Positions 1 to 60,870 of a stretch of DNA of 60,870 bases are shown one piece after another; positions within the stretch are counted from its first letter, which is position 1; every line of letters begins with the position of its first letter. Origin of the DNA: an uncultured Eubacteriales bacterium (GTDB lineage Bacteria > Bacillota > Clostridia > Christensenellales > Aristaeellaceae). The stretch covers positions 1-60,870 of the forward strand of contig OMZY01000016.1 of the NCBI GenBank assembly GCA_900315675.1, read 5' to 3'. The notes under the pieces were generated by a model, which was not told the DNA's origin, did no database searches, and was given only the letters and a program-made list of their open reading frames with translations. Position numbers and translations under genes: made by a program.

Positions 1-95
1 AAAAAGCTGCAAAACGGCTGGACAAACAAGCGCGACAAGTACGAGGAAGCCCACCGCGCCGAGTTGACCCTATGGAACGCAGCAAGCCGCTATCT
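1..95 (+). pseudogene. Relaxase fragment (ICE mobilisation protein), cut at the window edge
   Basis: Frame 1 is open from the first base and reads KKLQNGWTNKRDKYEEAHR followed by AELTLWNAASRYL, a wording typical of the coiled-coil tail of relaxases from Clostridia conjugative elements. Around base 95 the similarity stops and the frame continues as unrelated residues to a stop near 264. That continuation is antisense to the HTH gene at 70-432, so it is not part of a relaxase. The 5' part lies outside the window. I infer that a deletion joined the inside of a relaxase gene to the tail of the regulator gene. Assignment rests on recalled family wording over about 31 residues. Confidence 0.5.
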
Positions 96-432
96 CCATC
101 TCCCTTGCTGTTGCGGTTACAATCCGTATGCCTTTATCGCTCATACCGTCCAGCAGCGCGTCAAGCTGCCGCCGCCCGGTGGATTTCTCCGCATTGCTGT
201 TCGGGAAGAAAAATTGATCTACCGAAATATGATACCGGGTTACAAGGTCATAGAATACCTGTAAACTCGGCTGTTGTCCCTTGTTCTCGATATTCGCAAG
301 GTAGCGCGGGGAAATATATAACTCGTCGCTTACCTTTTTGCGGCTCTCGCCGTATTCATTTCTCGCGGCTTTTATAGCTGCCCCGAAAGCCTTAAAGTCG
401 TACAATGGTACGGGTCTTTTTGCCATTTTCAT
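70..432 (-). CDS. XRE-family HTH regulator of an ICE, C terminus replaced
   Basis: 120 residues with a Cro/C1-type helix-turn-helix at about 12-65 (AAIKAARNEYGESRKKVSDELYIS region, then a second helix with SPRYLANIENKG) and the tail RRQLDALLDGMSDKGIRIVTATAR that is characteristic of regulators in Tn916-like and related conjugative elements. The protein binds DNA and probably controls transfer or excision genes. The last residues (EIAACCVP) do not look like the family tail and are encoded by DNA that, on the other strand, belongs to the relaxase stub. The C terminus was therefore probably replaced at a deletion junction near base 95. It may still fold, since the DNA-binding domain is intact. 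Confidence 0.8.
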   Translation of the reverse strand: MKMAKRPVPLYDFKAFGAAIKAARNEYGESRKKVSDELYISPRYLANIENKGQQPSLQVFYDLVTRYHISVDQFFFPNSNAEKSTGRRQLDALLDGMSDKGIRIVTATAREMEIAACCVP

Positions 433-519
433 TCACCCTGTTACATTTTACAGTTCACCTTTCTTTTTGGATATGTCCACACAATTCATATCATTAGGTT
501 AAATACTTCCTGTTGTGTA

Positions 520-548
520 TTGACAGTAGACTGATTTTCTGATAAAAT
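520..548 (+). promoter_or_regulatory. Sigma-70-type promoter of the attenuator leader
   Basis: TTGACA at 520-525, a 17-base spacer and TAAAAT at 543-548. It lies 29 bases before the leader peptide start and is the best promoter match upstream of the radical-SAM gene. Confidence 0.75.
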
Positions 549-576
549 AAAATTTATGTAAAAGGAGGCGGCGTTT

Positions 577-603
577 ATGTTGCATAGCATGCGTATTAGA
601 TAA
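577..603 (+). CDS. Leader peptide MLHSMRIR
   Basis: Eight codons with a strong ribosome binding site (AAAGGAGG at 561-568, 8 bases before ATG) followed at once by hairpin-forming DNA. The arrangement (promoter, tiny well-translated peptide, two terminator-like hairpins, then a resistance-type gene) matches the attenuators upstream of ribosomal-protection tet genes in Tn916-family elements. I infer that ribosome slowing on this peptide lets transcription read into the gene at 825. Confidence 0.65.
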   Translation: MLHSMRIR

Positions 604-623
604 GCATTGAAAAAAAGGATTTT

Positions 624-647
624 CCCATTTTCAACATGGGCTTTTTT
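624..647 (+). terminator. First attenuator hairpin
   Basis: CCCAT at 624-628 pairs with ATGGG at 636-640, followed by C and six T. It begins 20 bases after the leader peptide stop, where a translating ribosome could interfere with it. Confidence 0.5.
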
Positions 648-754
648 GTCATGCTTATTTTGCGGATGCTATACAAAAAACTAACGACGTATAGATATAG
701 TATAGACATAGTGCAAGCTATGCCTTAGTTTTGTTGTACTGCTCTGTGCATTAT

Positions 755-800
755 AAATGCAGGTCAATGCTCATGTTGAGGATTGACCTGCATTTTTTTG
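755..800 (+). terminator. Second attenuator terminator just before the radical-SAM gene
   Basis: AAATGCAGGTCAA (755-767) pairs perfectly with TTGACCTGCATTT (783-795), then a T tract. This strong intrinsic terminator sits about 25 bases before ATG 825, so the gene can only be expressed by read-through or from a second promoter. The AT-rich stretch between the two hairpins (about 665-740) contains further complementary segments that could form alternative structures. Confidence 0.75.
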
Positions 801-824
801 TGTAAAAAGGACGAGTGAAATATA

Positions 825-1934
825 ATGCTTAAAAAATATTGGATAAAATGTCCGATTTGTAACGGAAAGACGAGAGTTCAAGTATTTCATAATACTGTAT
901 TAAAAGATTTTCCTCTTTTCTGCCCTAAATGCAAATTGACGCATATCATTGATGTAGAAAAATTAGAGATTGTAATCAAAAATACAGAAAATGATCCATA
1001 CGGATTTACTTACAAAGAAATGTCGGAAGTTATTGGCGAGAATGAAGCAAAAGCCTTATATGAAGAATTATATAAGCAATTACCACGCAAAAAAAATCTA
1101 TCAATGTTGGTAAAAAATATTTGCAAAAGCAGTGATACTGAAAAGTATGTTTACGAACTGAAAGACAACAAATACATTGAAACGGTTTTTATCAAGCGGC
1201 GAGATGGTGGAACTGTTTGCGTGAGCACACAAGTCGGTTGTCCTGTTGGTTGTATTTTTTGTGAGTCCGGGCGAAATGGCTTTGTTCGTAATCTAACATC
1301 GTCAGAAATCGTACAACAGATTATATTGTTGCGTCGAAAAGTAAACCGTATCGTTTTTATGGGTATGGGAGAGCCTTTATTCAATTATGACAACTTGATA
1401 AAAGCAATCCATATTCTCCGAGATAGATATGGGCTCAACTTTCCAACCGACGGCATTACCATATCAACAGTTGGTCCGGTCGATCAATTAAAAAAATTGC
1501 GCGAGGAACATCTTAAAATTCAGTTGACAATATCTTTACACGCAGCAACACAATCTGCAAGAAATCGTATTATTCCTCACATGCGCATATATGCTATTGA
1601 AGATGTTGTTAAGCAAGCCTTATCCTATTCTGAAAGGCATAATCGCAAAATTGTCTTTGCGTATTTGCTTTTACCGGGTATAAATGACCGGCCCTCAGAT
1701 GTAAGACAACTTGCAAAATGGTTTCGGGGCAAAAAAGTTATGATTAACGTGTTACAATACAACCCAACAAGCAATTCAAGAATTAAAGCACCACAGAAAC
1801 GGGAAATAGTTGCATTCAAACATCAATTAGAGCAAGCAGGACTTGAAGTTACTATGAGAGTTTCTCATGGCAGAGAGATTAACGCGGCTTGTGGACAGTT
1901 AGCTAACACATATAATAAATTCAAAAAAAAATGA
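825..1934 (+). CDS. Cfr/RlmN-like radical-SAM rRNA methyltransferase with N-terminal cysteine-rich KTR domain
   Basis: 369 residues. Residues 1-50 form a zinc-ribbon-like unit (C9, C12, C33, C36, with GKTR between) matching the small cysteine-rich KTR protein usually encoded separately downstream of tet genes in Tn916-type elements. Residues from about 115 on are an RlmN/Cfr radical-SAM domain: iron-sulphur cysteines C139, C143, C146 (CPVGCIFC), SAM-binding GMGEP at 180-184, and both methyl-relay cysteines, C132 and C356 (AACGQL). Family members methylate adenosine 2503 of 23S rRNA at C2 (RlmN) or C8 (Cfr, giving resistance to several ribosome-targeting antibiotics). Which position this one modifies cannot be read from the sequence; AYLLLPGIND and QYNPT recall Cfr. 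The attenuator upstream and low GC content compared with the rest of the window suggest recent import as an inducible cargo gene. Confidence 0.85.
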   Translation: MLKKYWIKCPICNGKTRVQVFHNTVLKDFPLFCPKCKLTHIIDVEKLEIVIKNTENDPYGFTYKEMSEVIGENEAKALYEELYKQLPRKKNLSMLVKNICKSSDTEKYVYELKDNKYIETVFIKRRDGGTVCVSTQVGCPVGCIFCESGRNGFVRNLTSSEIVQQIILLRRKVNRIVFMGMGEPLFNYDNLIKAIHILRDRYGLNFPTDGITISTVGPVDQLKKLREEHLKIQLTISLHAATQSARNRIIPHMRIYAIEDVVKQALSYSERHNRKIVFAYLLLPGINDRPSDVRQLAKWFRGKKVMINVLQYNPTSNSRIKAPQKREIVAFKHQLEQAGLEVTMRVSHGREINAACGQLANTYNKFKKK

Positions 1935-1961
1935 TTAAAAGTGCCAGACGCATAGACGCAG

Positions 1962-2009
1962 AGCCGATAACGCATTAGGTCAAAAAACCTATGTGTTATC
2001 GGCTTTTTT
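1962..2009 (+). terminator. Terminator of the radical-SAM gene
   Basis: AGCCGATAACGCATTAGGT pairs with ACCTATGTGTTATCGGCT across a short A-rich loop, then a T run. It begins 28 bases after the stop codon. Confidence 0.85.
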
Positions 2010-2407
2010 ATTTAATATTGCGCAAAAGCCGCTGTTCCCTATTATAGAATGGATTGCGGGTAGTGTATTAAAGTCGCCCTTTTTTAAGGATACGGCGGTA
2101 TCGGGGAGGTATCGCCGTGTCCATTTTTATTTACTGTAACCCGCCTAATGCTTTGCGGTCAAAAAAAGCTATGCTCCGCAAGCGGGATATTCCGGCTATG
2201 AGTATGAACTGTCAATACATCTAAATACTTCTTACATTTCCTTTGCGCTCGTCCGCGTCTTGCGGACGGGCGCATTTTGCTTTTTTCAACTTTTTTCTGA
2301 AAAACGCACTCAAGAGCCATCTCCCGAACGGGTACGGAGCGAAAGGGGCAGAGAGGACAAGCCCTTAACTCCCGTCCTCTACTCCACGCGGGAAGGAGGT
2401 GAACTCT
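2010..2407 (+). other. Gene-free ICE spacer with two hairpins
   Basis: No convincing gene. A GC-rich hairpin with T tract lies at 2088-2127. A second terminator-like hairpin, GCGCTCGTCCGC (2245-2256) with GCGGACGGGCGC (2262-2273, one G-T pair), is followed by ATTTTGCTTTTTT. They may insulate the sigma-factor gene from read-through. Nothing else was recognised. Confidence 0.5.
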
Positions 2408-2845
2408 ATGGAGCTATCTTCTTCCGACAAGGAAAGAATACAACATCAGTACGACGCATTAGCAAAGAAAACTTTGGTTGGCGAAGCGAAAAGCCACCGC
2501 CGCACTCTTGCGAAACGCGCAGCACGCGAAGTACCTTTTTCGGATTTGAGCGAAAGCGAACTCGCGCAGCTTTTCACAACGGACGAATACAAAAGCGATT
2601 ATTTCCGTTTTCAAGTGTCCGGCTTTGATGTACTCGTCAAAAATGAACTGCTTGCCGAAGCCCTTAACGCTTTGCCCGAAAGGAAACGCGACATTATCCT
2701 TTTGTCCTACTTCTTGGACATGAGCGACGCGGAAATTGCTGAACTGCTGAATGTTGTACGCACGACGGTTTTCCGGCACAGGAAATCCGCGCTTGCGAAA
2801 ATCAAACAGTATTTGGAGGGAAAAGCAGATGATGAATACCGTTAG
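2408..2845 (+). CDS. ICE sigma-70-like factor
   Basis: 145 residues from ATG 2408, chosen because GGAGGT lies 7 bases upstream; a GTG at 2399 would overlap it. The C-terminal half is a sigma region 4-like helix-turn-helix (NALPERKRDIILLSYFLDMS, then DAEIAELLNVVRTTVFRHRKSAL), the form found in Tn916-family and related ICEs, where it is followed by a short HTH-like gene exactly as here. It probably directs RNA polymerase to transfer or excision genes of the element. Stop codon overlaps the next gene (start at 2829), indicating translational coupling. Confidence 0.8.
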   Translation: MELSSSDKERIQHQYDALAKKTLVGEAKSHRRTLAKRAAREVPFSDLSESELAQLFTTDEYKSDYFRFQVSGFDVLVKNELLAEALNALPERKRDIILLSYFLDMSDAEIAELLNVVRTTVFRHRKSALAKIKQYLEGKADDEYR

Positions 2846-3072
2846 GAAATCTGAAAATCTGTTGCCGTTCCCTGTTCATTTCCGCAGCGGCAAACGGCGA
2901 CACAACCGCCATGTGCGCGATCTTGAAGCATTACGAGGGTTACATAGCGAAACTTTGTACCCGCACGCTGAAAGACGACGCGGGCAATACCTATTCCTAT
3001 GTGGACGAGGAAATGCGTAACAGGCTGCAAGTGCGCCTTATTACCCGCACCCTTGCTTTTCATGTAGGATAA
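2829..3072 (+). pseudogene. Frameshifted ICE helix-turn-helix protein
   Basis: The gene starts MMNTVRKSENLLPFPV in one frame and continues in the next frame as ISAAANGDTTAMCAILKHYEG through to LITRTLAFHVG before TAA at 3070-3072. The joined reading reproduces the short helix-turn-helix protein that follows the sigma gene in many related ICEs. An extra C at 2877 (GTT-C-ATT) explains the shift. Unrepaired, the product would be 63 residues of mostly nonsense. A sequencing error is possible but the second half is otherwise intact. Confidence 0.75.
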
Positions 3073-3520
3073 TCTTTTAGCCCATGCGGGGAGCGTGTCC
3101 CCTTTCCACGCTTCCCGTTATGGGCTATTTGTCGTTCCGTAACAGCACATCGGAAACGGTGTACTGTTACAGGCCGACAAAGCCTATTGTTCCTTGACAA
3201 AGAAAGCGGCCTTTGGTGCGCAGCATAACAGGCAACGGGTACATTCCGTCTGTACCGAGCCGGGCGGCGGGTACGCCATGACCGCTTTTCCCCGTTGGGG
3301 AAAAGTCGAGCGAGAACTACCGCGCCGTAAAACAAGTTTAGCAGCTTGTGGGCGACGACATACAAGGCGGCACAATGATACTCCCGCGTTGAACACCCTC
3401 AAAGTATTGCGCGGCGCACCCATAAGCATGGGCCGGGGTGAAACTCCCGTGAGGTTGCAGCTAACAACCGCCCGTTTTGCCTTTTGACGAATATAGTTTA
3501 TCCATACAGGAAAAGGAGGT
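3073..3520 (+). other. GC-rich gene-free stretch of the ICE, possible structured RNA
   Basis: About 450 bases without a credible reading frame on either strand. Several hairpins are visible, including CTTTTCCCC (3285-3293) with GGGGAAAAG (3297-3305). Composition is richer in GC than the surrounding genes. I do not recognise an RNA family. Confidence 0.4.
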
Positions 3521-3527
3521 TTTTCTA

Positions 3528-3701
3528 ATGGATAAAAAACAGACAATTACAACCGAACGCAAAATAGGGAAAATCACCTATCTTGTTCAAGCGTTGCCGA
3601 GTGAAAAGGCAACCGATACAATCCATAAAAAGATTGAAAAACTCATTGTAAAGGATTTGCAGAAAAAGCCCGGAAATCCGGGCTTTTTAGCGTCCGAGTA
3701 G
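3528..3701 (+). CDS. TnpW-like transposon-encoded small protein
   Basis: 57 residues from ATG 3528, preceded by AAAAGGAGGT at the right distance. The middle (GKITYLVQALPSEKATDTIHKKIEKLIVKDL) resembles the small TnpW-type proteins encoded directly upstream of large serine recombinases in Tn4451-like elements. Its role is not known; position suggests a part in excision or recombinase control. The 3' end (AAGCCCGGAAATCCGGGCTTTTT) doubles as a terminator-like hairpin. Confidence 0.6.
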   Translation: MDKKQTITTERKIGKITYLVQALPSEKATDTIHKKIEKLIVKDLQKKPGNPGFLASE

Positions 3702-3778
3702 TGCATTAGGCGGCGGGATATGGTATAATGATAGCAACACATTATACCTGTTTATTCGGCTGTCGGAAAGGAGGACTA

Positions 3779-5452
3779 ATGTTACAGTCGAATAAAATCA
3801 CCGCCCTTTACTGCCGTTTAAGTCAAGAGGATATGCAGGCCGGAGAAAGCGGAAGCATACAGCACCAAAAAATGATACTTCAACGCTATGCGGACGAACA
3901 CCATTTTTTGAACACAAAGTTTTTTGTGGACGACGGATTTTCCGGCGTGAGTTTTGAGCGCGAGGGGCTGCAAGCGATGTTGCAGGAAGTGGAAGCCGGA
4001 CGAGTGGCGACGGTTATTACCAAAGACCTCTCCCGTCTTGGCAGAAACTATCTGAAAACGGGCGAACTCATAGAGATTGTATTTCCCGAAAACGGAGTGC
4101 GCTATATCGCGATTAACGACGGAGTTGACACAGCGCGGGAGGATAACGAGTTTACCCCCTTGCGGAACTGGTTTAACGAGTTTTACGCCCGCGATACAAG
4201 CAAGAAAATCCGTGCAGTTAAACAGGCACAGGCGCAAAAAGGCGAGCGTGTCAACGGGGAATATCCATACGGCTATATCCCAGACCCGAACAACCGCCAC
4301 CACCTTATACCCGACCCGGAAACCGCGCCGATTGTCAAACAGGTTTTCGCTATGTTTGTTAGCGGCGTGCGTATGTGCGAAATCCAAAAATGGCTTGCGG
4401 AAAACAAAGTCTTGACGATTGGAGCGTTGCGCTATCAGCGCACAGGACAGGCGCGGTATCAGCGGGCAATGATCGCCCCCTATACTTGGCCGGACAAAAC
4501 GCTCTATGACATATTAGCAAGGCAGGAATATTTAGGGCATACCATAACCGCGAAAACTCACAAGGTATCCTACAAGTCGAAAAAGACCCGGAAGAACGAA
4601 GAAGAACAACGCTATTTCTTCCCAAACACCCATGAGCCGCTTGTTGACGAGGAAACCTTTGAACTTGCGCAAAAGCGGATTGCTACCCGCCACCGCCCGA
4701 CAAAAGCAGCGGAGATTGATATTTTTTCCGGCTTGCTGTTTTGCGCTGGTTGCGGACATAAGATGTATTACCAACAGGGCGTAAATATCGAGCCGCGCAG
4801 GTTTTCCTATTCTTGCGGCGCATGGCGCAACAGGGCAAGGACAGGCAGCGAGTGTACCTCTCATTATATCCGCAAAAACGTACTTCTTGATTTAGTGCTG
4901 GAAGATATGCGGCGGGTTTTGCAGTATGTTAAGGAACACGAACAGGACTTTATCTGTAAAGCTACCGAGTACGGCGACATGGAAGCGAGAAAGACATTAG
5001 CGCAGCAGCAAAAGGAACTTTCCAAAGCACAGGCGCGTATGACCGAACTTGACACGCTTTTCCGCAAGCTGTATGAGGACAACGCATTAGGCAGACTGAC
5101 AGATGAACGGTTTTTGTTTCTAACTTCCGGCTATGAGGACGAAAAGAAATCCCTTGCCGCAAGGATAGACGAGTTACAACAGCAGATCGCAACCGTTACC
5201 GAGCGAAAAAGGGATATATCAAGGTTTATTCAGATTGTCGGGAAATACAGCGACATACAGGAATTGACCTATGAAAACGTCCATGAGTTTATCGACCGTA
5301 TTTTGATACATGAATTAGACCGGGAAACCAACACCCGGAAAATCGAAATCCATTACAGCTTTGTCGGACAGGTTGATACCGAGCAGGAGCCGACGCAAGT
5401 TGTCAACCATGACCGCCGTAACATGGTAGATGTAAAAAGTATCGCTATCTAA
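3779..5452 (+). CDS. Large serine recombinase (integrase/transposase of the ICE)
   Basis: 557 residues from ATG 3779, chosen for GGAGG nine bases upstream; an earlier in-frame ATG at 3728 has no such site. The resolvase domain has catalytic Ser15 in ALYCRLSQED and the arginine-containing KDLSRLGRNYLKTGE helix. Then come the recombinase domain (GYPYGYIPD-like segment at about 155), a zinc ribbon (CAGCGHKM ... CGAWRN) at about 320-365 and a coiled coil. The protein cuts and rejoins element ends, as TnpX and TndX do. It lies at the extreme end of the element, and its stop codon falls inside the junction with the BREX-like ATPase gene. All visible catalytic features are intact, so it could still act on matching ends. 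Confidence 0.93.
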   Translation: MLQSNKITALYCRLSQEDMQAGESGSIQHQKMILQRYADEHHFLNTKFFVDDGFSGVSFEREGLQAMLQEVEAGRVATVITKDLSRLGRNYLKTGELIEIVFPENGVRYIAINDGVDTAREDNEFTPLRNWFNEFYARDTSKKIRAVKQAQAQKGERVNGEYPYGYIPDPNNRHHLIPDPETAPIVKQVFAMFVSGVRMCEIQKWLAENKVLTIGALRYQRTGQARYQRAMIAPYTWPDKTLYDILARQEYLGHTITAKTHKVSYKSKKTRKNEEEQRYFFPNTHEPLVDEETFELAQKRIATRHRPTKAAEIDIFSGLLFCAGCGHKMYYQQGVNIEPRRFSYSCGAWRNRARTGSECTSHYIRKNVLLDLVLEDMRRVLQYVKEHEQDFICKATEYGDMEARKTLAQQQKELSKAQARMTELDTLFRKLYEDNALGRLTDERFLFLTSGYEDEKKSLAARIDELQQQIATVTERKRDISRFIQIVGKYSDIQELTYENVHEFIDRILIHELDRETNTRKIEIHYSFVGQVDTEQEPTQVVNHDRRNMVDVKSIAI

Positions 5453-5885
5453 CCCCAGCAAAGTCAATGCCGCGTTTCTCAAAGTCTTCCTGAACGTATC
5501 CCATGATGACATCGTACAAAGGCATTACGACGCCGCCGATCTCAATGCGCAGAACTTCAAACTTTCCTGCAATAGGCTTCACTTGCTCCGCAAACTTTTT
5601 GTTCTGGAGATACTGAACGTTATCAGCATCCGTAGCAATAGCGGAGATAACACTCATCAAATGGGATTTACCAGTACCATAGTTACCGACAATCAAAACG
5701 CCCTTATTGTCTACCACTTCATCCATCTGGAGTTGGTCAATCACTGGGGCCTGAAGGCTCTCAGCCATCGTGTCGGACATTACATAGGTTTTCACATATT
5801 CGCGTGCCTTATTCTTGTCATCCGCCGTCACAAGCTGAATGACATCCTCAATCGGATGAAAAGAAATCAGATCTGAGTACTTCAT
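5445..5885 (-). pseudogene. brxC: BREX ATPase BrxC/DUF6079-like, N-terminal remnant cut by the ICE
   Basis: From ATG 5885 (GGGAGG upstream) the frame reads MKYSDLISFHPIEDVIQLV and contains a Walker A motif GNYGTGKSH at about residue 70-78. About 145 codons follow the family, then the frame enters the recombinase end and stops at 5445. Family members (BrxC/PglY, DUF6079) are about 1,200 residues, so roughly 88% is missing. They are ATPases of BREX phage-defence systems. The fragment keeps the nucleotide-binding loop but cannot be a full protein. Loss by insertion or deletion at the ICE end is the simplest reading. Confidence 0.75.
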
Positions 5886-5901
5886 TGTTTGTCCTCCCTC
5901 G

Positions 5902-6324
5902 TTAAACGACGCATGTAACATCGTATTTATCTAAATCAAATGTTTTGAAATCGGAATACCCCGTTTCTGCATACATCAGTTTGCCATCGTTATATGTCCC
6001 TGGCCATCTAATTGAGAAATTCTTCTTTTTGCAGGATGCAACCAACACTTGCAAGACATCAATTTGGTATTCAGGATTAAAAAGCACATCAAAGTCCTTT
6101 ACCAAACAGTTATCCGGCAAGCTTGCAATAATTGAATCGATGATGCCAGGCAATTTGAAAGACCTTCTTGCAGGTTTTATATTGACAAGTTTCTCGGCAA
6201 TGAGGATATTTAGCGCGATCGCATTCTTTTCCAAATTCTCATCTGTATAGCAGAAGATGATTGGTTTCATCAGTCCATCAGGACCATTTAGTTGATATTC
6301 ATATTTTGAAATCCGCTTGCCCAT
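5902..6324 (-). CDS. brxF: BrxF-like protein of a BREX type 3 operon, Walker A not evident
   Basis: 140 residues from ATG 6324, with GAAAGGAA upstream; a TTG at 6354 is also possible. The pattern NIKPARRSFKLPGIIDSI, DFDVLFNPEYQIDVLQVL, then RWPGTYNDGKLMYAETGYSDF follows BrxF proteins, in which a target-strand Asp region and WPG...YAEPGH motif recur. BrxF is normally a small P-loop protein placed directly before BrxC, as here (16 bases separate the genes). I cannot find the glycine-rich phosphate-binding loop near the N terminus (KPIIFCYTDENLEKNA stands in its place), so ATP binding may be lost or the family call may be loose. Confidence 0.55.
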   Translation of the reverse strand: MGKRISKYEYQLNGPDGLMKPIIFCYTDENLEKNAIALNILIAEKLVNIKPARRSFKLPGIIDSIIASLPDNCLVKDFDVLFNPEYQIDVLQVLVASCKKKNFSIRWPGTYNDGKLMYAETGYSDFKTFDLDKYDVTCVV

Positions 6325-6354
6325 CTTCAGAACATTCCTTTCACTATACAACAA

Positions 6355-6579
6355 TCAGGTTTCTTTCACATTTTCCTCATCCGGAATAAACTCCACTATA
6401 TCATCAAGAGAGCAATCCAGCGTTTTACAAATCCGCTCCAAGATATCGATGGTAACATTTTCGCCGCGATACATCTTGCTGACGGTGTAGTGACTTACTT
6501 TTGCCTGCTGCTCCAGTTCCTTCTTTTTCATGTCTTTGTCAATAAGGAGTTTCCATAATTTTTTGTAGCTTACAGCCAT
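6355..6579 (-). CDS. Cro/C1-type HTH regulator of the BREX-like operon
   Basis: 74 residues, almost all a helix-turn-helix domain (LEQQAKVSHYTVSKMYRGEN and the following helix). Small regulators of this exact type often open restriction and BREX operons. It lies 30 bases before the BrxF-like gene in the same direction and probably represses the operon. The AT-rich region upstream (6580-6660) should hold the promoter. Confidence 0.8.
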   Translation of the reverse strand: MAVSYKKLWKLLIDKDMKKKELEQQAKVSHYTVSKMYRGENVTIDILERICKTLDCSLDDIVEFIPDEENVKET

Positions 6580-6759
6580 AATTTATCCCTCTCTTATTTT
6601 CGGCAAGTGGTTAGTATAACTCATATTTTATTATAGCACGAAAGTGTGAACAAATCAATCTCAATGTGTGTCATAAAACACATCCATCCGAAAGTTTTAT
6701 GGAACGAACTCTTCTTTGGCAAGCAATGCCTTCCTGATCAGAAAGGCTCAAAACAAAAA

Positions 6760-6783
6760 GATTCCGCCCGGAGGCGGAACCTT
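6760..6783 (-). terminator. Terminator of the relaxase gene
   Basis: TTCCGCC (6762-6768) pairs with GGCGGAA (6773-6779); read on the minus strand it is followed by TTTTTGTTTTG. The rest of 6580-6860 shows no gene. Confidence 0.7.
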
Positions 6784-6860
6784 CTGTTTCTGCTTGTTGG
6801 GGCCAATCCCCAAACCCCGATGATCGAAGATTTCATCTTCGGCGGCGCACCTGACGGCGC

Positions 6861-8312
6861 TTATTTTTCTTCCTGCTGATGCTCTCGCTGAGGCGTGCTT
6901 CTGACATTTTCAATGCCGAACAAACCGGCCAGATTTGCCTGATAAGTCAGCAGCTCCCGGTACTCATCTTTCGCCCGGTAGTATTCCGGGTATGCCGCCT
7001 TTTTCATCGCCAGCAACTCGGCGTACTCTGCCCGAAGGGCTTTCAGGGAGGGAAGCTGCTTCTTGTGGGAACCGGCAGTTTTACCGGAAGTGTCAGATGG
7101 AAGCAATTCGTCAAATGCCCGCTTGGACGCTTTGCAGAGCTTGATCGCATCCTCGTGCTCCTCGTAGTACGCTTTGGAATAACCGGATGCCCGATAACCG
7201 GCATAGATATCTTTGGTTTTGAGATAGTTGGTGATGTGCTTCTGGAGCACCGCAATCTCATTCAGCCGCTTTTCGGCAGAGGTAATCTGCGCGGACAACG
7301 CATCTCTGCGCTGCTTTACGGCTTCCACCGATTCTGCAAATGCCTCGAAATCATCTGCGCTGGTGAACCCGTGCTGCTGATAATATAAAAGCGCCCTGGC
7401 CTGCTGTTTGGTAATCTGATTCTGGATAGACAGATCGTAGTAACAGCCTCGACCCTGATTCTGCATTGCTTCCAGAGCGCTGACAAGCTGGGCTTTCTGT
7501 ACTGCCAGCGGACTTCGGCGTTTTCTCGGATTATGGATACGCCTGCCCGCCAGCACTTCCCGAATAGCATCCTCACGATATTCTTCCGTAAGGGAGCGCA
7601 TACGGATATTGCGCTTCTGGCGCGGATGGCTGAAAGTGATGTTTTTCCCGCGGGTAACAGTGTAACCGGCCTGTTCCATGAGCGAATAAAAGCCCTCAAG
7701 ATCATGCGGCTTTTTTGCCAGCACCGCATCCATATCCAGACAGAGGCGGTCGCGGTTTGAGGGCTTTTCAATATCGCCCTGCCAGCGGCTGTAGCTTATG
7801 CCGTGGGGCTTCGGATTTTCAATGACGGACAACCTGTGCTGAACGCAGATCAGATCGCTCAGCTTCCGGACTGCCATGGTGCTGCCCCAGAAGTTCCGGA
7901 ATTTCCGGGTGCAGTCAAGACTGGTGGAGTTCCAGTAAATATGATTGTGGATGTGCTGTTTGTCTGTGTGGGTGCAGACAACAAAGGCATGGTTGCCTTT
8001 CAGGAATCGCTCGGCAAATTCGTAGCCGATGCGGTTCGCCTCCTCCGGCGTAATCTCACCGGGACGAAAGGACTGGCGCACCTGATAGGCGATCACATCG
8101 CTTTCCTGTCTGCGGCCGGTCAGCTGAAAATACTCCCGTTTGGAAAGCGCAAATTCTGCGTCTGCGGTCTCCGGGTCGCAGGCATAGGCACTGATCAGTT
8201 GGCCCTCCTGGGTCTTATCCGGATTTTTGCCGTAGTCCAATCTGTCGGACAGACATTGCCGGATGGTTTTTCCCTTGTTCTGATGCATGGGGATAATGCG
8301 TGTTGTTGCCAT
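6861..8312 (-). CDS. MOBP-type relaxase
   Basis: 483 residues. The N-terminal relaxase domain shows LDYGKNPDKT with the likely nicking tyrosine at about residue 27 and the metal-binding three-histidine motif HTDKQHIHNHIYWNS at about 134-148. A long charged coiled-coil C-terminal half follows. Such proteins nick oriT and lead the strand during conjugation. The MobC-like accessory gene lies upstream in the same direction, with a CD1845-family gene between. The gene is full-length and open, but the helicase of the same module is broken, so transfer would depend on another element. Confidence 0.9.
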   Translation of the reverse strand: MATTRIIPMHQNKGKTIRQCLSDRLDYGKNPDKTQEGQLISAYACDPETADAEFALSKREYFQLTGRRQESDVIAYQVRQSFRPGEITPEEANRIGYEFAERFLKGNHAFVVCTHTDKQHIHNHIYWNSTSLDCTRKFRNFWGSTMAVRKLSDLICVQHRLSVIENPKPHGISYSRWQGDIEKPSNRDRLCLDMDAVLAKKPHDLEGFYSLMEQAGYTVTRGKNITFSHPRQKRNIRMRSLTEEYREDAIREVLAGRRIHNPRKRRSPLAVQKAQLVSALEAMQNQGRGCYYDLSIQNQITKQQARALLYYQQHGFTSADDFEAFAESVEAVKQRRDALSAQITSAEKRLNEIAVLQKHITNYLKTKDIYAGYRASGYSKAYYEEHEDAIKLCKASKRAFDELLPSDTSGKTAGSHKKQLPSLKALRAEYAELLAMKKAAYPEYYRAKDEYRELLTYQANLAGLFGIENVRSTPQREHQQEEK

Positions 8313-8384
8313 ATCGGTTCACCGCCTTTTTCAAAAAAGAAAGGCTCCTGCCGGCAAAAGCAGAAGCCCTCATCAATGTAATTC

Positions 8385-8409
8385 ACTTTGCGCCAACCTG
8401 GCGCAAAGT
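8385..8409. repeat. Perfect 11-base inverted repeat
   Basis: ACTTTGCGCCA (8385-8395) and TGGCGCAAAGT (8399-8409) with a 3-base spacer, between the CD1845-family gene and the relaxase. It may end transcription of the upstream gene or be part of oriT; there is no clear T tract. Confidence 0.6.
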
Positions 8410-8413
8410 TCTG

Positions 8414-8704
8414 TTATCCGTACACGCTGTCCTGAATCCAGTAGCGGAATTTCTGCACCTGTCCCAGGAGCATGATGGAGAACATCGGCAGTCCGAACGG
8501 GGTAAAGAGAAACGCCGCAATCAGTCCGCAGATGCCCTGGGCAGTCTTTCCGTCAAAAAGGATGCAGAGTGCGCCCAGACCCACGGCAATGGCGATGAAA
8601 TTCATAACGACAGCGGATATCTGAACCAGCTTCGATGCCAGCCAGACGAAAACGGACAGAACGGCAATCATCGGTGCGCAGAGAATTTTCAGCAGTATTT
8701 TCAT
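8414..8704 (-). CDS. CD1845-family ICE membrane protein
   Basis: 96 residues from ATG 8704, selected for AAAGGAGG at 8 bases; the longer frame has no start signal. Sequence MKILLKILCAPMIAVLSVFVWL opens with a membrane segment, a second hydrophobic pair follows (residues about 30-75), and it ends in QKFRYWIQDSVYG, the hallmark ending of CD1845-family proteins found next to relaxases in Clostridia ICEs. Function unknown; probably an inner-membrane part of the transfer module. Confidence 0.75.
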   Translation of the reverse strand: MKILLKILCAPMIAVLSVFVWLASKLVQISAVVMNFIAIAVGLGALCILFDGKTAQGICGLIAAFLFTPFGLPMFSIMLLGQVQKFRYWIQDSVYG

Positions 8705-8839
8705 GGTCAGAGCCTCCTTTTCTTCTTTTCTGATTCTATTGTAATTCTGAAATTCAAAACGCTCAAGGATACGGAGCCGGATAACAAAAAATGCGGGCAG
8801 CAAAGCGCACGGCTCTGCTGCCCATGGGGTGTATTGTCC

Positions 8840-9178
8840 TTATTTCAAGGCGGACAGTTTGGTGAGAATATCATTCAGACGGGTAGCGGTTTCTTTCTGA
8901 AACCCCAGTATCTCCTCCAGATCTGTATCATAGATGCGCCCGGTATCGTGCAGATGTCTGGCAATCTGATTGATATTGGCATTTGCGCGCCTGAGCAGAT
9001 GCAGCATCTCCTGGATCTCCGGCATATCCAGCTTAATGACCATGCCGTCAATGGCCATCTTCCGCAGGAAGGCGCTGAGATTCGTGCTGCCCGACAGCGC
9101 CATGTTCTTTTGAATCAGATCATACTCCTCCTGCGTTGCCCAGAAGTGCATACTGATGTCCCTGGTGTCTGCCATCAT
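8840..9178 (-). CDS. MobC-like relaxosome accessory protein
   Basis: 112 residues. It has a ribbon-helix-helix-like start (ISMHFWATQEEYDLIQKNMALSG) and a MobC core (LLRRANANINQIARHLHDTGRIY). MobC proteins help the relaxase open oriT. The start codon overlaps the stop of the DUF3849 gene in a TGATG, so translation is coupled. Confidence 0.85.
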   Translation of the reverse strand: MMADTRDISMHFWATQEEYDLIQKNMALSGSTNLSAFLRKMAIDGMVIKLDMPEIQEMLHLLRRANANINQIARHLHDTGRIYDTDLEEILGFQKETATRLNDILTKLSALK

Positions 9179-9699
9179 CAGAGCTCCTGCGCTTTATCCC
9201 TGCCGGGTTTCGGCGCGGCGTCCGGCAGGGGCTTCTGGAGCTTTTCCAGAACAGACGGCTTTTTCGCTCTGGGGGCTTTCTCCAGTTCCTTTCGGAAATG
9301 GGTAATGAACAGATCCGTCAGACCGGTATGCGGCCTGTCCACCACAAAATAGCAGTTGCGGTCTCCGCCCCATGAATCGGGATTCGGCACGACCGGCACG
9401 GTCTGCGCCCACTCCCGGTTGGCGCGGCTGATGCGTCCGTCCCAATCCTTATACTGCACGGTATTGGCCAGCACATACTGGATTCGCTCCATACTGAATT
9501 CCGCGCTGACCGCATCAAAAACTGCCTGAGAATTCAAGCGGTTGTTGCCGTAATTCTCAGAAATAGCTTCCTCAATCGCCTCCTTGCAGGCGATGTTGGC
9601 CTGATAGGATTCTCTGTACAGCGGCAGCTCATCATGCTCGCGCGCATAGGCTGCATCATGCCGGTATAACGGCGTATCCGTTGCAATTTTCTTTTCCAT
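9178..9699 (-). CDS. DUF3849 protein
   Basis: 173 residues beginning MEKKIATDTPLYRHDAAYARE and containing LPLYRESYQANIACKEAIEEAI, the DUF3849 signature. The domain is often part of, or next to, the very large helicase of Clostridia ICEs, as here (2 bases separate the genes). The C-terminal KKPSVLEKLQKPLPDAAPKP repeats a motif (SVLAKLHAPLPQ) at the end of the helicase. No known activity. Confidence 0.75.
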   Translation of the reverse strand: MEKKIATDTPLYRHDAAYAREHDELPLYRESYQANIACKEAIEEAISENYGNNRLNSQAVFDAVSAEFSMERIQYVLANTVQYKDWDGRISRANREWAQTVPVVPNPDSWGGDRNCYFVVDRPHTGLTDLFITHFRKELEKAPRAKKPSVLEKLQKPLPDAAPKPGRDKAQEL

Positions 9700-9701
9700 G
9701 T

Positions 9702-12700
9702 TCAGCGAACCTCCTTCTCGGTTTCATTCTGTTTGGGATGACTGTCCCGCTGCGGCAGCGGGGCGTGGAGTTTGGCCAGCACAGACGGCCTTTCGGATTT
9801 TGCACTGACAGCAGAGCGCACCTCCGGCTCGCTGTCCGCAACCTCCACCATTGCCTCTATCGGCGTCCTGTCATCGATATTCAGCTCAATGTTCAACTGT
9901 GCTAGACGGGCGGATTTTTCTTTCAGCTCCTGCTCCTGCGGAAATGGCTTGCCCAGCTCCGCTTTGGCGGTATCCATCTGCGCATAAAGGGAATCCAGCT
10001 TTTCCTGCACACGGGCAAGGCGCGTTTCCATGCCGGCGAGGGCATTGTCGATGCGGATGAGATTGCCCCTGGGGTCTTTGCCCAGCTCCACACGGTGGGA
10101 CATTTTCCCCTTGAGGGTCAGCACATACTGCTTGCCGAAATCCTCCAGCGTCAGAGACATCTGAAAGCCCCGGTAACTGCCGATGGGCACCGGCTCCAAG
10201 CCCTTGACCTCCTTCATGGCATCAACCAGCGCCGCACCGGCGTTTTCCTTATCGGTCAGCACATCGCCCCGCACCGTCATACCGGCAAAGCCGTCCTGCG
10301 GATGGGGGTGTTCCGCCAGCGTCTGCATATCTGCCTGAAACCCTGCGATGAATCCCTTGTTCTGTTCGATCTGTTCCGGGAAGTGGCGGAGAATGTTGTC
10401 CTCCAGCCGGTACTGCTGGCTCTGATGATTGGCTTTCATCAGCTTCAGCCGTGCCACGTGCCACATCCACATCCAGATCCATCTTCTCCTTGATGCGCTC
10501 ATCACCGGCACAGAGCGCCTTGATCTCCGCGTAGGACAGCGCGGTTTCATCAATGTCCTCACAGCTTCTTACGGGGCTTTTACTGGTCATAATCTGCGAA
10601 ATAAACTTCTGCTTGTTCTCCAGCGTCTGCCAGAGATAGGCGTCAAAGGTGGCCTCCGTCACATAGCGGAAGATGTGGACTTGCTTGTTCCTGTTGCCCT
10701 GACGGATGATTCGGCCGGAGCGCTGTTCCAGATCGCCCGGCCGCCACGGCGCATCCAGGTCATGAAGCGCCACAAGCCGGTCCTGCACGTTCATACCGGC
10801 TCCCATTTTGAAGGTGCTGCCCATCAGCACACGCACCTGACCGGAGCGGACTTTGGCGAACAGCTCTTTCTTCCGTGCCTCGGTATTGGCCTCATGGATG
10901 AAAGCGATCTGCTCCCTGGGAATACCTCTTGCCACCAGTTTCTCCCGGATGTCATCATAGACGGTGAACTCCGGTTCCGGTGTGATATCAATCTGGGATT
11001 CCACTGCGTGAAGCTCCGGACTGTCCAGATTGCCGCCAACTGCCTTGGCTGCTTTCGCCGCAGGAGCACCGGTTTTGGGTGTGCTCAAGTCGCAAAACAC
11101 CAACTGGGTCAGCTTGTCCGCCTGACCCTCGTCCCAGATGCGGTAGATGTTATCCACGCACATGTTGACCTTGCTGGACGGGTCATCCGGCAGATCGGGA
11201 TTGATGATGCGCTGGTCGAGTCCCAGCTTTCTGCCGTCCGTGGTGATACGGAGCATATTGTCCACGCTGGCATCCACCGCGCCGGCATGGACTTTGGCAG
11301 CACGCTCGGACAGTTCCTGCACCATCGCCTGTTGAATCTCTGTCGGCTGTGCCACCACATTGTGATAGACGGCCTCCGGAACCGGAAGGTGGAGCTGATC
11401 GGATGTTTTGATGTCGGCCACTTCTTTGAACAGGGTCATCAGCTCCGGCAGATTGAAGAACTTGGCAAAGCGCGTTCTGGCCCGATAACCGGTTCCCTCC
11501 GGAGCCAGTTCAATCGCAGTTGTGGTCTCACCGAAGGTGGAAGCCCAGCAGTCAAAATGCGCCAGCCCTTTTTTCTGGAGCGTGTCATGCTGAAGATAGC
11601 GCATCATGGTGTAAAGCTCGGTCATGGAGTTGCTGACGGGTGTGCCTGTTGCGAACACCACGCCCTTACCTCCGGTCAGCTCATCGATGTAGCGGCATTT
11701 CAGCAGCATATCGGAGGATTTCTGCGCATCCGTTGTCGAGAGTCCGGCCACATTGCGCATCTTTGTATAGAGGAACAGGTTCTTGAAGGCGTGCGCCTCG
11801 TCCACATAGAGCCGGTCAACACCCAGTTCCTCAAAGGTAACGACATCATCCTTTCGTCCGGATTCCAGCAATTTTTTCAGCTTGGTCTCCAGTCCTTTCT
11901 TCGTGCGCTCCATGGACTTGATGGTAAAGCGCTCCGCACGGCTGTTCTTCAGTTCCTCAATACCCTCGGTGACTTCCCCAATCTGTTCCCGCAGTAACCG
12001 CTCCTGCCGTTCCATGGAAACAGGAATGCGCTCAAACTGACTGTGCCCGATGATAATGGCATCGTAATCGCCGGTGGCGATGCGGGCACAGAACTTTTTG
12101 CGGTTTTTCGGCTCAAAGTCCTTTTTCGTCGCCGCCAGAATGTTGGCAGACGGGTACAGCCTCAGAAACTCTGAAGCCCACTGTTCGGTCAGATGATTCG
12201 GAACCACAAACATCGGCTTGTGGCAAAGCCCCAGACGCTTGCTCTCCATGGCGGCAGCGACCATCTCGAAGGTCTTGCCCGCGCCCACCTCGTGTGCCAG
12301 CAGCGTATTTCCACCGTAAAGAATGTGTGCGACGGCGTTAAGCTGATGCTCCCGCAGATGAATCTCCGGGTTCATGCCACTGAAAGTGATATGGGAGCCA
12401 TCGTATTCGCGCGGCCGGTTGGAATTGAACAGTTCATTGTAGCGCGTCACAAGCTCCTGCCGTCTGTCCGGGTCTCTCCATATCCACTCGGAAAAGGCGT
12501 CCTTGATGGCCTGCTGTTTCTGCTGGGCAAGGGTCGTTTCTTTGGAATTGAGAACCCGGCGCTCCTTGCCATCCGGGTCGGTCACGGTGTCGTAGATGCG
12601 CACATCCCGCAGGTTCAACGTATCCTCCAGAATCCGGTAGGCGTTGGCTCGCTCTGTGCCGTAGGTCATATAGGCGTTGACATCGTTGTAGGACGGCTGG

Positions 12701-13364
12701 GATTTTCCGCTGATGCTCCACTCCGCAGTAAACGGAGAGAAATGCACCTGAATACTCCGGCGCAGATAATACGGCGGCTCAAAGGTTTCTTCCATGAACT
12801 GCTGAATGTATTTCTGGTCAATCCAGGTTGCACCCAGGCGCACCTCAATTTCAGAAGCGTCCAGATCCTTCGGCTGGGAAGAACGGAGCGCCTCCACATT
12901 GGGCAGATAGGCCGGATCGGCAGATGCTGCCTGTTCTGCCTCCCGCAGCTTCTGGCGCACATTGCCGGAGAGATACTCGTCGGCAGTCTGCCACTCGTTT
13001 TTCACCGGGTCATGGAAGATAACACCCTGCAGGCCGTCAATCAGCGCAGACTCGTCCATACCTGTCAGCTGTGTCATATACGGCAGATCGACGCAGGCTT
13101 TTTCTGAAATGGACAGCGCCAGCGCTTCGGACGGCGTATCCACGGAGGTTACGACCTCATGGGGCTTGATGGTGCGCTTGGTGAAGATATCCGCTTTGCG
13201 CTTCAGCTGTTTTTCCTCGTCCAGCTCCTCCAGCGTACACAGCAGGTAGTAGGAGCTGTCGTCCTGAAATGCCAGCGCATTGGCGCGGCTGTTGATGAGG
13301 CCGTATTTCGCGGTAAAGCTGTCGTAGAGCGTATTCAGCTCTGCCTGGGCCTGACGGATTGCGG
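9702..13364 (-). pseudogene. SNF2-like ICE helicase, 5'-truncated and frameshifted
   Basis: Minus-strand reading starts abruptly near 13364 ([17 protein letters not shown]), runs through Walker A GAGKT, DEAH box YVDEAHAF, motif [13 protein letters not shown] and the C-terminal helicase motif [12 protein letters not shown], then shifts frame at a 7-base tandem duplication (10451-10464). It resumes as [21 protein letters not shown] and ends EKEVR at 9702. Relatives are proteins of 2,000 or more residues; the N-terminal part is missing. Such helicases accompany ICE transfer genes but their role is not settled. With both lesions no full-length helicase can be made, although the long piece from ATG 13143 keeps all helicase motifs. 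Confidence 0.88.
10451..10464. repeat. 7-base tandem duplication that breaks the helicase frame
   Basis: GTGCCAC occurs twice in direct succession. Removing one copy restores [16 protein letters not shown], as in the family. Confidence 0.85.
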
Positions 13365-13894
13365 AACAGCAAAAACACGTAAAGGCCCTTGTTCCCTATG
13401 AAGTCTTCGTCGCGCATCTGGAAGCCGGCGACAATAAGCAACTGATGATCCACTCTCTCATTACCAACGTGTATAAACTTAGGATCTCAAAGACACACGC
13501 CCCGGGTAACATCAGCGCCATAAGCGCATTGGAATATATCTTTGATCACTATGGGTATGAGATACTGGACCGTTCCCTCCGTCTGGCTCTGGGCACCTGG
13601 GAAGGCGAGCCCATTTCCCTGACTTCTGGAATGCTGAAAGGCATCGCCATGCTGGTCTCTGCCTACGGAGACAGTCTGGACGACGAAACCTTCAAGGAAC
13701 ACGTTGGAAAATACTCCGCAAAGGCCATTTCCCGGAATGCAAAAGACCGGCGTCCCGGAACCATAGGCTTCGCAGAAGCATTGGTTATTGTCTATAACGG
13801 GCAGAAAAAGAAACATCTGTCCCTGAAGAAGCTGTACTGGAGCAACGGCCGAAAAAAAGGAGTCGCACCTCCGGATTTTGAGACGGATAACTGA
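13360..13894 (+). pseudogene. DUF6551-like protein, 5'-truncated
   Basis: The plus-strand frame is open from about 13360 ([29 protein letters not shown]) to the stop at 13892-13894. The first ATG in frame, 13445, is preceded by well-conserved-looking residues and has no ribosome binding site, so the true start has been lost. The tail (FAEALVIVYNGQKKKHLSLKKLYW) resembles DUF6551 proteins of prophages and ICEs, some related to ParB-like nucleases. The break coincides with the broken 5' end of the helicase, which marks a recombination junction. Confidence 0.5.
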
Positions 13895-14344
13895 TACCCC
13901 CACGTTCCTTGCTATGATTTTCCTTTCACTTCACAACACAATACAAACCAATTATTGCCGCCCGAGCCGTCTTTGAAAAAGGCTTCATGCGGCTTTTCTG
14001 CACATAACAGTCCTGCACACTCTTGAAGGGGTATCCAACCTTCCTCTTGCACACCCGTCGAAAATGAGTACAATCATTCTTGCAAAAAGCACAAAAATTT
14101 TGTGCTAATAAGACCGGAGTTCTGAAAAAATACAAACGGAGCCCGGCAACTCTCGGAGCCTTTGAACAGCAAAGCCTCAATCACCTTATCCACAACCCCT
14201 GTGGGAAGCCTTGTTCGTCCGTTGAGCATAGGAAAATCAAGGCCTGCAGAGCACAAAAAATCACCTGTGGATTACCGAATCTCCCATTTATTCCGACCGG
14301 ACAGAGTGCTATATTGTCACTCGCGTCCCCCATAGGAGAAGAAC
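13895..14344. other. Gene-free region with two DnaA-box-like sites
   Basis: No gene recognised. TTATCCACA at 14186-14194 is a perfect DnaA box; TGTGGATTA at 14266-14274 is an inverted near-match. The region could hold an element replication origin or oriT, but two sites are weak support. Confidence 0.3.
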
Positions 14345-14623
14345 ATGGAAAGGAAAATGTATGCTGTCTGCCCCTGCTGTGGCAGGCGGGCAACGATCAC
14401 CAAATTTATCTGGAGCTGGGACGATGAACAGGATCTGGCGCTCATCAAATGCGAATGCGGCAGCCGTTCCCAGATGCCTTATGCGGAACACCGGGTACTG
14501 CACATCGACATCGATGATCCCTATGTCAAAAATCAGAATGATACCCATTTTGACCTACTCATTCCCCAAGGCTGGAACGAGAAGATGTGGAAAAAAGTCC
14601 GCGCCTGTATTTCACACTACTGA
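14345..14623 (+). CDS. Small zinc-ribbon protein
   Basis: 92 residues with AGGAGAAGAAC before ATG. Cysteine pairs CPCC (about residues 10-13) and CECG (about 37-40) suggest one zinc ribbon. The C-terminal half is acidic and aromatic (HIDIDDPYVKNQNDTHFDLLIPQGW). Not recognised. It heads a run of four very small genes in the same direction, two others also with paired cysteines. Confidence 0.6.
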   Translation: MERKMYAVCPCCGRRATITKFIWSWDDEQDLALIKCECGSRSQMPYAEHRVLHIDIDDPYVKNQNDTHFDLLIPQGWNEKMWKKVRACISHY

Positions 14624-14639
14624 TGAACGGAGAAGAAAG

Positions 14640-14885
14640 ATGATCAGCAAACCTGAAGCTTATTGTCCCCGCTGCCGCAGCAAGCTTACTGTACTGGACC
14701 CCATTGAAGTCTGTCCCCACGCGGAAACAGTCACCTTCTACTGTGAATGTGACTGCGGAGCCGCTGATATGACCGTTACCCGCGGAGAGATCTCCAGCAT
14801 AGTAGCACGACCGCCCATGGATATTCCTGAATACCTCGACGTGCCGCCAGAAAGCGAACAGGAATATGAAGACCTGATCCAATAA
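14640..14885 (+). CDS. Small cysteine-rich protein
   Basis: 81 residues from ATG 14640 with AGAAGAAAG just upstream. CPRC near the N terminus and CECDCG at about residue 35 could bind zinc; the acidic tail ends EQEYEDLIQ. Not recognised. It follows the previous gene after 16 bases. Confidence 0.6.
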   Translation: MISKPEAYCPRCRSKLTVLDPIEVCPHAETVTFYCECDCGAADMTVTRGEISSIVARPPMDIPEYLDVPPESEQEYEDLIQ

Positions 14886-14906
14886 CACACAGAAAGGATG
14901 AGCCCC

Positions 14907-15050
14907 ATGGATGCCACTGCAGAAGACTTACTACTGAATGAATACTATCCGGCCGAGGCAGAACGATTAAAAGAAACATGGCCGCTTCCGCCGGAAAACA
15001 CCGTAAAAGAGTTCGAAGAGTTCTTGATGGATATCGGGCTCCGATTCTGA
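14907..15050 (+). CDS. 47-residue acidic protein
   Basis: ATG 14907 lies 9 bases after AAAGG; an in-frame ATG at 14898 sits directly on that site and is less likely. Product begins MDATAEDLLLNEYYPAEAE and ends EFLMDIGLRF. It starts 21 bases after the previous gene. No family recognised; coding potential is supported only by spacing, ribosome site and composition. Confidence 0.45.
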   Translation: MDATAEDLLLNEYYPAEAERLKETWPLPPENTVKEFEEFLMDIGLRF

Positions 15051-15196
15051 ATGCTGCTTCCTCATCAAGCTGGACGTCGGGCTGGTAAGGTGAGTTGATA
15101 ACACGTATGTGAAAGGACGTGCCCCCGTCCTGCACTCAACACATACGGAATGGATCCCGACGCATAGATGGACTTCATGGACGAGGAGGACGCACC

Positions 15197-15406
15197 ATGG
15201 CGAAAAACAAAGACGATTCTGACTACGCTGTCGATGAAGCACTGAAAGAAGAAATGCACTGTACCAGATGCGGCACCTATCTGGGGCGATATGCCCCGGG
15301 ATCTAATGCCACCGTTCCCTGCCCCAAATGTAAGGAAAGCAACATGATCGACTATACGGGAGCAGGCCCTGTAATCAAACGCAGGCGCAGCCGCACACAA
15401 GCTTAA
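15197..15406 (+). CDS. Small zinc-ribbon protein
   Basis: 69 residues, GAGGAGGACGCACC before ATG. A single zinc ribbon is clear: CTRCGTYLG and CPKCKESN, 20-odd residues apart, with a basic tail KRRRSRTQA that could touch nucleic acid. The arrangement resembles Com-like phage proteins. Function unknown. Confidence 0.65.
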   Translation: MAKNKDDSDYAVDEALKEEMHCTRCGTYLGRYAPGSNATVPCPKCKESNMIDYTGAGPVIKRRRSRTQA

Positions 15407-15773
15407 ACGATATACCCAATGCCATCAGGGCTGGATCCCTCATAAGAGCGGAAGGAGCCTGAGGCAGACCCTTTGTTCTGTTTGGATGTAGGAGCCTCAT
15501 GAAAGGCTGGAACCCGGCAGAAACTGACACTTACAGAAGCAATTCTGTGATGTAGTTTCTGCCGGGTTTTTCTTTTAACCATTACGGTTATGATCCCTTC
15601 AAGGGAATAACAAATAAACGACATACGCCCCAGAGTGCACGAGTGGGCGATGGACGCGACACAGACCGGGAATATAAAGCAACACCCCCTGATCTGTGCG
15701 GTTCACCGCTTGTTCAGTGCACCCGTTTTGCGTCCACCGCTCCCGGCATCCTTCGGCGGGAAAGAAGGACGCA
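15407..15773 (+). other. Spacer with a strong terminator
   Basis: AACCCGGCAGAAACT (15511-15525) pairs with AGTTTCTGCCGGGTT (15554-15568), with an inner ACAGAA/TTCTGT stem, followed by TTTCTTTT: a clear intrinsic terminator after the small-gene run. The rest holds no gene that I can support. Confidence 0.7.
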
Positions 15774-16454
15774 ATGAAAAACGGAATCCCCTGCAACGAA
15801 ACACAGTATACTCCCGGATCCATGCGCAACCAGATAACCTATCGGTTTGTAACAGGTGACAAAGAAATCCCCGCCCGCTGCACAATACACTTGGGAAGCA
15901 CTGACCCGGTTACCGGCGAGCGCATGACGGAAGTCAATTTCTTCCGAGAATACTATCGGTTGGCAGATCATGAAATCTATCAGACTCTCAAAGCGAAAAG
16001 ACCCCAGTACACTCAGAAGCAAAAAGATTGGCGTGAAAGAGAAGCAGAATCCTTCTGCACTTCCTTTAAAGCGATGTACGGATATGCTCCTTCACGGGAT
16101 GATGTCCTTTATCACCTGGAACAGATTGAGAAATGCCGATATTGCCTTTCCATCGACGAAATGACCAATGAGGAAGAGGAGCTAATTACGGATTTCCGGT
16201 CCGACTTTGGTTACGAAGATCAGGATCCATTCGGGGCAGACCTTCCGGATGATATCTATATACTCCGGGAGATAGCAGCCACACTCTCTGACCGCAGAAA
16301 GGCGGTATATGAGGCCATGCTGGATAATCTTGCCGGCGGCACCGGAAAAACGACAAACGTGGAACTTGCCCGCCTCTGGGGCGTCAGTGAAGGCCAGATT
16401 CGGAAGGATCAGAAGATAATTATCAAAATGATTCGGGAAGCTCTACAAAAATGA
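15774..16454 (+). CDS. Sigma-like HTH protein of the tyrosine-integrase element
   Basis: 226 residues from ATG 15774 (AAGGACGCA before it); longer starts lack a ribosome site. The N-terminal half has REYYRLADHEIYQTLKAKRPQYT. A C-terminal helix-turn-helix (NVELARLWGVSEGQIRKDQKII) resembles sigma region 4. Such genes sit upstream of excisionase and integrase in Clostridia integrative elements and probably regulate them. The middle is acidic and not recognised. Confidence 0.55.
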   Translation: MKNGIPCNETQYTPGSMRNQITYRFVTGDKEIPARCTIHLGSTDPVTGERMTEVNFFREYYRLADHEIYQTLKAKRPQYTQKQKDWREREAESFCTSFKAMYGYAPSRDDVLYHLEQIEKCRYCLSIDEMTNEEEELITDFRSDFGYEDQDPFGADLPDDIYILREIAATLSDRRKAVYEAMLDNLAGGTGKTTNVELARLWGVSEGQIRKDQKIIIKMIREALQK

Positions 16455-16541
16455 TTTTATAAGGTACGATTCCACGCTCCTTCTCTACTTGGAAAGATTA
16501 GCTCCCCAAATGGAGACTTTACGAAAACGAGGATGAAAAAC

Positions 16542-16877
16542 ATGCGCCGAAAAGCAGCACCTCCCATTACAAAGCCACTAACCAGCATGAACCACTGTCG
16601 TTTGTTACCGCAGCACGCTGATGCAGAAATGGAGCCCCCCAAGCACAAAGCAAACGGTATGGCTATGTCTGTCGAACAGATGGCCGACGAGCTGGCAATA
16701 GGACGCAATGTTGCCTATCAGTTAATCAGGCAACCTGGCTTCCCATCTTTTGTGATCGGCCGGCGTGTGCTAATTAGTCGAAAAGGTCTGCAAAGCTGGA
16801 TCGATGAGCAGTGCAAAAGAGGTAGCTATATCCCGGATTATGAAGACCAGAAAATCCCTGAACCCATTGAAAAATAA
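16542..16877 (+). CDS. Excisionase-like helix-turn-helix protein
   Basis: About 111 residues. ATG 16542 is preferred since ACGAGG lies 9 bases upstream; ATG 16533 is adjacent to that site. The core AMSVEQMADELAIGRNVAYQLI, then GFPSFVIGRRVLISRKGLQSWI is a winged-helix excisionase/MerR-like domain (helix_turn_helix_17 type). It lies directly before the integrase, the usual Xis-Int order, and probably steers the integrase towards excision. The N-terminal 40 residues are unusual and proline/histidine rich. Confidence 0.8.
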   Translation: MRRKAAPPITKPLTSMNHCRLLPQHADAEMEPPKHKANGMAMSVEQMADELAIGRNVAYQLIRQPGFPSFVIGRRVLISRKGLQSWIDEQCKRGSYIPDYEDQKIPEPIEK

Positions 16878-16894
16878 TTGTTTGTTCGCCTTGT

Positions 16895-16976
16895 CATCAC
16901 ATATACAATACAGTAAAATAGTCCTGAGTGAAGTACTCAAAAAGCGGACCTTGAAAACTGTATTGTATTCGTGATG
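16895..16976. repeat. 20-base inverted repeat between excisionase and integrase genes
   Basis: CATCACATATACAATACAGT (16895-16914) is matched by ACTGTATTGTATTCGTGATG (16957-16976), 18 of 20 bases complementary, with a 42-base loop. It ends just before the integrase ribosome site (AAAGGAGG at 16984-16991). It may be a binding site for Xis/Int or an mRNA structure that limits integrase expression. Confidence 0.7.
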
Positions 16977-16998
16977 AGGCATGAAAAGGAGGATAAAC

Positions 16999-18135
16999 AT
17001 GCCCCGTCAAAAACTTATTGAACGCTCCGATGGACGTTATGCATGCAAATACAATGGCAAATTCTTCTATGGCAAAACACCTGAAGAAGCAAAGGCTAAG
17101 AGACAGAATTACATTAATGATCTTGGCCTCGGTTATAATCCGGATATGTCTACAGTCACATTCCTTGAATATGGTTATGACTGGCTGGATGCATATCGTT
17201 CATCCTGTAATACTAAGCAGCGTCGCCAGTATGAAAACATTATCCAGGATGCTGCTAGAGCCATGAAAAAATCCTATATTCGGACCATTACAGCAACAGA
17301 CATCCAGAAGCTGTATAACACACTCAACGGCATGTCGAAGAGCTACATTGACAAATACCGGACTACTATCCGCGGTATCTTCCGGGCAGCAGTCCAGGAC
17401 GGCATCATTGTCCGCAACCCTGCGGAACTGGCACAAACCCCAAAGGGAACAGCCGGCGAGCACAGATATCTGGACCCTTGGGAACAGGATCTCATTGTGC
17501 AGACATATAAAGATCATGACTTTGGACTCTTTGCCATGGTAATGCTCTTTGCCGGACTGCGCAGAGGAGAAGCTCTTTACTTTGATATCGATCGTGATGT
17601 GGATTTCGATAAAAAAGTAATCCATGTTCGTGGTGCGGTCACCTTCTCAGAAGGAATCCAGGGTAGTGTATCAGAGGGAAAAACAGAAGCAGCGAACAGA
17701 ACCATTCCGCTAAGCGACTTTCTGGCAGAGGCTCTAAAAGATCATCACGGTTTGTTGCTCTCCAAGCAGGATGGATCCATGATGTCTTTGATGTCTTTCA
17801 CCCGCAAATATCAATCCTATATCACATTTCTGGAAACCAAGCTTAACGGATGCCATAAGCGCTGGTATGGAAAAACCAGAGAACATAAGGAACTTCTCAA
17901 AGAAGGTAAAAAACTCCCACCATGGAAGAACATTCATATTCGTTGTCATGACTTCAGGGTTACATTCTGTACTATGTGCTACAATGCCGGCATTCCTATA
18001 AAAACCTTGCAAGCTTGGATGGGCCATGCAGATGCAACGATGATCATGTCAGTATACGCGAAATTAACAGCTGAGAAAGAGCAATTCGATGCCACGAAAC
18101 TGAATGACTTTACCAATTCAAGATTTGCCCACTGA
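16999..18135 (+). CDS. int: Tyrosine integrase
   Basis: 378 residues from ATG 16999 (AAAGGAGG 7 bases upstream). The N-terminal arm-binding domain comes first, then the core-binding domain (TFLEYGYDWLDAYRSSC onwards). The catalytic domain contains the first Arg in FAGLRRGEAL, HxxR as HDFRVTF, GH in WMGHADATM and the nucleophile Tyr in MSVYAKL. The enzyme recombines attP on the element with attB, here almost surely the tRNA-Arg gene that follows. Gene ends 260 bases from the tRNA 3' end. Confidence 0.95.
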   Translation: MPRQKLIERSDGRYACKYNGKFFYGKTPEEAKAKRQNYINDLGLGYNPDMSTVTFLEYGYDWLDAYRSSCNTKQRRQYENIIQDAARAMKKSYIRTITATDIQKLYNTLNGMSKSYIDKYRTTIRGIFRAAVQDGIIVRNPAELAQTPKGTAGEHRYLDPWEQDLIVQTYKDHDFGLFAMVMLFAGLRRGEALYFDIDRDVDFDKKVIHVRGAVTFSEGIQGSVSEGKTEAANRTIPLSDFLAEALKDHHGLLLSKQDGSMMSLMSFTRKYQSYITFLETKLNGCHKRWYGKTREHKELLKEGKKLPPWKNIHIRCHDFRVTFCTMCYNAGIPIKTLQAWMGHADATMIMSVYAKLTAEKEQFDATKLNDFTNSRFAH

Positions 18136-18155
18136 CAAACACATTAACGACCCTC

Positions 18156-18187
18156 AGCCCGTTTCCCGCAAGGGATAACGGGCTTTC
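18156..18187 (+). terminator. Integrase terminator
   Basis: AGCCCGTT (18156-18163) pairs with AACGGGCT (18177-18184), with inner CCC/GGG pairs, then TTT. Confidence 0.7.
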
Positions 18188-18215
18188 AGCATCTTCCAAA
18201 CGGCTATATATACTC

Positions 18216-18243
18216 TGACTACCTTTGACTACTTTCTGACTAC
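18216..18243 (+). repeat. Three TGACTAC repeats spaced 10-11 bases
   Basis: TGACTAC starts at 18216, 18226 and 18237, about one helical turn apart, between the integrase gene and the tRNA. This placement and spacing fit arm-type binding sites of a tyrosine integrase beside the attachment core. Confidence 0.6.
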
Positions 18244-18368
18244 TTTTACCCCGTATTACTAAGGTTTATAGAGTGTTAAACAGTAGCCAACATGTCGAAT
18301 CCGGTCAACCCGCCTTCAGTCAACGGAGCAAGCAAAAAAACCGCAACCCGTTGATATATAAAGCAAAA

Positions 18369-18388
18369 GAGACGCTTTTCAGCGTCTC
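18369..18388 (-). terminator. tRNA-Arg terminator
   Basis: GAGACGCT/AGCGTCTC stem; on the minus strand it is followed by TTTTGCTTT, 7 bases beyond the tRNA CCA end. If the tRNA 3' end is the attachment site, this terminator lies on the element side. Confidence 0.7.
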
Positions 18389-18394
18389 CCTCGT

Positions 18395-18471
18395 TGGTGA
18401 GCCCGGCGGGATTCGAACCCACGACCTTTTGATTCGTAGTCAAACACTCTATCCAGCTGAGCTACGAGCCC
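18395..18471 (-). tRNA. tRNA-Arg (anticodon ACG), likely attachment site
   Basis: The minus strand folds as a full tRNA: acceptor stem GGGCTCG with CGGGCTC (two G-T pairs), D arm with AGCTCAGCTGGATAGAGT, anticodon loop CTACGAA giving ACG, T arm GTGGG-TTCGAAT-CCCGC and encoded CCA (18395-18397). ACG is read as ICG after deamination and decodes CGN-type codons. The 3' end faces the integrase gene, the usual arrangement when an element has integrated into the tRNA 3' end. The other attachment half was not found in the window. Confidence 0.97.
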
Positions 18472-18496
18472 ACATGCTGTCCGTGACAGCTAAAGT

Positions 18497-18525
18497 ATAA
18501 TAGCACAATGTTTTTGCACTGTCAA
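18497..18525 (-). promoter_or_regulatory. tRNA-Arg promoter
   Basis: On the minus strand TTGACA (18525-18520), a 17-base spacer, then TATTAT (18502-18497), 26 bases before the tRNA 5' end. Confidence 0.85.
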
Positions 18526-18567
18526 CGTTTTTTTGATTCATTCTGCGGGAAGTGTGACTTCGGTTTC

Positions 18568-18596
18568 TTGTAACTGAACCCGCTTTCCGTTATAAT
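18568..18596 (+). promoter_or_regulatory. Promoter of the GH13 gene
   Basis: TTGTAA at 18568-18573, 17 bases, TATAAT at 18591-18596, 32 bases before the start codon. Confidence 0.8.
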
Positions 18597-18628
18597 GTAT
18601 GGGTTATATGATCCCTAGGAGGTTTTTC

Positions 18629-20710
18629 ATGGCTGTCAGTCATTCTGTTTTATCCGCCGTCTTCAGTGACGAATCACCGGATTACCGCTTCCCTTCAGAA
18701 CCGGATAGCGGGGATTCTGTCCGGATCCGCCTGCGGGTCGCGAAGGACAGCGCGGAACGTGTTATTCTGCTTTTTGAATCCAGCACGGTCGGTACAATGA
18801 TGTACAAGATCCGGAGTGATGAATTTTTCGATTATTATGAAGCCGGCATCATCTGCAATGAAAATGAGGTGATCTACCGTTTCCTGATCGAGTGTCCGGA
18901 TGGCACCCGCATTGCCTATGATAAATGCGGTGTCCGGGCGGATGAACATCAGATTCCGGATTATAATCCGGCCTATGCCTTCCGGTTTATTCCCGGTTTC
19001 CATGTGCCCGACTGGGCCAAGGGCGCCGTACAGTATCAGATTTTCCCGGATCGGTTCTGCAACGGGGATCCTTCCAACGATGTGGTGGATAACGAATACT
19101 ACTACACCGTCGGCCATTCCAAACACATTGACAACTGGGACGCCCTGCCCACGGACACAGATATCCGCTGCTTCTACGGTGGCGACCTGCAGGGCATCCT
19201 GAACAAACTGGATTACCTGCAGGATCTCGGCATTGAGGTGCTCTACCTCAATCCCATCTTTGTCTCCCCTTCCAGCCATAAATACGACTGTCAGGATTAT
19301 GAGCATATTGATCCCCATTTCGGCGTGATCACCGATGATACGGATCATGTTATGCAGTCCTGGGAAAAACATAACGGATATGCGCCTAAATACATCCGCC
19401 GGGTGACCAGCGAGGAAAACCTGGAAAAGAGTGATGCTCTTTTTGCCAGGCTCTGCCAGGAGTTGCACCGTCGGGGTATGCGCATTATTCTGGACGGCGT
19501 ATTCAATCACTGCGGCTCCTTCAACAAATGGATGGACCATGAAGGCATCTATCTGGGAAAGGCCGGTTTCCAGCCGGGTGCATTCCAGAGCATTCACAGT
19601 CCCTACCGGTCTTATTTCCACTTCAATGATTCCGGCAATGGCCGGAGCCCCATGTACGAGGGCTGGTGGGGCTATTCCACCCTTCCCAAGCTGAATTATG
19701 AAGATTCACCAGGCCTGTGCGAGGAGATCTATAAAATCGCCGAAAAATGGCTTTCTCCGCCATATTGCATTGACGGCTGGCGTCTGGATGTAGCTTCGGA
19801 CCTGGGACACAGTCCGGAGTATAACCACAAGTTCTGGCAGGGCTTCCGCGCCCGGGTCAAGGCCGTCAATCCTGACGCGCTGATCATCGCGGAGCATTAC
19901 GGAGATCCCTCCCCCTGGCTGAACGGCCGGGAATGGGATTCCATCATGAACTACGACGCCTTTATGGAACCTGTTACCTGGTTCCTGACCGGCATGGAAA
20001 AGCACTCGGATTCCTACCGGGATGACCTGTACCAGAATGGTTCCGCCTTCTTCGGCATCATGAAGGACAAGATGTCCCGTTTCAAGTATCCGTCCCTCCT
20101 GTGCGCGATGAATGAGCTTTCCAATCATGATCATTCCCGCTTTCTGACCCGGACTAACCGGATGATCGGGCGGATCACTACCCTGGGTTCCGGCGCAGCC
20201 AGTGCAGGCATCAACAAAGGCGTTTTCCGGGAAGCCGTCACCATCCAGATGACCTGGCCCGGAGCTCCCACCGTTTATTACGCAGATGAGGCCGGCCAGG
20301 CAGGCTGGACGGATCCGGATAATCGCCGGACCTATCCCTGGGGACATGAGGATCAGAGCCTGATTGAGCTTCACCGGGATCTCATCCGTCTGCGCCATAC
20401 CCTGCCCGTGCTGAAGAACGGTTCCATCAAGCCGCTGCTGGCGGATTACGGCCGGATCGCCTATGCCCGCTTCAACAATGAATCCCGCTGCGTGATTGCC
20501 GTAAACAATACAGGAAACCTGACCGATTTCCGGCTCCACGTCCGGGATGCCGGAGCGCCGGATGGAGAAACCTTCCGCTGCTGCGTCCAGACCGGCCAGG
20601 ACGGTCACCAGGCAAGCAGCGAGGTCTGGGGCAAGGTCACGGATGGCTTCCTTACCTTTAATCTTCCCCCGTTCTCATCAATTGTCCTGTGCAACGCGGC
20701 GGAAGCCTGA
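18629..20710 (+). CDS. GH13 alpha-glycosidase (neopullulanase/cyclomaltodextrinase-like)
   Basis: 693 residues from ATG 18629, with AGGAGG 8 bases upstream. An N-terminal beta-sandwich (residues 1-125) precedes the TIM barrel, which opens with WAKGAVQYQIFPDRFCNGD. Catalytic residues are visible: nucleophile Asp in GWRLDVASD, acid/base Glu in LIIAEHYGD and the stabilising Asp in NELSNHDHSRF. The enzyme should cleave alpha-1,4 (or alpha-1,6) links of maltodextrins or cyclodextrins; no signal peptide is seen, so it probably acts on imported oligosaccharides in the cytoplasm. It is a single-gene unit with its own promoter and terminator. The exact substrate cannot be told. Confidence 0.92.
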   Translation: MAVSHSVLSAVFSDESPDYRFPSEPDSGDSVRIRLRVAKDSAERVILLFESSTVGTMMYKIRSDEFFDYYEAGIICNENEVIYRFLIECPDGTRIAYDKCGVRADEHQIPDYNPAYAFRFIPGFHVPDWAKGAVQYQIFPDRFCNGDPSNDVVDNEYYYTVGHSKHIDNWDALPTDTDIRCFYGGDLQGILNKLDYLQDLGIEVLYLNPIFVSPSSHKYDCQDYEHIDPHFGVITDDTDHVMQSWEKHNGYAPKYIRRVTSEENLEKSDALFARLCQELHRRGMRIILDGVFNHCGSFNKWMDHEGIYLGKAGFQPGAFQSIHSPYRSYFHFNDSGNGRSPMYEGWWGYSTLPKLNYEDSPGLCEEIYKIAEKWLSPPYCIDGWRLDVASDLGHSPEYNHKFWQGFRARVKAVNPDALIIAEHYGDPSPWLNGREWDSIMNYDAFMEPVTWFLTGMEKHSDSYRDDLYQNGSAFFGIMKDKMSRFKYPSLLCAMNELSNHDHSRFLTRTNRMIGRITTLGSGAASAGINKGVFREAVTIQMTWPGAPTVYYADEAGQAGWTDPDNRRTYPWGHEDQSLIELHRDLIRLRHTLPVLKNGSIKPLLADYGRIAYARFNNESRCVIAVNNTGNLTDFRLHVRDAGAPDGETFRCCVQTGQDGHQASSEVWGKVTDGFLTFNLPPFSSIVLCNAAEA

Positions 20711-20729
20711 ACTGAATCGCATAAATAAT

Positions 20730-20768
20730 GGGGATCGGAGTGCGTTCTCTCCGATCCCCCTGCTTTTA
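20730..20768 (+). terminator. GH13 terminator
   Basis: GGGGATCGGAG (20730-20740) pairs with CTCCGATCCCC (20749-20759), then CTGCTTTT. It stands between convergent genes and may serve both. Confidence 0.8.
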
Positions 20769-20781
20769 CGCACGCCCGGTG

Positions 20782-22713
20782 TCAGTCGTCCCTTTCGGCG
20801 TGCCTTTTTTCCTTTTGCCGGTACAGTTCCTCGTCGCTTCTCTGGATGCATTCCTCAATCGTGGACATGCCGTTCATATGCAGAACCACTGCTCCGCAGC
20901 TGGCTTCCACGTTGAACGCCCGGTCCTCCTGACGGTTCAGGATTTCCAGCTGGTTCTGGAAGTCCCGCATAAACCGCTTGGCCCCCAGATCATCCGCCCG
21001 GGGCAGCACTGCCAGGAATTCATCCCCGCCCATACGGGCCAGGATAGCGTCCTTAGGCGCCGCCAGGCGGATCGCATTGCCGGTCAGCCGGATCGCATAG
21101 TCTCCGGCCTGGTGGCCGAAGGTGTCGTTAATCTGCTTCAGCCGGTCCATGTCAAAGCTGATGAAGGCGGCGCTTTCTCCCGTGGCACACAGGCGCTGCC
21201 AGATCGGCGAAAGCTGTTCCTCCAGTCCCCGCCGGTTCAGCAGCCGGGTCATCACATCCGTGATACTGCTCAGCCGTCTTTCTTCATACAGCAGTTTCAG
21301 CTCATCCCGCTTGTGCATATTGCTCAGCGCGCCGGAAAGGACGATATTCCAGTGCTGGAAGAAATCCGTGGGAACCTTCCCCGGCTGATAATGGAACAGG
21401 GCGTACCCGTAGGCTTTTTCCCGCTGGTGCAGAAGCACCAGGTAGAACACTTGCGGCTCGTCTGCCCGCTCTGCCATTTCCGGCAGAAGATGACGCCGGT
21501 CGAAGGTGATCATCGGCATCCCGTGATCCTGCCGGTTTCGCATAGCGTGAACCAGGCAGGCTTTCTCCGTCTGTTCCTCCGCGAATACCGGTTCCCCGTT
21601 CACATCCTTGCCTTTTTCAAACAGGCACAGGTAATAGTCCCGGAGCATCGGGGTATCGCCCATCTTTTCCACCAGCACCCGGTGCAGGTCCTTCAGGTCA
21701 TCACAGGCGTTCAGCTCAATGGTCAGGTAGGTCATACTGACCTCCCGTGAAGCCATTTCATCCACCTTGCCGGCCCGTTCAATACTCGTCCGGACGTAGA
21801 AGTCCTCGCCCCTTCCGCCGCAGCCGCAGCTTTCACCCAGCACCAGCTGTCCGCCGATGGCAATCCGTTTGATGTTTTTCTTTTCGGCCGTTCCCCGCTT
21901 CCTCCCGCGGATCTGCCTGTCCAGTTCCTCCATGGCCATGGCGGCCATTTCGTCAAAGTCCTGCTCCACGGTCGTCAGCATGGGTTCATCCAGTGCGAAG
22001 TTCTGCACATTGTCAAAGCCGGTGATGATCACATCCTGCGGAATCCGGACGCCGTGCTGCCGCAGGGCTCTCATCAGGCCGATAGCCATGAAGTCATTGG
22101 CGCAAACCACCGCTTCCGGCCGGTTTTTCGGATCAGAGAAAAAGGCATTGTATGCCGTCTCCCCGCAGTTGGTCCACATGGTTCCGTGGGCGATATCCCT
22201 TTCCTCGTCCACCTCCAGGCCGTGGGAAGCCATTTCCTCCTTGTAGACCTGCAGCCGTTTTTCCCCATCCGGATGCCCCTCGTAGCCAGCCAGGAAGGCC
22301 ACCCGCTTCAGGCCGTGATCCTCCAGCAGGTGTTTCATCAGTGGACGGATTGCAAGGTTTTCGTCCGTATAGACGCAGTCGTAATCTTCCTCCTGGTGAC
22401 GGATGGATACCACCGGGCATTTTGCCCGCCGTCTCAGTTCCTCGTACAGCTGATCCCGGAAGCCCTCAATTTCATAGGTGTCCGGTGCCACGAGAATGCC
22501 GTCCAACTGCTCGATGGGCGCGAAAGCGAACATGCCCCGCTCCTGGCTGTCATACTCGTTCTGGCTGGAGAAAAATCCCACCGTAGTAAATATGATCACG
22601 TCATAGTTGAGCTTGTGTGCCGTTTCCTCCAGGGCATGATACACCGCATGGTCAAAAACTGAGTAGGCTTTGCACAGAAAGACCCCGATGGTCTTTCTTT
22701 TGCCGGCAATCAT
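20782..22713 (-). CDS. Diguanylate cyclase with LacI-type sugar-sensing domain
   Basis: 643 residues. Residues 1-300 are a LacI/periplasmic-binding-protein fold without the DNA-binding helix-turn-helix (start KRKTIGVFLCKAYSVFDHAVYHALEE; later VVCANDFMAIGLMRALRQHG and TGFDNV). A middle part with GESCGCGG is followed by a linker of unknown fold, then a GGDEF domain at about 470-640 with an intact ARMGGDEFLAVL active site. The conserved RxxD inhibitory site is not evident. The protein has no membrane segment, so it should sense a cytoplasmic sugar or related ligand and make cyclic di-GMP. The neighbours, a glycosidase and a pilus operon, suggest a link between sugar supply and surface behaviour. 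Confidence 0.9.
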   Translation of the reverse strand: MIAGKRKTIGVFLCKAYSVFDHAVYHALEETAHKLNYDVIIFTTVGFFSSQNEYDSQERGMFAFAPIEQLDGILVAPDTYEIEGFRDQLYEELRRRAKCPVVSIRHQEEDYDCVYTDENLAIRPLMKHLLEDHGLKRVAFLAGYEGHPDGEKRLQVYKEEMASHGLEVDEERDIAHGTMWTNCGETAYNAFFSDPKNRPEAVVCANDFMAIGLMRALRQHGVRIPQDVIITGFDNVQNFALDEPMLTTVEQDFDEMAAMAMEELDRQIRGRKRGTAEKKNIKRIAIGGQLVLGESCGCGGRGEDFYVRTSIERAGKVDEMASREVSMTYLTIELNACDDLKDLHRVLVEKMGDTPMLRDYYLCLFEKGKDVNGEPVFAEEQTEKACLVHAMRNRQDHGMPMITFDRRHLLPEMAERADEPQVFYLVLLHQREKAYGYALFHYQPGKVPTDFFQHWNIVLSGALSNMHKRDELKLLYEERRLSSITDVMTRLLNRRGLEEQLSPIWQRLCATGESAAFISFDMDRLKQINDTFGHQAGDYAIRLTGNAIRLAAPKDAILARMGGDEFLAVLPRADDLGAKRFMRDFQNQLEILNRQEDRAFNVEASCGAVVLHMNGMSTIEECIQRSDEELYRQKEKRHAERDD

Positions 22714-23025
22714 CTTTCCACCTCATTTCAGGAACGTAGGCTTTTCTGTCCCGGTTTTATGTCAGTGATATAAAACCGTGAATCAGCCTGCTGGTTCCTT
22801 TTATATTGAATATGCGTCTGGTTGCGTATAAGAACAGTGCTGCGAAATCGTTCAGTTACACCATTTCGTATCTTCTCTCTGCGCTGTGCTTTTTTCTTCG
22901 GAAGATCTGCAGTTTCTCCGCCTCTGGGAGTTTATCATCTGTATGTGTTCACTGATAATCTTTCTGCGTTATTCCGACGTTTCCCTTTTTCTGTTTTCCG
23001 GGTTTCATGGTTTATTATGGTTATA
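22714..23025 (-). other. Long 5' leader of the diguanylate cyclase gene
   Basis: About 310 bases separate the promoter from the start codon. CGGTTTTAT and ATAAAACCG form a hairpin (22754-22780). I looked for cyclic di-GMP riboswitch consensus segments and found none. No gene is evident. Confidence 0.4.
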
Positions 23026-23054
23026 TTATAGTTACTTCTTTAATGTTTTGCAAC
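23026..23054 (-). promoter_or_regulatory. Promoter of the diguanylate cyclase gene
   Basis: Minus strand TTGCAA (23054-23049), 17 bases, TATAAT (23031-23026). Confidence 0.7.
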
Positions 23055-23104
23055 ACTTTTCTTGTAACCTCTATGTAACTATATGATTTGCCTATAAAGA
23101 AAAC

Positions 23105-23125
23105 ATCCGGTCAAAGACCGGATGC
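23105..23125 (-). terminator. Terminator of the pilus-like operon
   Basis: CATCCGGTC and GACCGGATG form a stem; the minus strand continues TTTTCTTT. It lies 14 bases past the pilT stop codon. Confidence 0.88.
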
Positions 23126-23138
23126 GTCACTTCATATA

Positions 23139-24209
23139 TCAGCTTTTCATAAATCGGGCCTGCCGTTCAACCGTTTCCGGATGAATAGCATACAGGCTCG
23201 CCTGTTCCTTATCAATTTTGCCGTCCCGCAGAAGCCTGGCCAGCTCGGTATCCATGGACAGCATATCTGCGCCGCCGCCGAAGATCGCGTTATCAATCTG
23301 GTGCGTCTTGCCTTCCCGGATCAGGTTCTGGATCGCGGGATTCACGCACATAACCTCAAACACCGGCTGGAGCGTTCCGTCCTTGGTCAGGATCAGGCGC
23401 TGGGAAACCACCGCCCGCAGCACCATGGACAGCTGCGCCCGGATCTGGTTCTGCTGGTTGGCCGGGAATGCGTCAATCACGCGGTCAATCGTCTTCGCCG
23501 CTCCGAGGGTATGCAGGGAAGACAGCAGCAGATGGCCGGTTTCCGCCGCGGTAATAGCAGTGGAGATAGTTTCCACATCGCGCATTTCACCGAGCATGAT
23601 CACGTCCGGTGCCTGGCGCAGGCCTGCGCGCAGCGCCCGGGCAAAGCTTGACGCGTCGCCGGGAACCTCCCGCTGGCTGACAATGCAGCTCTTGTGCGGG
23701 TGCAGGTATTCGATCGGGTCTTCAATGGTGATGATGTGTCCGCTGCGGGTCGCGTTGATCCGGTCCACCAGGCAGGCCAGCGTGGTACTCTTGCCGTTGC
23801 CGGCGGGTCCTGTCACCAGGATCATGCCGCTTCTCAGCCCGGCCAGGCGCATGACCACGTCGGGGATATGATAGGTTTCCGGATCCGGAACGCCGAAGGC
23901 AACAACACGGCAGGTCATTGCCAGGGAACCCCTCTGACGGTATGTATTGCAGCGGAAACGGCTCAGATCACGTACAGCGAACGAGAAATCATCGTCGCCT
24001 TCGTTGATGAGCGTATCCTGTTCCCGATGTGCCAGCTCGTAGGCTCTCCCCACCAGGACCGTAATATCATTCGGCAGGGCTTTTTCCTGTGAGATCGGAA
24101 TCATCCTGCCGTTTGCTTTGGTCATGATATGGGATCCGGGCACGACAAACACATCGGAACCGTGATACTCAAGAGCTTTTCTCAGGATTTCATCGAGTGT
24201 TTCTACCAT
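23139..24209 (-). CDS. pilT: PilT-like pilus retraction ATPase
   Basis: 356 residues. All secretion-ATPase motifs are visible: Walker A GPAGNGKST (about 134-142), Asp box ITIEDPIEYL, Walker B VIMLGEMRD and His box TGHLLLSSLHT. The N-terminal domain starts LDEILRKALEYHGSDVFV, as in PilT. PilT hexamers power pilus retraction and sometimes DNA uptake. It is the last gene of the operon; its ATG overlaps the previous stop as TAATG. No PilB-type assembly ATPase is encoded nearby, so assembly must rely on a distant gene or this enzyme must do both. Confidence 0.9.
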   Translation of the reverse strand: MVETLDEILRKALEYHGSDVFVVPGSHIMTKANGRMIPISQEKALPNDITVLVGRAYELAHREQDTLINEGDDDFSFAVRDLSRFRCNTYRQRGSLAMTCRVVAFGVPDPETYHIPDVVMRLAGLRSGMILVTGPAGNGKSTTLACLVDRINATRSGHIITIEDPIEYLHPHKSCIVSQREVPGDASSFARALRAGLRQAPDVIMLGEMRDVETISTAITAAETGHLLLSSLHTLGAAKTIDRVIDAFPANQQNQIRAQLSMVLRAVVSQRLILTKDGTLQPVFEVMCVNPAIQNLIREGKTHQIDNAIFGGGADMLSMDTELARLLRDGKIDKEQASLYAIHPETVERQARFMKS

Positions 24210-24643
24210 TACCAGTCATCCTCCGGCTCTTCCACTACCAGCTTATGAGAGATCCATTTGGCCCGCTGCGTCTCCTCCAGGGGAAGCAGCTGTACGATAC
24301 ACTCAAGATTGCGGTTGTCCAGGGGCTCTGTCCAGGTAATCCTGTCTTCTTCCAGTTCCATGCCTTCCGGCAGCATTTCCTTCACCTTGTCCAGGTAGGC
24401 CTTCATGTCTCCGGCTTCGCCGCGTGCCTGCAGCAGGACCGTATCCAGCGCGGCCATCTTCTGTTCGCTCTGAGCGTTCAGTTCATAGACCCGCTGGACC
24501 ATATCCGCGCTTCTTGCGCAGAGGTTGTAGTCGTTCTTCGCCGCAATCTGTGTCAGCATGGCGATCATGCATAGGGAAAGAACCACAATAATCAGGATCA
24601 GGGACGCGGCGCCCGGACCCAGGGCTACTTTTCGCTTGTTCAC
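24209..24643 (-). CDS. Pilus-operon membrane protein
   Basis: 144 residues from GTG 24643 (GGAGGTGAGTCC upstream; GTGA overlap with the previous stop). One membrane segment at about 12-32 (GAASLILIIVVLSLCMIAMLT) near the N terminus, then an extracytoplasmic helical and charged region. No prepilin peptidase motif. Position suggests a minor pilus or assembly component. Confidence 0.7.
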   Translation of the reverse strand: MNKRKVALGPGAASLILIIVVLSLCMIAMLTQIAAKNDYNLCARSADMVQRVYELNAQSEQKMAALDTVLLQARGEAGDMKAYLDKVKEMLPEGMELEEDRITWTEPLDNRNLECIVQLLPLEETQRAKWISHKLVVEEPEDDW

Positions 24644-25041
24644 GGACTCACCTCCCTGGGAATATACCGGGTGGAAAGCAGTGTCAGGAGGGTTTTCTCT
24701 CCCGAGATTCCGGAAACCTCACAGGTACGGATCGTACCGGCTTCCGTCTCCTCCGTGCGCAGGGCAACCCTGATCACATAATCTTCTTTCTGCAGCTCCC
24801 AGCCGTCGTTTCCCGCGGTATAACCGGCAGACGCCAGCAGGGCTTCCGGATCATCCGTATGATACAGTTCCTCGGCAATATTCTCCGCTTCCAGCATGGA
24901 GGCGTTGATCACGTGCGCTTCTTTACTCTTCAGTTTGGCGTTGGCAAACACCTGCACCAGGATTCCGGCAGAGCACATGAAGAAAAAGATCACCAGCAAC
25001 AGTTCAATCAGAAGGGTATTCGCGCGGCTTCTTTCTTTCAT
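24640..25041 (-). CDS. Pilin-like protein with degenerate prepilin motif
   Basis: 133 residues. The N terminus reads NTLLIELLLVIFFFMCSAGIL, close to the pilin consensus FTLIELLVVIAI including Glu at the fifth mature position, but the Gly normally required before the cleavage point is missing. A globular C-terminal domain follows. ATG overlaps the previous stop (ATGA). It is probably a minor pilin or pseudopilin; whether it is processed is unclear. Confidence 0.65.
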   Translation of the reverse strand: MKERSRANTLLIELLLVIFFFMCSAGILVQVFANAKLKSKEAHVINASMLEAENIAEELYHTDDPEALLASAGYTAGNDGWELQKEDYVIRVALRTEETEAGTIRTCEVSGISGEKTLLTLLSTRYIPREVSP

Positions 25042-25565
25042 TTTTCCGCACCTCCCGTACGCAATGCCATCCGTATGGTACTCTTCGTTCCGGCAGGAGT
25101 CTCCAGTTCCACGGTCAGCATATTGTTCTCTATGGAAGGTACAAAGCCGTTCAGTTCACACAGGGCTTCCCCGTATTCCGGATTGAATTCAATATCTTCG
25201 CTGTTATAGCTTTCCCACAGGAAAGAACGGGGTTCCCCTTCCAGCGGATCGGAATTCATGGCACAGTATATCCGTTTATAGTACTTTACGCCGTCATAGT
25301 CATACACAACCGTCAGGGCGGTAATGCCGTCCTGCAGCTGTTCGATCATCACATCTCCGCCGTCCTCAGCCCATACAGTGCTGCGGACCATGGCGGACGC
25401 AATCCGGGAATGGTTATTCTCCTCCGCGCTGTCCACCGTATTCCGGTAGATCTGCGCGCCCATGGTCACCAGGAAGGTGCTCAGCACAGCAAACAGGGCC
25501 AGAAGCAGCAGCACAAACACGCTCTGGATAATACGGGGATGACGGGAAATCACAGGCTTGCTCAC
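25038..25565 (-). CDS. DUF4860-like pilus protein
   Basis: 175 residues if translation begins at GTG 25565, which overlaps the previous stop as GTGA and has GGGAGGG 11 bases upstream; an in-frame GTG at 25586 is the alternative. A single membrane segment (IIQSVFVLLLLALFAVLSTFLV) is followed by a soluble domain with a YYKRIYCAMNSD segment. DUF4860-type proteins accompany type IV pilus genes in Clostridia. Confidence 0.65.
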   Translation of the reverse strand: MSKPVISRHPRIIQSVFVLLLLALFAVLSTFLVTMGAQIYRNTVDSAEENNHSRIASAMVRSTVWAEDGGDVMIEQLQDGITALTVVYDYDGVKYYKRIYCAMNSDPLEGEPRSFLWESYNSEDIEFNPEYGEALCELNGFVPSIENNMLTVELETPAGTKSTIRMALRTGGAEK

Positions 25566-25876
25566 TTGTCCATCTTCCCTCCCCACTCAGCAACTTTTAT
25601 GGAGGGCATCAGATTGGAAGCGAGAGGTTCGTAGAACACATGGTATTTCTCTTCGTTGTAGGAAAGCTGATAGTGTTCCCGCAGGTAATCCAGGTTCTCC
25701 GGATAGACGCCTTCAACCGCATAGCAGGTCAGGGCGGCGTTCTTCACCGCGTCCCGTACAACCTGCAGTTCTCTTCCGTTATTCTTTGCCGTAATGCCGT
25801 TAATCAGCAGGACAAAGCAGATAATCAGGGCGATAAAGATGAGGATCGATGCAGCGTCTTTTCTATTGATCTTCAT
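25562..25876 (-). CDS. Short pilin-like membrane protein
   Basis: 104 residues: N-terminal membrane helix (ASILIFIALIICFVLLINGI) and a short domain with AALTCYAVEGVYPENLDYLREHY, a segment resembling C-terminal regions of small pilins in Clostridia. GGAAGGGGGCGG precedes ATG. No prepilin cleavage motif. A 117-base gap with ATTTTTCATT repeats separates it from pilC. Confidence 0.65.
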   Translation of the reverse strand: MKINRKDAASILIFIALIICFVLLINGITAKNNGRELQVVRDAVKNAALTCYAVEGVYPENLDYLREHYQLSYNEEKYHVFYEPLASNLMPSIKVAEWGGKMDK

Positions 25877-25993
25877 GCTTCCGCCCCCTTCCTGTCTTCA
25901 TTTACTTAGCCATCACAAATGAACCTTGAACGGACCGCCGCCAACTGTTCATTTTTCATTCAGTCTTTTTTGTTTTTCATTGGATTCCATGCA

Positions 25994-27058
25994 TTACATG
26001 GAGCTCAGTACGCCCGCCATCGGCAACATCACGCTCAGCAGGATTGCGCCGATTACCACGGACAGCAGGGCCACCAGCGTGGGTTCCACAATGGAGATCA
26101 GGTGATCCAGTCCGTCTTCCACCTGTTCCTCATAAATCTCAGCGATCTTTTCCATGACCTGGGGTTCATGTCCGGACGCCGCACCCACCTTCAGCATACG
26201 GTTATGGAAATCCGCGAACAGGCCGCTCTTGGTAAGGGCTTCCTGGAATGTATGATCCTTCTTCATTTCTTCGCGGATAAAATTGACCTTGTCCACGGAT
26301 TCCTGGTCAGCCAGGGCAGCCGGCGCCATTTCCAGCGCGTTTTCCATGGGGAAACCGCTGTGCAGCATCAGGCCCAGGATTCCGGCAACCCGGGAAGCGG
26401 AAAGCTTTTCTGTCAGTCTGCGAACCGGTGGGAACAGGTTCTTCAGGAAATGCATGACCTTGTTCCGCATCCTTGTCCGCATCAGGATCACGATTACAAT
26501 CGCGCAGATGACCAGCAGGCCGATCAGTCCCAGCACAATCCATCCGGCCCAGGAGCCGATCTTCATCAGCACGGAGCCGCTTCCGGTTGCATCAACGCCA
26601 AGGGAAGCCAGCACTCGGCGGAAAATGGGCAATACGCGCCACAGCAGCACGCCGATGATGATCACCAGCATCACGCCAAGGATCAGCGGATAGGTAATCG
26701 CGCTCACAGCAGCGGAGCGGATGCGTCCTTCACGCTGATAATAGGTTGACAGGCTCTTCATTATGTCTTCCAGGCGGCCGGTCTGTTCACCGATATCCAC
26801 CATTTCGATCATATAGGAAGGCCATTCTTCCTCGTTTTCCTTCATGGCAACATAAAGGGAACCGGTCTCGTCCACCACCTTGTACAGGTTGGTATAGGGA
26901 TGGACTTTGTCGTTTCCCTTCATCTCGTCCTCGGCCAGCATTTCAATGCCGTCCCGAAGAGTCATGCCGGAGCTGAGCATCAGGGCAATCTGATCGCAGA
27001 AGCTGCTAAGTTCCTCCGAGGACATAATTCTCTTTTTCTTCTTTGCGTCGGTTGCCAT
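25994..27058 (-). CDS. pilC: PilC/GspF-like pilus platform protein
   Basis: 354 residues from ATG 27058 (TTGGAGGAACACATC upstream; a TTG at 27073 would overlap that site). Two T2SS-F repeats are visible (FCDQIALMLSSGMTLRDGIEML and GILGLMLHSGFPMENALEMA) with membrane segments at about 120-150, 170-205 and at the C terminus (LISIVEPTLVALLSVVIGAILLSVMLP). It is the inner-membrane platform that transmits ATPase movement to the pilus. Confidence 0.9.
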   Translation of the reverse strand: MATDAKKKKRIMSSEELSSFCDQIALMLSSGMTLRDGIEMLAEDEMKGNDKVHPYTNLYKVVDETGSLYVAMKENEEEWPSYMIEMVDIGEQTGRLEDIMKSLSTYYQREGRIRSAAVSAITYPLILGVMLVIIIGVLLWRVLPIFRRVLASLGVDATGSGSVLMKIGSWAGWIVLGLIGLLVICAIVIVILMRTRMRNKVMHFLKNLFPPVRRLTEKLSASRVAGILGLMLHSGFPMENALEMAPAALADQESVDKVNFIREEMKKDHTFQEALTKSGLFADFHNRMLKVGAASGHEPQVMEKIAEIYEEQVEDGLDHLISIVEPTLVALLSVVIGAILLSVMLPMAGVLSSM

Positions 27059-27096
27059 GATGTGTTCCTCCAATATATCGCTTTCATCCGATAGGA

Positions 27097-27921
27097 TTAA
27101 TAATATCTCTCTGTGCTGTACTGTTCATTCTTGGAACTGGCGTTCATTTCCGCCGTAGGATCGAAGAACCGGTTGTCACCGTTCACCACTGCCACAACCC
27201 ATGCATGATAAGTATTGGAGCCTACCGTGCCGATCACCAGGCGCGCCGGCACTCCCTGGGAGCGCAGCATCGCGCAGGTCAGAGCCGACAGGTCCTGGCA
27301 GATGCCCATCTTGTTCTTCCAGCATTCATCAATCTGGGGCAGCAGGCCGGGCTTGACCGTTACGCTCTTGATATAGTCGTAATTGAAGTTCTTCATTACG
27401 TATTTGCGGACGATGTCGAAGATCTCCTCCTGGTTCGTGACGCCTTCGCAGATCTTCTGTGCCTCCTGAACACAGGCGGTGTTTTCATCGTAGGAAACAT
27501 ACTGGTTCGGATAAAGGAAGCAGCTGAGCTCATCAGGCATCTTCACGTTCAGTTTAACGGTGCCTTCCTTGGAGTACTTCTTCCCGCTGACATTTTCAAA
27601 AAGGGAAACCTGATATTTTCCGCTGCCGAACTGCAGCGGAAAAACCTCATATTCCCCATCACTGTTCAGGTCATAATTCAGTTTTGCACCGGATGTGGCG
27701 ATCTGGAGCTTCAGCCGTTTGGATGTTTTTTTGGCTTTCACCATCAAATATCCTTCAGACATGTTGCTGCAGTCAACGGTCATCTTACCGTCTTTTTTGA
27801 CAGTTTTACCCGTCGCCTCCGGAAGATTCAGTCCCAGTGCGACGGCAATCAGGGCCGCACAAACCACAAGAACCAGCGTTGCGCAAACAATGAAGCGCGT
27901 TTTGCCCATTCTTGCGATCAT
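27097..27921 (-). CDS. Membrane-anchored transglutaminase-like protein
   Basis: 274 residues. N-terminal membrane anchor (FIVCATLVLVVCAALIAVALGL), a beta-rich segment, then a transglutaminase core with the catalytic triad in order: Cys in KMGICQDLSAL, His in NTYHAWVV and Asp in FFDPTAEM. The active site should face outside. It is the first gene of the pilus-like operon, 38 bases before pilC, so it may process or cross-link surface proteins; peptidase activity is equally possible. Confidence 0.85.
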   Translation of the reverse strand: MIARMGKTRFIVCATLVLVVCAALIAVALGLNLPEATGKTVKKDGKMTVDCSNMSEGYLMVKAKKTSKRLKLQIATSGAKLNYDLNSDGEYEVFPLQFGSGKYQVSLFENVSGKKYSKEGTVKLNVKMPDELSCFLYPNQYVSYDENTACVQEAQKICEGVTNQEEIFDIVRKYVMKNFNYDYIKSVTVKPGLLPQIDECWKNKMGICQDLSALTCAMLRSQGVPARLVIGTVGSNTYHAWVVAVVNGDNRFFDPTAEMNASSKNEQYSTERYY

Positions 27922-27965
27922 AGCTATTTCCTCCCCTGTAAACCATATACAGAACCAATATAGTC

Positions 27966-27994
27966 AGTTTAGCACAACTATATAGGTTTTGCAA
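27966..27994 (-). promoter_or_regulatory. Promoter of the pilus-like operon
   Basis: Minus strand TTGCAA (27994-27989), 17 bases, TAAACT (27971-27966), about 45 bases before the transglutaminase start. Confidence 0.65.
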
Positions 27995-28021
27995 TAATAT
28001 GCGGTCCACGGAAAAACAAAA

Positions 28022-28047
28022 ATCCCGCAGCTTTTCAGCTGCGGGAT
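28022..28047 (-). terminator. Terminator of the HU gene
   Basis: CCCGCAGC and GCTGCGGG around TTTTCA; minus strand continues ATTTTTGTTTTT. Confidence 0.88.
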
Positions 28048-28059
28048 CAGATAACCGGA

Positions 28060-28335
28060 TTACTTGTTCACGGCATCCTTCAGAGCCTTGCCGGCCTTGA
28101 AAGCGGGAGCCTTGCAGGCAGCGATCTTCACAGAAGCGCCGGTGCGGGGGTTGCGGGCAACGCGGGCAGGACGATTCTTGGCTTCGAAGGTACCAAAGCC
28201 GATCAGCTGCACTTTCTCACCCTTGGCCATGCTCTCAGCGATCACGTCCAGAACGGCGTTCAGAGCGGCTTCAGAATCTTTCTTGGTCATTTCGGTCTTG
28301 GCTGCCAGAGCAGCAATCAGTTCACCCTTATTCAT
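28060..28335 (-). CDS. hup: HU family DNA-binding protein
   Basis: 91 residues: [20 protein letters not shown] opening, VQLIGFGTF and [10 protein letters not shown] arm, ending [11 protein letters not shown] typical bacterial HU that bends and compacts DNA as a dimer. AAGGAGGTCCCCATA precedes ATG, and a strong promoter and terminator suit high expression. Confidence 0.97.
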
Positions 28336-28368
28336 TATGGGGACCTCCTTGAAAGAATTTTCGTTTTA

Positions 28369-28396
28369 AGTATAACCCTTCCCCGCCTTATGTCAA
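28369..28396 (-). promoter_or_regulatory. HU promoter
   Basis: Minus strand TTGACA (28396-28391), 16 bases, TATACT (28374-28369). Confidence 0.8.
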
Positions 28397-28493
28397 GAGT
28401 TTTTTTGCCGGAACGCCCTTATTTTGTGCCGTTTGGGGCGTTTTAGGCACAAAATATGCCGGTTTTTTGTGACTTAGTCCCTTTTTGATGCCC

Positions 28494-28522
28494 TTGCACG
28501 GCTCAAACCCCTGTGTTATCAT
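28494..28522 (+). promoter_or_regulatory. miaA promoter
   Basis: TTGCAC (28494-28499), 17 bases, TATCAT (28517-28522), divergent from the HU promoter. Confidence 0.65.
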
Positions 28523-28560
28523 CTTTTCAGGCCTTCTTACAGGCGTAAAGGAGTGGGAAA

Positions 28561-29448
28561 ATGCTTCCGAAACTGATCGTAATCGAGGGGACAAACGCTT
28601 CCGGGAAAAGCTCCCTGGGGGTTCAGCTGGCTGCCCGTTTCGGAGGCGAAATCATATCCGCGGATTCCCGGCAGGTTTTCAGCCGTCTGGATCTCGGTTC
28701 CGGGAAAATCACCCGGGAGGAGATGAACGGCGTCCCCCACCATCTGCTGGATGTCCGGAAGCCGGGGGAATTCTTCTCCATGGCTGATTTCCAGCGCCTG
28801 GCCTATGAAGCCATAGACGATATTCTTTCCCGCGGCAAACTTCCCTTCCTGGTCGGCGGTACCGGCCTGTATGTGGATGCCGTAGCAGACGGTTATGAAC
28901 TCAGCGATAAGGCGCCGGACCACAGCCTGCGCGCTCACCTGGAAACCTTTGAAACACCGGAACTGTATGAAATGCTGAAGCAGAAGCTGCCGGACACGGA
29001 CATTGATCCGAAAAACCGCCACCGGGTCATGCGGACCCTGGAAAAGCTGGAGGCAGACGATTACCGTCCCGCCGGCAAAAGCCCGCGCTATGAGCTCCTG
29101 AAGCTGGGTATTACCTGGCCCCGGGAAATCCTGAAACAGCGGATTGACGAGCGGCTGGAAAGACGCCTGCAGGAAGGCATGGTGGAGGAAGTCAGAGCCC
29201 TGCTGGATGAAGGCGTCAGCGAGGAGTTTATGGTCAAGCTCGGACTGGAATACAAGTATCTCACCTGGTACCTCACCGGGAAAATCGGCTATGAACAGAT
29301 GAAGGAAGAGCTGGCCGCCGCCATCAAGAAGTTCGCCAAGCGCCAGATGACCTGGTTCCACCGCGATCCCCGCATCCACTGGCTGGATATGGCGAACGAT
29401 CCTCAGACGGAAGCGGAGAAACTCATCCGAGAATTTCTGAATTCATAA
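28561..29448 (+). CDS. miaA: tRNA dimethylallyltransferase
   Basis: 295 residues, AAAGGAGTGGGAAA before ATG. P-loop reads GTNASGKSS (the usual form is GPTASGKT), then SADSRQVF, GGTGLYVDA and the C-terminal KRQMTWFHRDPRIHWLD. MiaA adds a dimethylallyl group to A37 of tRNAs that read UNN codons. Length is normal. It stands alone between HU and a zinc-ribbon gene, rather than beside mutL or hfq as in some bacteria. Confidence 0.93.
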   Translation: MLPKLIVIEGTNASGKSSLGVQLAARFGGEIISADSRQVFSRLDLGSGKITREEMNGVPHHLLDVRKPGEFFSMADFQRLAYEAIDDILSRGKLPFLVGGTGLYVDAVADGYELSDKAPDHSLRAHLETFETPELYEMLKQKLPDTDIDPKNRHRVMRTLEKLEADDYRPAGKSPRYELLKLGITWPREILKQRIDERLERRLQEGMVEEVRALLDEGVSEEFMVKLGLEYKYLTWYLTGKIGYEQMKEELAAAIKKFAKRQMTWFHRDPRIHWLDMANDPQTEAEKLIREFLNS

Positions 29449-29457
29449 TAAATCAAT

Positions 29458-29487
29458 AAAACTCCTGCGACACCGCAGGAGTTTTTT
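29458..29487 (+). terminator. miaA terminator
   Basis: AACTCCTGCG and CGCAGGAGTT stem followed by TTTTT. Confidence 0.85.
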
Positions 29488-29533
29488 CCACCATTTTTCA
29501 TTTTTCATTCTTCATTGATAAATGCCTGAATTT

Positions 29534-30223
29534 CTAATTCAGGCGTTCATCCAGATATTCCGTTCTTCCGCCGTTCCTCGCTGCATATCCCTGATATAAC
29601 GCCTTCCAGAGCTGTTCCCGCTGATCCGGGGACAGCTTTTCATCTTCCCGGACGCGCTTGATCATCTCCGCCACAGGAACCGCCAGTTTCTTATCCTTGT
29701 TCCGGTCGGAATGGAACCCCAGGAAAGATCCCATCACCTGGTTGCTTCCCTCCAGAAACAGTTCCACATATTCCCGGCACAGCCGCTGCAGGTATTCCCG
29801 CTGCTTCCCTGCCGGATCTCCGAACATCTCCAGGCATTCCTTCAGTTCCGGATTCTCAAACAGCTTCTCCCTCATACGGTTGCGCTTTTCTTCGGTAAAG
29901 TCTCCGGGCTTCCGGTACATTTCCAGCACCCAGCACTTGATCACTGAAAAGTCCACGGTCCAGCGGCGCTTGTCCTCCTGCTCACCGGTAAACAGCAGTT
30001 CCCACCGGATTTCCCGGCTGTTCGGGCATTTCTTCAGGCCCTTCAGCAGGATTTCACGCCGTTCAGGATAGCTTTTCATCTGAGCTGCCTTCCTGAGCCA
30101 TTTCTCCGCTTCCGGTGTCTCTGTCATAGGCGCAGCGGCTTCCAGCTTCGTCCCGCAGTACGGGCAGAAAGCAACGCCTTCCGTTTCAATGGTTCTGCCG
30201 CATTGTCTGCAAATAATACTCAT
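29534..30223 (-). CDS. Zinc-ribbon protein of unknown function
   Basis: 229 residues. One zinc ribbon at the N terminus (CRQCGRTIETEGVAFCPYCG), then an all-helical, highly charged domain that I do not recognise (EKWLRKAAQMKSYPERREILL; RMREKLFENPELKECLEMFG). GAGGTG before ATG. No signal peptide. Zinc-ribbon plus helical-repeat proteins of this sort are common and uncharacterised in Clostridia. Confidence 0.75.
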   Translation of the reverse strand: MSIICRQCGRTIETEGVAFCPYCGTKLEAAAPMTETPEAEKWLRKAAQMKSYPERREILLKGLKKCPNSREIRWELLFTGEQEDKRRWTVDFSVIKCWVLEMYRKPGDFTEEKRNRMREKLFENPELKECLEMFGDPAGKQREYLQRLCREYVELFLEGSNQVMGSFLGFHSDRNKDKKLAVPVAEMIKRVREDEKLSPDQREQLWKALYQGYAARNGGRTEYLDERLN

Positions 30224-30294
30224 ATATTCACCTCATCAGGCTTTTCATTCATCCCTACAAGCATATGACATTCCGCCGGAAAAAGCAATAAAAA

Positions 30295-30318
30295 ACGGAA
30301 GGGCTTCCGCCCTTCCGT
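30295..30318 (-). terminator. Terminator of the ChvE/MmsAB operon
   Basis: ACGGAAGGGC (30295-30304) and GCCCTTCCGT (30309-30318); the minus strand continues with TTTTTATTG. Confidence 0.88.
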
Positions 30319-30342
30319 CTGTAGATATTCCGTATACCTTTC

Positions 30343-31572
30343 TCAGCCCTTTTTCCGCTTGGAAACCACGTCGAAGATAACGGCTACCAGCAGAACACCG
30401 CCCTTGACCACGTACTGCCAGGAGTCCGTGATACCCAGGATGGACATGCCCATGTTCAGCACGCCCAGCAGCAGAGCGCCGATCACAACGCCGCCCACGG
30501 TACCGCTTCCGCCGTAAGCGGAGGCGCCGCCGATGAAGCAGGAGGCGATAGCGTCCATTTCAAAGGAGGTACCGGTGGCACCGGACACGGAACCGACGCG
30601 GGCCAGGCACAGCAGGCCGCACAGACCGGCCAGGAAGCCCAGGTTCGTGTAAGCCAGGAAGTAAATCCTGTTGGTGTCAATACCGGACAGCTTTGTCGCT
30701 TTCTCGTTACCGCCCACAGCGTAGAAGTAACGGCCGACGACGGTCTTGGAGGTGATGAAGTAGTAGATCAGGCAGATCGCCAGGACCCAGACCAGCATAA
30801 CGGAGATACCCTTATACTGGCTCAGCTTCCAGCAGTACCACATAACCAGCGCGCCGATCACGGCGGTCTTGCCGTAATCCATCAGAGCACTGTTCATGGT
30901 GTAATTGTTCTTTTTCCTGTTCAGCCGGTTGCGGACAGTCATGGCGACAACCGCGATCACGATGATTCCGCCGATGATGAGCGGAGACCAGATATGGGGG
31001 TTGTCCACCGGATTGGCCTTGGTGGAGACCACGTCAAGCCCCGGGATGTTGATATAGGAGGTGAACAGGCTGGTGAAGGCTGTGTCCTTGATCGGAACAG
31101 TCTTACTGTCCAGGACGAGGCGGCCGATACCGCGGAAGATAAACATGCCCGCCAGGGTGGTGATGAACGGAGGAATCCGCACATAACCGATCCAGTAGCC
31201 CTGCCACACACCGACAGCCAGGCCGGCCAGAAGGCAAAGGACAATCGTGATATAGGGGTTCCAGCCGTTGTTATTGATCAGCACAGCCGCCAGACCGCCG
31301 GTCAGGCAGATGACAGAACCAACAGACAGGTCGATGTTACCGCCTGTCAGGATGCACAGCAGCATACCGCAGGCAAGAACCAGCACGTAGCCGTTCTGCA
31401 GCAGCAGGTTGGACATGTTCTGCGGCAGGAGCAGGCGCTTGTTGGTGAGGAAGTAGAATAAGACGAACACAAGAACCAGCGCGATGGTCATGGAGTTCTT
31501 GGTCAGAAAGTTGATCACGTTCCGTTTTCCGCTTTGCTGATTTGCTCCGGAAACTGCGGGTTTGACCGTCAT
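30343..31572 (-). CDS. mmsB: Multiple-monosaccharide ABC permease
   Basis: 409 residues from ATG 31572 (AAAGGAGTG upstream; the GTG at 31581 lies within that site). About ten membrane segments of the BPD_transp_2 family; conserved LTGGNIDLSVGSV, YAVGGNEKATKLSGI and FIGGASAYGGSGTVGGV. It forms the membrane channel for the sugar delivered by the ChvE-like protein and works with the ATPase encoded just upstream. Confidence 0.92.
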   Translation of the reverse strand: MTVKPAVSGANQQSGKRNVINFLTKNSMTIALVLVFVLFYFLTNKRLLLPQNMSNLLLQNGYVLVLACGMLLCILTGGNIDLSVGSVICLTGGLAAVLINNNGWNPYITIVLCLLAGLAVGVWQGYWIGYVRIPPFITTLAGMFIFRGIGRLVLDSKTVPIKDTAFTSLFTSYINIPGLDVVSTKANPVDNPHIWSPLIIGGIIVIAVVAMTVRNRLNRKKNNYTMNSALMDYGKTAVIGALVMWYCWKLSQYKGISVMLVWVLAICLIYYFITSKTVVGRYFYAVGGNEKATKLSGIDTNRIYFLAYTNLGFLAGLCGLLCLARVGSVSGATGTSFEMDAIASCFIGGASAYGGSGTVGGVVIGALLLGVLNMGMSILGITDSWQYVVKGGVLLVAVIFDVVSKRKKG

Positions 31573-31616
31573 GGTAAACACTCCTTTTCTTTACGTGTTT
31601 GGATGATTGTAGAAAA

Positions 31617-33149
31617 TCAGCTGTCCCTGAGGATGTAGCCCATGATCTCTTCCTGGGTGGTCTCCCGGGCATTCAGCTCAGCAAGCAGTCTTCCTTCATT
31701 CATAACATAGATGCGGTCGCACATACCCAGCAACTCAGGCATTTCAGAGGAAATCATCACAACTGATTTGCCGTCTGCCACCATCTTGTTCATCAGGCAG
31801 TAGATATCGTACTTCGCGCCGACGTCAATACCGCGGGTCGGCTCATCCATGATCAGAATGTCAGGTTCCGTAAACATCCATTTGCCCAGCAGGGCCTTTT
31901 GCTGGTTTCCGCCGGACAGGTTGCCCACCTTCTGCTCAATGGTGGGGGTCTTTGTGCCCATTTCGTTCTTCATTTCTTCCGCCACATTCTTTTCCTTGTC
32001 GCGGTCAATGATCGAATGATTGCTGACCTTGTCCAGTCGGGGCAGCGTTGTATTGAATCGGATGCTCTCATTCAGCAGCAATCCGTTTGTTTTCCGGTCT
32101 TCTGTAATATAGGCAAGACCTGCGTGGATGGCCGCTTCCGGATTCTTCAGGTTCGTCTTCTTTCCGAAGAGGTACAGTTCACCGCTGATATCAGTACCGT
32201 AGCTCTTGCCGAAAATCGACATGGCCAGCTCCGTACGTCCGGCACCCTGCAGGCCTGAGAAACCGATAATTTCTCCCTTGTGCACTTTGAATGAGATGTT
32301 GTCGTCGACGACCTTTTCCGGATACAGCGGATGATGGACCGTCCAGTTTTTCACTTCCAGGCTGACGTCTTCCTGTACGTTGTGTTCCCGTTCAGGATAA
32401 CGGTCGTCCATGGAACGTCCGACCATGCCCTTGATAATCCGGTCTTCGCTGAACTCATCGACGCCCTTGACCAGGGTTTCGATGGTGGAGCCGTCACGGA
32501 TGATCGTGGCTTTGTCGGCACAGTAAATGATCTCATTCAGTTTATGCGTGATGATGATGGAGGTAAGTCCCTGCTTTTTGAACTCCATCAGCAGATCCAG
32601 CAGCATTTTCGCGTCTTCGTCATTCAGGGATGACGTCGGCTCGTCCAGGATCAGCAGCTTAACGTTCTTGGAGAAAGCCTTCGCTATTTCCACCAGCTGC
32701 TGTTTGCCTGTACCGATATCCTTGATCAGGGTATGGGCTGATTCGTTCAGTCCAACCTGCCTCATATGCTTTTCCGCTTCGGCATAGGTCTTGTTCCAGT
32801 CGATAATTCCCGCCTTGTTCTTGATTTCGTTGCCGAGGAACATGTTTTCCCCGATGGACAGCAGCGGGATAAGGGCCAGTTCCTGGTGGATGATAACGAT
32901 GTTTTTCGCTTCGGATTCCTTCAGCGTTTTGAACTGACACAGTTCACCGTTATAGTAAAAATCTCCGGTATAAGTCCCATAGGGATATATTCCGGAAAGG
33001 ACGTTCATCAGTGTGGATTTCCCTGCACCGTTCTCGCCGATCAGTGCGTGAATCTCTCCTCTTTCGACAACCAGATTAACATTATCCAGTGCCTTGACGC
33101 CCGGGAATTCTTTGGTGATGTTTTTCATTTCCAGGATCACATCAGCCAA
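31617..33149 (-). CDS. mmsA: Multiple-monosaccharide ABC ATPase
   Basis: About 510 residues with two ATPase halves: Walker A GENGAGKST and signature/Walker B region (LLILDEPTSSL) in the first; LSGGNQQKALLGKW and ILIMDEPTRGID in the second, which has a degenerate Walker A (GLQGAGRTE) as usual for this sugar family. I take TTG 33149 as start because AAAGGAGGG lies 8 bases upstream and the product then begins MADVILEMKNITKEF; the open frame reaches to 33218 without another signal. A rare start may keep ATPase levels below those of the binding protein. Confidence 0.9.
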   Translation of the reverse strand: MADVILEMKNITKEFPGVKALDNVNLVVERGEIHALIGENGAGKSTLMNVLSGIYPYGTYTGDFYYNGELCQFKTLKESEAKNIVIIHQELALIPLLSIGENMFLGNEIKNKAGIIDWNKTYAEAEKHMRQVGLNESAHTLIKDIGTGKQQLVEIAKAFSKNVKLLILDEPTSSLNDEDAKMLLDLLMEFKKQGLTSIIITHKLNEIIYCADKATIIRDGSTIETLVKGVDEFSEDRIIKGMVGRSMDDRYPEREHNVQEDVSLEVKNWTVHHPLYPEKVVDDNISFKVHKGEIIGFSGLQGAGRTELAMSIFGKSYGTDISGELYLFGKKTNLKNPEAAIHAGLAYITEDRKTNGLLLNESIRFNTTLPRLDKVSNHSIIDRDKEKNVAEEMKNEMGTKTPTIEQKVGNLSGGNQQKALLGKWMFTEPDILIMDEPTRGIDVGAKYDIYCLMNKMVADGKSVVMISSEMPELLGMCDRIYVMNEGRLLAELNARETTQEEIMGYILRDS

Positions 33150-33186
33150 GTCGGATCCCTCCTTTGATTTAACAAACAACTCTGAA

Positions 33187-33215
33187 AACAGGGCGGGGCT
33201 GAACCCCGCCCTGTT
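33187..33215 (-). terminator. Hairpin between chvE and mmsA
   Basis: AACAGGGCGGGG and CCCCGCCCTGTT with a 5-base loop; minus strand continues TTTTCAGAG. It probably ends most transcripts or protects the chvE message, giving excess binding protein. Confidence 0.85.
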
Positions 33216-33237
33216 CATTTGTTTTGCTAGAGTCTAA

Positions 33238-34347
33238 TTACTTGGCCAGCAGATACTTCTGGTCAGCGTCCCACTGATACAGGCCGATGTCAACCAGCTC
33301 CTGCAGGTTGTCAGCGGTGATCACGGAAGGCACGAGCAGGAAGGAATTCGCGAAGTTGCCTTCAGAGGTGAAGTAGGAAGTGGTGTCGAACGCGCAGGGG
33401 ACATCGAAGGTCTTTACGAGTTCTTCGCCGTTGACTTCGCCTTCGAGGATGGCCTTGGCAACAGCCAGGGTCACGACGGCTTCGTTCGCAACGTTCTTGT
33501 AAACGGTCATGGTCTGCTTGCCATCAACGATGTTCGCCAGGTTGGCGATGTCGCCGTCCTGTCCGGTCACGACCACAGCATTGGTTCCGGCATAGTCAGA
33601 TTCAATAGCCTGGGCAACACCGGCAGCGGTGGAGTCGTTGGAGCACAGCCAGGCATCCAGCTGGGTGCCGTCGGCATAGTAGGAAGCCAGGATGTTCTGG
33701 GCGCGGGCCAGAGCGGTGTCAGTGCTCCACTGAGCGGTGGCAACAGCCTGGAACTCGGTCTGTCCGGAAACAACCTTCAGGGTGCCGGCATCAATGTAGG
33801 GCTTCAGCACGTCGAAAGCGCCGTTGAAGAAGTAGCCAGCATTGTTGTCAGCGGGGTCACCGGCGGTGAACTCGATGTTGAAGGTCTTGTCACCGGCGTT
33901 GGCCAGATCCAGAGCGGTTTCAACATACTGTCCCTGCAGCTTACCAACGGTATAGTTGTCGAAGGAGACATAGTACTTGGAAGCGTCGTTGATGATCAGG
34001 CGGTCATAGGACAGAACCGGAACGCCCTTTTCAGCAGCGGAGTCCATGCAGGTGTTCAGGCCTTCGCCGTCGATAGCGGAGACGATCAGGAGATCGACGC
34101 CGTCGCTCAGCATGTTGTCGATGTCGTTAACCTGCTGATCGTTCTTGTTGTCGGAGTAGGTCAGGATAGCGTCGTATCCGGCAGCTTCGAACTGTTCCTT
34201 CAGGTAGGTGCCGTCACGGTTCCAGCGTTCGAGGGACTGGGTGGGCATCGAGATACCAACCTTTTTCTTGGCGCCTTCAGCAGAAGCGAAGGAGCACAGG
34301 CTCAGCACGAGAGCCAGAGCGAGAACCAGAGCAAGGATCTTCTTCAT
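33238..34347 (-). CDS. chvE: ChvE-like sugar-binding protein
   Basis: 369 residues. Signal peptide MKKILALVLALALVLSLCSF with likely cleavage after ASA; the only nearby cysteine is not in a lipobox. The binding fold is in the normal order: KKVGISMPTQSLERWNRDG, then NKNDQQVNDIDNML and YYVSFDNYTVGKLQG, then CSNDSTAAGVAQAI and TGQDGDI. ChvE/MmsA-linked proteins bind several aldoses (arabinose, galactose, glucose, xylose). AAAAAAAGGAGTG precedes ATG. First gene of its operon. Confidence 0.92.
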   Translation of the reverse strand: MKKILALVLALALVLSLCSFASAEGAKKKVGISMPTQSLERWNRDGTYLKEQFEAAGYDAILTYSDNKNDQQVNDIDNMLSDGVDLLIVSAIDGEGLNTCMDSAAEKGVPVLSYDRLIINDASKYYVSFDNYTVGKLQGQYVETALDLANAGDKTFNIEFTAGDPADNNAGYFFNGAFDVLKPYIDAGTLKVVSGQTEFQAVATAQWSTDTALARAQNILASYYADGTQLDAWLCSNDSTAAGVAQAIESDYAGTNAVVVTGQDGDIANLANIVDGKQTMTVYKNVANEAVVTLAVAKAILEGEVNGEELVKTFDVPCAFDTTSYFTSEGNFANSFLLVPSVITADNLQELVDIGLYQWDADQKYLLAK

Positions 34348-34410
34348 AGTTTGGGTACACTCCTTTTTTTAATTTTTCCCGGATTTCTCATCCGGAAATG
34401 AACTGACCAT

Positions 34411-34439
34411 ATTTTACACTTTCACTCTCTGTTTGTAAA
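34411..34439 (-). promoter_or_regulatory. chvE promoter
   Basis: Minus strand TTTACA (34439-34434), 17 bases, TAAAAT (34416-34411). Confidence 0.7.
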
Positions 34440-34456
34440 TAGATTCACGCAAATTT

Positions 34457-34472
34457 TCGGAAACGATACCGA
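34457..34472. promoter_or_regulatory. LacI-family operator-like palindrome
   Basis: TCGGAAACGATACCGA is a near-perfect palindrome centred on CG, the style of LacI/GalR operators, 18 bases upstream of the -35 box. Confidence 0.55.
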
Positions 34473-34504
34473 AAGAAAACAATATTGATTTTCCTCACTT
34501 TTTC

Positions 34505-34518
34505 AGCAAACGTTTTCA
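34505..34518. promoter_or_regulatory. cre-like site upstream of chvE
   Basis: The minus strand reads TGAAAACGTTTGCT, close to the CcpA consensus TGWAANCGNTNWCA (last two bases differ in part). At about -75 it would fit activation or fine control by carbon state. Confidence 0.5.
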
Positions 34519-34537
34519 CTTTTTGTCGGTGAATCTA

Positions 34538-34795
34538 TCAATTATTGTCCTGGTTGTCTTCGTCCCTGTTTTCGCTTTCCTGCTTCTTTCCAAGGCGGTA
34601 TATATGCCATGCGTAATACAGCGTTCCCAGCCCGCCCAGGCCCAGGACAACAATTGCAATAATATTCAGTGCCGGCGGCATTTCCCCGGCGTTGCTCCGG
34701 TATTTGTCAAGCAGGACCCAGGCAATGTACAGGATGTACGCTCCCACCGCTGCCAGCAGGGCGGAATGTACCCCTGTGTTGTATTTCCCTTTCAT
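34538..34795 (-). CDS. Small two-helix membrane protein
   Basis: 85 residues from ATG 34795 (AAAAAGGAG upstream). Two membrane helices (ALLAAVGAYILYIAWVLL and ALNIIAIVVLGLGGLGTLYYAW) and an acidic tail EDNQDNN. Not recognised. Confidence 0.65.
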   Translation of the reverse strand: MKGKYNTGVHSALLAAVGAYILYIAWVLLDKYRSNAGEMPPALNIIAIVVLGLGGLGTLYYAWHIYRLGKKQESENRDEDNQDNN

Positions 34796-34863
34796 ATTGC
34801 AGCATCTCCTTTTTGAATTGATACCACTATAGTTCATTCTCCTGTTTTTGCCAAGTACGGAAA

Positions 34864-34892
34864 AACCGGCACCTGTTCAGACAGGCACCGGT
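34864..34892 (-). terminator. Imperfect hairpin after the coiled-coil gene
   Basis: ACCGGCACCTGT (34865-34876) faces ACAGGCACCGGT (34881-34892) with two central mismatches; minus strand continues TTTTTCC. Confidence 0.6.
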
Positions 34893-34912
34893 GCGGCACA
34901 GGTGTGCCTTAT

Positions 34913-35158
34913 TTACAGTTTGAATATACCCATGGCTTCCAGGATGATCAGGATGACCACAATCGTCAGCAGTACGGATACAACCCAGATGATCCGGTCC
35001 ATCGTTTTCACGCTGACATTGATCCGGTCGTACCAGGATTCCTTCTTGGCCTTTACTGTCTGAGAAAAGAATCCCAGCTCCTTTTCCTTTTTTTCCAGAT
35101 TCTTTTCCCGCTCTTCCAGCTCTTTTTCCCGCTGTTCGAGCTCCTTTTCCTTATCCAT
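34913..35158 (-). CDS. Coiled-coil membrane protein
   Basis: 81 residues: a heptad-patterned, strongly charged coil (ELEQREKELEEREKNLEKK) at residues 5-28, a short linker, and one membrane helix at about 57-77 (WVVSVLLTIVVILIILEAMGIF). Its ribosome site TAAGG overlaps the stop codon of the broken permease gene just upstream, so it was once translated together with a sugar permease. It may link a transporter to another membrane complex; no known family. Confidence 0.7.
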   Translation of the reverse strand: MDKEKELEQREKELEEREKNLEKKEKELGFFSQTVKAKKESWYDRINVSVKTMDRIIWVVSVLLTIVVILIILEAMGIFKL

Positions 35159-35163
35159 AAGCC

Positions 35164-35268
35164 TTACTTCTTCGCAATATACTTGCGGATGTCCAGGGAG
35201 ACGGCCAGCACAATCACCAGGCCCTGCACCACATTGTTGTAAAACGCAGCCGATGTCAAAAATGAGGA
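35164..35268 (-). pseudogene. C-terminal remnant of a sugar ABC permease
   Basis: The minus strand reads AFYNNVVQGLVIVLAVSLDI then RKYIAKK and a stop, the usual last 30 residues of RbsC/XylH-type permeases. An in-frame stop at 35269-35271 and unrelated sequence lie before it, so the rest of the gene is gone. It shows that another sugar transporter gene, linked to the 81-residue coiled-coil gene, was deleted here. Confidence 0.7.
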
Positions 35269-35381
35269 TCAGCTATTGTTCTGGTTTACTGTATCCTGCC
35301 TTCCTGACACCTGATACAGATTTGTGTTTCAGCATAATGCCGTGAATGCAGGCCACAGAAGCAAACGCTTATCAGATAACA

Positions 35382-35411
35382 TCCGGCGCCCGTTAGTCAG
35401 GCACCGGATGC
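35382..35411 (-). terminator. mglBAC terminator
   Basis: CATCCGGCGCC with GGCACCGGATG in imperfect stem; on the minus strand it lies 17 bases past the mglC stop. Confidence 0.6.
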
Positions 35412-35428
35412 TTGCCTGCAGAAAGGGA

Positions 35429-37084
35429 TTATTTTTTCTGAACATACTTGAGGCAGTCGATCGTCACGGCGGAAAGAATGATGATACCGGAGAAAACGAA
35501 CTGCAGGTTCGTATCCACGCCGAGGATCGTCAGGGAGTAGGTCAGGGCGGTGAACACGAGCACGCCGACCACGATGCCCTGAATCTTGCCGATTCCGCCC
35601 TTGAAGGAGATTCCGCCGACCACACAGGCTGCGATGGCGTCAGTCTCCCAGCCCTGGCCGTAGGCCGCGGAGCCGGAACCTACCATGCGGATGCACTCCA
35701 GCCAGGCACCGAAGCCATACAGGATACCGGCAATAACGAACGCGGTCACCGTAACCTTGAACACTGAGATACCGGATACCGCTGCTGCTTCCGGGTTGCC
35801 CCCCACAGCATACATGTTTTTGCCCAGTTTAGTCTTGTTCCAGACAAACCACATGATGATCACTGCGGCAACCGCCCATAAGATGATTGTCGGAAATTGT
35901 CCGCCAAAGATCTTTGGCATGATTGTCTTGGGAATGGACAACTCGATCGCGCCGAAGGAAACACCCTTTGTCGCAAAGGTAATCAGACCAAACATGATCA
36001 GCATGTTCGCCATGGTGGAGATAAAGGGATGGATCTTGAACCGGGCCGTAAAGAAGCCCGCAATGGAAGTAAACAGTGTAGTGATGCAGCAGCAGACCAC
36101 CAATGCCAGCACGATCCGGATCCCTACGGGCAGGGCAGTAAAATCAAAGACGTTGCCGAACAGTGCGCCTGTGTTGATACCCTTGTGCATGATCATGGTG
36201 GACATGACCATGCTCGTGCCGACCATCCGGCCCACGGACAGGTCTGTGCCGCCAAGCAGAATCAGGCCGCCGACGCCCAGTGCCAGGAACATGCGGGGCG
36301 ACGCCTGCTGAAGAATGTTCAGGATGTTATTGATCGTCAGCAGCTGAGTATGCTTGATAATCGGCGTCAGAATGCACAGCAGGATGAAGATGAAAAGGAT
36401 CGCAATGTACAGTCCGTTCTTCAGCAGGAACTGTTTGACGTTGAACGTATACCTGTAGTTTTCCCACTTCTGCTTCTGCTTTTCCGCGAACGTGAATTTG
36501 GAGAGCCTCAGCAGGTCGATCAGGTGATACCGGTGGGCAAAAGCTTCATGTTCCCGATCCTTGATTTCCTGCAGGGTAGCATCATGCTTCAGTTTGGCGT
36601 CGAAAAGCCTGTTCTTGAAAACATACTTTTCTTCCTTGATTTCAGCGCTGTTCTTCAGTTTGGCCAGTTCCGCCTGATGACCGGCTTTCAGGTCCAGCAG
36701 TTCCTTTTCGTAACGGCTTATCTCCGCCGCTTTCTGTTCCCTGCAGGAAGCCGCCACCTTGGTGAAATACTCCTTGTCATAGTGTTCATCCAGGTATTTC
36801 ACCGCGTCATCGGTCAGCTTCCTGACCTCCGGCTTGTTCTTCTGTTCAATCGCTTTGGCTTTTTCCAGGGCTTTCTTGTCCTCCGCGATGATGGAAGCCT
36901 TCTCATTCCTGGAGTAATTGGCGTTTTCCCTGACCACCGCGATATGGTTGTTCAGGGCAATGATCTGGTCAGTTCCGTCCAGGCGCAGTTCATTGATCTT
37001 CTTCTGGATCTTTCCGACATATTCATCAATGGGTTGAAGCAGATTCTGCTCCGCTTCCACTGTAAGGATCATTTCGTTTTCCAT
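35429..37084 (-). CDS. mglC: MglC-type galactose/methylgalactoside permease with long coiled-coil N-terminal extension
   Basis: 551 residues, against about 340 in Escherichia coli MglC. Residues 1 to about 215 are hydrophilic and helical with many Lys/Glu heptads (KKALEKAKAIEQKNKPEV; EISRYEKELLDLKAGHQAEL). Membrane segments begin at about 221 (LKNGLYIAILFIFILLCIL); the permease core then has LGGTDLSVGRMVG, FKIHPFISTMANML and YAVGGNPEAAAVSGI. GGGGGAG precedes ATG 37084 and no internal start with a ribosome site was seen before the membrane domain, so the extension is real. It lies in the cytoplasm and could contact MglA or another partner. Confidence 0.88.
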   Translation of the reverse strand: MENEMILTVEAEQNLLQPIDEYVGKIQKKINELRLDGTDQIIALNNHIAVVRENANYSRNEKASIIAEDKKALEKAKAIEQKNKPEVRKLTDDAVKYLDEHYDKEYFTKVAASCREQKAAEISRYEKELLDLKAGHQAELAKLKNSAEIKEEKYVFKNRLFDAKLKHDATLQEIKDREHEAFAHRYHLIDLLRLSKFTFAEKQKQKWENYRYTFNVKQFLLKNGLYIAILFIFILLCILTPIIKHTQLLTINNILNILQQASPRMFLALGVGGLILLGGTDLSVGRMVGTSMVMSTMIMHKGINTGALFGNVFDFTALPVGIRIVLALVVCCCITTLFTSIAGFFTARFKIHPFISTMANMLIMFGLITFATKGVSFGAIELSIPKTIMPKIFGGQFPTIILWAVAAVIIMWFVWNKTKLGKNMYAVGGNPEAAAVSGISVFKVTVTAFVIAGILYGFGAWLECIRMVGSGSAAYGQGWETDAIAACVVGGISFKGGIGKIQGIVVGVLVFTALTYSLTILGVDTNLQFVFSGIIILSAVTIDCLKYVQKK

Positions 37085-37099
37085 GTCGTTCTCCCCCTC

Positions 37100-38605
37100 T
37101 CACAGATATTTGGCGCTCAGTCTCAGCAGCTCTTCCTGGTCGGTATCTCTCGTGTTGACGATACCCGCCAGGCGTCCGTTGGACATAACGCCGATCCGGT
37201 TCGTGATACCTAAGATCTCAGGCATCTCGGAGGAAACGACAATAATCGTCTTCCCCATCTTGGCCATCCTGATGATCAGTTCATAGATCTCGTATTTTGC
37301 GCCGACATCGATACCGCGCGTCGGTTCATCCATCAGGAATACATCCGGAGCCCGCTCCAGCCACTTGCCGAAGATCACTTTCTGCTGGTTACCGCCGGAA
37401 AGCGCTGTGATCGCGTCAGAAGGCCCCATGCACTTTGTGCGCATCACATTGATCTCATTCGCTGTCGCCTTGACCATTTTCTCCTTCGACAGCGCAATGC
37501 CCGCAATATAATGTGACAGGTTGGTGATCGTCGTATTGAAGGTCAGGTCGCCCTCCAGAAACAGTCCGGTTGCCTTCCGCTCTTCCGTGATCATGGCAAA
37601 GCCGTGGTCCATGGCGTCACGGGAGCTGTTGAAATTGATCAGTTTGCCCTTGAAGTACACGCGTCCTGCCGCCCTTGTCCGGACTCCGAACATGGTCTCC
37701 AGCAGTTCTGTCCGGCCGGCGCCGACCAACCCGTACAGGCCGAATATCTCCCCTTCCCTTACGTCGAAACTGATATCTTTCAGGTTCGGCTCAAATTTTG
37801 TGGAAAGGTTCTGAACAGAGAGCACCACCTCTCCGGGCGCGTTGTCAACAGGCGGAAAACGGTTGTCAAGCGTCCGGCCGACCATGGCTGCGATCAGCTC
37901 GTTCATGTTGGTCTCTCTGATCTCTTTGGTCAGGACCATCTTGCCGTCCCGCAGCACGGAAACCTCATCGCATATCTCAAAGATCTCATCCATCTTGTGG
38001 GAAATATAGACCAGTGAGATCCCCTGTGCTTTCAGGTTACGCATCATCTCAAACAGCTTGGCAACTTCCTTTACTGTCAGGGATGATGTCGGCTCGTCAA
38101 GAACGATCAGCTTCGCATTGTAGGAGATGGCTTTTGCGATCTCCACCATCTGCCTTGCTGAGACAGACATCGTCTTCATCGGCGCCGTCAGGTTCACGGT
38201 CATGTTCAGTTTCCGGAACAGATCTGCCGCCTCTGTCCTCATCCGGTTCTCATCCACAGCGCCGTGCTTCATCGGGTACCGGCCCAGGAACAGGTTGTCC
38301 AGCACATTCCGTTCCAGGCATTGGTTCAGTTCCTGGTGTACCATCGCGATCCCGTTTTCCAGCGCCATCTTCGGACCGGAAAAATTGACTTCCTTCCCAT
38401 CCAGGAATATGGTCCCTTCGTCCTTTTGATAGGTCCCGAAGAGGCATTTCATCATGGTGGACTTGCCGGCGCCGTTCTCGCCCATAAGCCCCATGATGCT
38501 GCCTTCCTTCACGTCCAGGTCAATGTGGTCCAGCACACGGTTCCTGCCGAAGGATTTGCACATTCCGCGGATAGACAGGACATTCTTCGTATTCTGTTCA
38601 GCCAT
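37100..38605 (-). CDS. mglA: MglA-type sugar ABC ATPase
   Basis: 501 residues, two ATPase halves. First: Walker A GENGAGKST, VSARQMVEIAKAI, LIVLDEPTSSLT. Second: GLVGAGRTE, LSGGNQQKVIFGKW, VFLMDEPTRGIDVG. It energises uptake through MglC. The start is 47 bases after a hairpin that follows mglB, and it ends 15 bases before mglC. Confidence 0.93.
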   Translation of the reverse strand: MAEQNTKNVLSIRGMCKSFGRNRVLDHIDLDVKEGSIMGLMGENGAGKSTMMKCLFGTYQKDEGTIFLDGKEVNFSGPKMALENGIAMVHQELNQCLERNVLDNLFLGRYPMKHGAVDENRMRTEAADLFRKLNMTVNLTAPMKTMSVSARQMVEIAKAISYNAKLIVLDEPTSSLTVKEVAKLFEMMRNLKAQGISLVYISHKMDEIFEICDEVSVLRDGKMVLTKEIRETNMNELIAAMVGRTLDNRFPPVDNAPGEVVLSVQNLSTKFEPNLKDISFDVREGEIFGLYGLVGAGRTELLETMFGVRTRAAGRVYFKGKLINFNSSRDAMDHGFAMITEERKATGLFLEGDLTFNTTITNLSHYIAGIALSKEKMVKATANEINVMRTKCMGPSDAITALSGGNQQKVIFGKWLERAPDVFLMDEPTRGIDVGAKYEIYELIIRMAKMGKTIIVVSSEMPEILGITNRIGVMSNGRLAGIVNTRDTDQEELLRLSAKYL

Positions 38606-38651
38606 ACTATTTCCGCCTTTTCAGCTTTTCTTGAATCATTGTACCATAAAA

Positions 38652-38688
38652 ACGGGGCATCAGGAAGAGGACTTTCCTGATGCCCCGT
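38652..38688 (-). terminator. Hairpin between mglB and mglA
   Basis: ACGGGGCATCAGGAA (38652-38666) and TTCCTGATGCCCCGT (38674-38688), 15 perfect pairs; minus strand continues TTTTTATGG. Confidence 0.88.
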
Positions 38689-38721
38689 CCTCCTATTCAG
38701 GATTGGGATTGCCTGTCGGAA

Positions 38722-39975
38722 TTACTGAAGCTTCACCATGTAGGAAGCAGCGTTGTCAGTCTTCACCATGTTGATGGCGAATCCGTCGTACTCATCGGGG
38801 TTGCCCAGACGGTCGGTCAGGTTGCCTTCAGTCTGGCCGTCACCCTTCACGTATTCAACATCCAGGTTCAGGATCTTCTGATAGTTCTCCAGCTGGGGAA
38901 CGTAGGTGGCATTCAGGAAGTTATCGGCGGCGTTGTAAACACTCAGCCATACTTTCTTGGTGGGAGCCTGTTCTTCAGTCAGCTGGAAGTTGAACTTCGC
39001 GTTGGGAGCGGTGGCATCCATGAACAGTTCATAGTTGTCAGCGGTCACAGCGCCGTTCAGGGCGTAGAAGCAACGGGTCGCTTCATCATAATAGTACAGG
39101 TCGTCGCTCAGCACGTTGCCGGCAGCGTCGGGGTTCTTGATACCAACCATGATATCAGCGTCATCCAGCGCGTTGCGCAGGGTGCGCAGGGTCAGGTAGG
39201 CCTGCACGTCAGCGTTCTGGGAGATGGTGCCGCAGTAGCCGTCCGCGATGGCAGCAACAGCGTCGCTGTTGGCGTCATAGCCGAAGGTGGGAACCTTGTT
39301 GTCCTTGGACCATGCAGTGAACACAGCCATGCCCATGCCGTCGTTGTTGGAAACGACCACGTCGATCTGATCGCCGAAGGTGCCGCTCCAGATGCCGATG
39401 GCATTGCCGGCGGTGGCAGCATCCCAGGTCGCGCCAACGCTGTTCTTCATTTCCTGGGAAGCCAGCTCACGGACGATATAGGTTTTTCCGCCGATCTCAA
39501 TCTCGCCGTCCTTGACAGCGGTTGCGGAACCGTCGGTGTTGGTGCCGATGGGGGAAGGATCAACATCACCGATACCGGCAACTTCGGTCTTGCCCTGGCC
39601 GACGTCCGGCATGGCGGTACCGAGGGCCAGACGGGCGCCGCGGGTACGGGCAATGGAGTCGTTATGGCCAACGTCACCGATGCACAGCACATAACCGATA
39701 ATACCGTCGCCATTGCGGTCGAGGCCTTCGCCATTGGCTTTCAGGTAGTTAACGACCATTTCGCCCTGCAGTACAGCACCCTGCACCGCGTCAAAGCCGA
39801 CGTAGTAGGTCTTGTCATTGAAGGTCAGGGCGTCCATGTCGAGTTCGCCCGTCGTGCTGTTGGAAGGCTGACGGTTATACCAGATCACGGGTTTGCCAGC
39901 GTTATCAGCCAAAGCAATGTTTACGATACCGAGCAGCATCACAGCTGCCATTACCAGGGACAGGATCTTCTTCAT
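38722..39975 (-). CDS. mglB: MglB-type galactose/glucose-binding protein, apparently circularly permuted
   Basis: 417 residues (Escherichia coli MglB has 332). After the signal peptide (cleavage after NIALA, no lipobox) the mature chain starts PVIWYNRQPS...YYVGFDAVQGAVLQGE, which matches a point about 110 residues into ordinary MglB (VVFFNKEP...YYVGTD). It runs through DVVVSNNDGMGMAV and VTADNYELF, the ordinary C terminus, then continues with KKVWLSVYNAADNFLN ... GNLTDRL ... YDGFAINMVKTDNAA, which matches the ordinary N terminus (IGVTIYKYDDNFM ... ALAINLVDPAAA). The segment order is thus swapped. From memory, Treponema pallidum TpMglB-2 (Tp0684) shows a comparable divergent topology with glucose as ligand. 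AAGGAGACGGTAAC precedes ATG. Confidence 0.88.
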   Translation of the reverse strand: MKKILSLVMAAVMLLGIVNIALADNAGKPVIWYNRQPSNSTTGELDMDALTFNDKTYYVGFDAVQGAVLQGEMVVNYLKANGEGLDRNGDGIIGYVLCIGDVGHNDSIARTRGARLALGTAMPDVGQGKTEVAGIGDVDPSPIGTNTDGSATAVKDGEIEIGGKTYIVRELASQEMKNSVGATWDAATAGNAIGIWSGTFGDQIDVVVSNNDGMGMAVFTAWSKDNKVPTFGYDANSDAVAAIADGYCGTISQNADVQAYLTLRTLRNALDDADIMVGIKNPDAAGNVLSDDLYYYDEATRCFYALNGAVTADNYELFMDATAPNAKFNFQLTEEQAPTKKVWLSVYNAADNFLNATYVPQLENYQKILNLDVEYVKGDGQTEGNLTDRLGNPDEYDGFAINMVKTDNAASYMVKLQ

Positions 39976-40258
39976 GTTACCGTCTCCTTAAAAAATATTA
40001 TTTTTTCATGCGGATCCATGCCGCATTGAAACCTGTTTTAAACAGTATGTATCCTATCATACATTTTGGACGAAAATCTACCGGTTTGGACAAGTGCAAA
40101 TGAATTTGAACTTCGACCAAATAAAAACGAATCGTTTCTGATTTCGGCTTAAATGTACGTACTTAACATGCCTGCAAATTAAGTACGTACAACGCGTTCG
40201 CTGATCCGCAACGTTATGCAGTACCACAGGCTTTCAGCCCTTATCCGGCAACAAAAAA
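39976..40258 (-). other. mglB upstream region with two palindromes
   Basis: No gene. AAACGAATCGTTT (40125-40137) is a perfect palindrome around a central A. GTACGTACTTAA (40155-40166) and TTAAGTACGTAC (40179-40190) form a perfect 12-base inverted repeat with a 12-base spacer. Both lie upstream of mglB in the expected regulatory zone; I could not assign -35 and -10 boxes with confidence. Confidence 0.65.
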
Positions 40259-40283
40259 GCCTCCTCCCGGGACAGGAGGAAGC
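40259..40283 (-). terminator. Terminator of the third sugar ABC operon
   Basis: GCCTCCTCCCGGGACAGGAGGAAGC forms a stem (one mismatch); minus strand continues TTTTTTGTTG. Confidence 0.8.
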
Positions 40284-40306
40284 TAAAAAGGAGGAGGATA
40301 AATTCG

Positions 40307-41278
40307 TTACTTAATGACCTTCAGCGCCTTGCGGTCAATGGTCAGCGCCACGAAGATCAGGAATACGATGCCCTTGATCAGCTGCTGCACCTGGGGTTCG
40401 TAACCCAGGATGGACAGGCCGCTGTTCAGGATCGCGTACATCAGGGTACCGATAATGATGTTGGAGAACCGTACCTTCGCGCCGCCGGTGATCGGCAGTC
40501 CGCCGAGCACCAGGGAAATCAGGATCTGAGTTTCCAGCTGGTTACCGGCCGTCGCGGTAATGGAACCGACCTTGATCACGTTGACAAATGCTGCGAGACC
40601 TGTCAGAGCGCCGGCCGCCACAAAGGCCAGGAACTTCACCCTTCCGGTCCGTACGCCGGAGAACCGGGCCGCCGTTTCACCGGAACCGACTGCTTTCACG
40701 TCGTTGCCGATCCGGGTGAATTTGAACAGGAAGAAGGCCACTGCCAGCACCGCCAGCGTAATGGTGATCTTCAGCCAGTCCTGGTCCAGCGCCTTGATGG
40801 CATTGCTGGCAGGCACCGCGGTTTCTGTTGTGAAATAGGCGCAGACTCCGCGGAACAGGTACATGGTACAAATCGTAACAATAAAGCTCGGGAGCCTGAA
40901 CTTCACATGGAAGAACCCGTTGATCGCGCCGATGGCCGCGCCGGTCAGGATACCGCCGAGGATGGCCAGCGGGATGCTATAGAAGGACAGGACGCTGACC
41001 ACAATGGAGGCAACGCCCAATGTGGAGCCCTCTGTAAAGTCAATGGATCCGAGCGTCATGATGAAAAATACGCCCGTGGCCACAATGGTGGGATAATAGA
41101 TCTGGGAAAACAGCAGCCGCAGCTTCTTCGGCGTCAGGATCCTGCCGTCTGTAGCGATGTGCATCACCAGCAGGATAATCACAAAACCGATCAGCGGCAG
41201 GGCCGCCTTCAGACGGTCGCCGGTCAGGAACGCGCGGAGCCTGGACTGTTCTTTGGTTTCTGTATGCTTCTTTTCCAT
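40307..41278 (-). CDS. Ribose-type sugar ABC permease, subunit 2
   Basis: 323 residues, AAAGGAGGCGGAGAAA before ATG. BPD_transp_2 permease with about 8-9 membrane segments, TLGSIDFTEGSTLGV near the second segment, KAVGSGETAARFSGV and LGGLPITGGAKVRFSN. It is the last gene of an operon with a binding protein, one ATPase and another permease of equal size, so the channel is probably a heterodimer. Substrate unknown. Confidence 0.9.
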   Translation of the reverse strand: MEKKHTETKEQSRLRAFLTGDRLKAALPLIGFVIILLVMHIATDGRILTPKKLRLLFSQIYYPTIVATGVFFIMTLGSIDFTEGSTLGVASIVVSVLSFYSIPLAILGGILTGAAIGAINGFFHVKFRLPSFIVTICTMYLFRGVCAYFTTETAVPASNAIKALDQDWLKITITLAVLAVAFFLFKFTRIGNDVKAVGSGETAARFSGVRTGRVKFLAFVAAGALTGLAAFVNVIKVGSITATAGNQLETQILISLVLGGLPITGGAKVRFSNIIIGTLMYAILNSGLSILGYEPQVQQLIKGIVFLIFVALTIDRKALKVIK

Positions 41279-41292
41279 TTTCTCCGCCTCCT

Positions 41293-42792
41293 TTACACCA
41301 TTTTCTTGATCAGGTCTTCTTCGCCCAGATCCGGATCCCGGCTGAATTCACCGTTGATCCTGCCGTCCTTCATGATGAAGATCCGGTCCGCCATACCCAG
41401 CAGTTCCGGGATTTCCTCACTGATCATGATAATGGATCTTCCCTGGGTTTTCAGTTCTGCCATCAGGCCGTAGATCGCCTGTTTGACCTTCACGTCGATG
41501 CCGCGGGTGGGTGAATCCAGCACCAGGATGTCGCTCCCCTTGCCCAGCCAGCGGGCCAGGACAACTTTCTGCTTGTTGCCGCCGGACAGGTCGGAAACAA
41601 ACTGTCCCACGTTCTGCATTTTGGTCTGCATGTTCTTCGCCTGCTCATCCGCGAATCGGGTCAGCTTCCGGCCGTTCAGCAGGCCGTGGCTGGACAGGTT
41701 TTCCAGGGAAGGCAGGACGATGTTGTTCCGGATGGATTCATTCAGGATAATGGATTCGTTATCACGGTCCTTGGATGCGTAGGCAATGGAGTGGCTGATC
41801 GCGGTGGGGATATCGTTGATTTCCGTTCCGTCCGCCAGCCGCACCGTTCCCTTCCGGTCCCAGGACGCACCGAAGATCGCTTTTCCGACTTCATGCATGC
41901 CGCACTCGGACAGGCCTCCGAATCCCAGGATCTCTCCCTTGTGCAGTTCAAAGCTGATCCCGTCAAGTTCTCCAGGCACGCTGACCCCGTCCACTGTCAG
42001 GACGACTTCCTCCGATACCGGCTGGCCGTAATCGGTCCGGTAATACGCGGTTCCGATTTCCCGCCCGACCATCAGGCGCTTGAGGTCATCCTCCGTCACT
42101 TCAGAGGCATTTACCGTGTCGATGTATTCACCGTCCCGGAGTACGGAAACCGTATCCGTATGGGCCAGTACTTCGCCCAGGTCATGGCTGATGAAGATCA
42201 CCGTGCGTCCGTCCGCACGGACCGCGTCCATGATTTTGTACAGTTCCAGGCGCCCGTTCTGGCTCAGGGCGGTGGTCGTTTCGTCAATGACCAGGATCTT
42301 CGGCTTCATGTAGGTTGCCTTGACGATCTCCACCAGTTTCCGGTCTTCAAAATTGTAGTGATCGATCATCACCCCGGCCTTGATCCGGCCGAAGCCGTAG
42401 GAATCCAGAAGCTTCTGGGCTTCACGGTTCATGGCGCGGCTGTCCTTGATGCCCGTGTGCATGAAGGGCTCCTCATGGCCCAGATAAATGTTTTCAGCCA
42501 CCGTCAGTCCGGACAGCGTGCCCATTTCCTGCACGATGATGGCGATGCCGGCGTTGTTCGCGTCCACCTGGTTGCGGATGTGCAGCTCCTTCCCGTCCAG
42601 GGTGAAGGTGCCGCCGCCGATAGTATAGATTCCGCACAGCATCTGGCAGAAGGTGCTCTTGCCCGAGCCGTTCTCCCCGATCAGGCCGCGGATCTCTCCG
42701 GCTGCGATTTCCAGGGAAACGTCATTGACCGCATGGGTAATGCCGAACCGTTTGTCTATATGTTCGGCTTTCAGCAATGTTTTCTTTTCCAT
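41293..42792 (-). CDS. Sugar ABC ATPase of the third operon
   Basis: About 499 residues from ATG 42792, 9 bases after GAGGGGG; ATG 42798 is also possible. Two ATPase halves: GENGSGKST and LVIDETTTALS in the first (Walker B Glu is present, D-E-T); GLSECGMHE in place of a Walker A, LSGGNKQKVVLARW and ILVLDSPTRGIDV in the second, where Ser replaces the catalytic Glu. So only the first site looks able to hydrolyse ATP, as is common in this family. Confidence 0.9.
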   Translation of the reverse strand: MEKKTLLKAEHIDKRFGITHAVNDVSLEIAAGEIRGLIGENGSGKSTFCQMLCGIYTIGGGTFTLDGKELHIRNQVDANNAGIAIIVQEMGTLSGLTVAENIYLGHEEPFMHTGIKDSRAMNREAQKLLDSYGFGRIKAGVMIDHYNFEDRKLVEIVKATYMKPKILVIDETTTALSQNGRLELYKIMDAVRADGRTVIFISHDLGEVLAHTDTVSVLRDGEYIDTVNASEVTEDDLKRLMVGREIGTAYYRTDYGQPVSEEVVLTVDGVSVPGELDGISFELHKGEILGFGGLSECGMHEVGKAIFGASWDRKGTVRLADGTEINDIPTAISHSIAYASKDRDNESIILNESIRNNIVLPSLENLSSHGLLNGRKLTRFADEQAKNMQTKMQNVGQFVSDLSGGNKQKVVLARWLGKGSDILVLDSPTRGIDVKVKQAIYGLMAELKTQGRSIIMISEEIPELLGMADRIFIMKDGRINGEFSRDPDLGEEDLIKKMV

Positions 42793-42803
42793 GCCCATCC
42801 CCC

Positions 42804-43754
42804 TCACTTCACCACGCTGCCTCTGCCGCCGCGTGCGGTCAGGGCAACGATCGCCAGCAGCGCCGCACCGGTAACCACGTTCTGGATCGTGGTCGGGGCG
42901 CCCAGTGCCACAAAGCCGTTAAAGATAATGGAGATGATAAACTCACCGATCACGATGGCGCTGATCGGAATACCGTATTTCCGGAAGGCTACGCCGAAGA
43001 AGGTTCCCATCAGCGGCTGGAAGTTCCGGCTCATGGTACTCATGCCGGTCAGTGCGGTCATCGTGGTGCCGTAGGAAACCGTCAGGATCGCCATGATGCC
43101 AACAAAGAAGTGGAGCAGCATGAAACCGATCAGCTTATATTTTTTCACGTTGATACCCATGTTCTTCGCCGTGAACTCATTCGAGCCGATGGCGTTGCAG
43201 TAGGTACCGATTTTCGTATAATTCAGGATAAAGTACATCAGCACAAAGGCCGCCCCGGCCAGGATAATGTTTCCGGGGGCCCCGCTGAAGAACCGCAGTT
43301 CCGGAGCCAGCGTCTGCTTGACGCCGCCTGCCACGATCACGGCGATGCATTCCAGGATCAGCATCAGGCCGACCGTAACGATCATGGAGGGTACGTTCAG
43401 CTGGTTATACAGCGTGCCGATCAGCAGGCCGATCAGTGTGCCGCAGCCCAGGCATCCGACAATGAATCCGATATAGCCGAAGTGCTGGGACAGGATCACG
43501 CCGACGATGGAGGAAAACACAATGTTGGCGCCGACGGCAAAATCGAACAGACCCATAACGACAATAAAGTACAGGCCGCAGCCGCCTACAGAATAAATGA
43601 TGGACGACTGCAGATAGGAATACAGATTTGCCGGAGAACCAAAGTTCCCCGGTGTCAGTATTTTAAATACAGCATAGAAAAAAACCAGCAGTGCTGCCAG
43701 CATCAGGTAGCCGTATGCTTTTGTTCCTTTCAGTTTCTGAAGTCTGGTGGACAT
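42804..43754 (-). CDS. Ribose-type sugar ABC permease, subunit 1
   Basis: 316 residues from ATG 43754 (GGGAGCGAGG upstream). Membrane segments throughout; VVMGLFDFAVGANIVFSS, NAIGSNEFTAKNMGI and GTFFGVAFRKYG fit RbsC-like permeases. The gene ends 11 bases before the ATPase start. Confidence 0.9.
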   Translation of the reverse strand: MSTRLQKLKGTKAYGYLMLAALLVFFYAVFKILTPGNFGSPANLYSYLQSSIIYSVGGCGLYFIVVMGLFDFAVGANIVFSSIVGVILSQHFGYIGFIVGCLGCGTLIGLLIGTLYNQLNVPSMIVTVGLMLILECIAVIVAGGVKQTLAPELRFFSGAPGNIILAGAAFVLMYFILNYTKIGTYCNAIGSNEFTAKNMGINVKKYKLIGFMLLHFFVGIMAILTVSYGTTMTALTGMSTMSRNFQPLMGTFFGVAFRKYGIPISAIVIGEFIISIIFNGFVALGAPTTIQNVVTGAALLAIVALTARGGRGSVVK

Positions 43755-43811
43755 AGCCTCGCTCCCTTTTATCATTCCGGCACCGCGTCAGGCGCCCGTC
43801 TTTTGAAAAAA

Positions 43812-43846
43812 CCGGGGACGGCTGCCGCGCCTGGCAGCCGTCCGGA
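43812..43846 (-). terminator. Hairpin between the third binding-protein gene and its permease
   Basis: GGACGGCTGCC (43816-43826) and GGCAGCCGTCC (43833-43843); minus strand continues CCCGGTTTTTTC. Same position as the hairpins in the other two sugar operons. Confidence 0.85.
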
Positions 43847-43856
43847 GTATGTACAA

Positions 43857-44975
43857 TTACTTGGCGTGACGGGCCACAACGTCTTCAACAGACAGCGCGG
43901 CGCAGGCAGCGGCCAGATCGTCATAGGACAGTTCAGCCAGAGCCTTGATTTCGTCAGCGGTGTAGGGCAGTTCGCTGCCGGTGAAGTACGCGGCGTAGTT
44001 GGCGTAGCTTTCCGGAGAGTCAACGAACATGTAGGGGAAGACCATGTCATAGAAGCCGTCTTCGCTGGTGGCGTAGTTGCCCTTGATGGCATTGTAAACC
44101 ATCAGGAAGGCGAAGAAGGGATCCGCATAGTGTCCGCCGGATTCAGCAGCCATCGCGCCGCTTTCCAGTTTCGCGTCCAGGTCAGGCAGGAAGTCTGTGG
44201 AAACCACAGCGATCTTGCCGGTCAGGCCCTTGGCTTCGATGCCGGCGATCGCGCCCAGCAGGGTGTCTCCGCCGCCGCCCGCAACGATCAGGGCGTCGAT
44301 GTCGGGATTCGCGTCGATGATAGCTTCAGCGGTAGCACGGCCGGTGTCGGTGGTGGTGCGGCCGTACTGGGGCTCCAGCAGTTCAATCGTGTCTTCGGGG
44401 TTGGCGGCGTTCCATTCTTCCACGCCGGCCTTGTAGCCTTCCCAGCGGCCCAGGAACGTGGCGTCACCGGGTTCCCAGCCTTCCAGGCCGATCTTGCGGC
44501 AGCCCTTGTTGCCCAGGATGGTCACCAGGGTCTTGCCGTTGTCGAACTCGGATTCATGCACAGCGCCCACATAGTACTTGGAAGCCTTCGCCTGGGCATA
44601 TTCATCGGGGTTGGCTTCTTCGTTGATCACACGGAAGAACTGGGCAACATATACTTCGTTCTCGTCGCAGGTCTTGATGACGGAACCCATTTCAGCGGAA
44701 GCGGAGTTGCAGATGATGATACCGTCGCAATCCGCCATGGCCAGGGTCTCAGCAGAAGCAGTCACCTGCTCGGAGATGTGAGCCTGGTCAACCCACTGAA
44801 CATCAACGTCCAGCGCTTCAGCCGCAGCGTCAATCAGGCGCTTGCATTCGCTTCCCAGGGTGTCAGTGGAACTCCAGATGGAGACGCCGATCTTGATCTT
44901 GTCATCCGCGTGAGCCACGGCCATCATGCCGCACAGCATCGTCAGAGCAAGAACGAGAGCAATGATCTTTTTCAT
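43857..44975 (-). CDS. Sugar-binding protein of the third operon
   Basis: 372 residues. Signal peptide MKKIIALVLALTMLCGMMAV with likely cleavage after AHA; no lipobox. Type I binding-protein fold in normal order: IKIGVSIWSSTDTLGSECK, DGIIICNSASAEM, YYVGAVHESEFDNG, ALIVAGGGGDTLLGAI, VSTDFLPDLDAKLESG. AAGGAGGACATAG before ATG. The ligand cannot be told; the charged C-terminal helices after YPYMFVD are longer than usual. Confidence 0.9.
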   Translation of the reverse strand: MKKIIALVLALTMLCGMMAVAHADDKIKIGVSIWSSTDTLGSECKRLIDAAAEALDVDVQWVDQAHISEQVTASAETLAMADCDGIIICNSASAEMGSVIKTCDENEVYVAQFFRVINEEANPDEYAQAKASKYYVGAVHESEFDNGKTLVTILGNKGCRKIGLEGWEPGDATFLGRWEGYKAGVEEWNAANPEDTIELLEPQYGRTTTDTGRATAEAIIDANPDIDALIVAGGGGDTLLGAIAGIEAKGLTGKIAVVSTDFLPDLDAKLESGAMAAESGGHYADPFFAFLMVYNAIKGNYATSEDGFYDMVFPYMFVDSPESYANYAAYFTGSELPYTADEIKALAELSYDDLAAACAALSVEDVVARHAK

Positions 44976-45072
44976 AAAACTATGTCCTCCTTATGATACT
45001 GATAAACAATGACAGATCATTTTCACTGAAGGCGCTCTGTATGAATCTGACCCGTCCGTTTGATTTACCAAA

Positions 45073-45101
45073 AGTATAACAAACGAAAAAAAGCGGATCA
45101 A
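45073..45101 (-). promoter_or_regulatory. Promoter of the third sugar operon, overlapping a terminator
   Basis: Minus strand TTGATC (45101-45096), 17 bases, TATACT (45078-45073). The -35 box lies inside the terminator hairpin of the upstream HAD gene. Confidence 0.65.
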
Positions 45102-45109
45102 CGATCCGC
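45093..45109 (-). terminator. Terminator of the esterase-HAD operon
   Basis: GCGGATC and GATCCGC around AAC; minus strand continues TTTTTTTCG. Confidence 0.8.
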
Positions 45110-45181
45110 AGGTTGAATTTCATTGGTTTGGTTTGTTTTCATTCGGTGACCCAGGTAGAAAAATCGTATACCTTTTTGTCG

Positions 45182-45841
45182 TTAGCTATACAAAAAGTTT
45201 CCAAATTCGACAACTTTCTTGAAATACAGGCCGCAGTTTTCCCGCATGAAGCGCTCAATCTCCGGGATGTCGTTGGCCCATCCGGCGGCAGCGAAGGGGA
45301 CACCCGCGGCCCGGGCCATATCATAACCGGGCTTCAGGTCATCCACCACCAGCAGCTCCTCCGGCTTCATCCCGAAGGTCTTCATGATCTGTTCCAGGGG
45401 ATAAACGGAGGGTTTGCGCTGTTCCGGCGGCTTCTCCCAGCCGAAGATCAGATCCGGCTCCGGCAGGCCGTTCAGCCGGTAATCCCGACGAATATAATCC
45501 GCGAAGGAATGGCTCACCACGCAGATCTTCCCGCCCCTTTTCTTCTGCTCCTCCAGGATCTCCCGGATCCCCGGATAGGCGGCCGGCACATGGTGCTTCA
45601 CGTATTCCTTCCAGTAATTTTCCTCATCCATCATCTGTTCCCAGGTCATCCCGCAGATTTTTGTGAACAGATCAATGACGCCCGGTTCAAAATTGTACCG
45701 GAAATATTCCTCCAGCGTCAGGTGCACGTCGGGAAAGTATTTCTCCATATACTCCACAAAGCAGGGATAATGCACCGTCGCGGTGGAGTTCACCGTGGTA
45801 TCGTCATGGTCCAGTACCAGGCAGGGATATTTCAGTTTCAT
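45182..45841 (-). CDS. HAD-superfamily phosphatase
   Basis: 219 residues from ATG 45841, which overlaps the esterase stop as ATGA; ATG 45853, inside the esterase gene, is possible. HAD motif I is VLDHDDTTVNS near the N terminus, the cap domain follows, motif II VVSHS, a Lys in EQRKPSVYPLEQIM, and motif III VVDDLKPGYDMARAAGV. It resembles phosphoglycolate/sugar-phosphate phosphatases; its substrate may be a product of the esterase step. Confidence 0.85.
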   Translation of the reverse strand: MKLKYPCLVLDHDDTTVNSTATVHYPCFVEYMEKYFPDVHLTLEEYFRYNFEPGVIDLFTKICGMTWEQMMDEENYWKEYVKHHVPAAYPGIREILEEQKKRGGKICVVSHSFADYIRRDYRLNGLPEPDLIFGWEKPPEQRKPSVYPLEQIMKTFGMKPEELLVVDDLKPGYDMARAAGVPFAAAGWANDIPEIERFMRENCGLYFKKVVEFGNFLYS

Positions 45842-46881
45842 TGTCTTGTCCATTGTCTGATCGTTTCCGTCACTTTCTCCGCCAGCAGGCGCTGGGTAGT
45901 TTCGCTTGGATGGTAGTCCGCGCCGTATCCGTCCCGGGCCGCATTCTGGTCCTCCAGCATCAGCAGCCGGATCTGTCCATCCCCTGTCTCTGTGCGGTAC
46001 CGGGCGACTGCCTGCTCCAGCATCGGATTCAGGAGGGTTCCCATCACACCCAGCGCACACAGAATCCGGGCCTTTGGATTATGCTTTCTGACCGTCTTCA
46101 GGAACTGCGTATAGCCTTCCGCGTACAGTGCGCCCCGTTCCCCGTCTGTTCCGCACCAGCTCATGTCGTTGGTTCCCAGATTGATCACAATATAATCCGG
46201 CTGGAAGGCGCTGAAATCCCGGTCAATTTCCTCCGGCAGCTTTCCGTTCCGCAGCCGGTATCCGTTTCTGCCTTCCTTTTCGTAGTACGGCGGAACCAGC
46301 TCCGAGCCGTTGCGGACGGAGGGATCTCCCGTATAGCCGGAAACAATGCCGTGCCCGGAAAAGCAGGTCATCACGGCGTCCGCCCCCAGGGCCTGCGCCG
46401 TGAGGCAGGCATATCCCTTCTCCGCGTTTTCCGTGGCGGTGGTAAAGGTTTCCGCTTCGCTCTTCCCCTCCACGCCGTATCCGCAGGTGATGGAATCACC
46501 GATGAATTCCATTTTCAGTTTCTTTTCCGGCAGCGGCTCCGTCGTGCCGTCGGTTTCAATCCGTTTCAGGGCCATCAGGCTCTGGGTACATTCGCTCAGC
46601 TTGATCAGCCGGATTTCCGCGTTCCGCTTCTCTTCCCCCGCAAAAATCGTCACGGTCTCTTCCTTGTCCGCCATCCGCCTGTCCAGGATCTTCTCCCCGT
46701 CCAGCCGCACCGCAAACCGCGGCCGCACCGTCTCCGCCGCCGGATCCAACACCGTATCGTCCGATCCAAGCACCAGCTTCACCTGCGTGGCGCCCTTCAC
46801 CCGGAACCCGATCTCCGCAGCCGAGGAAAGCAGCCACAGTGCTTCCCCGTCATCCACCACATGCCCAAGCCTTTTCACCAT
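45838..46881 (-). CDS. SGNH carbohydrate esterase (CE2-like)
   Basis: 347 residues. N-terminal beta-sandwich (1-115), then an SGNH hydrolase core: nucleophile Ser in IGDSITCGYG, Gly in the second block (FSGHG), GTNDMSW and the Asp/His pair in YGADYHPSE. This two-domain order is that of CE2 acetylxylan/oligosaccharide esterases. No signal peptide is seen, so it would remove acetyl groups from imported oligosaccharides in the cytoplasm. GGTGGAACGGAT before ATG is a moderate ribosome site. Confidence 0.85.
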   Translation of the reverse strand: MVKRLGHVVDDGEALWLLSSAAEIGFRVKGATQVKLVLGSDDTVLDPAAETVRPRFAVRLDGEKILDRRMADKEETVTIFAGEEKRNAEIRLIKLSECTQSLMALKRIETDGTTEPLPEKKLKMEFIGDSITCGYGVEGKSEAETFTTATENAEKGYACLTAQALGADAVMTCFSGHGIVSGYTGDPSVRNGSELVPPYYEKEGRNGYRLRNGKLPEEIDRDFSAFQPDYIVINLGTNDMSWCGTDGERGALYAEGYTQFLKTVRKHNPKARILCALGVMGTLLNPMLEQAVARYRTETGDGQIRLLMLEDQNAARDGYGADYHPSETTQRLLAEKVTETIRQWTRQ

Positions 46882-46896
46882 ATCCGTTCCACCATC

Positions 46897-47035
46897 AATT
46901 CTTCATTTTTTTACTGCGTGTGACCAAGGGTCACACCACCATTAATTCTGCATTCTGCATTTGTCATCGCTGAAGCGATGACACTGTCCCTTACTACGTC
47001 CGCAGGACGAATAATTCTGAATTCTGAATTTACTT
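46897..47035. repeat. Intergenic AT-rich short repeats
   Basis: Repeats of ATTCTGCATT, ATTCTTCATT and ATTCTGAATT types with two small hairpins (GTGTGACC/GGTCACAC and GTCATCGCT/AGCGATGAC). Similar ATTCTTCATT runs occur at 49059-49090 and 29490-29517. Confidence 0.55.
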
Positions 47036-49027
47036 TTACTCTTCTCTCTTATTCGTTTCTTCAAGTAATCGCAGCGTCTCCCCGAAATACTCCTCCACTT
47101 CTGCGTTCGTCAGCTTCATGGCTTTCTTCAGCATCTCCGGAATCTTCTTCGGCCTCACCCTGGCATAGTACTTCGTGGCATGAATATTCTTCTTCCAGTT
47201 TTCCATCTTCATGTTCTTCCAGCGCTCAATATGCCTGGGCAGAATCGGCTTAAGCACGTCGATCACATCGTCAAAATGCTTTTCCACGTTATCCCAGCGG
47301 AACACCCCCGCCAGGAGTTCGCTCACCCTGTTCAGGAACCGGGCCTTCATCTCCGGCACCTTGAAAAGTGCGTTCAGCGGTTCATGCCGGAAGCCCTGGA
47401 TTTTCGCGTTCAGGGGCTTGATATAGTATTCAATCGGCGTGGGATCCAGGTTGCGCCAGCAGGCCTCCACATCGAAAAGCAGGTACTTCCATTTGCCGCC
47501 CGGCACCCGGTACACCCGCACGTTTGTAAAGTCCACGTTGCCCAGGATAATCTCATAGGCGGCATGCGTGAACATATTGTCAATGTCCAGCCGTTCCTGC
47601 AGCCAGGCCAGGTTCTCCGGCTTGTTCAGATCGTTCTTTTTGCAGAAGTCGCACAGTTCGAGCCAGTCTTTGTTATCCCCGTTCTGCAGGAACTCATCCG
47701 TTCCCGTCCGGGCCAGGATATCGATGTTGTCGATATCCGCCTCCTCCGTCACCCCTTCATAGGCGGCAACGAAGTATTTGTTGATTTTCTCCCGCAGATT
47801 GTAGTGTCCCCAGTACCGTCCGTTGATATAGACCTGGATCACCTCGTGATCCTGGTACAGGATATCCTGCCCCTCCGCCAGGCTGCTGGCGACAATGTCC
47901 CGCAGCCGCGTCGCGTAGGTATCGCTGTTGGCCGCCCGCAGAAGCAGGCTTTTATATCCCGCATAATCCCTGGTCGGGAACGGATTGAATGCGAATTGAT
48001 CCGCGCCCCAGGCTTTCCGGGCATACAGGGCTATGCTCTTCTGGCTGTTGATCCTGGCGCTGTGCCCGGAGCAGGTCATCGTTCCCGTCTGGCTGATTTC
48101 CTGTTTTCCATCCTCGTTGAAATACTCAATATGAACCGGATATTCATATCCTTTCGAATAGTTCGGTACGCTGCCCGTTCCTTTCACCAGCATACCTGTC
48201 TTTTTGCTGAACAGGTATTTATCGTCGGAAATCAGGGATACAATTGCCGTCTTCGGCGCGTCATCGATAAAATAGGTAGCCCCGGCAACCGTCGAGGAAA
48301 CCGCGTCCTTCCGGAAAGCCTTCACCCGCAGCGGCGTGGTCTTCTTCAGCTTCAGCCCGTCAGCCGGGAACGGTTTGCTCTTTTTTGTCGGAGTCTCCCC
48401 GTCCGTGGTGTAATACAGCTCCGCCCCGTCTTCGCCCCGGACTTCCACCGTCACACTGCCCTCATAAAATCCTGCCGCCGTGACGATTACCGGTTCCTGC
48501 AGCCGCCGTGCAAAGGCTTCCGCTTCATTCTTTTTCCCCCGGGTGGCGTTTTCAAAGAAACCGTATTCCGTGCCTCCGGTGGGCAGGCCGTAGCTGACAT
48601 TGCCGTACTGTTCCGGCATTTTCAGCTTGTTGATTTCGTTCTCGCTCTCATCCGTCAGCCGCAGGGTTTCCCCGCTGGATGAAATCTTGAAATCCGCATA
48701 AAAAGTATGTTCCTTCCCCGGCGTTTTGTTCACCTCACCCGTACACCAGATAGTCAGGTACTCCCCGGCTTTCAGTTTCGCTCCGTCCGGGAAAGTGAAC
48801 TTGTACAGGTCTTTTTTGCTGTCCGTAAAGCCCCACCCGGAAAGATTCTCCGTGCTGCTGCCGTTGTTATACAGCTCCACCCAGTCCCAGGCATGTCCGC
48901 TCTCATAGTACCCGTTGGACGCCATCACCTCATTGATAATTACATCCGCCTGCGCGGCTCCTGCAATACCCAGGACTGTCAGCAAAAACAGACAAACGAA
49001 TCCGATTATGATCTGTTTCTTCTTCAT
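47036..49027 (-). CDS. Secreted CotH-like kinase with lamin-tail domain
   Basis: 663 residues from ATG 49027 (GAGGAGGCAGACAG upstream; the frame is open to 49075 without a signal). Signal peptide (KKKQIIIGFVCLFLLTVLGI, cleavage after AQA). Lamin-tail domain at about 25-140 (VIINEVMASNGYYES, WVELYN, WGFTDSKKDLYKF). A chitobiase-like beta domain (YYTTDGETPTKKSKPF) at about 170-235. CotH kinase domain with MTCSGHSARINSQKSIALYARK, YINGRYWGHYNLREKINKYF and LLFDVEACW. CotH-type proteins phosphorylate spore-coat proteins, but secreted multi-domain forms occur widely and their targets are unknown. Confidence 0.9.
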   Translation of the reverse strand: MKKKQIIIGFVCLFLLTVLGIAGAAQADVIINEVMASNGYYESGHAWDWVELYNNGSSTENLSGWGFTDSKKDLYKFTFPDGAKLKAGEYLTIWCTGEVNKTPGKEHTFYADFKISSSGETLRLTDESENEINKLKMPEQYGNVSYGLPTGGTEYGFFENATRGKKNEAEAFARRLQEPVIVTAAGFYEGSVTVEVRGEDGAELYYTTDGETPTKKSKPFPADGLKLKKTTPLRVKAFRKDAVSSTVAGATYFIDDAPKTAIVSLISDDKYLFSKKTGMLVKGTGSVPNYSKGYEYPVHIEYFNEDGKQEISQTGTMTCSGHSARINSQKSIALYARKAWGADQFAFNPFPTRDYAGYKSLLLRAANSDTYATRLRDIVASSLAEGQDILYQDHEVIQVYINGRYWGHYNLREKINKYFVAAYEGVTEEADIDNIDILARTGTDEFLQNGDNKDWLELCDFCKKNDLNKPENLAWLQERLDIDNMFTHAAYEIILGNVDFTNVRVYRVPGGKWKYLLFDVEACWRNLDPTPIEYYIKPLNAKIQGFRHEPLNALFKVPEMKARFLNRVSELLAGVFRWDNVEKHFDDVIDVLKPILPRHIERWKNMKMENWKKNIHATKYYARVRPKKIPEMLKKAMKLTNAEVEEYFGETLRLLEETNKREE

Positions 49028-49058
49028 CTGTCTGCCTCCTCTGGTATATACACTATAC

Positions 49059-49090
49059 AATTCTTCATTTTTCATTCTTCATTCTTCATT
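49059..49090. repeat. ATTCTTCATT tandem-like repeats
   Basis: ATTCTTCATT, ATTTTTCATT and repeats of ATTCTTCATT follow one another between two genes, the same words as at 29490-29517 and 46897. Confidence 0.6.
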
Positions 49091-49096
49091 GGGCGT

Positions 49097-49132
49097 TTAT
49101 TATGTGAAATAACTCGTTATTTCACATAATAA
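49097..49132 (-). terminator. Perfect 17-base palindrome spanning the FRG stop codon
   Basis: TTATTATGTGAAATAAC (49097-49113) and GTTATTTCACATAATAA (49116-49132) with a 2-base loop. It contains the last codons and stop of the FRG gene. AT-rich with no long T run. Confidence 0.6.
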
Positions 49133-49917
49133 TGCCGCGCAATCCATTTGCTAAGCCCTTCCAGCCCGGGATACAGCAGCCGTTCACTGATATTCAGGCT
49201 GTCCAGCATATCCCGCACCCGCCACCGCAGCTGCCGGTCGATCACATATTTCACCGTATTGTGCGTATACGCGTCCAGGAACGCTTCGATATCCGTCATG
49301 CCCATCGGGATGACCGAGAAGAAGGAATACTGCATGATGATCCGGTCATTGGTGCTCGGTGGCTCGATAATGACCATGGACCGGTCTCCCATGTCCTCAT
49401 CGTACTGGTACAGGCTGTCTGTGATCTTCGTCAGCATCTCCACGGAAAACAGGGTGGTCTGTTCCCGGCCGATAGCCATCCGGTATTTCTCCGGCAGATG
49501 GTCAATCTGCTCGTTCATATCAATCCGCCAGACCACGCAGTCATGGGCGTCCATTTCCTCCAGGCTTTCCTCCGTCATGGCAAAATGCAGTGCCACCAGG
49601 GCGGAATGCGTCCAGTCCAGCAGACGTGTGGGAAGGCCGTTATGCTGCCCGGTAATCATCTGATACCAGACGCTCTGCGTCACCGTCGGATCCTCCCGTA
49701 CGGCATACTTGGCAAAGTTGTTCAGGATCGCCGGTTCCAGCGTCTTCTGCTTATCCTTGCAGCAGCGGCTCAGGCTGGTGACCATCTTGTATTCCGAGTT
49801 CGGCATCCCCCGGTACAGGTACCCGGACCGGTTCCGTTTCAGCTCCGGCCTGTAATCCTGTTCCGACAGCAGGGGCATCAGATCCTCCAGCGTCGTGATC
49901 CTTACTTCCTGAATCAT
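49117..49917 (-). CDS. FRG-domain protein
   Basis: 266 residues. FRG motif YLYRGMPNSEYKM at about residue 33-45, and the conserved GLPTRLLDWTHSALVALHFAM at about 93-113. FRG domains occur in many bacteria and phages, often alone and sometimes in defence loci; no activity is established that I can name with confidence. GGGAGCGTGACGGC before ATG. Stands alone between the CotH-like and beta-galactosidase genes. Confidence 0.88.
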   Translation of the reverse strand: MIQEVRITTLEDLMPLLSEQDYRPELKRNRSGYLYRGMPNSEYKMVTSLSRCCKDKQKTLEPAILNNFAKYAVREDPTVTQSVWYQMITGQHNGLPTRLLDWTHSALVALHFAMTEESLEEMDAHDCVVWRIDMNEQIDHLPEKYRMAIGREQTTLFSVEMLTKITDSLYQYDEDMGDRSMVIIEPPSTNDRIIMQYSFFSVIPMGMTDIEAFLDAYTHNTVKYVIDRQLRWRVRDMLDSLNISERLLYPGLEGLSKWIARHYYVK

Positions 49918-49978
49918 GCCGTCACGCTCCCTTCCCTATCTGATCTATTTTATCATAAAGGGGCTGTAAACAAAAGCG

Positions 49979-54105
<4,127 letters not shown>

Positions 54106-54117
54106 AGACTTCTCCTC

Positions 54118-55839
54118 TCAATGCCCGGCAAATGCCTTGAAAAATGCATTCCTGTCCTTTAATTCCTCAACGGTTCCTTCATCCTCGATGGTTCCGTTGC
54201 GCATCACGATCACATGCTGGGCTTCCGCTACCGTTCGGTAGTTATGTGCCACGATGATGGCTGTCCGGCCCTGTATAAGGGCCCGGATGCCTGCCCTGAT
54301 CTTTTCCTCCGTCACGGGGTCAAGATTGGCGGTGGCTTCGTCCAGGATCAGATAGTCCGGATTCTTCAGCATGGCCCTGGCAATGGCAATGCGCTGCTGT
54401 TCGCCTCCGGAGAGCTTTTCTCCGTTGAAACCGACGTTGAAGTCGAGTCCTCCCTCATGGGAGGCGATCAGGTCTTCCAGGCAGGCCAGGGAGATGACAG
54501 CCCGGAGCTCTTCTTCCTTAACATCCCTGACGCCATAGCAGATATTGTCGCGGATACTTCCTTCGAAAAGGCCGGCGTTCTGGCTGACAACGCCGAAGCG
54601 GTCACGCCAGGCGCGCAGTGACACCTCGTTTCCGGCCTCGCCGATCCGGATGTTTCCGCCGTAATCCGGATACAGGCGGTTCAGCAGGCGCAGCACTGTT
54701 GTTTTACCGCTGCCGTTCGGGCCGACAATGGCTGTAATCTTTCCTTTGGGGATATGCGTGCTGACGCTGTGGATAACTTCCCTGTCGTTGTAGCCGAAGG
54801 AGACCTTATCCATACACAGATCCCCGGCTGCCGTAAACTCGCTTTTCCCCTGATCGGGATCCTCTTCCTTCTCTTCCAGGATGGAAACGATCTTTTTACT
54901 GCCGCCCTTTGTCGCGGAGAATACGGACGGGAACTGGGCGAAGAACTGGAACACCAGCACCAGGTTGTTGCCGTAAGCGTAGAACGCGGCCAGCGTCGTA
55001 CCGGACTGAACGCGACCGTTCCGGATCAGCATGCTGCCGATGAGAAAAGCAACGGTAAACAGAACGAAAATCAGAAAGGTCTGGCCGAACATCACAAGGG
55101 TATTGGCCATGGCGTTGTATTTGTCGGCCTCGTAGCGATCCTCAATGCAGCGAAGGCCGGCCGCATTCTCTTTTCCCTCGCTGTTCATGGCTTTGATGAA
55201 GCGGATTCTGCCGAAACGTTCTGCGAGAAACGCGGTAAAAGCAGACAGCTTTCCGGCTACATACACAGCCCCCCGCTCGCTGAAGCGGGCGGAGAAAAAC
55301 ATAATACCGATGGTAACGATAAATCCGATGAGCAGGTACGGAGTCAGTTCACCGACGGCCGCCTCACCCGCCAGGACAATCGGAAGAAAAGCCAGCAGCG
55401 TAAAAATGAGCTGAAGCAGCTTAAAGGGCAGGTAGGAATACTCCGGGTCTGAGGTGACGCGGCTTAAGACCCGGTTGGGACTTTCACGGTCGTAATAGCT
55501 GAACGGGAGCCGCATGACTTTCTTCCAGATCTTTTTCCGGATCCCCGCCGCCAGCTCCACAAAGCCGAGGTCCGCCACCACGCTGGCATAGGAAAACACA
55601 TAGCCGAGGATGCACATCAGCGCATAGGTGACAATGGGCGAAAAATTCTGGAATTTACCGACAGAGATCGCGGCCACAGTGTCAGCCTGCGACGCGACAA
55701 TCAGTGTACCGACCAGGTACAGCAGCGATCCGAACAAGGTACGGAGCACGGGCAGCTTCACGCCCTGATAGAGGGTTCTCAATGGCTTTTTCGTCCTGAT
55801 CGTGACGTTTTCCATTGCAAGGCTGGACTTGTTCTTCAT
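54118..55839 (-). CDS. ABC exporter half-transporter, subunit 2
   Basis: 573 residues: six membrane segments, then an ATPase with GPNGSGKTT, LSGGEQQRIAIARAM and LILDEATANLD. ATG overlaps the stop of subunit 1 (ATGA). Both subunits have complete ATPase motifs, including the Walker B Glu, so both sites may work. The membrane part does not resemble a known peptide or lipid group closely enough to name the cargo. Confidence 0.9.
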   Translation of the reverse strand: MKNKSSLAMENVTIRTKKPLRTLYQGVKLPVLRTLFGSLLYLVGTLIVASQADTVAAISVGKFQNFSPIVTYALMCILGYVFSYASVVADLGFVELAAGIRKKIWKKVMRLPFSYYDRESPNRVLSRVTSDPEYSYLPFKLLQLIFTLLAFLPIVLAGEAAVGELTPYLLIGFIVTIGIMFFSARFSERGAVYVAGKLSAFTAFLAERFGRIRFIKAMNSEGKENAAGLRCIEDRYEADKYNAMANTLVMFGQTFLIFVLFTVAFLIGSMLIRNGRVQSGTTLAAFYAYGNNLVLVFQFFAQFPSVFSATKGGSKKIVSILEEKEEDPDQGKSEFTAAGDLCMDKVSFGYNDREVIHSVSTHIPKGKITAIVGPNGSGKTTVLRLLNRLYPDYGGNIRIGEAGNEVSLRAWRDRFGVVSQNAGLFEGSIRDNICYGVRDVKEEELRAVISLACLEDLIASHEGGLDFNVGFNGEKLSGGEQQRIAIARAMLKNPDYLILDEATANLDPVTEEKIRAGIRALIQGRTAIIVAHNYRTVAEAQHVIVMRNGTIEDEGTVEELKDRNAFFKAFAGH

Positions 55840-57587
55840 TGTTTCGCCCCCTCTCCGGCCGACAGCAGGCTCCGGTATTCCGGACAGCAGTTCTTCAGCT
55901 CTTCATGGGATCCGCAGCCCATAACCCGGCCCTTGTTAAGCACCAGGATCGTGTCCGCGTCCTGCACGGTGGAAAGATCGTGCGCAACAATGATCCTTGT
56001 CTTCCCTGTCGCGTATCGGTCGATCAGCGCGGCAATACGCCCGGACCCTTCATAATCCAGCGCGCTCGTAGCCTCATCCGCAAGAACCATTTTAGTTCCT
56101 GCCAGCAGCATTCTGGCCACGGCCAGCCGCTGTCTCTGTCCGCCGGAAAGCTTCGACGCTCCCGGCCCGACCTCGTAATCCAGGCCGCCGTTCAGCTCGA
56201 CTGCCTCCAGCATATCGACTTCCTTCAGGAACTTGTTCAGTTCCTCATCGGAATGAGGCGTCCCGGATCCGTAGCAAAGAAAATCGCGCACGGTTCCGTC
56301 AAAGCCCGGGGCATTCTGCGGAAGATAGGAAAACAGGTTCCGGTAGCTGCCGATCTCAAATTCGCGTATATCCACGCCGCCCAGTGTGATACGGCCCTGC
56401 TCCGGACGGTAAAACTGTTCAATCAGGTTCAGCAGCGTTGATTTCCCGGCTCCGCTTCCGCCCACAATGGCAAACTTGCTGCCGTTCTTCACCGTGAAGG
56501 AGACATCTGAAAGCGTTTTAGTTCCGCCGCGGGAGAAGCTGACATGTTCAAACCTGAGATCATCCGGCCGGCCAGCCTTCTGTTCACCGCCGCTGTCCTC
56601 ATTGAGCGTCAGGATTTCAGAAATACGCAGTGTTGCGCCCTGTGCTTTCTTGCCCAGCACCCACAGGGTAAGATGGTCCGCAATATACTTCTGATAGGTC
56701 GCGCCGAGGCCGAAGTATGCGATAAACTGAGCCGTAGTGATATCCCCGCCCAGAAGCAGGATTGCACCGGCCGTCATAATGATCAGCGTCGGCACTGCGT
56801 ACAGGATGTTTGCGATCAGCTGGTTGAAAGCGGCGGCCATCGTGGTCTTCTTCTGCGCAGCCTTCATCTCGTCAATGAAGCCGTCTCCGTCTGCAATCTC
56901 ATCCTCGGTCTTGTTGTATGCCTTGATGATCTCCACATGCTCCACCTTTTCGGCAAGCCTGGCTGTCAGGCGGGCAATGGAGTTTTGAAGACGAGTCTGG
57001 CTTTTGTATGTTACGCGGCCGGACCAAAGGGCGCCGAGAACAATGACCGGAATGATCAGGATAAAGCCAAGCAAAAGCGACCCGTTGCCCATACGGGAAA
57101 CCTTCACAAGCGTACTTGTGATGAAATACAGTCTTGGAATCTCAATGACCAGCAGATCAATCAGAAAATCACTTACAAAGCCGGTATCCGTCGTGATGCG
57201 GGAGATATATTCCTTGGGATCGCGTGCCTCTGTCTCTGCTGCGGTCAGGGAAAACACCTTGCGGGAGGCCACCGCCTGAAAGTTCCGATGGATGCGGGCC
57301 TTGGCGATATAGGTAGTATAGGTCGAGGCAAGTCCGCCGACAAACTCCGCCAGGGCCAGGGCAAAGAGCGTTAGGCAGATACTGACCGCTGTTTTTACCA
57401 CAGGACTGTTTACGGCGGTAAACTCCAGGTCAGCCAGGCCGGCAATTTTTTCGGGGATTGTCAGTTCAATGGCGGCCCTGCCCAGATTGAACAGGAAAGC
57501 GAATACAAGGAACAAAACGGGCAGCCGGATCTGTCGGATTAAGTGAATAAAGTTTTTCCAGATGGGTTGATTCCTTGTCTCTGTCAT
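55836..57587 (-). CDS. ABC exporter half-transporter, subunit 1
   Basis: 583 residues from ATG 57587 (CGAGGAGTTCAA upstream; the frame is open to 57623 without a signal). Six membrane segments (first at about 17-42), then GGSGAGKST, LSGGQRQRLAVARML and MVLADEATSALD. Likely forms a heterodimer with the next protein. Export of a drug, peptide or glycolipid is known for such pairs; a TetR gene upstream suggests a ligand-induced unit. Confidence 0.9.
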   Translation of the reverse strand: MTETRNQPIWKNFIHLIRQIRLPVLFLVFAFLFNLGRAAIELTIPEKIAGLADLEFTAVNSPVVKTAVSICLTLFALALAEFVGGLASTYTTYIAKARIHRNFQAVASRKVFSLTAAETEARDPKEYISRITTDTGFVSDFLIDLLVIEIPRLYFITSTLVKVSRMGNGSLLLGFILIIPVIVLGALWSGRVTYKSQTRLQNSIARLTARLAEKVEHVEIIKAYNKTEDEIADGDGFIDEMKAAQKKTTMAAAFNQLIANILYAVPTLIIMTAGAILLLGGDITTAQFIAYFGLGATYQKYIADHLTLWVLGKKAQGATLRISEILTLNEDSGGEQKAGRPDDLRFEHVSFSRGGTKTLSDVSFTVKNGSKFAIVGGSGAGKSTLLNLIEQFYRPEQGRITLGGVDIREFEIGSYRNLFSYLPQNAPGFDGTVRDFLCYGSGTPHSDEELNKFLKEVDMLEAVELNGGLDYEVGPGASKLSGGQRQRLAVARMLLAGTKMVLADEATSALDYEGSGRIAALIDRYATGKTRIIVAHDLSTVQDADTILVLNKGRVMGCGSHEELKNCCPEYRSLLSAGEGAKQ

Positions 57588-57609
57588 TTGAACTCCTCGA
57601 TCATTCATC

Positions 57610-57657
57610 AAAAAAATCCGCATTAATCGTCGAACAGTTTCGACTCTTCATGCGGAT
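57610..57657 (-). terminator. Nested hairpin in front of the exporter operon
   Basis: Outer arms ATCCGCAT (57617-57624) and ATGCGGAT (57650-57657); inner palindrome GTCGAACAGTTTCGAC (57629-57644). On the minus strand a T7 run follows. It could end the TetR transcript or act as an attenuator of the exporter mRNA, as it lies downstream of the promoter at 57701. Confidence 0.7.
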
Positions 57658-57700
57658 ATCCTATCATATTCATTATTGAAGCAAAACCCATCCCGGTTTT

Positions 57701-57729
57701 ATCGTACCGAAACACGAAAAAGTGTTCAA
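57701..57729 (-). promoter_or_regulatory. Exporter-operon promoter with overlapping operator
   Basis: Minus strand TTGAAC (57729-57724), 17 bases, TACGAT (57706-57701). The plus-strand GAAACACGAAAAAGTGTTC (57709-57727), with AACAC/GTGTT arms, covers the -35 box and spacer: the expected position for a TetR repressor site. Confidence 0.65.
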
Positions 57730-57770
57730 TAACTGCGGATAATATACTCCCTTGCAGCCGCGAACCGCGT

Positions 57771-58307
57771 TTACGGAAGCATAGAGGGCGGATCGGTAAA
57801 GCTGTCTATGATTTCCATCAGCGTATCAATCCCCCTTCGGTAGACCTCCTCTTTGATGCGGGGCTCACCCTGGACAGCCAGCAGGTTCTGCAGCACGCCG
57901 AAGATGCCGAAAGCATGGTAAAGCGTAGCAACGTTGACAGAGATATCCCCCGGATCACGCGGATGCCTGTCCGTGATCTCTTCCTGAACAATCTCACGCA
58001 GATACAGGCTGAATTCCCGTCCGAACATGCCGCTGTCCAGCAGCAGCTTCAGCTCGTCGCCTTCGTCCTTCAGGGAATCAAAGAATTCCCTGGTCAGGCG
58101 CCTGCCGCGAAGCTTTTCCATATATGCTTCGCTCATTTCCACAACCACGTCATTGAAAAAACGATAATTGTTGTAAAACGTAGAGCGTGATACCTTTGCT
58201 TCCCGGCATAACTCCCTGACGGAAATCTCAGTATAGGGCTTGGTTCGGGACAGCCGAATCAGCGCTTCGCGGATTGCTTTCTTCGAGTATTCGTTTCTCT
58301 GGTCCAC
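57771..58307 (-). CDS. TetR-family regulator
   Basis: 178 residues from GTG 58307, 8 bases after AAAGGGGG. Helix-turn-helix at about 10-50 (IREALIRLSRTKPYTEISVRE and SRSTFYNNYRFFNDV). The ligand domain is short and unrecognised. It lies directly upstream of the exporter genes in the same direction and probably represses them through the site at 57709-57727. Confidence 0.88.
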   Translation of the reverse strand: MDQRNEYSKKAIREALIRLSRTKPYTEISVRELCREAKVSRSTFYNNYRFFNDVVVEMSEAYMEKLRGRRLTREFFDSLKDEGDELKLLLDSGMFGREFSLYLREIVQEEITDRHPRDPGDISVNVATLYHAFGIFGVLQNLLAVQGEPRIKEEVYRRGIDTLMEIIDSFTDPPSMLP

Positions 58308-58519
58308 AGGACGGCCCCCTTTTGTGCCAGGTTCATCCCTTATTGTGCTTCAGGTCCCGGAGCCCGCAGGGAGATGATGGAACACATAAAATTTTACACG
58401 ATTCATACAAATCCGGCAAGAAAAGGAGAAGCATATCCCAGGTTTAAACCCGGTCTTTCCGAAAGCGGATTCAGCGCTCATGGCAGCGTTGCGTTTGTTT
58501 TCCGGTCAGCAAACAAAAA
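58308..58519. other. Upstream region of the TetR gene
   Basis: No gene. On the minus strand TTGCCG, 17 bases, TAAAAT (in 58383-58425) may be the tetR promoter. Confidence 0.35.
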
Positions 58520-58545
58520 AGCAGCGCATTTTTGCAAATGCGCTG
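58520..58545 (-). terminator. Terminator of the hydrogenase operon
   Basis: GCAGCGCATTT and AAATGCGCTGC; minus strand continues TTTTTTGTTTGC. Confidence 0.9.
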
Positions 58546-58563
58546 CCTGGAGTAAACTCCGGA

Positions 58564-60312
58564 TTACTTCTTGTACTTCGGCCGTGCCACATAGTGGGTA
58601 TGCAGCAGCTCGTGGGCCAGATGGCTGTTGGGCTCGCCCAGGTAGTCCTTGTACACCGCCATGATGGAGGCGTTCTCGTGGGACTTCCGCTGCGGCTTGT
58701 TCGCGTCCTCGTTGTACAGGGCCGCGGCACGCAGGGTCTTGGGGTCGCATTCCATCCGCTTCTGGGCGGAAACGATGGGCTGTCCGCCGCCGGTTACGCA
58801 GCCGCCGGGGCATCCCATGACCTCGATGAAGTGGTAGGTCTTCTCGCCGCTGCGGACGCTGTCCAGCAGCTTGGCAGCGTTCGCGGTGCCATGGGCAACC
58901 GCCACGTTCACATCCAGGTCGCCGACCTTGATGGTGGCTTCCTTCACGCCTTCGATACCGCGGACCGCCGTGAAGTCGACCTTGTCCAGGGTCTCCTTGG
59001 TGACGATTTCATACACGGTACGCAGTGCAGCTTCCATAACGCCGCCGGTCGCGCCGAAGATGACGCCGGCACCGGTGCTTTCGCCGAGGACGGGATCAAA
59101 GTCTTCGTCCGGCAGGTTGGCAAAGTCGATACCCGCTTCCTTGATCATCTTGGCCAGCTCACGGGTGGTGATGACTTCGTCCACGTCCTGCAGGCCGTTG
59201 TGGCTCAGTTCAGGACGACGGGCTTCGAACTTCTTGGCGGTGCAGGGCATCACGGAAACAACCTTGATATCCTTGGGATCGATGCCGACCTTCTCCGCCC
59301 AGTAGGACTTGATCATCGCGCCTTCCATCTCGTGGGGAGACTTGCAGGAGGACAGGTTCGGAATGAAGTCCGGATAGTAGGTTTCACAGAATTTGATCCA
59401 ACCGGGAGAGCAGCTGGTGATCATCGGCAGCACGCCGCCGTTGTTCAGGCGGCCGACGAACTCGGTGCCTTCCTCCATGATCGTCAGGTCAGCAGCCCAG
59501 TCGGTGTCGAACACCTTGTTGAAGCCCAGGCGGCGCAGGGCGGCGGCCATCTTGCCGGTCACAGCGGTGCCCATCGGGATGCCGAATTCTTCGCCCAGGG
59601 CGGCGCGGACCGCGGGAGCGGGCTGCACAACCACTGTCTTGGTTTCGTCGTTCAGCAGATCCCAGACAGCCTTGGTGGAATCCTTCTCATACAGGGCTCC
59701 GGTGGGGCAGGCCGCGATACACTGACCGCAGTTGATGCAGGCCACATCGTTCAGGGGCTGTTCCCAGGCGCTGCCGATCTTGGTCTTGAAGCCGCGTCCC
59801 ATGGGTCCGATCACGCCGACAGCCTGGGTGTTGTTACAGGCGGCAACGCAGCGGCGGCACAGGATGCACTTGTTGTTGTTGCGGACAATGGAGGGGCTCA
59901 GCTCGTCGATGTCATACTCGTTCATCTTGCCCTTGTACTTGTCCACATCATCCACGCCCAGATCCTGGCACATCTGCTGCAGTTCACACTTCTGGTTGCG
60001 GGCGCAGTCCAGGCACTTCTTGTCATGGTTGCTCAGCAGCAGTTCCAGGTTCACCCGGCGGGCTTCCCGGATCTTGGGGGTGTTGGTCTTCACGTTCATG
60101 CCGTTGGTTACGGGCAGCACGCAGGCCGCGCCGAAAGCGCGGGCACCGGTGTCAACGATACACATACGGCAGGCGCCGATCTGGTTGATATCCTTCAGGT
60201 AGCACAGCGTGGGGATGTTGATCCCGGCTTTCTTCGCCGCTTCCAGAACCGTCGTGCCGGCCGGAACTTCAACACTGACGCCGTCAATCGTAAGCTTAAC
60301 GAGATTTTCCAT
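58564..60312 (-). CDS. hydA: [FeFe] hydrogenase catalytic subunit (NAD-linked group)
   Basis: 582 residues. N-terminal [2Fe-2S] domain (CYLKDINQIGACRMC), a His/Cys cluster (NHDKKCLDCARNQKCELQQ), two [4Fe-4S] motifs (CILCRRCVAAC about 149-159; CINCGQCIAACPTGA about 192-205). H-cluster motifs: TSCSPGW at about 299, MPCTAKKFE at about 355 and GCPGGCVTGGGQP near 500. It makes or uses hydrogen with electrons from NADH and ferredoxin as part of a multi-subunit enzyme like HydABC or HndABCD. It follows the hydB gene after 23 bases. Confidence 0.95.
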   Translation of the reverse strand: MENLVKLTIDGVSVEVPAGTTVLEAAKKAGINIPTLCYLKDINQIGACRMCIVDTGARAFGAACVLPVTNGMNVKTNTPKIREARRVNLELLLSNHDKKCLDCARNQKCELQQMCQDLGVDDVDKYKGKMNEYDIDELSPSIVRNNNKCILCRRCVAACNNTQAVGVIGPMGRGFKTKIGSAWEQPLNDVACINCGQCIAACPTGALYEKDSTKAVWDLLNDETKTVVVQPAPAVRAALGEEFGIPMGTAVTGKMAAALRRLGFNKVFDTDWAADLTIMEEGTEFVGRLNNGGVLPMITSCSPGWIKFCETYYPDFIPNLSSCKSPHEMEGAMIKSYWAEKVGIDPKDIKVVSVMPCTAKKFEARRPELSHNGLQDVDEVITTRELAKMIKEAGIDFANLPDEDFDPVLGESTGAGVIFGATGGVMEAALRTVYEIVTKETLDKVDFTAVRGIEGVKEATIKVGDLDVNVAVAHGTANAAKLLDSVRSGEKTYHFIEVMGCPGGCVTGGGQPIVSAQKRMECDPKTLRAAALYNEDANKPQRKSHENASIMAVYKDYLGEPNSHLAHELLHTHYVARPKYKK

Positions 60313-60335
60313 TTGTGTTGTTCCTCCTCGCGCGA

Positions 60336-60870
60336 TTATTCCTTGATGATAGCGCCGAACTTACATGTCGCCATGCAGCTTCCGCACTTGATGCACTTGT
60401 TCTGGTCGATCACGTGCTGTTCCTTGACGTTGCCGGTGATCGCGTTCACCGGGCACTTGCGGGCGCAGGCAGTACAGCCGCGGCAGGCGTCGGTGATCTT
60501 GTAGTTCAGCAGGGCCTGGCAGTGATGTGCCGGGCAGCGCTTTTCCTTGATGTGCGCTTCATACTCATCGCGGAAATACTTGATGGTGGAAAGTACGGGG
60601 TTGGGAGCTGTCTGGCCCAGACCGCACAGAGCGCTGCTCTTGATGTTCTCAGCCAGGGTTTCCAGCTTCTCGATGTCGCCTTCTTCACCCTTGCCCTGGG
60701 TGATCCGTTCCAGGATCTCCAGCATGCGGCGGGTACCGACGCGGCAGGGTGTGCACTTACCGCAGCTCTCATCAACCGTGAAGTCGAGGAAGAAGCGGGC
60801 GATGTCCACCATACAGTTGTCTTCGTCCATGACGATCATACCGCCGGAACCCATCATGGCGCCGATCTTC
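60336..60870 (-). CDS. hydB: NuoF-like hydrogenase subunit, cut by the window edge
   Basis: C-terminal 177 residues, frame open through the window end ([17 protein letters not shown]). The NuoF iron-sulphur site [13 protein letters not shown] and a C-terminal ferredoxin domain with [16 protein letters not shown] and [16 protein letters not shown] are complete. In HydB/HndC this subunit carries FMN and takes electrons from NADH; the flavin and NADH sites lie beyond the window. Confidence 0.9.

Follow-up and report, generated by a model that had tools for sequence, protein, structure and literature searches.

A circularly permuted MglB of the Type Ic kind, encoded beside a permease with a conserved N-terminal coiled-coil extension

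The window, that is, the whole 60,870-nucleotide stretch of DNA analysed here, carries an mglB gene (38722-39975, - strand) whose 417-residue product is almost certainly exported to serve an Mgl-type (CUT2) ABC importer as its glucose/galactose-binding protein, with the circularly permuted order called Type Ic and represented by TpMglB-2. Computation established the permuted order, the conservation of the contact residues, the predicted fold and the operon partners. As proposed in the initial annotation, the genes follow the normal operon order mglB-mglA-mglC, on the evidence of Pfam and NCBIfam matches.

The translation of mglB is a single open frame with no internal stop, and the Pfam matches, the alignment to the TpMglB-2 structure 5jx2 and hhalign agree that the ordinary block order is absent from it. 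A signal peptide (residues 1-23; 39907-39975), read by eye from the translation, ends in ALA before D and contains no cysteine. The body that follows (residues 26-318; 39022-39900) runs from the fourth strand of the N lobe through the C lobe to the ordinary MglB C terminus, VTADNYELF, at residues 310-318. PF13407 (Peripla_BP_4, 258 positions) is matched only from its position 76, on residues 23-271, and hhalign places the body on columns 156-387 of canonical MglB. A linker of about 20 residues (319-338; 38962-39021) lies where TpMglB-2 has its fourth hinge and an extended stretch (5jx2 alignment; PMC4990184). It leads into a transplanted segment (residues 339-417; 38725-38961), equivalent to the N terminus of ordinary MglB, that is recognized by PF18610 (Peripla_BP_7; E 2.7e-37, residues 339-409, 127.2 bits against a curated cut-off of 36.8) and that hhalign places on canonical columns 78-155; all these features are on the - strand. 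The NCBIfam MglB model also matches in two pieces, the best of which begins at position 100 of the model's 329, and at 97 bits, again in two pieces, the protein stays below the 420-bit cut-off of the ordinary-MglB model NF011924. These partial matches and the in-register hhalign alignment bear out the circular permutation proposed earlier, with coordinates and swap points close to those derived here. The C-terminal addition then put at about 90 residues exists, but consists of 79 matching residues and the linker; its match to the MglB N terminus also holds, but the structure model gives it three strands (340-345, 371-376 and 398-402) and not only the first strand and helix.

The permutation of TpMglB-2, its fourth hinge and a table of its sugar contacts were published in 2016 (PMC4990184). 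The same paper describes many BLAST matches that share this topology, some from Spirochaetes and others from a group of gut bacteria that are mainly Gram-positive. It puts forward the names Type Ic and Cluster Bc and notes that relatives of the permease Tp0686 are distributed similarly to the permuted proteins. The window MglB belongs to this already described kind. In the initial annotation TpMglB-2 was the only known case of the topology, which would make a clostridial member new, a view that the Gram-positive gut members in PMC4990184 contradict and that the existence of a Pfam model for the permuted C terminus (PF18610) counters as well. Homology between the window MglB and TpMglB-2 (Tp0684 of Treponema pallidum; PDB 5jx2, 6bgc and 6bgd) is collinear over more than 90% of the length (residues 26-416/417 against 20-385/387, E 1.2e-92), with the same block order throughout and roughly 42-47% identity.

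The two proteins also share a predicted fold that includes the fourth hinge region. The structure model of the window MglB (pLDDT 85.4, pTM 0.85; two of the five models scored lower, at 75.5 and 73.9) has the permuted N-lobe topology and aligns to TpMglB-2 over residues 21..417, that is, over its whole length. The arrangement named beforehand as speaking against a permutation, in which the C-terminal 90 residues form a separate unit beside a complete N lobe, was not found in this whole-length match.

The ten sugar-contact positions tabulated for TpMglB-2 and E. coli MglB (EcMglB) (PMC4990184, Table 2) correspond to D351, F353, N34, H104, D106, R110, W184, N211, D234 and Q253 of the window MglB, and each of these is the residue found in TpMglB-2 or in EcMglB. 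Nine of the ten are identical to TpMglB-2, including the glutamine that replaces EcMglB N256; at the remaining position TpMglB-2 has N311, whereas D351 of the window MglB is the aspartate of EcMglB. Across 85 permuted sequences eight of the positions are invariant, and F353 and D106 are each conserved in 84. We further note that D351 and F353 lie within the transplanted segment, so the sugar trap should need that segment to be complete.

Taken together, the predicted chain would start at the fourth strand of the N lobe, pass through the C lobe to the ordinary C terminus, be led back by the fourth hinge, and end with the three strands that come first in ordinary MglB. The product would be the usual two-lobed trap, holding the sugar between its lobes with D351 and F353 contributed by the transplanted segment. 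We infer that the sugar is glucose or galactose and that the closed MglB would pass it on to MglC and MglA for transport.

Ordinary MglB (E. coli 2gbp, and a second MglB in the window's own genome at C20:79853-80881) shares with the window MglB the two-lobed fold, a homologous body, nine of the ten sugar-contact residues and an mglA/mglC operon, and differs from it in block order. The second MglB of this genome matches the NCBIfam model in the ordinary order over positions 2-328 (E 2e-81), is likewise under the NF011924 cut-off (273.6 bits against 420), and has an MglA and an MglC of its own.

Could the permuted order be an artefact, or the C-terminal segment something other than a displaced half of the N lobe? 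The genome assembly is in 57 contigs, and an assembly error or chimera in which two parts of one gene changed places would give such an order; that this happened is barely conceivable, as the identical order recurs in one open frame in the best 80 of 168 relatives and in the solved T. pallidum protein. Pfam gives the segment a name of its own, Peripla_BP_7, as might be expected if the C-terminal 79 residues were an added domain beside an N lobe complete without them. The body, however, misses the first 75-100 or so positions of ordinary MglB models, and the predicted structure aligns over residues 21..417 to TpMglB-2, whose N lobe these very strands complete (PMC4990184), which makes an added domain extremely improbable. 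A frameshift was rejected along with these two explanations on the basis of the relatives' frames, the 5jx2 alignment and the model.

A subtler alternative to permutation of MglB itself is that the topology is as described and another gene supplied the C-terminal segment as a graft, which later converged on the shape of the lost half of the N lobe. PMC4990184 raised the possibility that the C-terminal part of TpMglB-2 came from another gene and left it open. We compared a profile of residues 339-417 (81 sequences, effective number 1.65) by hhalign with profiles of 15 ordinary MglB-like proteins and 12 RbsB-like proteins, the latter excluding L112 (a duplicate of L111), L115 (a fragment) and L121. 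The segment aligned to canonical MglB columns 78-155, in register over about 70 columns, at E 2.3e-4 (score 31.5, probability 44.7%), against E 0.24 for the RbsB-like profile. The body starts to align at column 156, directly after the segment, so the two do not overlap. None of 300 column shuffles reached this score, the best of them coming near it at 30.2 over 18 columns, and the reversed segment profile scored 14.6. Adding four more divergent members (85 sequences) lowered the score to 27.3, with E 1.3e-3 and a probability of only 18.3%, which is what a graft has in its favour; the RbsB-like profile again did worse (E 0.11), and none of 500 shuffles reached the score (best 25.6). Moreover, D351 and F353 occupy places equivalent to the EcMglB contacts D14 and F16 in the profile comparison. 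A graft thus appears distinctly unlikely, and the comparison favours a true permutation of MglB over one, in a manner that is suggestive, not overwhelming. Such a permutation would have arisen when an ordinary mglB was duplicated and the outer parts of the pair were then lost.

A FastTree phylogeny of MglA groups the 15 sequences encoded in permuted operons into a single clade (support 0.915) and places the ordinary sequences, among them that of the window's own genome, in a second one (support 0.73). The tree is small: its permuted side comprises 12 of the 80 loci plus the window, L089 and L091, and its ordinary side includes several partial sequences and the genome's own ordinary MglA twice (L104 and L122). 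Its shape fits a single permutation event inherited together with its transporter.

Sampled by PF18610, the permuted form turned up at phylum level in 2 of 398 genomes, at class level in 4 of 391, at family level in 2 of 100 and at genus level in 1 of 4, with the window's own genome counted each time; none of 14 named control genomes had it. Two other families gave 11 of 200 and 28 of 250 genomes. The five draws of 100 to 398 genomes (398, 391, 100, 200 and 250) overlap in part and all fall within the phylum. The broad draws suggested great rarity, and together with the two other families they indicate that the distribution is patchy. A scan of contigs gave 168 relatives, and the best 80 were retained; nearly all of the titles name Clostridia and related gut or rumen bacteria. 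Alignment A1 comprises 47 of these 80 loci, and alignment A2 comprises 45 of 69 located loci.

According to PMC4990184, membrane tethering is common to most members of the permuted group without being a requirement, and was suggested as a driver of the topology. Unlike TpMglB-2, the window MglB has no lipobox by eye, and as judged by motif it lacks the tethering trait, there being no cysteine in its signal peptide. Among the best 80 of the 168 relatives, less four with truncated N termini (L010, L021, L049 and L076), a lipobox is present in 50 of 76 (49 by motif and L068 by eye) and absent from 26. These 26 relatives and the window MglB indicate that tethering as a driver does not hold for every member, unless their signal peptides stay uncleaved. 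The window's genome carries six genes over the Pfam cut-off for the lipoprotein-modifying enzyme Lgt (contigs C48, C19, C53, C11 and C39), which coexist with its lipobox-free permuted MglB. A divergent permuted MglB from another genus of the same family (L125, 6605-7876, - strand; 53% identity) has a lipobox-like LTSC and a neighbouring MglC with the extension described below.

Downstream of mglB lie mglA (37100-38605, - strand), an ATP-binding protein matching the NCBIfam MglA model at 670 bits (E 1.6e-201; cut-off 828), and mglC (35429-37084, - strand), a 551-residue permease in which the NCBIfam MglC model covers residues 215-551 (E 2.4e-81), likewise under its cut-off. The remaining N-terminal part of MglC, approximately residues 1-218 (36431-37084, - strand), is modelled as long helices (9-34, 38-53, 59-142 and 146-193; pLDDT 91.9). 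Every MglC mapped next to a permuted MglB, 75 in total, has this extra coiled-coil domain of about 215 residues: at 73 of the best 80 of 168 loci, which is every locus with an MglC match, and in the permuted operons L125 and L134. At the other seven loci the fetched sequence breaks off within mglA, or within mglB or shortly past its end. None of eight ordinary operons (L122 and L127-L133, the window's own genome included) has the extension, and ordinary MglA proteins fall outside the permuted-operon clade.

A similar picture emerges from the 250 genomes of one of the two other families, where PF18610 occurs in 28 and the MglC extension in 27, all among the 28, with the extension only partial in three of the 27 (G1070, G1306 and G1266). 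As the two traits are inherited as linked, these co-occurrences are not independent events. The exception is G732, where 14 kb fetched around the permuted mglB (L126) gave no match to mglA or mglC; there the gene follows GGDEF and HD_5 genes on one strand with gaps of roughly 12-32 bases (7642-11027, - strand). The proximity of GGDEF and HD-domain genes, and the lack of a nearby transporter, hint at a sensor role for this protein.

The extension is less conserved than the rest of MglC, with a mean identity to the window copy of 57% against 80% (69 loci). At E up to 0.01 the window copy matches no Pfam or NCBIfam family and no PDB sequence; other copies give only scattered family matches, each in one or two of 46 members, and of the 324 weak PDB fold matches of the model none has an E of 0.001 or less. 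The extension may nonetheless have a known fold. None of the literature titles listed concerns a permease extension. The charge of the extension, its lack of any signal sequence and what is generally known of such permeases point to a cytoplasmic location, and we would guess at a role in regulation or clustering of the transporter. The permuted MglB and a permease that gained a conserved cytoplasmic coiled-coil domain of about 215 residues might even represent a distinct Mgl lineage and one co-adapted redesign, an idea we consider possible though rather doubtful. The coiled coil could then, for example, cluster transporters or act as a gate for MglA on the inner side. On the outside, the permuted lobe, which would carry both chain ends, would alter the presentation of the binding protein.

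Three sugar ABC transporter gene sets lie in tandem on one strand of the window (31617-44975, - strand): a binding protein-permease-ATPase-permease set (40307-44975), mglBAC, and a ChvE-like binding protein with an ATPase (31617-34347). For this reading the binding proteins and mglAC were scanned against profiles and the rest was assigned by eye. Between mglC and the ChvE-like gene are two small genes for products of 99 and 81 residues (34538-35158, - strand) with only weak, below-cut-off Pfam matches (DUF3180 and RNase_Y_N); among the loci searched with them, the 99-residue product had a single weak match, in L027, and the 81-residue product none.

For the 2016 paper these results matter in two respects: they favour an origin of the C-terminal part from MglB itself, and they weigh against tethering as the driver of the topology. 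The coiled-coil domain of the permease, matching no listed family, provides a concrete new target. The domain and both of these points go beyond the portions of PMC4990184 considered here and were not found in the literature searched. A natural permutation kept family-wide offers a way to test whether chain order matters for permease docking and, with an ordinary MglABC in the same genome, one organism allows the two forms to be compared.
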